From assembly GCA_903927965.1 (NCBI GenBank), contig CAIYPA010000308.1, forward strand, positions 1-36,377: 36,377 nucleotides of DNA, read 5' to 3'. Position 1 is the first letter of the stretch. Each line of letters opens with the position of its first letter. The DNA comes from an uncultured Bacteroidia bacterium (GTDB lineage Bacteria > Bacteroidota > Bacteroidia > Bacteroidales > Prolixibacteraceae). This document shows positions 1 through 36,377 of the stretch, piece by piece. The notes beneath the pieces were generated by a model. The model saw only the letters and a program-made list of their open reading frames with translations, was not told where the DNA came from and did not search any database. A program made the position numbers and the translations under genes.

Positions 1-1584
1 CGGGAAAATTATCAAGGCTTACCGGCCAAATTGGTATCCGAGGGAATTAACCCCAAGATACCATGGCTTTATGATTATAAATTGGATTTCAGGTTCAAGT
101 AATAATTTACTAAAATGAATACCCCGTAAAAAATCGCTGATACATTCGGGAAACATAGTGTTTCAGCCCTTGCGTTGTTCAACCGCCAGAAAAAGGAATA
201 TGAAACCGATTATCCATTTAAAAATGAGGCACTTGTTGGAAGGGCTACCTATGACTATTCCCATAAATACCTTTTGGAAGTCAACATCGGATACACTGGT
301 TCGGAGCGATTTGCACCAGGCAAAAAATTTGGGTTTTTCCCGTCAGGGGCATTTGGATGGGTCGTATCTGAGGAAGACTTCTTCAAAAGTGCCTTCCCAT
401 ATGTAAGCAAGCTCAAACTTCGTTATTCGGATGGAAAAGTAGGTAGCGACAACGCTTCTGCAAGATGGTTGTTTTTAAGCAATTACTACACTGATCCACG
501 CGGGTACATCAAAGAAGATCCCGCAGCCAACCCCTACGCACAATGGGAAGAGGCACGGAAGAAAGATATAGGGATTGAGCTTGGTTTTTTTAAAAACGAC
601 CTGACGATCAATCTTGATCTTTTCGACGAATATCGTACACATATGCTTTTGACGCCAAGGATCCCAATGACCGTTGGAAATAGTTTCAAGGACCAAAACC
701 TGGGTTCCATGAAAAAACATGGGTTTGACCTTGATATTGAATACAAGAAGTCATTGGCCAACGACATGAGCTTTTATGTGAAAGGGATTTTCGGATTTAA
801 TGAAAACCGGATCGTGTATAAGGATGATCCAAAGTATGCGCCAGAATATGCCACCGAGGCAGGAAAACCACTTGGGGCACAAATTACAGGTGCATCACTG
901 ATTGGTTCGGGTTATTTTACATCGGTTGATGACATACATACTACAGCGGCACCAATTCCAGTTGGATCACTAAATGTTGGCGACTATAAATTTCTCGATT
1001 ACTTTGCTGATGGAAAGATCTCAATCCGTGACCGTTATCCGATTGAAGGATCGATGTACCCTCCGATTACTTTTTCACTTGGGGGCGGTTTTAGCTACAA
1101 GAACTTCGATTTCAACTTTAACCTTCAGGGAAACCAGGGAAAATATGTTGCATTCAACCAGGCATATGAGATAGAGTTTCCGAATGGGAATTATCGTATC
1201 CATGCATCACAATTGGATTTTTGGACGCCAACCAATCCGGATGCCAACCATTCCACGATCCACTTTGTTGGAGATGCCAATCTACCAAACCTTGTCTGGG
1301 GCGGGGGTTCATCCTACTATGGCGGATATGAAACCGCAATTGAGGGACGTATGTGGAGAAAAGCTGATTATCTGAGGTTAAAAGAGGTTTATTTCGGTTA
1401 CAATTTCAAACCCGATTTTTTGAAAAGGGCTGTAGGAATTACAAATATGACTACCTATATTACAGGTACCAACCTTTGGACATTAACCAATTTGATTGAA
1501 GGAGACCCTGAGCGCAAAGACTTTACGCAAGGTTTTTATCCGCAGATGTCAAGTATCAAATTCGGTTTAAAAATTGGTTTTTAA
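1..1584 (+). pseudogene. SusC/RagA-family TonB-dependent receptor, C-terminal part, interrupted by in-frame stops
   Basis: The window opens inside this gene. From about base 130 onward it encodes roughly 480 residues of a SusC beta-barrel. Recognisable pieces are the segment around GRATYDYSHKYLLE, the GSERFAPG / FGFFPSGAFGW strand pair, and a typical outer-membrane C-terminus ending in G-L-K-I-G-F. Bases 1-99 are open in the same frame and read like a barrel strand (…YDYKLDFRFK). The two parts are separated by three TAA codons at 100-102, 103-105 and 127-129. No other frame is open through this stretch either. The N-terminal plug and carboxypeptidase-like domain lie outside the window. SusC proteins import SusD-bound glycans across the outer membrane with TonB energy. 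The SusD partner follows 20 bases downstream. It may be a recently inactivated gene, a strain variant or a sequence error; family assignment is firm, the pseudogene status less so. Confidence 0.75.
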
Positions 1585-1604
1585 CCTTAATCATTTAGAA
1601 AGAG

Positions 1605-3506
1605 ATGAAAAAGTACTTTAAAATAATCGTCTTTGCAGGGATACTTGCACTGATCTTACCCTCATGTCTGGAGAGTTACTTAAATGAAGCACCAGATGCC
1701 GGGTTAACCACAGACGTTGTTTTCTCAAAATATACCAACATCATGAAGTTTTTTGATTCGGTATATGATGGTCAGCGGGTTGTTATTGTCAATGGAGGAA
1801 GTGCCACACATGATTATGACATCAAAACGGCCCACCCCATGTATTTTGCCTATCGCATGGAATATACCTGGGACGAGATGACCGACATGAGCGATGGAGG
1901 CCGTCAATATGAGGCGCAATCCATCAAAGCTGGTCAGATGGGGGGGACAGTCGATAAATTCGCGGGTCCTATTTCTTCAAAGAATATGCCCATTTTGCCT
2001 TCGATGTTCGAATGTATCAGGATCTGCAACATGACCATTAAGAACATTGGTAAATTGCAGGATGCTCAACAGGTTGACATTGATGACCTTATTGCGCAAG
2101 CCCATTTCATCAGGGCGTACGCCCATTTTACACTTTTCCGCATTTGGGGCCCGATGCCTTATATTACAACAGTTTTGACCCAGGGTGATGAATTTGACCT
2201 GACAAGGCTAAGCAGGTACGAAACATGTAAGCGGATTGCCCAGGATTTTGATACGGCTTATGTCTATTTTAGAAAAGCCAACATCATGCGGCGCGATGCC
2301 GACCTTTTGCTTAGCAATCCCAAACAGTTCAGGCCTGCAGGTGTGGCCGCGCTTGGGATGAAAGCCCGTGCATTGTTGTATGCTGCAAGTCCTCAAAACA
2401 ACAAGAATGGTGTTGCCGATTGGCAGGATGCAGCCGCAGCTTGCTGGACAGCAATCGACACCAGCAATTATTACAAGTTTGCAATGCAAACCGCCGCAAG
2501 TGCCAGTGGCAACCTGAAGCAGGCTTACAAAAATAATTTCATGAACGTACCGAGGACCAATGAACAACTGTGGTCGTATTATGCCAATTACAACAATCCG
2601 AACATTGCAAACCCAAACTGGAGCATTGGATTGACAACCATTCAGTCAATGACCAATGGTGTATTTTCCCAACAGGCTACCGCCATGTCCGGAGAAAATC
2701 CGACACAGAATTTTGTGGACAGGTTTGAAACCAAATGGGGCGAACCACTGAATACGCCGGCTGACCGTCAGGCAGCAATTGCGGCTGGGCACTACAGCGA
2801 TCAGGACCCCTATTCAAACAGGGATCCCCGTTTTGCGTGGGGTATCGTTTACAATCAAACCACAGAAGTAGCGGGATTTAACCCGGCAAATATCTATTAT
2901 GAAACGATTGGTGGTAAGCAAGTCTTCAGCAATTTGTTGAATTTCGCCGCTTATCTTGGCGTTACACATACCGGTTATTATCAGAGGAAGTCGATCTATG
3001 ACTCAAATACCAATGTAACAACAAGTTACAATCTAACCGACCCGATTATCCGTGTTGCAGAGCTTTATCTTAATTACGCCGAAGCTGCTGCGATGGCTTA
3101 TGGCGGTGAAAACGGCAAGGCACCGGCTGCATCACTTACCGCAACACAGGCCGCAAACATGGTCAGGACAAGGGTTGGAATGCCCAATTTGCCAACTGGT
3201 CTGGCTCCGGATGTCTTTATGAAAAGGTTGAAGAATGAGCGGATCATAGAGTTGTGTTTCGAGGGTCATTATTATTTCGATATTCGTCGATGGTTGGATG
3301 CCCCTGCTGCCATGAGCCAGGTCCTTTATGGCATGGATATCGAAAAAGTGGCAGTCTCTTTGACTTATCCGAAAGGCTTCAAATACATGCGTGTTCCGTT
3401 ACCAGCGGATCGTCAGTCGCTATGGAAAGATGAGATGTACACTTTCCCATTTTCGACGGAAGACAATTACAAGATGCGAAATTTTACACCCAATCCGATT
3501 TGGTAA
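1605..3506 (+). CDS. SusD/RagB-family outer-membrane glycan-binding lipoprotein
   Basis: A 633-residue SusD-like lipoprotein. The N-terminus is a lipoprotein signal with lipobox L-P-S-C (Cys21), so the mature protein should be anchored in the outer membrane and exposed at the surface. The N-terminal half has the helical character of the SusD TPR scaffold (AQAHFIRAYAHFTLFRIWG). The C-terminal family signature is present near residues 545-565 (NERIIELCFEGHYYFDIRRW). SusD proteins form a hinged lid on their SusC partner and capture oligosaccharides. The gene starts 20 bases after the interrupted SusC and ends 21 bases before a second SusC, so it looks like part of one long transcript. If the first SusC is truly broken, this SusD may lack its cognate barrel. 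The substrate cannot be deduced from the sequence. Confidence 0.93.
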   Translation: MKKYFKIIVFAGILALILPSCLESYLNEAPDAGLTTDVVFSKYTNIMKFFDSVYDGQRVVIVNGGSATHDYDIKTAHPMYFAYRMEYTWDEMTDMSDGGRQYEAQSIKAGQMGGTVDKFAGPISSKNMPILPSMFECIRICNMTIKNIGKLQDAQQVDIDDLIAQAHFIRAYAHFTLFRIWGPMPYITTVLTQGDEFDLTRLSRYETCKRIAQDFDTAYVYFRKANIMRRDADLLLSNPKQFRPAGVAALGMKARALLYAASPQNNKNGVADWQDAAAACWTAIDTSNYYKFAMQTAASASGNLKQAYKNNFMNVPRTNEQLWSYYANYNNPNIANPNWSIGLTTIQSMTNGVFSQQATAMSGENPTQNFVDRFETKWGEPLNTPADRQAAIAAGHYSDQDPYSNRDPRFAWGIVYNQTTEVAGFNPANIYYETIGGKQVFSNLLNFAAYLGVTHTGYYQRKSIYDSNTNVTTSYNLTDPIIRVAELYLNYAEAAAMAYGGENGKAPAASLTATQAANMVRTRVGMPNLPTGLAPDVFMKRLKNERIIELCFEGHYYFDIRRWLDAPAAMSQVLYGMDIEKVAVSLTYPKGFKYMRVPLPADRQSLWKDEMYTFPFSTEDNYKMRNFTPNPIW

Positions 3507-3527
3507 TTCATACAAATTAATGATCAT

Positions 3528-6500
3528 ATGAAACTAAATAAAGAAATATACATAAAGTACGGACTCCTCCTGTTTGCATTTCTGTTGTTATTGTCAGTTG
3601 TAAACCTGAAAGCCCAGAACAAACCGGATGCCAAAAAGCAAAAGTCGGTTGTGCTAACGATTAAAGTGACCGATGAACAAAGCACTTCTATCACTGGTGC
3701 TGAAATAATCCTCGGTGAAGGCCTTGTCCACACAGAGACAGATAAAAACGGTACAGTAAAATTGACCGTGAAGAACGATCAGGAGTTTGTGACCATATCC
3801 TCGCCAGGGTACGAACCAAAGGTTTTACTTGTGAACGACCTTATGACCAATCCCAATGTTCAGTTGGTTAAATCGCTGATGTTTATGACAACTGCCGATG
3901 ATGTCCCACTCCCATATATGACTATCAAGAAAAGGCTATTGACCGGAAGTACAAGTGTACTTGATGCCATTGTCCTTGACAAATACCCTTCGACAGATAT
4001 CCGAAATGCACTGACCGGACTTGTAACGGGGATGGAAGTTTACGAAAGGGACGGTTCTCCTGGAATGTCGGCTGAGGAAAAGCTTGGCTCATATGGTGCT
4101 GCTGAAAAGGTGGGACTTTATTCGCGCGGAAGTAGTTTGATGTACATTATCGACGATGTCCGCATGGATATTACCGAAATGCCATTGGATCCAAATGAAA
4201 TCGAATCTGTGTCTTTGGTCCGCGATATTGTCACAAAAACAATGTATGGGCCTGCTGCTGCCAATGGGATCGTGTTTATCAAAACCAAGCGTGGCAAAAA
4301 GAACGAGCGCGTGTTAAATGTCAATTTTGAGCAAGGCGTCAGTATCATTGACAAAATGCCGCAATGGGTAAATGGCGCCGATTATGCACGTTTGAACAAC
4401 CTTGCAAAAAAGAACAGTGGGATCACAACCGGTTTGTACAGTGATGCAGATATAGCTGCATATGAAAACAACGATCCTTATGATATGAACCACCCAAGTG
4501 TCGATTATTTCGGACTTTTGATCAAAAATACGAGAAGCTTTACGAGGGCAAGTGTGTCAACCAGCGGAGGGACAGAAGCGATGCAGTACAGTGCCTATAT
4601 TGGGTACAATGGCGAGGGTGACAATTTCAATATGGGACCAAAAGCTGGTTATCAGAGGATCAACGCACGGTCAAATCTGGACATCCGGATCAATGAGTTT
4701 TTGAAGGTTCAGTTGAATTTTGCAGCCGGACTATCACTGCGCGATTCGCCAAACTATGGATATACAAGTACAATTACTGAGGGTGGATCTCAGACAGGTA
4801 TTACCGAGATGCCAAATTTACTGAATGATATCACGAATACACCACCAATAGCTTTTCCTGTTTATGTAAACAACGATCCAACTTTAAAATCCCCTTGGTT
4901 TGGTATTTCTTCTGCCTATGGGACTAACCCGGTTGGAAACCTTGTAAAGAACGGATATTACAATGAATCGGGGCGGAATGGTGCAATCAGTTCCTTATTT
5001 GAGTGGGATATGGGAAATATAATCCCGGGATTAAAATCCCACACTTTTGTGGATTTCAATACTTTTTACCTGTTGCGCATCGGAAAGGCTGAAAACTATA
5101 CTGCTTACCGTATCGATCCAAGAACGTACAACCCAACTTTAGGGATCGCTTCTTTGACAAAGGCATGGGATGGTGTTGATGCAACTTCGCGTGCCAATTT
5201 GCACGACTTCTATTTTCAGAATTATGCTGCTTACGAGAATTTAAGCTACGATAAAAAATTCGGGGACCACTATGTCCAGGGATCCATGACCTATCGGATG
5301 TCTTCGATTAAGCGAAACGGATTTGAAGAGCCGCAACGTGAACAGGCAGGTATTTTTACAGGAATTTATTCCTATAAGGACAAGATTACGGTTCAGGGAG
5401 TTGTAAATTATGGTGGAACCAGTGGTCTGGCACCTGGATATGTGTATTCTACTTCCCCATCAATAGGTGCAAGTTATGTAATTTCGGAGGAGAAATTTAT
5501 GAAAAAACTCCATTTTATTGATTATCTGAAGCTTCGTGGTGAATATGGGGTAACATCTTACGATGCCTTCAGGGGGCCATTCTCCTATAGGGACCGTTGG
5601 AACCTCGATACCAATACAGGGAATACCGATAAATTCGGAACTTATTACAGCAATACCGGAACATGGATAGGGACTTACAAACAATCTTCCCAAAACTACA
5701 GGGCATATCCAAATCGTATCGGCAATCCTACAATTGGATTGGAACGCAGAAGGGAAGTAAGCCTTGGATTGGATGCTGAAATGCTGAAGAACAAACTATC
5801 GGTTGAGTTCAATTATTACAATATCCTCAGGTATGATGTGATTACAACAAGGACGAATACAACACCGATATTGTCGGGTACAACCGCAACCCTTCCTGCT
5901 GTGAATTACAATTCCTATTCGTATGAAGGTTTTGAACTGGGCTTGAAATTCAGGGACAAAATAGGGGACCTTCATTACATGATCGGCGGAAACGCATTCA
6001 CCCAAAAGCCAGTCATCGAACAGGTTGACGAACCAAATTACCGGAATGCGTACCAATTGACGGTAGGTGGTCCTTCGGATGCGATCCGTGGATTAAAATA
6101 CCTTGGACGTTTTACCACCGATGCTGAAGCAAATCAGGTTTCACAGTTTGGCGAGACCCTTCATGCCGGTGACTTAAAATACGAAGATGTAAATAAGGAT
6201 GGTGTAGTTGACGATAACGATGCCCAATACATCGGACATTCAACACCAAAATTGTATTATGCTATTAATCTTAGTGTTACATACAAAGATTTTGACCTGA
6301 CCTTAACAGGTGTTGGCCGGGCTTTTTACGACCAGATGTTGAACAGCAAATATTACACCAACGGTTCGGGCGATAACATTTATTCCAAATTTGTCCTGGA
6401 CAACATCGACGCAAATGGTTTGGGCGGCGCTTATCCTAAGTTGACTTACTACCAGATTTCAAATAATTTTAAGACTTCCAGTTTCAGGTTGGTTGACAAC

Positions 6501-6725
6501 AGCTTCTTTAAGATCCAGAATGTCGAGATAGCCTATAACCTTCCTGTCCATAAATTTGATTGGATGAAAGGGGTTAGGGGATTCAGGATCTTTGCGCGCG
6601 GTGCAAATGTTTACACCATCAGCAAGCTGAACGAAAGTGATGTCGAACCCGAAAACATCAATGCTGGGATTACCAACTATCCACTGAATATCACACTTAC
6701 CGGTGGAGTTAAATTAACCTTTTAA
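3528..6725 (+). CDS. SusC/RagA-family TonB-dependent receptor (complete)
   Basis: A 1065-residue outer-membrane receptor. It has a signal peptide (residues 1-30, ending L-K-A-Q), a carboxypeptidase-regulatory-like beta domain at about 42-115 (VTDEQSTSITGAEIILGEG), a plug domain at about 150-255 (NALTGLVTGMEV; YIIDDVRMDI; IESVSLVRD; GPAAANGIVFIKTKRG), and then the beta-barrel ending in K-L-T-F. This plan is that of SusC/RagA transporters, which carry SusD-bound glycans across the outer membrane using TonB/ExbBD. The sequence is clearly of a different subfamily from the interrupted SusC at the window start, so this is not a recent tandem duplicate. It is followed 11 bases later by its presumed SusD and then by a DUF1735-type lipoprotein, giving a complete SusC-SusD-surface-lipoprotein unit. 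No glycoside hydrolase or regulator is visible next to it, so the substrate is unknown. Confidence 0.95.
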   Translation: MKLNKEIYIKYGLLLFAFLLLLSVVNLKAQNKPDAKKQKSVVLTIKVTDEQSTSITGAEIILGEGLVHTETDKNGTVKLTVKNDQEFVTISSPGYEPKVLLVNDLMTNPNVQLVKSLMFMTTADDVPLPYMTIKKRLLTGSTSVLDAIVLDKYPSTDIRNALTGLVTGMEVYERDGSPGMSAEEKLGSYGAAEKVGLYSRGSSLMYIIDDVRMDITEMPLDPNEIESVSLVRDIVTKTMYGPAAANGIVFIKTKRGKKNERVLNVNFEQGVSIIDKMPQWVNGADYARLNNLAKKNSGITTGLYSDADIAAYENNDPYDMNHPSVDYFGLLIKNTRSFTRASVSTSGGTEAMQYSAYIGYNGEGDNFNMGPKAGYQRINARSNLDIRINEFLKVQLNFAAGLSLRDSPNYGYTSTITEGGSQTGITEMPNLLNDITNTPPIAFPVYVNNDPTLKSPWFGISSAYGTNPVGNLVKNGYYNESGRNGAISSLFEWDMGNIIPGLKSHTFVDFNTFYLLRIGKAENYTAYRIDPRTYNPTLGIASLTKAWDGVDATSRANLHDFYFQNYAAYENLSYDKKFGDHYVQGSMTYRMSSIKRNGFEEPQREQAGIFTGIYSYKDKITVQGVVNYGGTSGLAPGYVYSTSPSIGASYVISEEKFMKKLHFIDYLKLRGEYGVTSYDAFRGPFSYRDRWNLDTNTGNTDKFGTYYSNTGTWIGTYKQSSQNYRAYPNRIGNPTIGLERRREVSLGLDAEMLKNKLSVEFNYYNILRYDVITTRTNTTPILSGTTATLPAVNYNSYSYEGFELGLKFRDKIGDLHYMIGGNAFTQKPVIEQVDEPNYRNAYQLTVGGPSDAIRGLKYLGRFTTDAEANQVSQFGETLHAGDLKYEDVNKDGVVDDNDAQYIGHSTPKLYYAINLSVTYKDFDLTLTGVGRAFYDQMLNSKYYTNGSGDNIYSKFVLDNIDANGLGGAYPKLTYYQISNNFKTSSFRLVDNSFFKIQNVEIAYNLPVHKFDWMKGVRGFRIFARGANVYTISKLNESDVEPENINAGITNYPLNITLTGGVKLTF

Positions 6726-6736
6726 ACTTAGGGAAT

Positions 6737-8590
6737 ATGAAAACTAAATATCTGTTAATCATTTTGACCGCATTGCTTTCAGAGTCATGCAGCAAATTTC
6801 TGGATGCCTATCCAAACGGGGACAAAACTAGGGATGATGTATTTGCTTTCCAGGAAAGTGTGCAGGGTTTAATTGGCCGGAGCTACGACTATCTGGGAAG
6901 TGACTATTCATCGAAAAACTACAACAGCAACGAAACGGCTTACCTTGAGTGCGCAACCGACAACGCTGTGAGGCGTTCAACAACCGATATCGTGGTACAG
7001 TTTGCCAAAGGCGAGCTTACGACCGGAGGGCAGGCTTTTACAAGGGATTATTGGACAAGGGATTACAATGCAATCTTCTTGTTGAACCTCTTTCTTAAGG
7101 ACAATAGGGGTATTAATTCGACAGTGTTGATCGTTCCTGAATTAAATAAGCTGGTTACCAGGAGATTACAAGGTGAAGCTTTTGGTTTGCGTGCCTGGGC
7201 AGAACGCGATTTGTTGAAAAAATTTGGTGGCAAAGAACTGGGGGGAACCAGGATCCTGGGTTTCCCGATTGTTAAAGAGGTACTCGATGCGTCCCAGGAC
7301 ATTAATCTTGAGCGGAACACTTATGACGAATGTGTCAAACAGATCATCGCTGATTGCGATTCCGCAATCAAATACCTCCCGATCGCTCACCGCGACTATC
7401 TCTATTCCGCAGCATACCTGAGCGACAAGAAAGAATTTTTGGGAGCAGTAAACTGGAACAGGGTGGATGGGGTCACAATGTATGCCATCAAAGCCATGAC
7501 TTACCTGACATGGGCCAGCAAGCGGTTTAACCCTGCAAATGAACCTGCCAGATGGGATTCAGCCGCAAAATATGCCGCCAAGGTGATGGATTTCAAAGTC
7601 GCCGCTTCACCACTCGGTGATGGTTACGATCCAACAAAACGCGTGGACTTTACCGATGTTTACGACAAAAGTATTGTCTGGTCATCAAGGCTTATCGAAA
7701 ATGACATTACCATGGAACAGGTATTCTTTCCTGCCGCCGCAAACGGTAACGGTTTTGCACCATTTGGCGATATCGGGGCAACAACTGAATTCCTTAACGC
7801 ATTTGGCGACAAAAACGGTTATCCGATCAGTAGCAGTACAGTTTATGATGTCACCAAACCGTTTGATAACAGGGACCCACGTTTTTATGCCCAGATCAAT
7901 TACAACGGAGTTGGTTATATCCCTGCATATAGTTCCACAACACCTATTTACACTTTTGAGACATGGGAACCCGATGCACAAGGGTTAAATGGTGGAAAAG
8001 ATAGGGCAGGCAACGGAAACAATGTGAGGACGAATATTTATGTAAAGAAGTTCCTCTATGGGATCAACTGGAAGGTTTCCAGTTTCCAGAGAAGGCCACG
8101 GTGCAGGTTCAATATCCGGTACGCTCACATGGCATTGGCTTTTGCTGAAGCTGCAAACCAGGTTGTTGGGCCAAATGGGACACTTTATGGCTACTCACCA
8201 AAGACAATAATAGGTACGCTTCGTTCAATGAAGACCTATGATGACAAGACAGGGATACCTTCCCCTGATCCTTATCTGGCAAGTGTTGCAACTGCAGGAA
8301 AGGATGCTTTCTATGATCTGATCAAAAACGAACGGCGTATTGAACTCAGTTTTGAGGGTGAACGTTTCCACGACATGTCCAGATGGACCGATGATACCCA
8401 GTTTAAGGCATTGTATAACAAACCTGTGCATGGAATCAAAACCATCAAGAACGGTACAGCTTTTACATACGATCTTACATGGGAAGTGGAGAACCGCGCT
8501 TACAATTCGGCTTATATGCCGTTGCCGTATGACGAAATCCTTCGTATGAGCAAATTGGTCCAAAACGACGGCTGGGATAAATGGAAATAA
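6737..8590 (+). CDS. SusD/RagB-family outer-membrane glycan-binding lipoprotein
   Basis: A 617-residue SusD homologue and the partner of the complete SusC just upstream (11-base gap). The N-terminus MKTKYLLIILTALLSESC is a lipoprotein signal with Cys18. The residue at the -3 position is Ser rather than Leu, a slightly unusual lipobox but acceptable in Bacteroidota. The SusD C-terminal signature appears at about residues 531-551 (IKNERRIELSFEGERFHDMSRW region). The middle contains the helical repeat scaffold (LQGEAFGLRAWAERDLLKKFGG). It is expected to cap the SusC barrel at the cell surface and bind an oligosaccharide. The low similarity to the SusD at 1605-3506 indicates that the two SusC/D pairs probably serve different or differently decorated glycans. 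Confidence 0.94.
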   Translation: MKTKYLLIILTALLSESCSKFLDAYPNGDKTRDDVFAFQESVQGLIGRSYDYLGSDYSSKNYNSNETAYLECATDNAVRRSTTDIVVQFAKGELTTGGQAFTRDYWTRDYNAIFLLNLFLKDNRGINSTVLIVPELNKLVTRRLQGEAFGLRAWAERDLLKKFGGKELGGTRILGFPIVKEVLDASQDINLERNTYDECVKQIIADCDSAIKYLPIAHRDYLYSAAYLSDKKEFLGAVNWNRVDGVTMYAIKAMTYLTWASKRFNPANEPARWDSAAKYAAKVMDFKVAASPLGDGYDPTKRVDFTDVYDKSIVWSSRLIENDITMEQVFFPAAANGNGFAPFGDIGATTEFLNAFGDKNGYPISSSTVYDVTKPFDNRDPRFYAQINYNGVGYIPAYSSTTPIYTFETWEPDAQGLNGGKDRAGNGNNVRTNIYVKKFLYGINWKVSSFQRRPRCRFNIRYAHMALAFAEAANQVVGPNGTLYGYSPKTIIGTLRSMKTYDDKTGIPSPDPYLASVATAGKDAFYDLIKNERRIELSFEGERFHDMSRWTDDTQFKALYNKPVHGIKTIKNGTAFTYDLTWEVENRAYNSAYMPLPYDEILRMSKLVQNDGWDKWK

Positions 8591-8606
8591 ATGATCTAAT
8601 ATAATT

Positions 8607-9584
8607 ATGATGAAAAAGATATTAACATCAATTTTACTGGCTTTGATATTTACCTCGTGCTACAAGGAGTATATCAAGGATTTCGATTACAACTCAATTT
8701 ATGTCCCGCTCCAATTGGATGTCCGTACATTCGTCGTTGGCGAAGGGATGAAATTCGACATCGGCGTTGAATTGGGTGGTGTAAGGGCAAACGACAGGGA
8801 CAGGGTCGTCACTTATCAGATTGACAATTCCCTGATCAATGCGAATGCATTGGCCCAACTCAAGGGAGGTGCCGCCTATATCAGTGCCGCAGTCGCTCCT
8901 GTAACGACTTTGCTTCCATTGCCGTCGAATTATTATACGATTAGCAATGCAACCCAGTTTGTAATTCAAAAGGGACAATTTGTCGGCAAGGTAACGGTCA
9001 AGCCAGATTCAACCAAATTTTTGGCCGATGCAGCTACGATCAATCCTACCTATGCTCTTGGGATAAAGGTCGTTAGTGCCGATGCTGACTCATTGATCTA
9101 CAACAAGAAAACCGAGGTGATCGGTGTCAAGTTTGAGAACATGCTCTTTGGGAACTATTGGCATGGTGGTGTAACAACAGTAAAGGATGCTGCCGATGCT
9201 GCCGTTGTAAATACTGTCAATTATTTCACCCAGATCCCTGTTTCGGAAGTGAAGATCTGGGCTTTGAAAACCATCGCACCGAATGCTCTTGCAACCAATG
9301 GTTACAGCGATCAGTCATCTTCTCCGGCTGCAGAATTTGTAGTGACCCTAAATGGCGCAACCGTAACTGTAAGTTCATCTGCAACAGGTAAATATGCAGT
9401 TTTACCTGACGGGGCAAGTACCTACAATCAGGCCAAATTGCTGCAAAACCGTAAAATTTTTCTCAATTACAAATATAAAGATGCCACTGGAAATTGGTAT
9501 CATGCAAAAGACACGCTCACCTTCCGCAACAGGATCCGTGATGGCGTAAACGAATGGCAGGACGAAGATCCTTCACACTACTAA
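8607..9584 (+). CDS. DUF1735/DUF4361-type surface lipoprotein (probable glycan-binding protein)
   Basis: A 325-residue lipoprotein with signal MMKKILTSILLALIFTSC (lipobox F-T-S-C, Cys18). The N-terminal domain (VPLQLDVRTFVVGEGMKFDIGVELGG…, with YTISNATQFVIQKGQFVGKVTV) matches the beta-sandwich pattern of BT_3987-type DUF1735 domains. The second half (GNYWHGGV…, ending with FLNYKYKDATGNWYHAKDTLTFRNRI) resembles the DUF4361 domain often found after it. Such proteins usually follow SusD in polysaccharide-utilisation loci and act as extra surface glycan-binding lipoproteins. The start lies 16 bases after the SusD stop, consistent with the last gene of the operon. The family assignment comes from pattern recognition and position; ligand binding is inferred. 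Confidence 0.8.
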   Translation: MMKKILTSILLALIFTSCYKEYIKDFDYNSIYVPLQLDVRTFVVGEGMKFDIGVELGGVRANDRDRVVTYQIDNSLINANALAQLKGGAAYISAAVAPVTTLLPLPSNYYTISNATQFVIQKGQFVGKVTVKPDSTKFLADAATINPTYALGIKVVSADADSLIYNKKTEVIGVKFENMLFGNYWHGGVTTVKDAADAAVVNTVNYFTQIPVSEVKIWALKTIAPNALATNGYSDQSSSPAAEFVVTLNGATVTVSSSATGKYAVLPDGASTYNQAKLLQNRKIFLNYKYKDATGNWYHAKDTLTFRNRIRDGVNEWQDEDPSHY

Positions 9585-9679
9585 TCCTTGGAATTTGCTT
9601 TCAATCAATCGGAAACCTGGACGAGTACCTTAAAAGGGAAAGTTCGGGTTTTATCGTTTTCAACTTTTTTAAGATCCAC

Positions 9680-9904
9680 TCACACTTTTAAATCCATGAT
9701 TGGAGAGATTGTATGCTGACCACCTATTGTATTTTCCGAAGTCGCACCTGTCGTTCCATTTGTTCCTTTGTCGGGTTGGCAGGCTGAAAACCCGATCAGG
9801 ATAATTGCGAGCAGGATTAGGATTTTTATTGCCTGAGTTGACCTCTTTTTATTGATCGAATCCGTTTTACGAAGGATGAGGCGGGAAAGTCTTTTTTTGT
9901 CCAT
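9680..9904 (-). CDS. Possible small lipoprotein (74 aa), hypothetical
   Basis: A short minus-strand reading frame in the roughly 540-base gap after the glycan locus. From the ATG at 9902-9904 it gives 74 residues: a basic stretch (MDKKRLSRLILRKTDSINKK), a hydrophobic segment (AIKILILLAIILIGFSAC) ending in an F-S-A-C lipobox, and a short Gly/Thr/Asn-rich tail (QPDKGTNGTTGATSENT). The signal-plus-lipobox arrangement is hard to get by chance, so it may be expressed as a tiny lipoprotein, but the n-region is unusually long and I recognise no family. It could also be the surviving N-terminus of a decayed longer lipoprotein. In the flanks (9585-9679 and 9905-10128) I see no other gene, RNA or convincing hairpin. 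Confidence 0.4.
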   Translation of the reverse strand: MDKKRLSRLILRKTDSINKKRSTQAIKILILLAIILIGFSACQPDKGTNGTTGATSENTIGGQHTISPIMDLKV

Positions 9905-10128
9905 TTTGATGAGTATTAATGTTAACCAATAGATAAACAGATACATACAGTCAGATGAAATCCGCCTTTTTTAAATCGGCAAATCCCTTGCCTGTCATTT
10001 CTGTTATGCTCTTTTAGCCGTCGGAACATTCTTTTACCCTACTGTTGACACGGATGATTTATTGAATTTTAAGTTAATCAAGGAATTTTAACGAATCAGA
10101 TATTGGGGCTAAAGGCAACCTGTTTGTT

Positions 10129-11796
10129 TCAATAATCAAAACTGCTGCCACCCAGAAACTCCCTTAGTACAGATGTTGGTGGGATCTCATCTTCTGGTAT
10201 CGATTCAAAATAGGAGATAAAGATCAACAGGCGAACAGCTTCCGAATATTCGCGAACGTTCTCCTTGACTTGCTTGAGCAAAGGGCTTGCATGTTTCTTG
10301 ATCACTGCCAACTCGTAAATCAGTGCCGAGTTGAACATGATATCGGCATTTTCCTGATAAGGGAAGATGTGCTTCTCTTCGCCCCGACGTACACTTGGCC
10401 ACCTTTGAATCGTGGTGAGCGCATCGTATCCCCTGTATTTGCTGTCACGTATAATTCTGCGCAAAAGCCGATTATCGGTTGTGGGAACATAAGTGTGTTC
10501 ATCGATCGAAATTTGGGTCAAAGCCGATACAAAGATACGGAAGGTATTTTCTGGGTTTATCCTAGGTGTCAATTCGGGGTTTAACCCATGTATCCCTTCG
10601 ATGATCAGGATGTTGTCCTTGGCCATTTTTATTTTCTTTCCGTTGAAAGTCCGTTGTCCCAGGTGAAAATCAAACTTTGGGACTGCAACCTCCTCGCCGG
10701 CCATCAATTTAAGCAGGAATTCATTAAAAAAAGGAATGTCTATTGCTTCCAACGCTTCAAAATCGTAAAAGCCCAAATCATCGACCGGAGTAAACTCCCG
10801 GTTGACGAAAAAATCGTCAACAGAAACTTCGATTGTGTGTAAGCCATTAACAGCCAATTGAATGCCCAATCTTCGGCTAAAAGTTGTTTTTCCCGAACTC
10901 GATGGGCCGGCTACCAGAACGATATTCACCTTGTCATGTTTTTGCGTGATTAGGGTGGCAATTTCTGCGATTTTTTTCTCATGCAATGCTTCCGAAATCT
11001 TGATCAGGTCACTGTGTTTTCCGGCACGGGTAAATGAATTCAACCTCGGAATATCCTCCACGCCAAGGATTTCAGCCCATTTCTTGTGTTCCCTGAAAAT
11101 ATTGAAATGTTTTTGCTGTTTTATTGCTGGTTCAAGTTTTTCCGGGTCTGAAAGGATTGGGAAGCGGAGCAGGAATCCATCATAATATTTTTCCACACCA
11201 TAATTCTTAACCAATCCGGTTGTGTTGAGCATGTGCCCGTAGAAAAAATTGACATGCTGTCCCAAAGTAAATATTGGGGCGTAAAGCCGACCATAATGAC
11301 GGAAGAGTTCTGCTTTGCGCGACAGTCCGCTGTTTTCAAGCATTTCAATGGCATGTTCAGCAAGTATCATTTTACGCTCTATTTGGATATCCTGAAGAAT
11401 GATCGACTTCATTTCATCATTGACCAACCACGCATCTTCTTCCGTAAAAGCCCTGTCAAGTCCTTCTATTTCACAATAATACCCTTTCGAAATGGCATGG
11501 TCGATCTTAAGTTGGGCTTCAGGCCACAGGTTTTTGACCGCGGCATAGAGTATAAAAGATAAGGTGCGAAGGTACATCCTTTGCCCATCCCGGCAAGTAT
11601 AATCAAAAAACTCGACCATTCGCGGTTTTACCATCTCATAATCAAGTGGTTTTGGCCGGTTGTTCACATAAGCTCCAAGTATAGGATGCTTTAATCCGAT
11701 TCCAAATTGAGTGGCATATTCACCCAATGTTGTCCCAAGAGGTGAGTTGCAGCTTGCATTTGAATTGACACATTTAATTTCGATGTTCTTTGCCAT
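10129..11796 (-). CDS. TGS-like domain plus uridine-kinase/phosphoribulokinase-family nucleoside kinase
   Basis: A 555-residue protein using the ATG at 11794-11796 (a GTG lies one codon upstream). The first part resembles the TGS and second additional domain region of threonyl-tRNA synthetases (TLGEYATQFGIG…; DHAISKGYYCEIEG… with FTEEDAWLVNDEM). The second part is a P-loop kinase with Walker A GPSSSGKTT at about 297-305, a following SVDDFF segment, and late family motifs (IIEGIHGLNPEL; RLLRRIIRDSKYRG). Enzymes of this family phosphorylate uridine or related nucleosides. This two-part form is common in Bacteroidota and is annotated as nucleoside kinase, but its true substrate is poorly established. 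It lies 54 bases downstream of the phytoene-synthase-type gene on the same strand and may be co-transcribed. There is no sign of truncation. Confidence 0.8.
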   Translation of the reverse strand: MAKNIEIKCVNSNASCNSPLGTTLGEYATQFGIGLKHPILGAYVNNRPKPLDYEMVKPRMVEFFDYTCRDGQRMYLRTLSFILYAAVKNLWPEAQLKIDHAISKGYYCEIEGLDRAFTEEDAWLVNDEMKSIILQDIQIERKMILAEHAIEMLENSGLSRKAELFRHYGRLYAPIFTLGQHVNFFYGHMLNTTGLVKNYGVEKYYDGFLLRFPILSDPEKLEPAIKQQKHFNIFREHKKWAEILGVEDIPRLNSFTRAGKHSDLIKISEALHEKKIAEIATLITQKHDKVNIVLVAGPSSSGKTTFSRRLGIQLAVNGLHTIEVSVDDFFVNREFTPVDDLGFYDFEALEAIDIPFFNEFLLKLMAGEEVAVPKFDFHLGQRTFNGKKIKMAKDNILIIEGIHGLNPELTPRINPENTFRIFVSALTQISIDEHTYVPTTDNRLLRRIIRDSKYRGYDALTTIQRWPSVRRGEEKHIFPYQENADIMFNSALIYELAVIKKHASPLLKQVKENVREYSEAVRLLIFISYFESIPEDEIPPTSVLREFLGGSSFDY

Positions 11797-11850
11797 CACT
11801 TTTAATCGTTAACAAAATAAAGCCACAAGATAGCTTTTTTGTCCGATTTT

Positions 11851-12783
11851 TTAACTACAAAAACCACGAATAAGTTTGTGGACTCTTTCCCTGACTTCCT
11901 GCGGTGTGGGATTAAGTTCTTCTGCGGTGAACATTCCATGTTCGGGATCGATCTTTTCGAAGACCATCATATATAGGTCAAAAATAAGTTCAAGGCTAAA
12001 TTGATATCGTGGAGCTACAAATGGTTTAATCTCCTTGATCATCTGAAGTGTTTTTGCCCTGTATTCGTCGGCGAGGTTATAATAGATACGGATCATTTCC
12101 CTGAAACCTTGGGTGATCTCAGTCCCGTAACTGATCGATCTAAGTTGGGCACGGTCCAAACCGTTTTGTGCAATCAGGTCGTCGGCAAAGTACGTAAGGT
12201 TGTGGTGTTGGTCTTTTTGAAAATCCCTGATGATATGGACGATATAACTAAATATTGCACAGGGTGTTGCAGCTGCCCTGACATCAAAGGCCGGTGACTT
12301 GTATTCAGCACTGTCGAAAGAGATCCCGCACAGATGGACAAAAACCGCAGCCGGGGCTATCGAGGCACCTTTACAGTATTCCAGGAAGGTGTCCATCGAA
12401 TCAAACCCGTCATGGTAAATGTCAAAAATCATCGAACGGGCAAAGGCTTCCATGGTCCAACACGGTATTTTAAAGCGGGACATTGTTTCGTTCAATGATT
12501 TTTTCATTGGATCGGTGGTGTCACAATCGCTGATTGAGTGGATCCATTGCTGGACCTCCTTTTCAAACATTTCCCTCTCTGAAACAGCGATGACCCGATG
12601 TTCCGATTTGTAATTGTCAATCAGATCATCAATGGCCCTCATAAACCGATAGCAGGTTTTTGCCGCACTAAATCTTTCCTCATCCCAAAAATTTGCGGCG
12701 ATCAGAATATTGGGGTGGTCAATAATTTTCTCAAAATCGAGATTTTCAAAAATGGTTAAGTAATTGTCAGCCTGTTTATTCAT
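11851..12783 (-). CDS. crtB: Squalene/phytoene synthase family protein (CrtB-like)
   Basis: A 310-residue trans-isoprenyl head-to-head synthase. Both aspartate-rich motifs that bind the Mg-diphosphates are intact: D52-D-L-I-D56 and D187-F-Q-K-D191. The later YFADDL segment corresponds to the YxxxDL motif of the family. Phytoene synthases join two geranylgeranyl diphosphates to phytoene; squalene-type homologues use farnesyl diphosphate. The neighbour 12 bases upstream is a CrtI-type desaturase, so carotenoid synthesis (phytoene to desaturated carotene) is the likely role. The N-terminal region is more divergent than in standard CrtB, so a C30 (CrtM/HpnC-like) activity is possible. No cyclase or hydroxylase gene is in the window, so the final pigment cannot be predicted. 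Confidence 0.82.
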   Translation of the reverse strand: MNKQADNYLTIFENLDFEKIIDHPNILIAANFWDEERFSAAKTCYRFMRAIDDLIDNYKSEHRVIAVSEREMFEKEVQQWIHSISDCDTTDPMKKSLNETMSRFKIPCWTMEAFARSMIFDIYHDGFDSMDTFLEYCKGASIAPAAVFVHLCGISFDSAEYKSPAFDVRAAATPCAIFSYIVHIIRDFQKDQHHNLTYFADDLIAQNGLDRAQLRSISYGTEITQGFREMIRIYYNLADEYRAKTLQMIKEIKPFVAPRYQFSLELIFDLYMMVFEKIDPEHGMFTAEELNPTPQEVRERVHKLIRGFCS

Positions 12784-12795
12784 AGTTAGTCATTG

Positions 12796-14286
12796 TTATA
12801 ATTGCAGGTTTTCTTTTAGTATTCGCTCATAAGTCAGTTTTGCCGAAAGTAAAACAAGAGGCACACCGTTACCGGGATTGGTGCTGCCACCAACGAAATA
12901 TAGGTTGCGATAACGGCTATGGCGGTTGTGTGGCCTGAAATAGCCCATCTGAAAAATCGTGTGGCCAATGCTTCCGAAAACAGAACCCCTTGAAACATTG
13001 TAAATTGATTTCCATGCCAATGGCGTATAACAAACTTCAAATTTAATGTTTTCCTCAAGATCGGCAAAACCTTCCTCTGCCAATCTTTTCAGCACGTCGG
13101 TGCGGACCTGTTTTTTTAAGGCATCCCAGTCCTGTGGTTTCTTTTCATCCAAATGACCCATGGGTACGATGACAGAAATTGTATCCTGATCGGGCGGGGC
13201 TGCAAGCGGATCGGTACGGACCGGTGCATGGACATAGAAACTTGGATTTTTGGATATTGAATGCTCTTTAAAAATGGCATCGAGGCTTTTCGAAAAATCT
13301 TTTGCCAGGAAAATACTATGGTGGGCAAAATGTGGATAAGCCTTTTTTAGCCCCCAGTGAAACACGACAGCTGAACAGGAGTAAGACCTGTTTTCCAAAC
13401 CCCTTGATGTTCGGCTTTCTGGCAACAGGTTTTGATAGACATATGGAAGGTCGGCATTTGCGACAATCAGATCGTAGTTCGAACTGTTCCCATCACCAAA
13501 AATCAATTGTGTGGCACGACCCTTTTCCACTCCGATCTTCTCTACCGTTGTATTAAAAATGAACCTTACACCTACCTTCAGGGCCTCCGCTTCAAGTCTT
13601 GAGGTGATTTGTTGCATTCCGCCTATCGGGAATAGGGCTCCTTCGGTCAATTCGGTACCCGGTAACATCGCAAACAGGGCCGGAGCTTTTAATGGGCTTT
13701 GTCCAACATAGATATTCTGAAATGTGAAAGCTTGCTGGAGGTTTTCGTTTTTAAAATAACGTTTTACAAAGGTGTAATGTCTTAACCACACCTTTAACCT
13801 GAAAAGCATCCTGACATTCAAAGGAGTTGTAAATTCGAACAGGTTGTAAAAATTGCGGGAGAGGAGGTTTTTGTACGATTCACAAAAAAAGGAGTACCCC
13901 TTTTTGATGTATGGCCCGAAACGGATGAAACTTCCCGGTTCCATCCTTTCTAGCTGAGGTCTCATCACTTCAGGATCTTTGGAAATTGTCAGTTTCTCCC
14001 CATTTCCAAAATACAATTTGTAGATCGTGGAGAGGTCCTTCAGTTCAAAACATTCATCAAAATTCAGCCCGAGCGATTCGAAAACTGTCCTGTAAATCGA
14101 AGGCATCAAAAGGATTGTGGCACCAAGGTCAAACCGATGGCCTTCGCGCAACAATTGGCTGCACCGTCCACCTGATTTGTCATTTTTCTCATAAACAACC
14201 ACATCGAACCCATTTTTGGCAAGTAAAATGGACAATGCCATTCCACCTATTCCCGCCCCTATAATGGCAATTGTTTTTTTATCCAT
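12796..14286 (-). CDS. crtI: Phytoene desaturase family FAD-dependent oxidoreductase (CrtI-like)
   Basis: A 496-residue flavoprotein. The start chosen is the ATG at 14284-14286, which places the dinucleotide-binding motif at the N-terminus (MDKKTIAIIGAGIGG, Gly10-Gly15), as usual for CrtI. A 13-residue longer start exists but is less likely. Family features include EKNDKSGGR after the second strand, the YVGQSPLKAPALFAMLP segment, FPIGGMQQI, and the C-terminal signature YFVGGSTNPGNGVPLVLLSAKL. CrtI-type enzymes desaturate phytoene (C40) or diapophytoene (C30); ketolase-like members share the same fold. The gene is first in a two-gene carotenoid unit with the phytoene/squalene synthase 12 bases downstream, which is the usual Bacteroidota arrangement. 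The number of desaturation steps cannot be told from sequence. Confidence 0.88.
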   Translation of the reverse strand: MDKKTIAIIGAGIGGMALSILLAKNGFDVVVYEKNDKSGGRCSQLLREGHRFDLGATILLMPSIYRTVFESLGLNFDECFELKDLSTIYKLYFGNGEKLTISKDPEVMRPQLERMEPGSFIRFGPYIKKGYSFFCESYKNLLSRNFYNLFEFTTPLNVRMLFRLKVWLRHYTFVKRYFKNENLQQAFTFQNIYVGQSPLKAPALFAMLPGTELTEGALFPIGGMQQITSRLEAEALKVGVRFIFNTTVEKIGVEKGRATQLIFGDGNSSNYDLIVANADLPYVYQNLLPESRTSRGLENRSYSCSAVVFHWGLKKAYPHFAHHSIFLAKDFSKSLDAIFKEHSISKNPSFYVHAPVRTDPLAAPPDQDTISVIVPMGHLDEKKPQDWDALKKQVRTDVLKRLAEEGFADLEENIKFEVCYTPLAWKSIYNVSRGSVFGSIGHTIFQMGYFRPHNRHSRYRNLYFVGGSTNPGNGVPLVLLSAKLTYERILKENLQL

Positions 14287-14362
14287 ACCGACAAAGACAA
14301 ACTGTTTTAAATCTGAGTTGGTCACATGTTGTATTTGTCAATCAACCGGTGAAAAAATTACA

Positions 14363-15565
14363 CTACTTCCAGACAACCAGGTCATTTTTCCGTATTCCTT
14401 TGGCTGGGAACGGGTGTGTGCTGTCGAATGGATAAAGGGCTTCCTGAGCCTCGATTACGATCCCTGTTTCATTCAGGGAGCCATCAGCGTTCATTGCCTT
14501 TGAGAGGTCAAGGCCAAGGTGTTTTGCAAGAAATGGATAAACTGCCTGGCGTTTGTTGTAATCATATCCATGTTTGTCGTTTGGAAGATGTACATTTTCG
14601 ATGTTTTCCTTATGTCCCAACAGATTATAGATGTATTGTAAATGGGGCAACTCATCAACCGGATTATTTTTTGTCCAATCACCACCATCCGAAACAAGCA
14701 ACTGAGGGCGAGGGGCGGCACAACCGGCAATTTCAACGTTGTTTGTCTGGTAGTCTTTGTCTTTGTGGATCGGCAACCCACTCTCGCAAACGCAACCTCC
14801 AAAGAAATAGGCCGAAACCATTACAACCGGAACTGAGACTGCAATTCGCTGATCAATAGCCGTTAGCAAAAATGTTTGTGTTCCACCTCCTGATGCACCT
14901 GTGCAGGCGATCCTTTTTGGATCGGCACCTATCGAAAGCAGGAAATCGACAGACCGGATGCTGTTCCACAATTGCTGCCTCAAAGCCAGGGCGTTGGTAT
15001 GTTCCCACCCAATATCTTTCATCTGGCCGTAACCCACCATATCGATCGCCAGGACAATGGCGCCCATACGGGCCATTGCCGCAAACCTCTTTTGGGCATC
15101 GGGACGGTACCGCCCTACATCGCCAGGATTTGACCAGTGCCCATGTGGGCTCAGGATGCCGGGAAGGGAGCCTTTTGCGTTGATGGGTTTGTAAATGCTT
15201 CCGGTGACATAAACACCAGGAAGGCTCTCAAAGGCAACATTCTGTACCTGATAACCATCGAAGGTCCTTATGGCACCAAGGATGGGATTCAACGGACATT
15301 TTTCAGGGAACTTTGTAAGGCCAGCACCTTTAAGTATTTGTTTCCTGATCAATTCGGCCCTCTTATTCCATGCATCCGCAGTTGTGTAGCTTTCGCGTTG
15401 TTTGGCAAGAAACTGTCGCCCTTGTTCTTCGGTCCAATAGTTTCCCTGACAGAGCATTGGGTCAGTTTTTTTTGTATCCTTTTTTTCCTGTGCAACTATC
15501 GCCTGCATCTGAAGGAATCCCAATAGCACAAAAATAACAACCCTTGTTTTAATTATGTGTTTCAT
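14363..15565 (-). CDS. Secreted alpha/beta hydrolase, acetylxylan-esterase-like
   Basis: A 400-residue exported hydrolase with an N-terminal signal peptide (MKHIIKTRVVIFVLLGFLQM…VAQ). The alpha/beta-hydrolase elements are visible: an oxyanion-side LSPHGHW motif near 139-144, a nucleophile elbow G-A-S225-G-G, a probable acid Asp296 (SDGGDW) and a probable catalytic His332 (DKHGYD). The overall pattern (LPGILSPHGH…, IAIDMVGYGQ-like segment) matches secreted esterases grouped with acetylxylan esterases and related Abhydrolase families. It probably deacylates a polysaccharide or oligosaccharide in the periplasm or at the surface. It lies 76 bases upstream of crtI on the same strand, but there is no functional reason to link it to carotenoids. 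The exact ester substrate is unknown. Confidence 0.75.
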   Translation of the reverse strand: MKHIIKTRVVIFVLLGFLQMQAIVAQEKKDTKKTDPMLCQGNYWTEEQGRQFLAKQRESYTTADAWNKRAELIRKQILKGAGLTKFPEKCPLNPILGAIRTFDGYQVQNVAFESLPGVYVTGSIYKPINAKGSLPGILSPHGHWSNPGDVGRYRPDAQKRFAAMARMGAIVLAIDMVGYGQMKDIGWEHTNALALRQQLWNSIRSVDFLLSIGADPKRIACTGASGGGTQTFLLTAIDQRIAVSVPVVMVSAYFFGGCVCESGLPIHKDKDYQTNNVEIAGCAAPRPQLLVSDGGDWTKNNPVDELPHLQYIYNLLGHKENIENVHLPNDKHGYDYNKRQAVYPFLAKHLGLDLSKAMNADGSLNETGIVIEAQEALYPFDSTHPFPAKGIRKNDLVVWK

Positions 15566-15709
15566 ATTGTGATAGTTAAATAGTTGTTGATTTCAATTTT
15601 TGAAAGTGATTAAAGTAGTTATTTCTTTGAAAACTTTTTCTCCCAAATGTTTTTTCCAATGACAGTATTTTAAAATAATAAGTCAATGAGATTAAAGCCT
15701 GAATTAGGC

Positions 15710-15717
15710 TAAATTTG
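15710..15717 (+). promoter_or_regulatory. Bacteroidota -7 element TAAATTTG upstream of rdgB
   Basis: TAAATTTG fits the Bacteroidota primary-sigma -7 consensus TAnnTTTG and lies about 22 bases before the rdgB start at 15739. No good TTG -33 element is visible at the usual spacing. Its position makes an upstream rdgB start at 15715 impossible in practice, because the start would lie inside the promoter. Confidence 0.5.
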
Positions 15718-15738
15718 TGGCAAATCACAATGGTTAAA

Positions 15739-16326
15739 ATGGAAAAACTTGTATTTGCCACCAATAACAGCCACAAGCTTCGGGAATTGTCGCAGATTAT
15801 GCCACCTGATATTGAATTGATGAGTTTAAGCGACATCGGGTGCGATGACGAAATCCCTGAAACAGGCCCAACACTTGAATCAAATGCTGCACAAAAAGCC
15901 TTTTACATATGGGACAAATATGGCTTGAATTGTTTTGCCGATGATACAGGACTGGAGATCGAGTCGTTGGGAAACGAGCCTGGTGTCTATTCGGCCCGGT
16001 ATGCTGGTGAAGCAAGGGATTCCAATGCTAACATTATCAAGGTATTGGAGAATTTGCGCAATGAAACAAACCGTAAAGCGCGTTTCAGGTGTGTAATTTC
16101 GCTGGTGATCAAAGGACAGGAAACCCAATTTGAGGGAATTGTGGATGGGGAAATTGCCACTGAGAAACATGGGAATTCAGGTTTTGGATATGACCCTGTT
16201 TTTGTACCAGATGGATATGACCAATCGTTTGCAGAACTTACCCCTGAAGTTAAAAACGGGATTAGCCATAGGGCAAGGGCTGTGATGAAGTTGGTAGAGT
16301 ATTTGAGGAAAAACAGAAATAAATAG
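15739..16326 (+). CDS. rdgB: XTP/dITP diphosphatase (non-canonical purine NTP pyrophosphatase)
   Basis: A 195-residue HAM1/RdgB-family enzyme that hydrolyses XTP, dITP and ITP to monophosphates, keeping deaminated purines out of DNA and RNA. Family motifs are complete: [11 protein letters not shown] at the N-terminus, [14 protein letters not shown], the catalytic-aspartate segment [19 protein letters not shown], and SGFGYDPVF with SHRARA near the C-terminus. The start at 15739 is preferred because it gives the canonical short N-terminus and follows a TAAATTTG -7 element; the ATG at 15730 is an alternative. The stop codon lies inside an array of GAAAT repeats that fills the junction with porZ, 41 bases downstream, so the two genes are probably co-transcribed. 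Confidence 0.95.
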
Positions 16327-16369
16327 GAATAGGGGAAATAAATAGAAATAACAGAAATAAAGTAGAAAT
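16315..16369. repeat. About 10-bp-period GAAAT repeat between rdgB and porZ
   Basis: Five GAAAT cores and one variant GGAAT recur every 9-11 bases: agaaat at 16315, ggaat at 16325, gaaat at 16335, and agaaat at 16344, 16353 and 16364. The array spans the end of rdgB, the whole intergenic gap, and the last unit overlaps the porZ ATG. It is short and imperfect. An array with the same core, inverted, lies downstream of guaA. Confidence 0.6.
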
Positions 16370-18677
16370 GGGTCTGAAGATTCAATATTTGCTCATTGTA
16401 TTGTTCTCCTGTTTTATTTCAGGTACGGCACCTGCAAGTAATTGGAGGTCGCATCTATCATATTATCAGGTCATTGCTGTCGTACAGGGTAACCAGAAAA
16501 TATTTGCCGCCAATCGAAATGGCCTGTTTTCCTATGACCTCGCAACCAAGGGTTTTGACACAAAAACTACTGTTGAGGGGCTTTCAGACTCCGGGATCTC
16601 GGTAATTCAATGGACGGATTCACGGGGCGGTTTACTTGTCGGATATTCCAACGGGAATCTGGACCTAATCATAGACAATAAGATACTTAATCTCCCGTTT
16701 ATTAAAGACAAAGCCTCAATTCCCAAAAAAGCGATCAACCATATCTATTGTGAAGGTGATTTTGCATGGCTGGCTTGTGATTTCGGGATTGTGAAGGTTA
16801 ACCTTAAAAAATGGGAAGTGGCAGAAACATGGATGATCGGCCCGCTAGCCACTTCAATTTCAGTGCTGGATTTTACTTCCGACGACCATTATTTCTGGGC
16901 CGCTACCGATTCAGGGATATTCAGGGCTGAAAAGTCGAACATCAATCTTCAGGATTACCGGAACTGGGTATTGCAGGAACAGTTGCCCATACCTCGGGAA
17001 CAATACAATTCGGTCGTTGTTTTCAATCAGAAGGTGATTGTTTGCGATTTGGCTGGCCGTATTTATTCATATGACGGAACATCCTGGCAAACGGCCTATC
17101 CGACAGTCACGAATGTCGTTAAGATCCGTGCTTTCCCAGCTGCCTTGGTTTTTATATGTAAGGAAAGTGTTAAGATGACAGGAACGAATGGAGTTGTTAC
17201 AATCTCTGCTTATGATGCCCTTTTACCTGCAAATACAATTATTTCACCAGCCGACGTGCTGATCTCGGGTACCGGTGAACTTTGGGTCGGCGATCAAACA
17301 TTTGGACTTTATCAGAAATCTGGCAATCAGGGTTTTATCTTGCATGTACCTTCCAGTCCGGCAAACAATAACGTTCAGGCCCTGACATCGAATGGTTCAA
17401 ATCTTTATGTAGCTACGGGCGTTGAAGGTTCAGTTTCACAGGCAACTCCAGCCGAATTGCATCGATTTACCGGTAATCAATGGGTATCCATTAATCAATA
17501 CACTGACAATAAGTTAGCTGGATTGAAAAATATACTGGAAATTGTTCCATCACCAATTGATCCCGAACATTACTGGGCTTCAACATCGGGAAGTGGACTA
17601 CTCGAATTTCAGGGTACCAAATTATTAAAGCAGTACAATTCGACCAACTCGACCCTTGAAACCTTCAACGGACTTTGCCAGACCGGTGGGTTGGCTTTTG
17701 ATGCAATGGGTTATTTGTGGGTTACCAACCCAAAGGCAAGCAATCAATTGCATGTGATTAAACCTGACGGGACATGGAAAGCCTTAAATTACCAAGGCAT
17801 TAACAATCAGTTTGTTTCAGCTGGGAACCTGATCATCACAAAATCGGATACCAAATGGATCATTGTGGACAACGCAGATCTTTTTGCAGTTAAGACACGG
17901 AGCACACCGGATATTACCACGGATGATGTGTTTAAAAAGAGTTCTGTGTTCAGCCGGTTTACAAACAATGAATCGACCCTGATCAAAGGGTTTAGTGTTG
18001 TCAATTGCATAGCGGAAGACCATGATGGGTACCTCTGGGTTGGGACAGAAAATGGGGTTGTCGTTTACAACAATCCTGACGCCATATTTGGGACCAATGG
18101 CTTTTATGGTATCCAACCCTCTGTCGATCTTGGGGATGGTATTTTTCATCCGGCACTTGAAAATGAAACAGTCACTGCAATGGCGGTTGACGGTGGTAAC
18201 CGGAAATGGTTTGGCACCACAAATTCGGGTGTTTTTCTATTTTCAAAAGATTGTTCAACACTGATCAGCCATTTCAATACCGATAATTCGCCTCTCTTTT
18301 CAAACAAGATCAATGCTATTGCGATAAATGGCGATAATGGGGAGGTCTTCTTTTCAACTGCGAATGGGTTGATTTCCTTAATGGGAAATGCGACAGAAGG
18401 GGAGGGGGCATTCCATAATCTGTATGTTTGGCCCAATCCCGTCAGGGAAACCTATCAGGGAGATATAACAATTGATGGGCTAGCGGAAGAATCGACTGTC
18501 AGAATAACAGATGTTGCCGGTAACCTTGTTTATAAGACCACCTCGATTGGTGGGCGTGCCATTTGGAATGGTAAAAATGGGAAGGGACAGCGATCCAGTA
18601 CCGGCGTTTACCTTATATTTTGTGCCAATCGCGATGGCAGTCAATCGAAAGTGATCAAGCTTTTATTTATTCATTAA
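16368..18677 (+). CDS. porZ: Type IX secretion system protein PorZ (two-propeller protein with sorting domain)
   Basis: A 769-residue exported protein. It has a signal peptide (to about residue 23, SGTAPAS), then SNWRSHLSYYQ typical of PorZ. Two beta-propeller regions follow, with repeated blades such as WAATDSGIFRAEK, LWVGDQTFGLYQK, LWVGTENGVVVYN and KWFGTTNSGVFLF. The C-terminal sorting-type domain (WPNPVRETYQGDITIDGL…STGVYLIFC) is about 85 residues long. PorZ sits at the cell surface in the type IX attachment complex with the sortase PorU and helps deliver the anionic lipopolysaccharide that is attached to cargo. Length and domain order match the Porphyromonas protein. The recO gene starts immediately at the stop codon, a linkage also seen in other Bacteroidota. 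A generic two-component-regulator propeller protein is the less likely alternative. Confidence 0.82.
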   Translation: MGLKIQYLLIVLFSCFISGTAPASNWRSHLSYYQVIAVVQGNQKIFAANRNGLFSYDLATKGFDTKTTVEGLSDSGISVIQWTDSRGGLLVGYSNGNLDLIIDNKILNLPFIKDKASIPKKAINHIYCEGDFAWLACDFGIVKVNLKKWEVAETWMIGPLATSISVLDFTSDDHYFWAATDSGIFRAEKSNINLQDYRNWVLQEQLPIPREQYNSVVVFNQKVIVCDLAGRIYSYDGTSWQTAYPTVTNVVKIRAFPAALVFICKESVKMTGTNGVVTISAYDALLPANTIISPADVLISGTGELWVGDQTFGLYQKSGNQGFILHVPSSPANNNVQALTSNGSNLYVATGVEGSVSQATPAELHRFTGNQWVSINQYTDNKLAGLKNILEIVPSPIDPEHYWASTSGSGLLEFQGTKLLKQYNSTNSTLETFNGLCQTGGLAFDAMGYLWVTNPKASNQLHVIKPDGTWKALNYQGINNQFVSAGNLIITKSDTKWIIVDNADLFAVKTRSTPDITTDDVFKKSSVFSRFTNNESTLIKGFSVVNCIAEDHDGYLWVGTENGVVVYNNPDAIFGTNGFYGIQPSVDLGDGIFHPALENETVTAMAVDGGNRKWFGTTNSGVFLFSKDCSTLISHFNTDNSPLFSNKINAIAINGDNGEVFFSTANGLISLMGNATEGEGAFHNLYVWPNPVRETYQGDITIDGLAEESTVRITDVAGNLVYKTTSIGGRAIWNGKNGKGQRSSTGVYLIFCANRDGSQSKVIKLLFIH

Positions 18678-19403
18678 ATGTTGCAGAAAACCCGTGGAAT
18701 TGTACTTCATAGCCTTAAATATGGTGATAGTGCAATTGTGACAACTATCTATACGGAGGCTTTCGGCAGGATATCCTTTATCTTGCAAGGAACACATGGG
18801 AAAAAATCGATCATTAAAAGTAACCTTCTGAAGCATCTGTTTTTGCTTGAGATGGAGGTTGACCATAAGCAGGGAAGGGAATTGCAGCGCGTGAAAGAAC
18901 TAAAAAACATTACCCCATTTGGATCTTTGCCATTTGTCATCTCTAAATCAACTCAGGCCATTTTTCTTGCAGAGCTGCTTGGCAAAGTTTTGCGAGAAGA
19001 AGAATCGAGGCCAGAATTGTTTGAATTTCTTTTTCATTCTTTTCAAATATTTGACCTTATGGAGGATGGGATAGGAAATTTCCACCTTATCTTTCTGGTA
19101 CAGCTCACTCGTTTCCTTGGCTTTGCTCCTACGAACAACTACTCCGAATCGAATCAGGTTTTCGACATGATCGGTGGAAAATTTGTTTTGTTGCCTCCGC
19201 CTCATCCTTGGTTCCTGAGAAATCCCGAAAGTTCAACTCTTTCACAACTACTTGGAACGAGCTATCAGAATTCATCGGAATTCAAGCCAGATAAGGGTTT
19301 TAGGCAATTATTGCTGGATACGCTCCTTGATTACTACGGACTTCACCTTGGAAATAAACTAAATCTAAAATCACTTGAAATAGTAAGGGAGATTCTTCAT
19401 TAA
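18678..19403 (+). CDS. recO: DNA repair protein RecO
   Basis: A 241-residue RecO. The N-terminal OB-fold begins MLQKTRGIVLHSLKYGDSAIVTTIYTEAFGRISF, the standard RecO start, followed by the helical region with AIFLAELLGKVLREEE and the C-terminal segment. RecO binds single-stranded DNA and RecR, and helps load RecA at gaps and during recombinational repair. The four-Cys zinc finger found in some RecO proteins is absent, as is normal in Bacteroidota. The ATG is directly adjacent to the porZ stop codon (no gap), so translation is probably coupled to porZ. No terminator is obvious after it; the next gene has its own promoter motif at 19491-19519. Confidence 0.9.
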   Translation: MLQKTRGIVLHSLKYGDSAIVTTIYTEAFGRISFILQGTHGKKSIIKSNLLKHLFLLEMEVDHKQGRELQRVKELKNITPFGSLPFVISKSTQAIFLAELLGKVLREEESRPELFEFLFHSFQIFDLMEDGIGNFHLIFLVQLTRFLGFAPTNNYSESNQVFDMIGGKFVLLPPPHPWFLRNPESSTLSQLLGTSYQNSSEFKPDKGFRQLLLDTLLDYYGLHLGNKLNLKSLEIVREILH

Positions 19404-19490
19404 CAAAAATGTATATCGCAAATTAGTAGGCACATACAAAAATTGTAAACAAAATTTTCAATCCTCTCCCACGGAATCTCCTTATCTGGA

Positions 19491-19519
19491 TTGCACAATA
19501 AAAAAAAATGTTACTTTTG
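19491..19519 (+). promoter_or_regulatory. Bacteroidota promoter TTG-N18-TACTTTTG before the aminotransferase homologue
   Basis: TTG at 19491-19493 and TACTTTTG at 19512-19519 are 18 bases apart, close to the Bacteroidota -33/-7 arrangement. The ATG follows 23 bases after the -7 element, which leaves room for a short leader. The 11-mer TTACTTTTGCA here is identical to that before the tRNA-Arg gene. Confidence 0.65.
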
Positions 19520-19542
19520 CAGTTGGAACTGATTATAATAAA

Positions 19543-20697
19543 ATGGCTTCATCAAAAATTCCATCATCGAAGAAAAATGCTTTTGCGACAATTCTTGAAA
19601 TTGCCGAAGAAAAGCATGCGATCGATTTGGCGAACCCAATGTCCAATCTTACCTGTCCGGATAAGTTGATTGATCTGGTAAGTAAAAATATGAGACTTGG
19701 CAATAATGATTATTCACCGGCTGAAGGGGTCGAGTCGTTGAGGAAGGAGATTATCAATCTTTTCAACCAACAGAACAATACCTCATTTCAAGCTGAAACA
19801 GACATAACAATCACCGCTGGCCCTGCGCAGGCGATGACAACTTCTATCAGCACCTTCGTTAAAGAGGGTGATGAAGTAATTATCTTTGAACCTGTTCAGG
19901 AATCCTACACGCCATTTATTGAACTCAATGGTGGGCGTCCAATTTTTGTGAACCTCAAGATGCCCGATTTCAGGATCGACTGGGAAGAGGTAAAGAAACT
20001 GGTCACCTCCAAGACGAGGATGATCATTATCAACAATCCCCAGAACCCGATTGGACGCATTTTCAGCGATACGGATATCGACCAATTGAAGAGGATGACC
20101 AATGGTACCAAGCTGGTAATTTTGAGCAATGAAGTTTTTGACAACATCGTTTTTGACGAACAGAAATTTCGGAGCCTGGCTTCTGTTCCTGAACTTGCTT
20201 CCAAGAGCCTGATCGTTTCAAGTTTTGGGCATGTGTTTAATATTACAGGCTGGGGAATCGGGTATATTATCGGCCCCGAAAAATTAATGAGCGAATTCAG
20301 AAAAATTCAACAATTTCAGGGTTTTAGCGTGAACACACCAGCCCAGTTTGCCTTGGCCGAGTTTCTCGGAGAGGGACAGGATTTTAAGGCAATCTGTGAA
20401 TCCTATCATAAAAAACGCGATTTATTGGTGTCGTTGCTGAAAGAGAGCAATTTTGAGATACTTCCGACTCATTCTACTTATTATCAAATGCTTGACTATA
20501 GCAAGATTTCAGACGAAAACGATCTTGATTTCGCGGTCAGGCTGGTTAGGGATTATGGGGTGGCAACAGTTCCATTTTCTGCGTTTCAGCATGAAAAAAC
20601 CAAAAATCAATTGATCAGGGTCTGTTTTGCAAAACCCGATGCTCTACTTATTGAAGCAGGTAATAAACTCAAAAGTGTCCCTGTACGGGAAGGCTGA
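19543..20697 (+). CDS. Class I/II aminotransferase homologue lacking PLP-binding residues (probable pseudoenzyme)
   Basis: A 384-residue intact protein aligning over its whole length with fold-type I methionine/kynurenine aminotransferases of the YbdL kind (YSPAEGVESLRKEI; TITAGPAQAM; FRIDWEEVKKLV; FSVNTPAQFALAEFL; C-terminal LIRVCFAKPD). The Schiff-base lysine, normally in SFGKT, is His230 here (SSFGHVFN). The aspartate that pairs with the pyridine nitrogen (S-D-E-V-Y) is Asn196, and the following tyrosine is Phe199. The basic residue of the GWK/R motif is Gly238. The structural Asn168 and the substrate-carboxylate Arg359 remain. Ordinary transamination therefore looks impossible, yet the frame is open and has its own promoter. 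It may be a binding or regulatory protein, or have other chemistry. The family assignment is secure; the function is unknown. Confidence 0.9.
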   Translation: MASSKIPSSKKNAFATILEIAEEKHAIDLANPMSNLTCPDKLIDLVSKNMRLGNNDYSPAEGVESLRKEIINLFNQQNNTSFQAETDITITAGPAQAMTTSISTFVKEGDEVIIFEPVQESYTPFIELNGGRPIFVNLKMPDFRIDWEEVKKLVTSKTRMIIINNPQNPIGRIFSDTDIDQLKRMTNGTKLVILSNEVFDNIVFDEQKFRSLASVPELASKSLIVSSFGHVFNITGWGIGYIIGPEKLMSEFRKIQQFQGFSVNTPAQFALAEFLGEGQDFKAICESYHKKRDLLVSLLKESNFEILPTHSTYYQMLDYSKISDENDLDFAVRLVRDYGVATVPFSAFQHEKTKNQLIRVCFAKPDALLIEAGNKLKSVPVREG

Positions 20698-20777
20698 AGA
20701 TCAAAAGCCATAAATTAAGGTGTCAGATCTAAGAAGGAAAAGGTTTGAATCAGTAATTCAGATTAGCGAAAAAAATT

Positions 20778-20785
20778 TACTTTTG
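20778..20785 (+). promoter_or_regulatory. -7 element TACTTTTG upstream of tRNA-Arg
   Basis: TACTTTTG lies 14 bases before the first tRNA base and fits TAnnTTTG. No TTG element is seen at the expected distance upstream, so only half of the promoter is recognisable. Confidence 0.5.
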
Positions 20786-20799
20786 CACTTCAAATATTT

Positions 20800-20871
20800 G
20801 GCCTCATAGTTCAAGGGATAGAACGGAAGTTTCCTAAACTTTAGATTCGCGTTCGAGTCGCGGTGAGGCTA
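20800..20871 (+). tRNA. tRNA-Arg (anticodon CCT)
   Basis: The sequence folds by hand into a full 72-base cloverleaf. The acceptor stem GGCCTCA pairs with TGAGGCT (one G-T end pair), with discriminator A at 20871. T8-A9 are in place. The D stem is GTTC/GAAC with an 8-base loop. The anticodon stem GAAGT/ACTTT holds loop TTCCTAA, with anticodon CCT at 20833-20835. The variable loop has 4 bases, and the T arm is TCGCG/CGCGG with loop TTCGAGT. CCA is not encoded. It reads AGG codons. A rho-independent terminator follows six bases later. Confidence 0.93.
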
Positions 20872-20877
20872 CGCTAA

Positions 20878-20911
20878 AAACCTGTAAATCAATGATTTAT
20901 GGGTTTTTTTT
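20878..20911 (+). terminator. Rho-independent terminator after tRNA-Arg
   Basis: A nearly continuous hairpin is formed by AAACCTGTAAATCA and TGATTTATGGGTTT (14 pairs with two G-T pairs, minimal loop), followed by a run of T. It ends the tRNA transcript and insulates the following gene. Confidence 0.85.
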
Positions 20912-21006
20912 ATTTCTATTCCAGCCATAATTGAGAGGATTTCAATCCTAAGAATTGATTTATTTAGGCCTTAAAATATTGATTTTCACCTTAAAATCGC
21001 TGACTG

Positions 21007-22608
21007 ATGATCACTTACCCATCGAAAATTTTGTGCATCATACTTTTATTGATTGTCAATCTGGCTTTTGCACAGACCCGGCAAAAAAGTCCGGTAAGTT
21101 CTTCCGATGAAGGGGAAAATACATTTCTACGGGGAACCATTCGGAATTATCGGTTACAGCCACTCTACCTTTTCAAATGCCATACCGACACACTGTTGCT
21201 GGTCGATTCCACAATGACCAACAACCAGGGGAAATTTTCTTTTTCCAAGGCACGTGCACGAGTTGAGGTTGTGAATAGCGGAGGGCTTTACAAAATCGCG
21301 CTCAAGGGGGATCAATTTTTTGAAATTCTTTACGATCCGGCTCAGGAAAATGCCGCGTTGGAAAATGGGATCGAAATCAGGACCTTGTTTTATAACAGTC
21401 CCTATTATAACATCGCGACCGACAGTCTGGAAGTCGTCAGGTCGGAGGTCAACAAAACATTCTATCAATTTCAAAGGCTTCAATTTCAATACAATATTGC
21501 CAACTACTATTTGTTGGGGATGTTGAAGCAATACCCACCAACAGATCCTTTTCACAGGAAAATTGAAGATGAATACCTGAACCGGTTTAAAAAGATGGAT
21601 TCCTTTATTAAAGGACTAAACGCTAAAAAAACAGGTGGAAATGGGGGATCCAATCTTGAAAAGCTATATGCATTAGCCTACTACATTCCTGTCAATCCCG
21701 AATGGAAGTTGCCCGATGATGTAAGGGACAGTATAATTGCCGACCATTTTTTTGACGTTTTCAACCCGGCCCATCCGTTTTATCTCAATACCAACGTTCT
21801 GCCTGAAATGATGGAGTCGTATCTTTCCTATCGGACCAATAAGCGAGATGCAAATAACCAACCCATCAAAGATGAAGTTCTTTTTGCATCAGCAGCAGTC
21901 GATTTTATAAATAAAACAACAGGTGATAAACAGCAATCTATCGCCAACGGAAATGAATCATTCCGGTTTTGCCTGAATTATTACTTGAAAAAATTTGGTA
22001 AAGACCATCAGGATAATGCTTTCATGATTTTGTACGACAAGTATTTTAACAATGTGGATGGAGATTGCGGATCATTCGAAACCGACCAGTTCACCTGGGC
22101 AAGAAAAAAGGCAAGTGTTTTGCGGGGTGTACAATCTGGTAGCATAGCTCCCGACTTTGCACTTCCTAATCTGTCGCAATCAGGTCAACAAAATCATGCA
22201 TTGAATCTGGTATCGGTCAAAAGTAAATATACCTTGCTCGTTTTTTGGGCAACCTGGTGCCCCCATTGTGCAATTGCAATACCCGAATTAAAGCATGGCA
22301 CTGATTCGATAAATTCAAATCAAACCATACTGGCAATTGTAGCTGTCTCTTTGGATACCGAAAGGGCTGCCTGGCTGAAATACATAAAGGATAAAAAGCT
22401 TGATCAATCGCCAAAATTGCCCGAAAACTCAGGGTTGGGGTCCTGGATCAACACTTCCGAACTTAAAGGATGGAAAGGCGAAATACACAAACAGTACAAT
22501 GTATTTGCGACCCCCACAATGTTCCTTCTTGATAACAGTAAGAAAATAATTGCAAAACCCGACACGCCACAGGAATTGTTCCGGTTTATGAAAACGGTTG
22601 GAAGATGA
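21007..22608 (+). CDS. Exported thioredoxin-fold thiol:disulfide oxidoreductase (TlpA-like)
   Basis: A 533-residue protein with a signal peptide (ILCIILLLIVNLAFAQ). It has an N-terminal beta-rich region with the look of the small DUF4369-type domain (FLRGTIRNYRLQPLYLF…LLLVDSTMTNNQGKFSF), a long helical middle part of DUF5106 character, and a C-terminal AhpC/TSA-TlpA domain from about residue 380. The redox motif is W-C418-P-H-C421. The thioredoxin cis-proline segment is present as FATPTMFLLDN. Such proteins act in the periplasm as thiol-disulfide reductants for exported proteins or cytochrome maturation; which client applies here is unknown. It is a single gene behind a terminator, and the guaA promoter lies in its 3' end. 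Confidence 0.82.
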   Translation: MITYPSKILCIILLLIVNLAFAQTRQKSPVSSSDEGENTFLRGTIRNYRLQPLYLFKCHTDTLLLVDSTMTNNQGKFSFSKARARVEVVNSGGLYKIALKGDQFFEILYDPAQENAALENGIEIRTLFYNSPYYNIATDSLEVVRSEVNKTFYQFQRLQFQYNIANYYLLGMLKQYPPTDPFHRKIEDEYLNRFKKMDSFIKGLNAKKTGGNGGSNLEKLYALAYYIPVNPEWKLPDDVRDSIIADHFFDVFNPAHPFYLNTNVLPEMMESYLSYRTNKRDANNQPIKDEVLFASAAVDFINKTTGDKQQSIANGNESFRFCLNYYLKKFGKDHQDNAFMILYDKYFNNVDGDCGSFETDQFTWARKKASVLRGVQSGSIAPDFALPNLSQSGQQNHALNLVSVKSKYTLLVFWATWCPHCAIAIPELKHGTDSINSNQTILAIVAVSLDTERAAWLKYIKDKKLDQSPKLPENSGLGSWINTSELKGWKGEIHKQYNVFATPTMFLLDNSKKIIAKPDTPQELFRFMKTVGR

Positions 22609-22627
22609 CAACATTTAAATATCTTTG
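22598..22627 (+). promoter_or_regulatory. Bacteroidota promoter TTG-N19-TATCTTTG before guaA
   Basis: TTG at 22598-22600 and TATCTTTG at 22620-22627 are separated by 19 bases, the standard spacing. The -33 part overlaps the last codons of the upstream gene. The guaA ATG at 22661 follows 33 bases after the -7 element, which also argues against the TTG start at 22625. Confidence 0.7.
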
Positions 22628-22660
22628 CGGCAAAATTATGCTCCGTTAATATTCATTCTG

Positions 22661-24190
22661 ATGCAGGAAAAAATAATCATTCTCGATTTTGGATCCCAAT
22701 ACACCCAACTGATCGGACGTCGTGTGCGTGAACAAAACGTTTATTGCGAAATCCATCCATTCAATCATTTTCCGGCCATTGACCCAACGGTCAAAGGTGT
22801 TATCCTTTCGGGAAGCCCCTATTCAGTGAGGGATGAGAATGGCCCAAGGATCAATCTTGAAAGTATAAAAGGGCAAATCCCATTGCTTGGGGTTTGCTAT
22901 GGAGCACAATATCTGGCCCATTTTTTTGGAGGTGAAGTTGCTGCATCCGATTCACGGGAATATGGCCGTGCAAATTTGAAAGTGACTGACTTGGAAAGCC
23001 CATTGTTACAGGGTATTAGCGAAAACTCGCAGGTTTGGATGTCCCACGGAGATACAATCATCAGTTTACCCGAAAATTGTAAAATTATAGCTTCGACAGG
23101 GGATGTTGAAAATGCAGCCTTCAAAATTTCAGGCGAGGAGACCTACGCGATTCAATTTCACCCTGAAGTTTACCATACCCTTGAAGGGGCTAAAATCCTG
23201 GAAAATTTCTTGGTGGGCATTTGTGGTTGTAAACAGGATTGGACTCCTGATTCGTTTATCGAAACCACGGTTCAGCAATTGCACGATAAAATTGGGAATG
23301 ATAAAGTTGTACTAGGCTTATCTGGCGGAGTCGATTCTTCGGTAGCCGGTGTGCTGCTACACAAAGCAATTGGGAAAAACCTAACCTGCATATTTGTTGA
23401 TAATGGGTTGCTGCGGAAAAATGAATTTCAGGATGTGCTTGATTCATATAAAGATATGGGCCTTAACGTGATTGGTGTGGATGCCAGCGAACGATTCTGG
23501 AACGATCTGAAAGGGGTGAGGGATCCTGAAACCAAGCGGAAAATTATTGGTCGCGATTTTATAGAAGTATTTGATATAGAGGCACATAAAATTCAAGATG
23601 TGAAATGGCTGGCACAAGGGACGATCTATCCTGATGTGATTGAATCGGTCTCTGTGAATGGACCTTCTGCTACGATCAAGTCGCACCACAATGTAGGTGG
23701 GCTTCCCGAAAAGATGAATTTAAAAGTGGTCGAACCGCTTAACCTGTTGTTCAAGGACGAAGTCCGCCGTGTTGGCCGTGCGTTGGGTATCAAGCAGGAA
23801 TTGTTGGGAAGACACCCTTTCCCAGGACCAGGTTTGGGGATCAGGATTTTAAGCGATGTAACACCTGAGAAAGTAAGAGTTTTGCAGGAAGCTGATGCTA
23901 TTTTCGTCAATGGCTTGAAAGAATGGGGCTTATACGATAAAGTCTGGCAGGCTGGCGTTATGTTGTTGCCGGTGCAGTCTGTTGGGGTCATGGGTGATGA
24001 AAGGACCTATGAAAATGTGGTGGCTTTACGTGCAGTAGCTTCTACAGATGGCATGACTGCCGACTGGGTACATTTACCTTATGAGTTTCTTGCCAAAGTT
24101 TCAAATGACATTATCAATAAGGTACGTGGGATCAACCGAGTGGTTTACGACATCAGCTCCAAACCACCTGCAACCATCGAATGGGAATAA
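22661..24190 (+). CDS. guaA: GMP synthase (glutamine-hydrolysing)
   Basis: A 509-residue GuaA, which converts XMP, glutamine and ATP to GMP in purine synthesis. The class I glutamine amidotransferase domain comes first, with the nucleophile Cys79 in GVCYGAQY and the His-Glu pair in FHPEVYH. The ATP-pyrophosphatase domain follows with its P-loop [12 protein letters not shown]. The C-terminal dimerisation domain has [14 protein letters not shown] and ends PPATIEWE, the invariant GuaA terminus. The start at 22661 ([16 protein letters not shown]) matches the family; an upstream TTG in frame lies inside the promoter. The gene is convergent with a metallophosphatase across a short repeat array. Confidence 0.97.
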
Positions 24191-24254
24191 TCTGGGAATA
24201 TTTGATTTTGTAATAGTATGTAATTATTGGAAGGAATCCTTGATTTCCAAAAAT

Positions 24255-24310
24255 ATTTCCACCTATTTCCACCTATTTCAATCTATTTCCAACCATTTCC
24301 AACCATTTCT
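24255..24310. repeat. 10-bp-period ATTTCC repeat downstream of guaA
   Basis: Six units of the type ATTTC(C/A/T) followed by a four-base spacer (ACCT, ACCT, ATCT, AACC, AACC) start at 24255, 24265, 24275, 24285, 24295 and 24305, exactly 10 bases apart. The array fills the convergent junction between guaA and the metallophosphatase and ends three bases before the latter's stop codon. On the minus strand the core reads GGAAAT, the same as the array before porZ. Confidence 0.75.
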
Positions 24311-24312
24311 AG

Positions 24313-25248
24313 TTATAATGAAATGCTGATTATATTTTCTCTTAGAAGTTTTTGTTCACCGTTCCATCTGTAAGCGGATAAATTTCCGGTACCTGTCACA
24401 TTGCTGTCAACGCAACAAATATTTTCATTGAAGATATCTGCCCCTTCATTCAGGCTGTAATGGCCCACAAAAACAGCCGGATTACCCTGACTATAAGGTT
24501 CAAATGAAGGTGCAATTTGTTTCGGGACTGTATATTCGGGTAAAATGAACTTGTTTCCAAAAGACAACTCCCTGAAAGTCTTTTCTTTGGGAGATTCCCA
24601 CCAGTTCATCCGAAAAGTAATCCTGCTCATCCCTTTGTCGCATTTAAGGATCAGATCCTGTGGAAGATTGTATTCCAGGCCTTTAAGTATTTTATAAATA
24701 ATACTTGCTGATGGGTGCTGCTCTTCATGGATTGTGCGAAGGAAATTTTTTTTCAGGATTCCTTCCGGGATAAAGGCTTTCAGGTAACGGATTTCCTGAT
24801 CGTTCCAATAAGCATGAACGATTCTGAGTTCACCCAGGTCAAGATAAAAAGGAAGTGTACGCATCCATTTCAAGTGACTTTTTAATTCGGGTTCTGCACC
24901 TTTAAAAGCAATCAGAGTGCTTTGGATCTGGTTTCTGTTTCCGGCGATGTGCCTGGAAAGGAACATCCCTTTTGAATCTTTAATATGGTACAATACAGCA
25001 CTGTACTCATGGTTTCCGAGAATGGTCATGGCTGCGCCTTCCTCGGTCATTTGCCGTATGATCTGAATCGTCTCCCTGATCTGTGGACCGCGGTTGATAA
25101 AGTCGCCAATGAAAACTGCTGTCCGGTCGGGGTGTTGCCATGTGCCATTGGTTTTGGCATATCCCATGGTCTTTAAAAGTTTTTTCAACAGTACCGCACA
25201 CCCATGAACATCACCTATAATGTCATATAATTTAGATTTCATTGGCAT
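24313..25248 (-). CDS. Calcineurin-like metallophosphoesterase (PPP-type phosphatase)
   Basis: A 311-residue metallophosphatase with the three signature blocks of the PPP/ApaH-type family: GDVHG (Asp13, His15), GDFINRG (Asp49) and GNHE (Asn79, His80). Later histidines (IVHAYW and VGHYSLN) probably complete the two-metal site. Related bacterial proteins dephosphorylate Ser/Thr/Tyr residues, cleave diadenosine tetraphosphate, or act on RNA 5' ends; the sequence does not decide between these. Two start codons, at 25248 and 25242, are equally plausible. It is convergent with guaA, and the terminator of the transporter gene lies just upstream, so it should have its own promoter, which I cannot identify clearly. 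Confidence 0.85.
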   Translation of the reverse strand: MPMKSKLYDIIGDVHGCAVLLKKLLKTMGYAKTNGTWQHPDRTAVFIGDFINRGPQIRETIQIIRQMTEEGAAMTILGNHEYSAVLYHIKDSKGMFLSRHIAGNRNQIQSTLIAFKGAEPELKSHLKWMRTLPFYLDLGELRIVHAYWNDQEIRYLKAFIPEGILKKNFLRTIHEEQHPSASIIYKILKGLEYNLPQDLILKCDKGMSRITFRMNWWESPKEKTFRELSFGNKFILPEYTVPKQIAPSFEPYSQGNPAVFVGHYSLNEGADIFNENICCVDSNVTGTGNLSAYRWNGEQKLLRENIISISL

Positions 25249-25263
25249 AGGATTTTAACAAAA

Positions 25264-25291
25264 ATGGTATGAGGATAAATCCTCATACCAT
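25264..25291 (-). terminator. Rho-independent terminator of the sugar transporter transcript
   Basis: A perfect 13-base inverted repeat, ATGGTATGAGGAT / ATCCTCATACCAT, is separated by two bases. On the minus strand it is followed by TTTTTG, so it works for leftward transcription coming from the MFS gene. Confidence 0.85.
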
Positions 25292-25318
25292 CCTCAATTA
25301 ATTATACATCATAACGTC

Positions 25319-26599
25319 TTACACTACAGGAATGTCTTTGTTGACGTTCTTGCTTCCAATCAAAGCATAGAACAACAAATAACCAAGGCATATGAAAATC
25401 AACCAATAGCTTGATAAATACGAGGTTAAATCAACGATTTTACCTTGAAGAAGTGGTAACAATCCACCGCCGCAAACCATAACCATAAAAATACCGGAGG
25501 CTGCTGCAAGATACTTACCTAAGCCTTCTACTGCAAGGTTGAAAATTCCACCCCACATGATGGAGGTACAAAGGCCTACAAGTACAATAAACATGGCATT
25601 GATCGGAACCTGTGCCAATCCAAAAGAAAGGGCGCCAGCCGCAGATTTCTGTATTACCGGTAATGAAACCATTGTAGATTCTGAGGAGAAGATTGCCAGG
25701 GCAATCAGGATCAGACCTAATCCGGAAGTAAAGCTGAGCATGGTTTTGCTGGAAATTTTGCTTCCAAGTGAAGCGCCAGCCAGACGGCCAATCAACATCA
25801 GAAACCAATAGGTTCCGGCAACAAAACCTGCAGTGACTTTACCAACCGTAGGAGTTGCGGATAACCAAAGGTTCATGATACCAGGGGTACCAACTTCAAC
25901 ACCTACATAAACAGAGATGGCAATGGCACCGAGAATAAAGTGACGGAATTTCATTGCACCCGACATCAACGCTTTCAATGGTAATGTGGACTGCTCAGCA
26001 AATGGTTCAGGTATGCTCACAAAATATAGAACAACGAATACGGTTGCAAATACGGCCATTGCGATGTACATCACCGGAAATACATCGGTAATTTTGGCTT
26101 GTGCACCAATTAAGATACCAACAAATGCGGGTGTGAATGTAGCCATAACAGAGTTGAAAGAGCCACCAACCTGAATTAACTGATTTCCTTTGTTTCCGCC
26201 GCCGCCCAATGTATTCAACATAGGGTTAACTACAGTATTTAACAAACACATTGAGAATCCGGAGATAAAAGCACCAAGAAGATAAACGCCAAAAGCTGAC
26301 TCCTGGGATGCGTGGCCTGAAAGGTATTGGATAAATACACCGATAAAACCGACAGCAATAGCGATTAAGGCAGTCTTTTTATAACCGACTCTTTGGAGCA
26401 GGATGCCACCAGGAATTCCCATTACGGCGTAAGCAATGAAATTGGCTGCATTTCCCAACATTCCAAGGAAATTAGCTACTCCAAATTGGTCTTTTAAAAC
26501 GTTACCCATAGGTGCCGCTAAATTGGTAACGAAAGAGATCATCCCAAAGAGCAGGATCATCATAAAGATTGGCAATGCATAACTTTTGTTCTGTGTCAT
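25319..26599 (-). CDS. Sugar MFS transporter, FHS (fucose/glucose/galactose:H+ symporter) family
   Basis: A 426-residue inner-membrane protein with about 12 hydrophobic segments. It begins ALPIFMMILLFGMISFVTNLAAPM, and contains GIPGGILLQRVGYKKTALIAIAVG and the GAFISGFSMCLLNTVVNPMLN segment, which is typical of the FHS group that includes FucP and the glucose/galactose carrier GluP. It should import a hexose with protons. Its position next to galactokinase on the same strand makes galactose or glucose the likely substrate. A -7 element TAGTTTTG at 26647-26654 gives it its own promoter 118 bases downstream of galK, and a strong hairpin terminator follows the gene. Substrate choice is inferred from context only. 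Confidence 0.85.
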   Translation of the reverse strand: MTQNKSYALPIFMMILLFGMISFVTNLAAPMGNVLKDQFGVANFLGMLGNAANFIAYAVMGIPGGILLQRVGYKKTALIAIAVGFIGVFIQYLSGHASQESAFGVYLLGAFISGFSMCLLNTVVNPMLNTLGGGGNKGNQLIQVGGSFNSVMATFTPAFVGILIGAQAKITDVFPVMYIAMAVFATVFVVLYFVSIPEPFAEQSTLPLKALMSGAMKFRHFILGAIAISVYVGVEVGTPGIMNLWLSATPTVGKVTAGFVAGTYWFLMLIGRLAGASLGSKISSKTMLSFTSGLGLILIALAIFSSESTMVSLPVIQKSAAGALSFGLAQVPINAMFIVLVGLCTSIMWGGIFNLAVEGLGKYLAAASGIFMVMVCGGGLLPLLQGKIVDLTSYLSSYWLIFICLGYLLFYALIGSKNVNKDIPVV

Positions 26600-26646
26600 A
26601 ATTGAATAAAATTTATTGGTATTAATTAACTTAATTTCGTTTTCTA

Positions 26647-26654
26647 CAAAACTA
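26647..26654 (-). promoter_or_regulatory. -7 element TAGTTTTG for the sugar transporter
   Basis: On the minus strand TAGTTTTG matches TAnnTTTG and lies 47 bases before the MFS start codon. TTTG at 26671-26674 (minus strand) could be the -33 element, but the 16-base spacing is short. Confidence 0.45.
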
Positions 26655-26655
26655 A

Positions 26656-26705
26656 CAATTATTACAAAATCAAATATTTAAACGATTTATTTTTTGTAAT
26701 TATTG
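26656..26705. repeat. Inverted repeat in the galK-transporter gap
   Basis: CAATTATTACAAAA at 26656-26669 and TTTTGTAATTATTG at 26692-26705 are inverted copies with one mismatch in 14 bases, around a 22-base AT-rich centre. The dyad overlaps the putative -33 region of the transporter promoter, so it may be an operator, or alternatively a weak hairpin ending galK transcription. Confidence 0.4.
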
Positions 26706-26717
26706 TGGCCTTTATTT

Positions 26718-27878
26718 TTAGAACAGTTTTTTCCCGCCGTCACCAATCTCAGCAACATAGAATACAGGGGTCAAGCCAGTTTTTTCGTGGTAATTTTTAC
26801 CAACCTGGGCAATGAATGTTTCAACAGCTTCGTCTTTGACCAAACTGACGGTGCAACCGCCAAATCCGCCACCGGTCATACGAGTACCGATAACCCCGGC
26901 AATTTTGCGTCCTTCTTCAACCATAGTATCCAGCTCAAAACCAGTTACTTCATAATCATTGCGCAATGAATCATGCGAACCGTTCATGAGTTCACCGAAC
27001 TTTACAAGATTACCGGCTTTCAGTTCTTTTACCGCATCGGTAGTCCTTTGGATCTCGCTCACTACGTGACGCGCACGCCTACGAACTGTTTCGTTTTCAA
27101 TTTTGTCTTCAACTTTCAGGAAATCTTCCCATGAAATTTCGCCAAGGGCATTAATTTGCTGATAAGGCTGGATTGCTTTAACCGCTGCATGACATTCGGC
27201 TACCCGCTCGTTGTATTTGCCTGAATCCAATTTGTGGGGACTATTTGTATTGCTGATCACAATTTTAACACCTTCCAGTTTAACTGGTACAAGGTCGTAT
27301 GAAAGGGTATCGCAATTGAGGAAAATGGCATGGTCTTTTTTGCCCATTGCCGAAGCAAACTGGTCCATTATGCCACAATTGACCAACGCATATTCGTGCT
27401 CGGCTTTTTGTCCCATTTTGGCAAGCTCGATCCTGTCGATCCCAAAACCGTAAACATCATTGATCATCACACCAGTGACCACTTCAAGGGCTGCCGATGA
27501 AGACAATCCTGCACCTGTAGGTACATCACCATAGAAAAGCAGGTCGGCTCCCTGTTCAAAAACAATCCCCTTTTTCATGAATTGTGCAAAAACGCCGATG
27601 GGGTAATTAACCCACTCTTTTCCAATGGCTTTGTTAAGATCTTCAACTTTTACCTCGGCTTCAAAAGGCATATCCAAAGAGGCAAAACGGACTGTTTTCC
27701 GATCTGTTTTCCGAACAAGGCAATAAATTCCGAAACTGAGGGCACAAGGAAATACAAATCCCCCATTGTAGTCGGTGTGTTCGCCAATCAGATTTACGCG
27801 ACCCGGTGAAAAGTAACCACTTACTTCACCTTCGCCAAATTTCTCAATAAACTTTGCTTTTAACTGTTCGATCGTCAT
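26718..27878 (-). CDS. galK: Galactokinase
   Basis: A 386-residue GHMP kinase that phosphorylates alpha-D-galactose to galactose-1-phosphate, the entry to the Leloir pathway. The galactokinase signature GRVNLIGEHTDYNGG is at 26-40. The ATP-binding GHMP motif PTGAGLSSSAALE is at 120-132. The catalytic base Asp172 lies in NCGIMDQF, and motif 3 is TRMTGGGFGGCTVSLV near the C-terminus. Length is normal. It is divergent from galM across a 178-base region with promoter elements for both genes and a dyad, and is followed by a hexose transporter. galT and galE are not in the window. Confidence 0.96.
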   Translation of the reverse strand: MTIEQLKAKFIEKFGEGEVSGYFSPGRVNLIGEHTDYNGGFVFPCALSFGIYCLVRKTDRKTVRFASLDMPFEAEVKVEDLNKAIGKEWVNYPIGVFAQFMKKGIVFEQGADLLFYGDVPTGAGLSSSAALEVVTGVMINDVYGFGIDRIELAKMGQKAEHEYALVNCGIMDQFASAMGKKDHAIFLNCDTLSYDLVPVKLEGVKIVISNTNSPHKLDSGKYNERVAECHAAVKAIQPYQQINALGEISWEDFLKVEDKIENETVRRRARHVVSEIQRTTDAVKELKAGNLVKFGELMNGSHDSLRNDYEVTGFELDTMVEEGRKIAGVIGTRMTGGGFGGCTVSLVKDEAVETFIAQVGKNYHEKTGLTPVFYVAEIGDGGKKLF

Positions 27879-27920
27879 ATTTTAAAAATTAAATTCTAAA
27901 CTGGTAGGTACTGATAGGCG

Positions 27921-27928
27921 CAAAAGTA
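27921..27928 (-). promoter_or_regulatory. -7 element TACTTTTG for galK
   Basis: The minus strand reads TACTTTTG, fitting TAnnTTTG, 42 bases before the galK ATG. The nearest upstream TTG is only 14 bases away, too close for a standard -33 element. Confidence 0.5.
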
Positions 27929-27961
27929 TAATATTTTAGTTACAATGGAGGGTGGCAAAAC

Positions 27962-27976
27962 ATGTTTTAAAAACAT
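27962..27976. promoter_or_regulatory. Palindrome ATGTTTTAAAAACAT between galK and galM (candidate operator)
   Basis: A perfect 7-base dyad around a single A, positioned between the divergent -7 elements of galK and galM. A related half-site (ATGTTTTTTTAA) follows at about 28002. Such a site could bind a sugar-responsive regulator, but no regulator gene is in the window. Confidence 0.4.
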
Positions 27977-28023
27977 ACATTTCTATAAAAAGAATGAAAA
28001 TATGTTTTTTTAATATTTATCTT

Positions 28024-28031
28024 TACGTTTG
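28024..28031 (+). promoter_or_regulatory. -7 element TACGTTTG for galM
   Basis: TACGTTTG fits TAnnTTTG and lies 25 bases before the galM ATG at 28057. It rules out the longer in-frame starts upstream. No clean -33 TTG is visible, only a T-rich stretch. Confidence 0.5.
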
Positions 28032-28056
28032 TGTTCAGATAACTAAAATTCACTTT

Positions 28057-29106
28057 ATGGAACTATTACGCGACGTTTTTGGAAATGCCCGCAGAGGCGA
28101 AAAAATTTTCATATACACCCTTCGGAATGACAACGGGATAACCATCAAAATTACCAATTATGGGGGAATCATCACAACGGTTAAAACACCCGACAAAGAT
28201 GGGAACAAAACCAATATTGTCCTTGGCTTTCAGTCTCTTGATGATTACCTTACCGATGCCTATATAGAAAATGGCCCGTTTTTCGGTTGTCTTGTCGGAA
28301 GGTATGCCAACAGGATCGCAAAGGGGAAATTTGCCATCGAAGGCAAGGAATACACCCTTCCGATCAACAATGGTGAAAACTCTTTGCACGGCGGGATTAC
28401 CGGATTCGACAAAGTGATTTGGGTTCCAAAGAAAATTGAAAAACCCGATATGGTCGGAGTTGAGCTGAAATACCGGAGCGTGCATATGGAAGAAGGATTC
28501 CCTGGACATGTCGATCTGACCGTGACTTATACCTTAAATCACAAGAACGAACTTCATGTTGATTATAAGGCTGTTACAGATAGGGAAACAATAATCAACC
28601 TTACAAACCATTCTTATTTTAACCTTACGGGAAACAAAGAAAATATTTTTGGACATTCGCTCCAACTCAACGCAAAAACCAAAACTGTCAATGACGCATC
28701 CCTGATCCCAACTGGAGATATTGAAGAGGTAGCCGGGACACCATTCGATTTTACATCCCCTATGACAATTGGTTCCAGGATTGGTGAACTTGCCGAAGGA
28801 TATGATTGCAATTTCATTTTAAACAATCCGAAGGGGAAACTTGTTAAGGCTGCAATATTGTCGGAAGAATCGACAGGAAGGACTGTTGAAGTTTCAACAA
28901 CAGAACCAGGAATACAATTGTACACAGGATATTGGATTCCTGAAATGGAGGGAAAGAATGGGGAGAAATTTGGAAGTTATGCAGGCGTGGCACTTGAAAC
29001 TCAGCATTATCCCGATTCACCAAATCATCCTGAATTTCCAACCACTTCATTAAAGCCCGGCGAAGTTTTTAAATCGAAAACTGTATATAAGTTCGGGGTC
29101 AAATAA
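28057..29106 (+). CDS. galM: Aldose 1-epimerase (mutarotase)
   Basis: A 349-residue galactose mutarotase interconverting alpha and beta aldohexoses, which supplies alpha-galactose to galactokinase. The family motifs are GRYANRIAKG, the substrate-binding SLHGGITGFDKV, the catalytic-acid His185 in TNHSYFNL, and the catalytic-base Glu314 in ALETQHYPDSPNHPEFPTT. The start at 28057 was chosen because a Bacteroidota -7 element lies just before it and the residues upstream in the same frame do not resemble the family. It is divergent from galK, forming a galactose-use module with the neighbouring hexose transporter, and is closed by a hairpin terminator. Confidence 0.94.
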   Translation: MELLRDVFGNARRGEKIFIYTLRNDNGITIKITNYGGIITTVKTPDKDGNKTNIVLGFQSLDDYLTDAYIENGPFFGCLVGRYANRIAKGKFAIEGKEYTLPINNGENSLHGGITGFDKVIWVPKKIEKPDMVGVELKYRSVHMEEGFPGHVDLTVTYTLNHKNELHVDYKAVTDRETIINLTNHSYFNLTGNKENIFGHSLQLNAKTKTVNDASLIPTGDIEEVAGTPFDFTSPMTIGSRIGELAEGYDCNFILNNPKGKLVKAAILSEESTGRTVEVSTTEPGIQLYTGYWIPEMEGKNGEKFGSYAGVALETQHYPDSPNHPEFPTTSLKPGEVFKSKTVYKFGVK

Positions 29107-29129
29107 CATTAAAAAAACGATTGAAGTAA

Positions 29130-29166
29130 AAAGTCTGTACCCAAAAACTACAGACTTTATTTTATC
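29130..29166 (+). terminator. Rho-independent terminator after galM
   Basis: A perfect 10-base stem AAAGTCTGTA / TACAGACTTT encloses a 9-base loop and is followed by ATTTTAT. The T run is modest, but the stem is clean and the position fits. Confidence 0.75.
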
Positions 29167-29236
29167 CGAAAGGGAACACTTTTTTTAATTGAATACGAAA
29201 GCAACCAAAATTTTGTAATATTGTAAAGCCCTCAGA

Positions 29237-31144
29237 ATGAAAACACTGATCGAACTATTTGAAACAAGCGTAGGGAAATTTCCAAACAATACTTTTCTAT
29301 GGGAGAAGCCCAAAGACCGGTATGTCGCAGCCACTTATGCCGAAATCAGGCAGCTGGTTTACGATTTTGGCGCAGGGCTGATGTCACTTGGGCTTGCCAA
29401 AGAAGATCGGGCAGGGCTTCTTTCCGAAGGGAGGAATAGCTGGATGGTGAGTGAATTGGGGGTATTGTATTGTGGGGCGATTAACGTTCCGTTATCTGTT
29501 AAGCTCGAAGCCACTGAACTGAAGTTCCGCTTGATCCATTCGGGGGCAAAAATGATTATCGTTTCTGCCGGACAAGATCCAAAGATTGAAGAAATAATTG
29601 GTGAATTACCCAATATAGAGTATATTATCCACCTAGATCCTATTTCGAAAGCTGAAGCGAAACATATCTATTATGGGGATATTCTAACTAAAGGTCGTGA
29701 ATTTTTAAAATCGGAGGGGAATGTCAAGAGATTTGATTCCGTATGGCAGGGCGTTAAACCAGACGATGTGGCGAACATTTCCTACACCTCAGGAACAACA
29801 GCCGATCCCAAAGGGATCATGCTTACCCATCTGAATTATACCACCAATGTTTTGCAAGCCCATACTGTACTTGATATCCACGCTGGTTACAAAACACTTG
29901 CGGTTTTACCATGGGACCACTCCTTCGCACATACAGCATGTCTTTACACCTTTATGCTCAAAGGAGCTTCTGTTGGTTCTATACAAACCGGAAAAACTCC
30001 AATTGAAACGCTTCGGAATGTTCCAATCAATATTCAGGAGTTTAAACCGAACATTATGATGAGCGTTCCTGCTTTGTCCAAAAACTTTAGGAAAAACATT
30101 GAGAAAGGGATCCAGGCAAAAGGGAAAATCACGGAGAAATTATTTAACCATGCCCTTAAAGTAGCCTATCTATACAATGGGAGCGGATGGAACCGTGGCA
30201 AAGGATGGCGTGCACTTTTAAAGCCAGAATATGCATTGTTTGACAAAATACTCTTTTCAAAGATCCGGCAGGCGTTTGGAGGCGAACTTCAGTTTTTTAT
30301 TGGGGGGGGTGCCCTGCTCGACATTGAACTGCAGCGCTTTTTCTTCGCAATTGGGACCCCTGTTTATCAGGGATATGGCCTGACAGAAGCAGCACCTGTA
30401 ATTTCAGCCAACTCGCCTTTTGCTGTAAAATTTGGCTCCTCCGGAAAACCGGTCAAATACCTCGACGTAAGAATCTGTGATGTGGACGGCAAAGAATTGC
30501 CCGTTGGGAGCAAAGGGGAAATCGTTGTCCGTGGCGACAATGTAATGAAGGGCTATTGGAAAAATCCGAAAGCGACAGAAGAAACAATTAAAGACGGATG
30601 GCTTTATACAGGTGATTCAGGTTACCTCTCGAAAGATGGATACCTTTATGTTTTGGGCCGTTTTAAAAGCTTGTTGATTGGGAACGATGGTGAAAAGTTC
30701 AGTCCGGAAGGTATTGAGGAAGCTATCGTCGATCAATCGCCCTATATTGACCAGGCCATGCTCTTCAACAATCAAAATCCTTATACTGTTGGTTTGATTG
30801 TCCCGAATGTTGCTGCCATTAACAGGGTTTTAAGCAAGCTTGGAATAGATCCAAAAACTCAGGAAGGTATCAGTAAATCGCTTGAAGTGATCAAGCTGGA
30901 ATTGGACGCTTACCGTAAGGGAGGTAAATATGAGGGGATGTTTCCCGAACGATGGCTCCCGACAGCCACGATTATCCTACCGGAAGCTTTTACAGAGCAA
31001 AACCATTTGTTGAACAGTACCATGAAAATGGTAAGGGGGAAAATTCTGGAATATTTCATATCTGAAATGGCATTTATTTATACTCCTGATGCAAAGGATA
31101 TTAACAATGAAAGGAATATTGCAGCAATCCAAAAGTGGAATTAA
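29237..31144 (+). CDS. AMP-dependent long-chain acyl-CoA synthetase
   Basis: A 635-residue ANL-superfamily ligase that activates fatty acids to acyl-AMP and then acyl-CoA. The phosphate-binding motif YTSGTTADPKG is at 183-193. The adenine-side motif is GYGLTEAAP. The hinge region reads YTGDSGYLSKDGYLYVLGRFKSLLI, and the C-terminal lysine region follows. It resembles the FadD-type/AMP-forming long-chain ligases common in Bacteroidota (also annotated as long-chain fatty acid-CoA ligase FAA1 type). The substrate chain length is not readable. It is followed 12 bases later by a TMEM175-type gene, suggesting co-transcription without an obvious functional link. Confidence 0.88.
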   Translation: MKTLIELFETSVGKFPNNTFLWEKPKDRYVAATYAEIRQLVYDFGAGLMSLGLAKEDRAGLLSEGRNSWMVSELGVLYCGAINVPLSVKLEATELKFRLIHSGAKMIIVSAGQDPKIEEIIGELPNIEYIIHLDPISKAEAKHIYYGDILTKGREFLKSEGNVKRFDSVWQGVKPDDVANISYTSGTTADPKGIMLTHLNYTTNVLQAHTVLDIHAGYKTLAVLPWDHSFAHTACLYTFMLKGASVGSIQTGKTPIETLRNVPINIQEFKPNIMMSVPALSKNFRKNIEKGIQAKGKITEKLFNHALKVAYLYNGSGWNRGKGWRALLKPEYALFDKILFSKIRQAFGGELQFFIGGGALLDIELQRFFFAIGTPVYQGYGLTEAAPVISANSPFAVKFGSSGKPVKYLDVRICDVDGKELPVGSKGEIVVRGDNVMKGYWKNPKATEETIKDGWLYTGDSGYLSKDGYLYVLGRFKSLLIGNDGEKFSPEGIEEAIVDQSPYIDQAMLFNNQNPYTVGLIVPNVAAINRVLSKLGIDPKTQEGISKSLEVIKLELDAYRKGGKYEGMFPERWLPTATIILPEAFTEQNHLLNSTMKMVRGKILEYFISEMAFIYTPDAKDINNERNIAAIQKWN

Positions 31145-31156
31145 AAATTTTATAAT

Positions 31157-31801
31157 ATGGCTGAAGAAAAAGAGACTTCAAGGGTTGAGGCATTTAGCGA
31201 TGGAGTTTTTGCAATTGCAATTACCCTTTTGATATTGGAGATCAAAGTACCGGAGGTGCCCGAACATTCTACGAATAATCAATTATTTGCGTCACTTTTA
31301 AGTTTGTGGCCTTCCTACTTTGCATTCCTGCTTAGTTTTACGGCTGTCTTAATCATGTGGATCAATCACCATGGGTTTTTTAAATACCTAAAGAAAATAA
31401 ACACACCTTTTCTTTATGCAAATGGGTTTTTACTATTAGTGGTAACATTCATCCCTTTTCCAACAGCCGTACTGGCCAAATACATCAATTCTCCGGCGGC
31501 CAATATGTCGGCGGCTTTTTATACCGGATCAATGGTTTTGTTAAGTATAGCTTATAACCTGCTCTGGTTCACCACAGCTTACAAAAGGGTTCTTGTAAGG
31601 GATGAAATTTCAGATGCCTTGATCAACAAAATCAGGAATGCCTACTGGCTTGGTTTTTTTGTTTATCTGGCAGCTTTTGCCCTTTCATTTTTTAATGCGA
31701 TTGCAGGCCTTCTTCTGTGCATCTCTTTCTGGACATTTTGGGTCGTGCTCGATTACAGCAAAACAACGAAAAAAACAAAACCCAGACGAATATTACGTTG
31801 A
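31157..31801 (+). CDS. TMEM175-family (DUF1211) integral membrane potassium channel
   Basis: A 214-residue membrane protein with six hydrophobic segments. The first carries the family signature R-V-E-A-F-S-D-G-V-F-A-I-A-I-T, which lines the pore in bacterial TMEM175 potassium channels. Bacterial members have one six-helix unit per chain and form tetramers. They conduct potassium with low selectivity; their physiological role is unclear. The C-terminal tail is strongly basic (KTTKKTKPRR). The gene follows the acyl-CoA synthetase by 12 bases and is convergent with the nitroreductase. Confidence 0.88.
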   Translation: MAEEKETSRVEAFSDGVFAIAITLLILEIKVPEVPEHSTNNQLFASLLSLWPSYFAFLLSFTAVLIMWINHHGFFKYLKKINTPFLYANGFLLLVVTFIPFPTAVLAKYINSPAANMSAAFYTGSMVLLSIAYNLLWFTTAYKRVLVRDEISDALINKIRNAYWLGFFVYLAAFALSFFNAIAGLLLCISFWTFWVVLDYSKTTKKTKPRRILR

Positions 31802-31823
31802 TATTCTATAAGTTAACTCAGAT

Positions 31824-32378
31824 TTACAGTTTTTTCTCCTGATACCCATTGTAGGTAACAATCTCATCAATCGGTTTGCGGATTTTTGTGCGTATTTCTT
31901 TTCCAGGATGGCCCAATGTAATGATCAACTGGACCCGTTTTGATTTGGGAATATCCAGCAGTTTTTTCACTTTGTTTTCATCAAACCAACCAATCATACA
32001 ACTGCCGATACCTTCCGAGGCAGCCGCAAGACAAATGTAACTGGCAATAATCCCAATATCGATCAGTGGGAAATGCTTGCGTTTAACCAGGCTACCGAAA
32101 TTGGAGGTGAAGTTGGCAGCCTCTTCAATAAGGACAAGGTGAACAGGTGCCTGTTTTGTAAAGTGGTTCATCCCCAATATCTTTTCGGAAGTTGCATCTG
32201 CAATCTGGTTTTTTAGTTCAATTTCATTTACAACTATGATATGCCATGGTTGGGCATTGCAAGCCGATGGGGCCAATCTTGCAGATTCAAGGATCCGGTC
32301 GAGGATGTCGGTGGCAATAGGTGTATCGAGATAACTCCTGTCGCTTTGCCGTGACAATGCCAATGATTTAAAGTCCAT
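31824..32378 (-). CDS. Nitroreductase-family FMN oxidoreductase
   Basis: A 184-residue nitroreductase-fold protein. The start at 32378 (MDFKSLALSRQSDRSYLD) is preferred because the S-R-Q-S-D-R-S phosphate-binding segment then lies at the usual N-terminal position; an 18-residue extension exists but includes a direct repeat and looks non-coding. Other family features are the SACNAQPWHIIVV FMN segment and the EGIGSCMIGWF segment before the C-terminal strand (IITLGHPGKEIRTKIRK). These enzymes form dimers and use NAD(P)H to reduce nitro compounds, quinones or similar substrates; the natural substrate is unknown. It is separated from the operon behind it by a strong terminator. Confidence 0.85.
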   Translation of the reverse strand: MDFKSLALSRQSDRSYLDTPIATDILDRILESARLAPSACNAQPWHIIVVNEIELKNQIADATSEKILGMNHFTKQAPVHLVLIEEAANFTSNFGSLVKRKHFPLIDIGIIASYICLAAASEGIGSCMIGWFDENKVKKLLDIPKSKRVQLIITLGHPGKEIRTKIRKPIDEIVTYNGYQEKKL

Positions 32379-32380
32379 AT

Positions 32381-32408
32381 GATTTCTAAAACCTCCGATT
32401 TCTAAAAC
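32381..32408. repeat. Two 12-base direct repeats GATTTCTAAAAC before the nitroreductase
   Basis: GATTTCTAAAAC occurs at 32381-32392 and 32397-32408, with a 16-base period, immediately upstream of the nitroreductase start codon. It may be a regulator site or a small duplication. Confidence 0.45.
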
Positions 32409-32443
32409 TTCAAGCGGTCTTGAGACCCTCAAAGTGTTGGATT

Positions 32444-32490
32444 AAAAAAAATAGTTTTAAAACAAAGGCGAAACAAACTGTTCCGCCTTT
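32444..32490 (-). terminator. Rho-independent terminator of the Kdo8N operon
   Basis: The stem AAAGGCG / CGCCTTT (32464-32470 with 32484-32490) is extended by an inner AAC/GTT pair. On the minus strand it is followed by GTTTTAAAAC and then a run of eight T (32444-32451). It lies 20 bases after the stop of the last operon gene. Confidence 0.8.
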
Positions 32491-32509
32491 ATTATCAAGT
32501 ATCTGTATA

Positions 32510-33535
32510 TTAATTCATTAAATCAAGTTTGACCATGTCCTGGATGTCAAGCATCCCGATAGGTACACCATTTTCGGTGACAATGATATTGTCAACCTGA
32601 TTGGCATTGAAAATATCTGCTGCCTTCTGGAGCATCGAATCCCCTTCGATTGAAATTGGATTGGCTGTCATACATTCGCCAACGGTGGCAGTTAGGATAT
32701 GGTCACCAAGCTGGCGCATTTGACGGCGCAAATCCCCATCTGTGAATATACCTGCAAGCTTGCCCTCTTTTGTAACCACTGAAACTGCGCCCATGCCGGA
32801 GTCGGTCATCTTTAATAGGGCATCCAAAATTCTGCACCCAGTGTCAACAACAGGATTGGAGTCAGATATCACACTCTTTACCTGAATGGTCATCAACCGT
32901 GTATGTTGAAAGAACTGGTCCGTACCAAGCTTTGTAAGATGGTTATCAGCCAGTTTTTTCATAATGCTCCAGGGAAGTGTAATATTATGGGCGCCAAGTG
33001 TCAGGGCATCTTTCACATGTTCAGGATACCTTACGGAGGAGAACATTACTTTGCAATCATATTTGTACTCCTTAATGACATCGACAATTTGTTTGACCAG
33101 ACTGAGTGCGTCGTGACCCTGGTCCTGCATGCGGCCAACCAGGACACAAACATAGTTTGCCCCTGCGGTCAAGGCCATAAAGGCTTGCTGAATGTTGTAA
33201 ACAAGGTGAACGTTGATCAGGAACCCTTCATCATGAAGCTTCTTGCAAGCTTTTACCCCTTCAAGATTGACCGGAATTTTAAACACTGTTTTTTTCTTGT
33301 CGAGACCCAGGCCCAATAACCGGTGTGCTTCAGCAATGATTTGATCAGATGTTTCGCCCAACGCCTCAATCATAAGTACTGGGACCATTTTTGACAATTT
33401 GATGATTGCACCATCGATATCGGTAATCCCGTTTTTGTGCATAAATGTTGGCGTGGTCGTCACACCATCAATGATCCCTAATTTCAGGGCTTCTTCAATT
33501 TCAGCCAGATTAGCCGAGTCAAGAAAAAATTCCAT
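32510..33535 (-). CDS. Transaldolase/fructose-6-phosphate-aldolase-like domain fused to a KdsD-like CBS pair
   Basis: A 341-residue fusion. Residues 1-215 align with the small transaldolase/FSA (TalC) family: Asp6 in MEFFLD, the Schiff-base Lys86 in FKIPVN, Arg135 in VGRM, Ser167, and the GAHNITLP turn. Two active-site positions differ: Thr28 where TTNP Asn is conserved, and His110 where Thr is usual. Residues 218-341 are two CBS domains with GKLAGIFTDGDLRR and VGECMTANP, which closely resemble the CBS pair of the arabinose-5-phosphate isomerase KdsD. The SIS isomerase domain is absent. It is the last gene of kdnA-kdnB-kdsA, 20 bases after kdsA, so a role in supplying or sensing the sugar phosphate used by KdsA is a reasonable inference. 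The domain assignment is firm; the reaction is unknown. Confidence 0.88.
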   Translation of the reverse strand: MEFFLDSANLAEIEEALKLGIIDGVTTTPTFMHKNGITDIDGAIIKLSKMVPVLMIEALGETSDQIIAEAHRLLGLGLDKKKTVFKIPVNLEGVKACKKLHDEGFLINVHLVYNIQQAFMALTAGANYVCVLVGRMQDQGHDALSLVKQIVDVIKEYKYDCKVMFSSVRYPEHVKDALTLGAHNITLPWSIMKKLADNHLTKLGTDQFFQHTRLMTIQVKSVISDSNPVVDTGCRILDALLKMTDSGMGAVSVVTKEGKLAGIFTDGDLRRQMRQLGDHILTATVGECMTANPISIEGDSMLQKAADIFNANQVDNIIVTENGVPIGMLDIQDMVKLDLMN

Positions 33536-33555
33536 ATTTATTTTATATTTAAAAT

Positions 33556-34386
33556 TTACAATCTGTATTTGACTTCAATGTTATGGATGTCGATAAGCGG
33601 TTTAAGGAACTCTGTGACATCAGCTATACACATTTGACTGGCAGCATCGCACAATGCCCTTGTTGGATCAGGGTGTACTTCGATAAAAAGGCCGTCAATA
33701 CCTGCAGCAACCCCGGCACGTGCCAAAGTCGGAATAAATTCGCGGGAACCACCTGCTGGGTCTGAACTTGGAATACCATATTTGCGGATGGAATGGGTCA
33801 CGTCAAATACTACTGGGTATCCTGTAGTCCTCAAATGGTAGAAACTTCTGGGATCAACGATCAGGTCGTTGTAACCAAAAGCATAACCTCTTTCAGTTAC
33901 CAGAATATTCGTATTTCCGGCTTGTTCAACTTTTTTAACCGGCTTGATCATGTTCTCTGGCGCCAGGAACTGGGCATGTTTCAGGTTGATCACTTTCCCT
34001 GTTTTTGCAGCTTCGACAACCAATGTCGTTTGCATTACCAGGTATGCCGGGATCTGAATTACGTCAACAACCTCAGCAGTGGCTAAAATCTGTTCGGGAT
34101 AATGGATATCGGTGAGTAATGGAACTCCAAATTGCTCTTTTATTTTCTGAAGGATTGCCAATCCCTTATCGATTCCGGGTCCCGAATAAAAATCCGAAGA
34201 ACTCCGGTTGTCCTTCTGAAAGGATGATTTGAAGATAAGTGGCAAATCCAATTTTTGAGATAAACCGACAAGAAATTCAGCGGTATCCATCATCGTTTTC
34301 TCATCCTCGACCACACATGGGCCTGCAATCAGAAAAAGTTGATCTGCTCCGCAACGGACATTCCCAACATTAACTATTTTCTTCAT
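33556..34386 (-). CDS. kdsA: 3-deoxy-8-phosphooctulonate (Kdo-8-phosphate) synthase
   Basis: A 276-residue synthase that condenses phosphoenolpyruvate with arabinose-5-phosphate to Kdo-8-phosphate for lipopolysaccharide. The ATG at 34384-34386 gives a normal start. Motifs are AGPCVVED, FKSSFQKDNRSS (substrate loop, Arg61), NLKHAQF, TERGYAFGYNDL and FDVTHS. Cys24, His198, Glu236 and Asp247 match the metal ligands of the metal-dependent class. One oddity is that the usual (C/A)RQTD segment reads V-M118-Q-T-T, losing an arginine and an aspartate conserved in characterised enzymes. It is 10 bases after kdnB and 20 before the transaldolase-CBS gene, so all are one operon. Confidence 0.92.
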   Translation of the reverse strand: MKKIVNVGNVRCGADQLFLIAGPCVVEDEKTMMDTAEFLVGLSQKLDLPLIFKSSFQKDNRSSSDFYSGPGIDKGLAILQKIKEQFGVPLLTDIHYPEQILATAEVVDVIQIPAYLVMQTTLVVEAAKTGKVINLKHAQFLAPENMIKPVKKVEQAGNTNILVTERGYAFGYNDLIVDPRSFYHLRTTGYPVVFDVTHSIRKYGIPSSDPAGGSREFIPTLARAGVAAGIDGLFIEVHPDPTRALCDAASQMCIADVTEFLKPLIDIHNIEVKYRL

Positions 34387-34396
34387 TATTAATGAT

Positions 34397-35473
34397 TTAC
34401 ATTTTTTGTAGCAGACCACGAAGTTTTTCACGTGTAATGATTGTCTCCCAATCCGGTCCGCAAACATGTGCCCACATAAAAACCAGGGTCAAGGTTACAT
34501 CGATCATTTTCTCGATCTCCTCTTGAGTACAATTTGCTGTGACCCCCGTAGGAATCACAATATTGTTGTTCTTCATCATCTCCCTGAATTCTTTCACCCC
34601 TTCCGGGTAGAATTCTTCCAACTGATTAAAGACCACACAATTTCCTATTCCGTGGTGGATCCCTAAAACTGTAGCAAGACCATATGAAATGGCGTGACAG
34701 GCACCAACTTCCGAATAAGTCAAAGAAAGTCCACCCAAAAAGGAGGCAACCATCAGTTTTTCATCGTTTTCGGGAGTATGGCTATCCGTTGAAAGAAAGA
34801 TTTCCCGGCAAAGGCGTAAGGACTCAGTTCCCAATGAATCGCCCATAATCGTTTTGCGATGGCCGTTTGCCGCTTCGATATTGTGGATATAGCAGTCCAT
34901 TGCAGTATAGAACCGATGCGGCTCTGGAACTGAAGCGATCAGGTCGGGATCCATCACCAACTGATCTGCGGGTGTAAAATTGCCTTTGATCCCAAGTTTT
35001 TTCTCAGGCCCGCTTAAAACCGTAGTCATCGAGACTTCTGCACCTGTTCCCGATATTGTTGGGATCACAGTGCAATGCACTCCTTTATTTTTGATAAAGT
35101 CAAGTCCCTGGTAAAGAGCAGATGAGCCATCGTTTGTAAACATTAACCGGATGGCTTTTGCATAATCCATAATGCTTCCCCCACCGATCCCAACCACCGA
35201 TACAGGCAAACCATTACGAAGGCTTTTGACTTCGGCAACGATGGCATCCACAGTTTTCGTTTTAGGTTCATCGGTTATGTCAATAATCTTAAGGATGTCC
35301 TGAGTATGAAGGGGTATTCTTTTCATTAAATCTTTGCCCTCAAAATAAGGGTCGAGCAGAAAAAGAACATAGGAGTCCTTTTCAATCCTGAGTTCTGCGA
35401 GTACATCTTCCAATTGGTCAAAACTGTTCCGACCATAAAGTATCCGTCCTACTGCTTTTAAATTTCTAAACAT
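34397..35473 (-). CDS. kdnB: Iron-containing alcohol dehydrogenase, probable 3-deoxy-octulosonate 8-oxidase KdnB
   Basis: A 358-residue group III (iron-type) alcohol dehydrogenase. The dinucleotide motif GIGGGSIMDYAKA is at 96-108, PTISGTGAEVS at 138-148, and the metal ligands are Asp193, His197, His260 and His274. The start at 35473 avoids overlap with kdnA, seven bases upstream; a start seven codons earlier would overlap it. Placement between a DegT-type transaminase and kdsA matches the KdnA/KdnB pair known from Shewanella, in which KdnB oxidises C8 of Kdo to the 8-oxo form before KdnA adds the amino group. The function therefore rests on family plus operon context; a different sugar-alcohol oxidase is the alternative. 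Confidence 0.82.
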   Translation of the reverse strand: MFRNLKAVGRILYGRNSFDQLEDVLAELRIEKDSYVLFLLDPYFEGKDLMKRIPLHTQDILKIIDITDEPKTKTVDAIVAEVKSLRNGLPVSVVGIGGGSIMDYAKAIRLMFTNDGSSALYQGLDFIKNKGVHCTVIPTISGTGAEVSMTTVLSGPEKKLGIKGNFTPADQLVMDPDLIASVPEPHRFYTAMDCYIHNIEAANGHRKTIMGDSLGTESLRLCREIFLSTDSHTPENDEKLMVASFLGGLSLTYSEVGACHAISYGLATVLGIHHGIGNCVVFNQLEEFYPEGVKEFREMMKNNNIVIPTGVTANCTQEEIEKMIDVTLTLVFMWAHVCGPDWETIITREKLRGLLQKM

Positions 35474-35480
35474 ATTCTTT

Positions 35481-36377
35481 TTATTTAAGTGCAATTTTAA
35501 GTGCCGACCTCATTTTTGTAGTCAGCGTGTTCAACTCTTCTTCACTCCAGTTCACCATAATCTGGGTCATCATCAATTTTTGCATAATAGCATCTGATTG
35601 AGGTACTTCCATATTCCGATAATCGGGAGCATCTTTCATTTTCATCACCGGTAAGTTGTAAATAGACGACATCTCCTTTAAATGTCCCCATTGGCGATGG
35701 TAATGAAAATTGTTCCTGTACCAGTAAGATGCACTTAGCCCCACTTTCTGGAACTCATCAAAAGTTTTTGAAGCTTTGTCAGCATCTGGCAGAAAAAAAG
35801 ATAGGAAGGTAGCAGAATCGCCATCTTCGTCCGGAACATCCCTGAGCTTGATTTCAGGAAATTCCAGTACCACCTGTTTCAATATCTTTTGGTGTTCTTT
35901 TTGTTTTTCGATCATATAGGGCAACTTGCGTAGTTGAGCCAGAACCACTGCTGCCCCAAGTTCCGATCCCCGGAAATTGTACCCAAGAATTGGGTGTTGC
36001 TCTGCACCACGGGCATTCCCGATGTGATCGTGCCCATGATCGGAGTATTTATGGGCTTTTTCGTATAACTCATCATCATTTGTTGCAACTGCACCACCTT
36101 CCCCGGCTGTAATGATCTTGTAGAAATCGAAAGAAAAGGCCGACATTTTCCCAAAATTTCCAAGCATTTTGCCTTTGTAACTGCCCCCAAGGGCAGGTGC
36201 AGCATCTTCAATCAATATAAGATTGTGTTTTTCACAAACTGCAAGTATTTCATCCATTTTTCCCATTGACCCGAACACCTGGATCAGTAAAACCGCCTTT
36301 GTTCTTGGAGTAATGGCTTTTTCAATCCCTTCAGGACTAAGGCAAAGGGTTTCGTCCAATTCTGCAAATACGGGAAC
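35481..36377 (-). CDS. kdnA: DegT/DnrJ/EryC1 aminotransferase, probable Kdo8N transaminase KdnA (5' end outside window)
   Basis: About 298 residues of a sugar aminotransferase; the frame stays open to the window edge (…VPVFAELDETL), so the N-terminus is cut off. Fold-type I PLP features are complete in what is seen: the EDAAPALGGSYKGK segment with the pyridine-binding Asp, and the Schiff-base lysine (codon 36117-36119) in FYKIITAGEGG. In the Kdo8N pathway KdnA uses glutamate to convert 8-oxo-Kdo to 8-amino-3,8-dideoxy-octulosonate, which makes lipopolysaccharide cores carrying an amino sugar in place of Kdo. The direct neighbours kdnB and kdsA support this assignment over other DegT sugar aminotransferases. 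Confidence 0.82.
   Translation of the reverse strand, partial: VPVFAELDETLCLSPEGIEKAITPRTKAVLLIQVFGSMGKMDEILAVCEKHNLILIEDAAPALGGSYKGKMLGNFGKMSAFSFDFYKIITAGEGGAVATNDDELYEKAHKYSDHGHDHIGNARGAEQHPILGYNFRGSELGAAVVLAQLRKLPYMIEKQKEHQKILKQVVLEFPEIKLRDVPDEDGDSATFLSFFLPDADKASKTFDEFQKVGLSASYWYRNNFHYHRQWGHLKEMSSIYNLPVMKMKDAPDYRNMEVPQSDAIMQKLMMTQIMVNWSEEELNTLTTKMRSALKIALK

Follow-up and report, generated by a model that had tools for sequence, protein, structure and literature searches.

Most Gram-negative bacteria cannot do without Kdo, and to our knowledge the only sources of arabinose-5-phosphate (A5P) in these organisms are isomerases with a SIS domain, comprising KdsD, GutQ and SIS-only forms. Enzymes of the KdsD/KpsF/GutQ type combine the SIS domain with a CBS pair. 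Proteins of the TalC/MipB type, from T. maritima (1vpx), B. subtilis (3r8r), T. acidophilum (3s0c) and E. coli (FsaA, 1l6w), have a barrel fold in common. An excerpt of PMC9947464 describes FsaA as forming A5P, and no ribose-5-phosphate, from glycolaldehyde and glyceraldehyde-3-phosphate, a synthesis used both in vitro and in E. coli cells; the same excerpt reports that the F178Y variant of TalB yields A5P together with its C2 epimer from these two fragments. A single barrel of the TAL_FSA family can therefore reach both epimers. The Kdo8N pathway of Shewanella is represented by KdnB (5k8c), whose role as Kdo 8-oxidase is listed in part of PMC5125639, and by KdnA (5k8b). Here we describe a fusion of a transaldolase-type barrel with a CBS pair which probably makes A5P for a neighbouring KdsA and would thus be a non-homologous replacement for KdsD, a putative activity predicted from sequence and genomic context.

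The window, by which we mean the whole stretch of 36,377 nucleotides analysed, is the entire contig C308 of a Prolixibacteraceae genome (G000; 7.57 Mb in 584 contigs, completeness 98.0, contamination 4.4). ORF calling and translation place the fusion gene at exactly 32510..33535 on the minus strand, with an ATG start and a product of 341 residues. The N-terminal part (residues 3-203; 32927..33529, minus strand) matches the TAL_FSA family (Pfam PF00923) with an E value of 6.4e-38 and 131.2 bits against a gathering score of 27, and the C-terminal part (residues 216-337; 32525..32890, minus strand) contains two CBS stretches (Pfam, E 6.6e-17). NCBIfam models for KpsF, KdsD and GutQ matched residues 216-336 only, with the C-terminal part of each model. 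The KdsD/KpsF model TIGR00393 aligned over its positions 154-259 of 268 with 64 bits, against a cut-off of 203.7, and found no SIS catalytic domain at the N terminus of the fusion. The best sequence-profile match of the CBS pair was 4o9k, the CBS pair of an A5P isomerase (94.8 bits), with a ligand which we take to be CMP-Kdo, and when the pair was modelled alone (pLDDT 90.3) its top five fold matches were CBS chains of putative A5P isomerases (4o9k, 3k2v, 3fna).

An AlphaFold model of the whole protein (mean pLDDT 90.5, pTM 0.64) contains a barrel which, by fold matching, resembles the microbial transaldolases 1vpx, 1wx0 and 3s0c. Its sequence is 31-35% identical to 1vpx, 1wx0, 3s0c and 3r8r and 34-38% identical to ordinary members of the family from the same order as the window; TIGR00875, the equivalog model for fructose-6-phosphate aldolase, gave 168.5 bits, below its cut-off of 245.95. 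Pfam, NCBIfam, profile and fold matches thus bear out the original prediction of an aldolase-like barrel joined to a KdsD-type CBS pair with no SIS domain. Because that domain is absent, the fusion is classed by sequence as a member of the TAL_FSA superfamily and not as a KdsD, and its context suggests a KdsD-like role. It is like the KdsD/KpsF/GutQ enzymes in the type of its CBS pair, in its place near kdsA and, presumably, in its product, and it differs from them in having no SIS domain and a catalytic barrel of another fold.

A contig scan of named genomes yielded 539 confirmed relatives of the fusion, and the analyses below draw on the best 80 of these. All but one of the best 80 match at least 324 of the 341 residues, L074 being cut at residue 231. 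Their sources are labelled as Bacteroidota groups in 79 cases and as a Deltaproteobacteria MAG in one (L120), and the fusions that are 86-94% identical to that of the window come from MAGs labelled Bacteroidia, Prolixibacteraceae, Mariniphaga or Tangfeifania. The occurrence of 80 relatives elsewhere, one of them on a 3.15-Mb contig (G350), excludes an assembly accident. Viral contigs gave five pattern matches and no relative of the fusion; among 94 plasmid records none covers 80% of the fusion query, and the 20 matches listed cover the barrel only. Searches of open-licence PMC papers turned up no description of this domain combination or of its association with kdsA or kdsD.

Three genes lie upstream of the fusion on the same strand. 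The nearest is kdsA (33556..34386, minus strand), encoding a Kdo-8-phosphate synthase that scores 326.9 bits against TIGR01362 (cut-off 314); its start was placed at the ATG at 34386 by reading the junction, the open frame being listed from 34467. Next comes kdnB (34397..35473, minus strand; start likewise set from the junction), whose product belongs to the iron-containing alcohol dehydrogenase family and matches 5k8c (3-deoxy-alpha-D-manno-octulosonate 8-oxidase) with 388.5 bits. The third, kdnA (35481..36377, minus strand), encodes a Kdo8N transaminase of the DegT family (Pfam) and runs off the contig end with loss of its 5′ part; the complete KdnA of a near relative (L054) matches 5k8b (8-amino-3,8-dideoxy-alpha-D-manno-octulosonate transaminase) with 451.5 bits. 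By reading, kdnA is preceded in L054 and L057 by an unrelated transporter-like gene. Because the four genes share a strand and are separated by gaps of only 20, 10 and 7 bases, kdnA, kdnB, kdsA and the fusion likely form one transcript. The fusion therefore does sit with kdsA, kdnB and kdnA, as had been proposed: the genes adjoin on one strand, and KdnB and KdnA are close to 5k8c and 5k8b. Set beside the Shewanella Kdo8N pathway by KdnB and KdnA only, the window has these two genes clustered as well, and it adds kdsA and a candidate for the formation of A5P.

The link to kdsA recurs in the relatives. KdsA was found at 64 of the best 80 of 539 fusion loci, in every case upstream and with the same orientation. 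A count based on ORFs reached 62; one of the two loci it missed is L064, where a longer frame running the opposite way hid the gene. Other neighbours among the best 80 were a KdsC-like HAD protein (46 loci), KdnB (45), KdnA (43) and KdsB (11). Since KdnB and KdnA are present at only some of the loci, we rejected a service to Kdo8N alone. The best curated match of the HAD neighbour was KdsC, with 54 bits against a cut-off of 208, and this match below the cut-off suggests a role as the KdsC phosphatase. When the best 80 were limited to the 62 loci flanked by 2 kb or more on each side, KdsA was present at 51 and any of the five Kdo genes at 54. None of the five was seen at the remaining eight; six of those eight genomes were searched, and none of the six had a KdsD-type SIS protein. 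In L031 the order is kdnA-kdnB-(two small genes)-kdsA-fusion-kdsC-kdsB, and in L079 it is kdsA-fusion-kdnA-kdnB-kdsB-kdsC. Both clusters contain the other steps of CMP-Kdo8N synthesis and lack an A5P isomerase. A genome with KdsD (L170) has kdsA, a KdsC-like gene and kdsD together, an arrangement similar to that of the fusion clusters.

A search of the window's genome for a SIS-CBS KdsD, the check suggested alongside the original prediction, found none in its 7.57 Mb, either with TIGR00393 (E 1e-3) or with a SIS model. The TIGR00393 matches were confined to the CBS part of the fusion itself, an IMP-dehydrogenase-like frame and a GlmS-like frame with two SIS domains. The SIS model matched four domains, two in the GlmS-like frame, one in a protein that is GmhA-like by NCBIfam and one in a protein that is MurQ-like by sequence motif. 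With only these SIS proteins in a 98.0%-complete genome, we rejected a normal KdsD elsewhere in it, an assembly gap being possible. A kdsB gene is present on another contig. The fusion is the sole TAL_FSA match in this genome; the other seven fusion genomes examined carry one or two ordinary ones.

Fusion and KdsD were compared across the phylum in 392 Bacteroidota genomes, drawn evenly and each at least 90% complete. The fusion (E<=1e-45) was present in 7, KdsD (E<=1e-20, which admits below-cut-off forms) in 275 and KdsA (E<=1e-50) in 283. All seven fusion genomes had KdsA and lacked KdsD when the lists were compared by eye, and KdsD was present in 272 of the 276 KdsA genomes without the fusion. 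KdsA occurred without fusion or KdsD in four genomes (G082, G259, G326, G342), and KdsD without KdsA in three (G173, G406, G412). For all seven fusions to fall among the 11 KdsD-less of the 283 KdsA genomes the chance would be 1.2e-11 if the genomes were independent, which they are not, the figure taking no account of shared ancestry. The seven span five families (f1, f63, f69, f71 and f76), and in four of these (all but f1) the sample also includes genomes with KdsD. An eighth fusion genome, from the window's order (G033), had by reading only GlmS-, GmhA- and MurQ-like SIS proteins.

A second set comprised 50 of the genomes in which the best 80 of 539 fusions were found, searched with the KdsD model at E<=1e-10. 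It omits most of the window's closest relatives, includes at least two genomes of the earlier searches again (L081 and L111, which are G033 and G205), and consists mostly of draft or metagenome assemblies without stated completeness, so that its absences are weaker. In 48 of the 50, the KdsD model matched only from model position 139 on, which is the CBS type of match. The other two also carry a KdsD-type SIS protein, a full KdsD in G454 and a SIS-only protein of 210 residues in Prolixibacter denitrificans (G450), and they speak against a strict exclusion. The Prolixibacter protein (L168) is a further Bacteroidota protein that deviates from the two-part KdsD, keeping the SIS domain without the CBS pair where the fusion keeps the CBS pair without the SIS domain.

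These two genomes would suit a reading in which the fusion catalyses nothing itself and serves as a sensor or regulator of KdsA, the A5P being supplied by an enzyme that has escaped recognition, for example a GmhA-like SIS isomerase. GmhA-like proteins do occur in fusion genomes and may moonlight as a source of A5P, and the water site of the barrel has been rebuilt, as described below. A mere regulator, however, leaves unexplained why 48 of the 50 fusion genomes have no KdsD-type SIS protein, and the catalytic lysine is invariant in all 37 fusions aligned. For these two reasons the sensor-only option that the original prediction had allowed has lost ground, and we rate the idle protein as the least probable of the readings considered here.

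The KdsA proteins linked to the fusion are themselves distinctive. A tree was built from KdsA sequences of three kinds, 62 linked to a fusion, 8 from the fusion genomes G000-G446 (of which at least one is present twice) and 21 others, and in it the fusion-linked KdsA formed a clade of their own with support of 100/100 and a stem length of 1.21. For an alignment, 30 loci were picked by hand, partly for low scores, and the KdsA of G066 was not recovered. Compared with 20 other Bacteroidota KdsA (G307 set aside), the clade differs at five positions: KANRS is changed to KDNRS, RQT to MQT and KKGQF to KHGQF (R in G033), and SVQ and SDG are changed to IRK and CDA; one linked sequence is a gapped fragment. 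The window's KdsA shows the same pattern, with KH, IRK and CDA, and with KDNRS and MQT in place of KANRS and RQT, motifs whose residues presumably bind A5P. The length of the stem and the fixation of KDNRS, MQT and KH, which are absent from the 20 others, would fit a linked KdsA whose acceptor, a product of the fusion, is not A5P, the operon then producing an isomer or analogue of Kdo. Kdo-type KdnB and KdnA at about half of the best 80 of 539 fusion loci speak against a different acceptor, as does a single lineage, that of G307, in which the same type of KdsA occurs with a full KdsD and no fusion. We consider such an acceptor improbable, marginally ahead of the idle sensor in our ordering.

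KdsA of the fusion type (E 1e-95) was found in exactly 8 of the 392 genomes, the seven with the fusion and G307. The G307 protein carries all of the clade-specific changes, is 88% identical to that of the fusion genome G249, which belongs to the same family, and is its sister in the tree (100/98). Neither the phylum-sample search for the fusion nor a TAL_FSA search detected the fusion in G307. Its operon (L164) reads kdnA-kdnB-kdsA-kdsC-kdsB, it has one KdsA only, and a full-length KdsD lies elsewhere in the genome (3.0e-95). In G249, kdsA and the fusion are on different contigs. In a KdsD-model search of the 181 genomes of this family, 159 had KdsD over the cut-off; it was missing from every genome of G249's genus (12) and of genus g261 (6), and among those 18 the fusion is known here only in G249. 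Nearly the same KdsA is therefore paired with the fusion in one species and with KdsD in another, within one family. Because of this exchange we infer that fusion and KdsD make the same compound, A5P, and we regard it as our strongest argument. Together with the near-exclusion of the two genes, the stand-in of KdsD in G307 favours, on genomic grounds, the idea in the original prediction that the fusion is an alternative source of A5P.

Residues of the active site were compared in 37 fusions (that of the window and 36 from the best 80 of 539) and 14 ordinary family members of the window's order, recovered from 16 loci picked (L007 and L011 were not recovered). Asp6, Glu57, Lys86, Arg135, Ser167 and Arg169 are invariant in all 37 fusions. 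Lys86 aligns with the lysine of solved transaldolases and carries the same number in T. acidophilum (title of 3s1w), so that the Schiff-base lysine and Asp6 expected of a family member are present throughout. Five other positions are just as uniformly changed, with Thr28 for Asn, His110 for Thr, Leu132 for Phe, and Phe165 and Ser166 for Ala (37/37); ordinary members keep the family residue there in 13 or 14 of 14. The catalytic-water triad and donor residue accordingly read E57-H110-L132 and T28 in the fusions (37/37) as against E-T-F and N28 in ordinary members (14/14), and the family pattern of Gln/Glu-Thr-Tyr/Phe with donor Asn28 is found in none of the 37. In FsaA, according to an excerpt of PMC13259622, Asn28 is a donor contact and Gln59-Thr109-Tyr131 form the water network; the network positions are Glu-His-Leu in the fusion.

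Compared with the TalC/MipB type, then, the fusion keeps Lys86, Asp6, Arg135 and Ser167 and differs in Thr28, His110, Leu132 and Ser166 (37/37 versus 14/14 ordinary members), in its CBS pair and in a TIGR00875 score below the cut-off. The residues that set aldolase versus transaldolase behaviour appear to have been rebuilt around a retained Schiff-base lysine. Because Asn28 and the catalytic-water Thr and Phe are replaced by Thr, His and Leu in every fusion, we conclude that the protein is no plain aldolase, and unchanged aldolase or transaldolase chemistry is disfavoured. These fixed changes rule out an ordinary FSA or transaldolase and leave room for aldol chemistry as such.

By our judgement, three routes to A5P can be ranked, with epimerisation ahead of aldol addition and aldol addition ahead of isomerisation. 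On the first, which we favour only tentatively, the fusion would be a Schiff-base ribose-5-phosphate 2-epimerase, inverting C2 by retro-aldol and aldol steps or by deprotonation and reprotonation of an enamine, and releasing A5P. Ribose-5-phosphate is the C2 epimer of A5P. We know of no such epimerase; a precedent is L-ribulose-5-phosphate 4-epimerase, which belongs to the class II aldolase family. Free glycolaldehyde would be unnecessary, and an invariant His110 stands where Thr holds the catalytic water. A second copy of the fusion in Labilibacter marinus (L100) adjoins transaldolase-like and transketolase-like genes (named by reading). The formation of both C2 epimers by TalB F178Y points the same way; FsaA, reported in the excerpt of PMC9947464 to form A5P only, counts against an epimerase, and the case for one is put together by inference throughout.

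Aldol addition of glycolaldehyde to glyceraldehyde-3-phosphate, the chemistry named in the original prediction, has in its favour that E. coli FsaA gives the right product (PMC9947464, in excerpt), that Lys86, Asp6, Arg135 and Ser167 are retained, and that loss of Asn28 fits a donor without a second hydroxymethyl group (PMC13259622, in excerpt). It stands as one of the three routes, weakened by the changes at the donor contact and by the conversion of the Gln59-Thr109-Tyr131 water network to Glu-His-Leu; an unsystematic look noticed no glycolaldehyde-producing gene beside the fusion. We think this route unlikely. More doubtful again is a conversion of ribulose-5-phosphate to A5P by aldose-ketose isomerisation, the reaction of KdsD, in which Lys86, His110 and Glu57 would serve as acid/base residues and no Schiff base would form. 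The overall reaction would be that of the enzyme replaced, the interchange of KdsD and fusion beside nearly the same KdsA in the G307/G249 lineage is what an isomerase would lead one to expect, and the three residues are at known active-site positions of the family. The retained Schiff-base lysine and Asp6 suggest covalent chemistry instead, and we know of no isomerase in the TAL_FSA family.

Both the product and the route to it are predicted, and the mechanism we propose is correspondingly provisional. A transaldolase-type barrel would have replaced the SIS catalytic domain ahead of a KdsD-type CBS pair. The likeliest chemistry would be a Schiff base formed by Lys86, either on an aldose phosphate (ribose-5-phosphate) or on glycolaldehyde that is then added to glyceraldehyde-3-phosphate, and His110 would do the proton shuttling normally left to the catalytic water. 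KdsA would then join the A5P to phosphoenolpyruvate, and the product would be carried on to CMP-Kdo or CMP-Kdo8N for lipopolysaccharide by the KdsC-like HAD phosphatase and KdsB, joined at about half of the loci by KdnB and KdnA. Because of its kinship with the CBS pair of KdsD, that of the fusion probably senses a nucleotide, or CMP-Kdo or CMP-Kdo8N as the end product. In its most specific form the proposal is a transaldolase-fold Schiff-base ribose-5-phosphate 2-epimerase, derived from transaldolase by changes of donor Asn28 to Thr and of the catalytic-water Thr/Phe to His/Leu, that has kept the CBS pair of the displaced isomerase and its control by CMP-Kdo or CMP-Kdo8N; this conjunction as a whole we put forward as a tentative suggestion.

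More generally, we think it likely that the fusion replaces a non-homologous enzyme at a known step of the pathway and has retained the regulatory module. If so, it would be a second, unrelated A5P-forming enzyme that fills the gap in Bacteroidota with kdsA and kdsB and no kdsD, and a new activity for the transaldolase family. It would also be a case in which a CBS regulatory pair was kept while its catalytic partner was swapped for one of another fold, and it would provide a separate enzyme on which to test the idea that KdsD-type CBS pairs sense CMP-Kdo. The altered motifs of the linked KdsA clade are open to test as well. Just downstream of the fusion in the window lies a gene of the nitroreductase family (31824..32432, minus strand; Pfam Nitroreductase). 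The fusion has a neighbour of this family at just 9 of the best 80 of 539 loci, that of Prolixibacter and those of eight close relatives of the window, and the nitroreductase is probably outside the pathway.

Phylogenetic analysis placed the KdsA linked to the transaldolase-CBS fusion (window copy at 33556-34386, plus those of related loci) in a separate clade, in which the changes KDNRS, MQT, KH, IRK and CDA are fixed. This KdsA type was found in 8 of 392 Bacteroidota genomes. It is present in the Kdo8N operon of G307 (L164; C1:3616000-3634000), a relative of the fusion-carrying genome G249, where the fusion is absent and a full KdsD is encoded elsewhere in the genome, away from the operon. 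As judged from gene content, G307 is a natural swap of the putative arabinose-5-phosphate source, with KdsD in place of the fusion.

The genome of the window yielded no ordinary transaldolase, and its sole TAL_FSA match is the fusion. In Prolixibacter denitrificans, the fusion occurs together with a 210-aa protein of KdsD type (L168, 7477-8109) that is SIS-only and lacks CBS. A kdsB-kdsA-fusion-kdsC cluster (L120) lies on a contig labelled as a Deltaproteobacteria MAG, a label that may reflect horizontal transfer or misbinning. In Labilibacter marinus, a second fusion copy (L100, 8001-9020; same strain as locus L082) adjoins transaldolase-like and transketolase-like genes, named by reading, and not Kdo genes. 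Alignment showed that this copy retains the T28/H110 signature, the residues that replace N and T of ordinary family members.

Elsewhere in the window, the region 1605-8590 holds two SusD-family genes on either side of a gene for a 1065-aa protein, which had no Pfam match at E 1e-10 and is perhaps a SusC-type transporter. A 556-aa protein (10129-11799) has a phosphoribulokinase/uridine kinase domain confined to its C-terminal part (residues 294-491), and a PorZ-like type IX secretion protein is encoded at 16368-18677 (N-terminal beta-propeller, E 1.4e-37). The gene at 31157-31801, whose 214-aa product matches the TMEM175 potassium channel family in Pfam, is flanked by genes for an AMP-binding enzyme and a nitroreductase.
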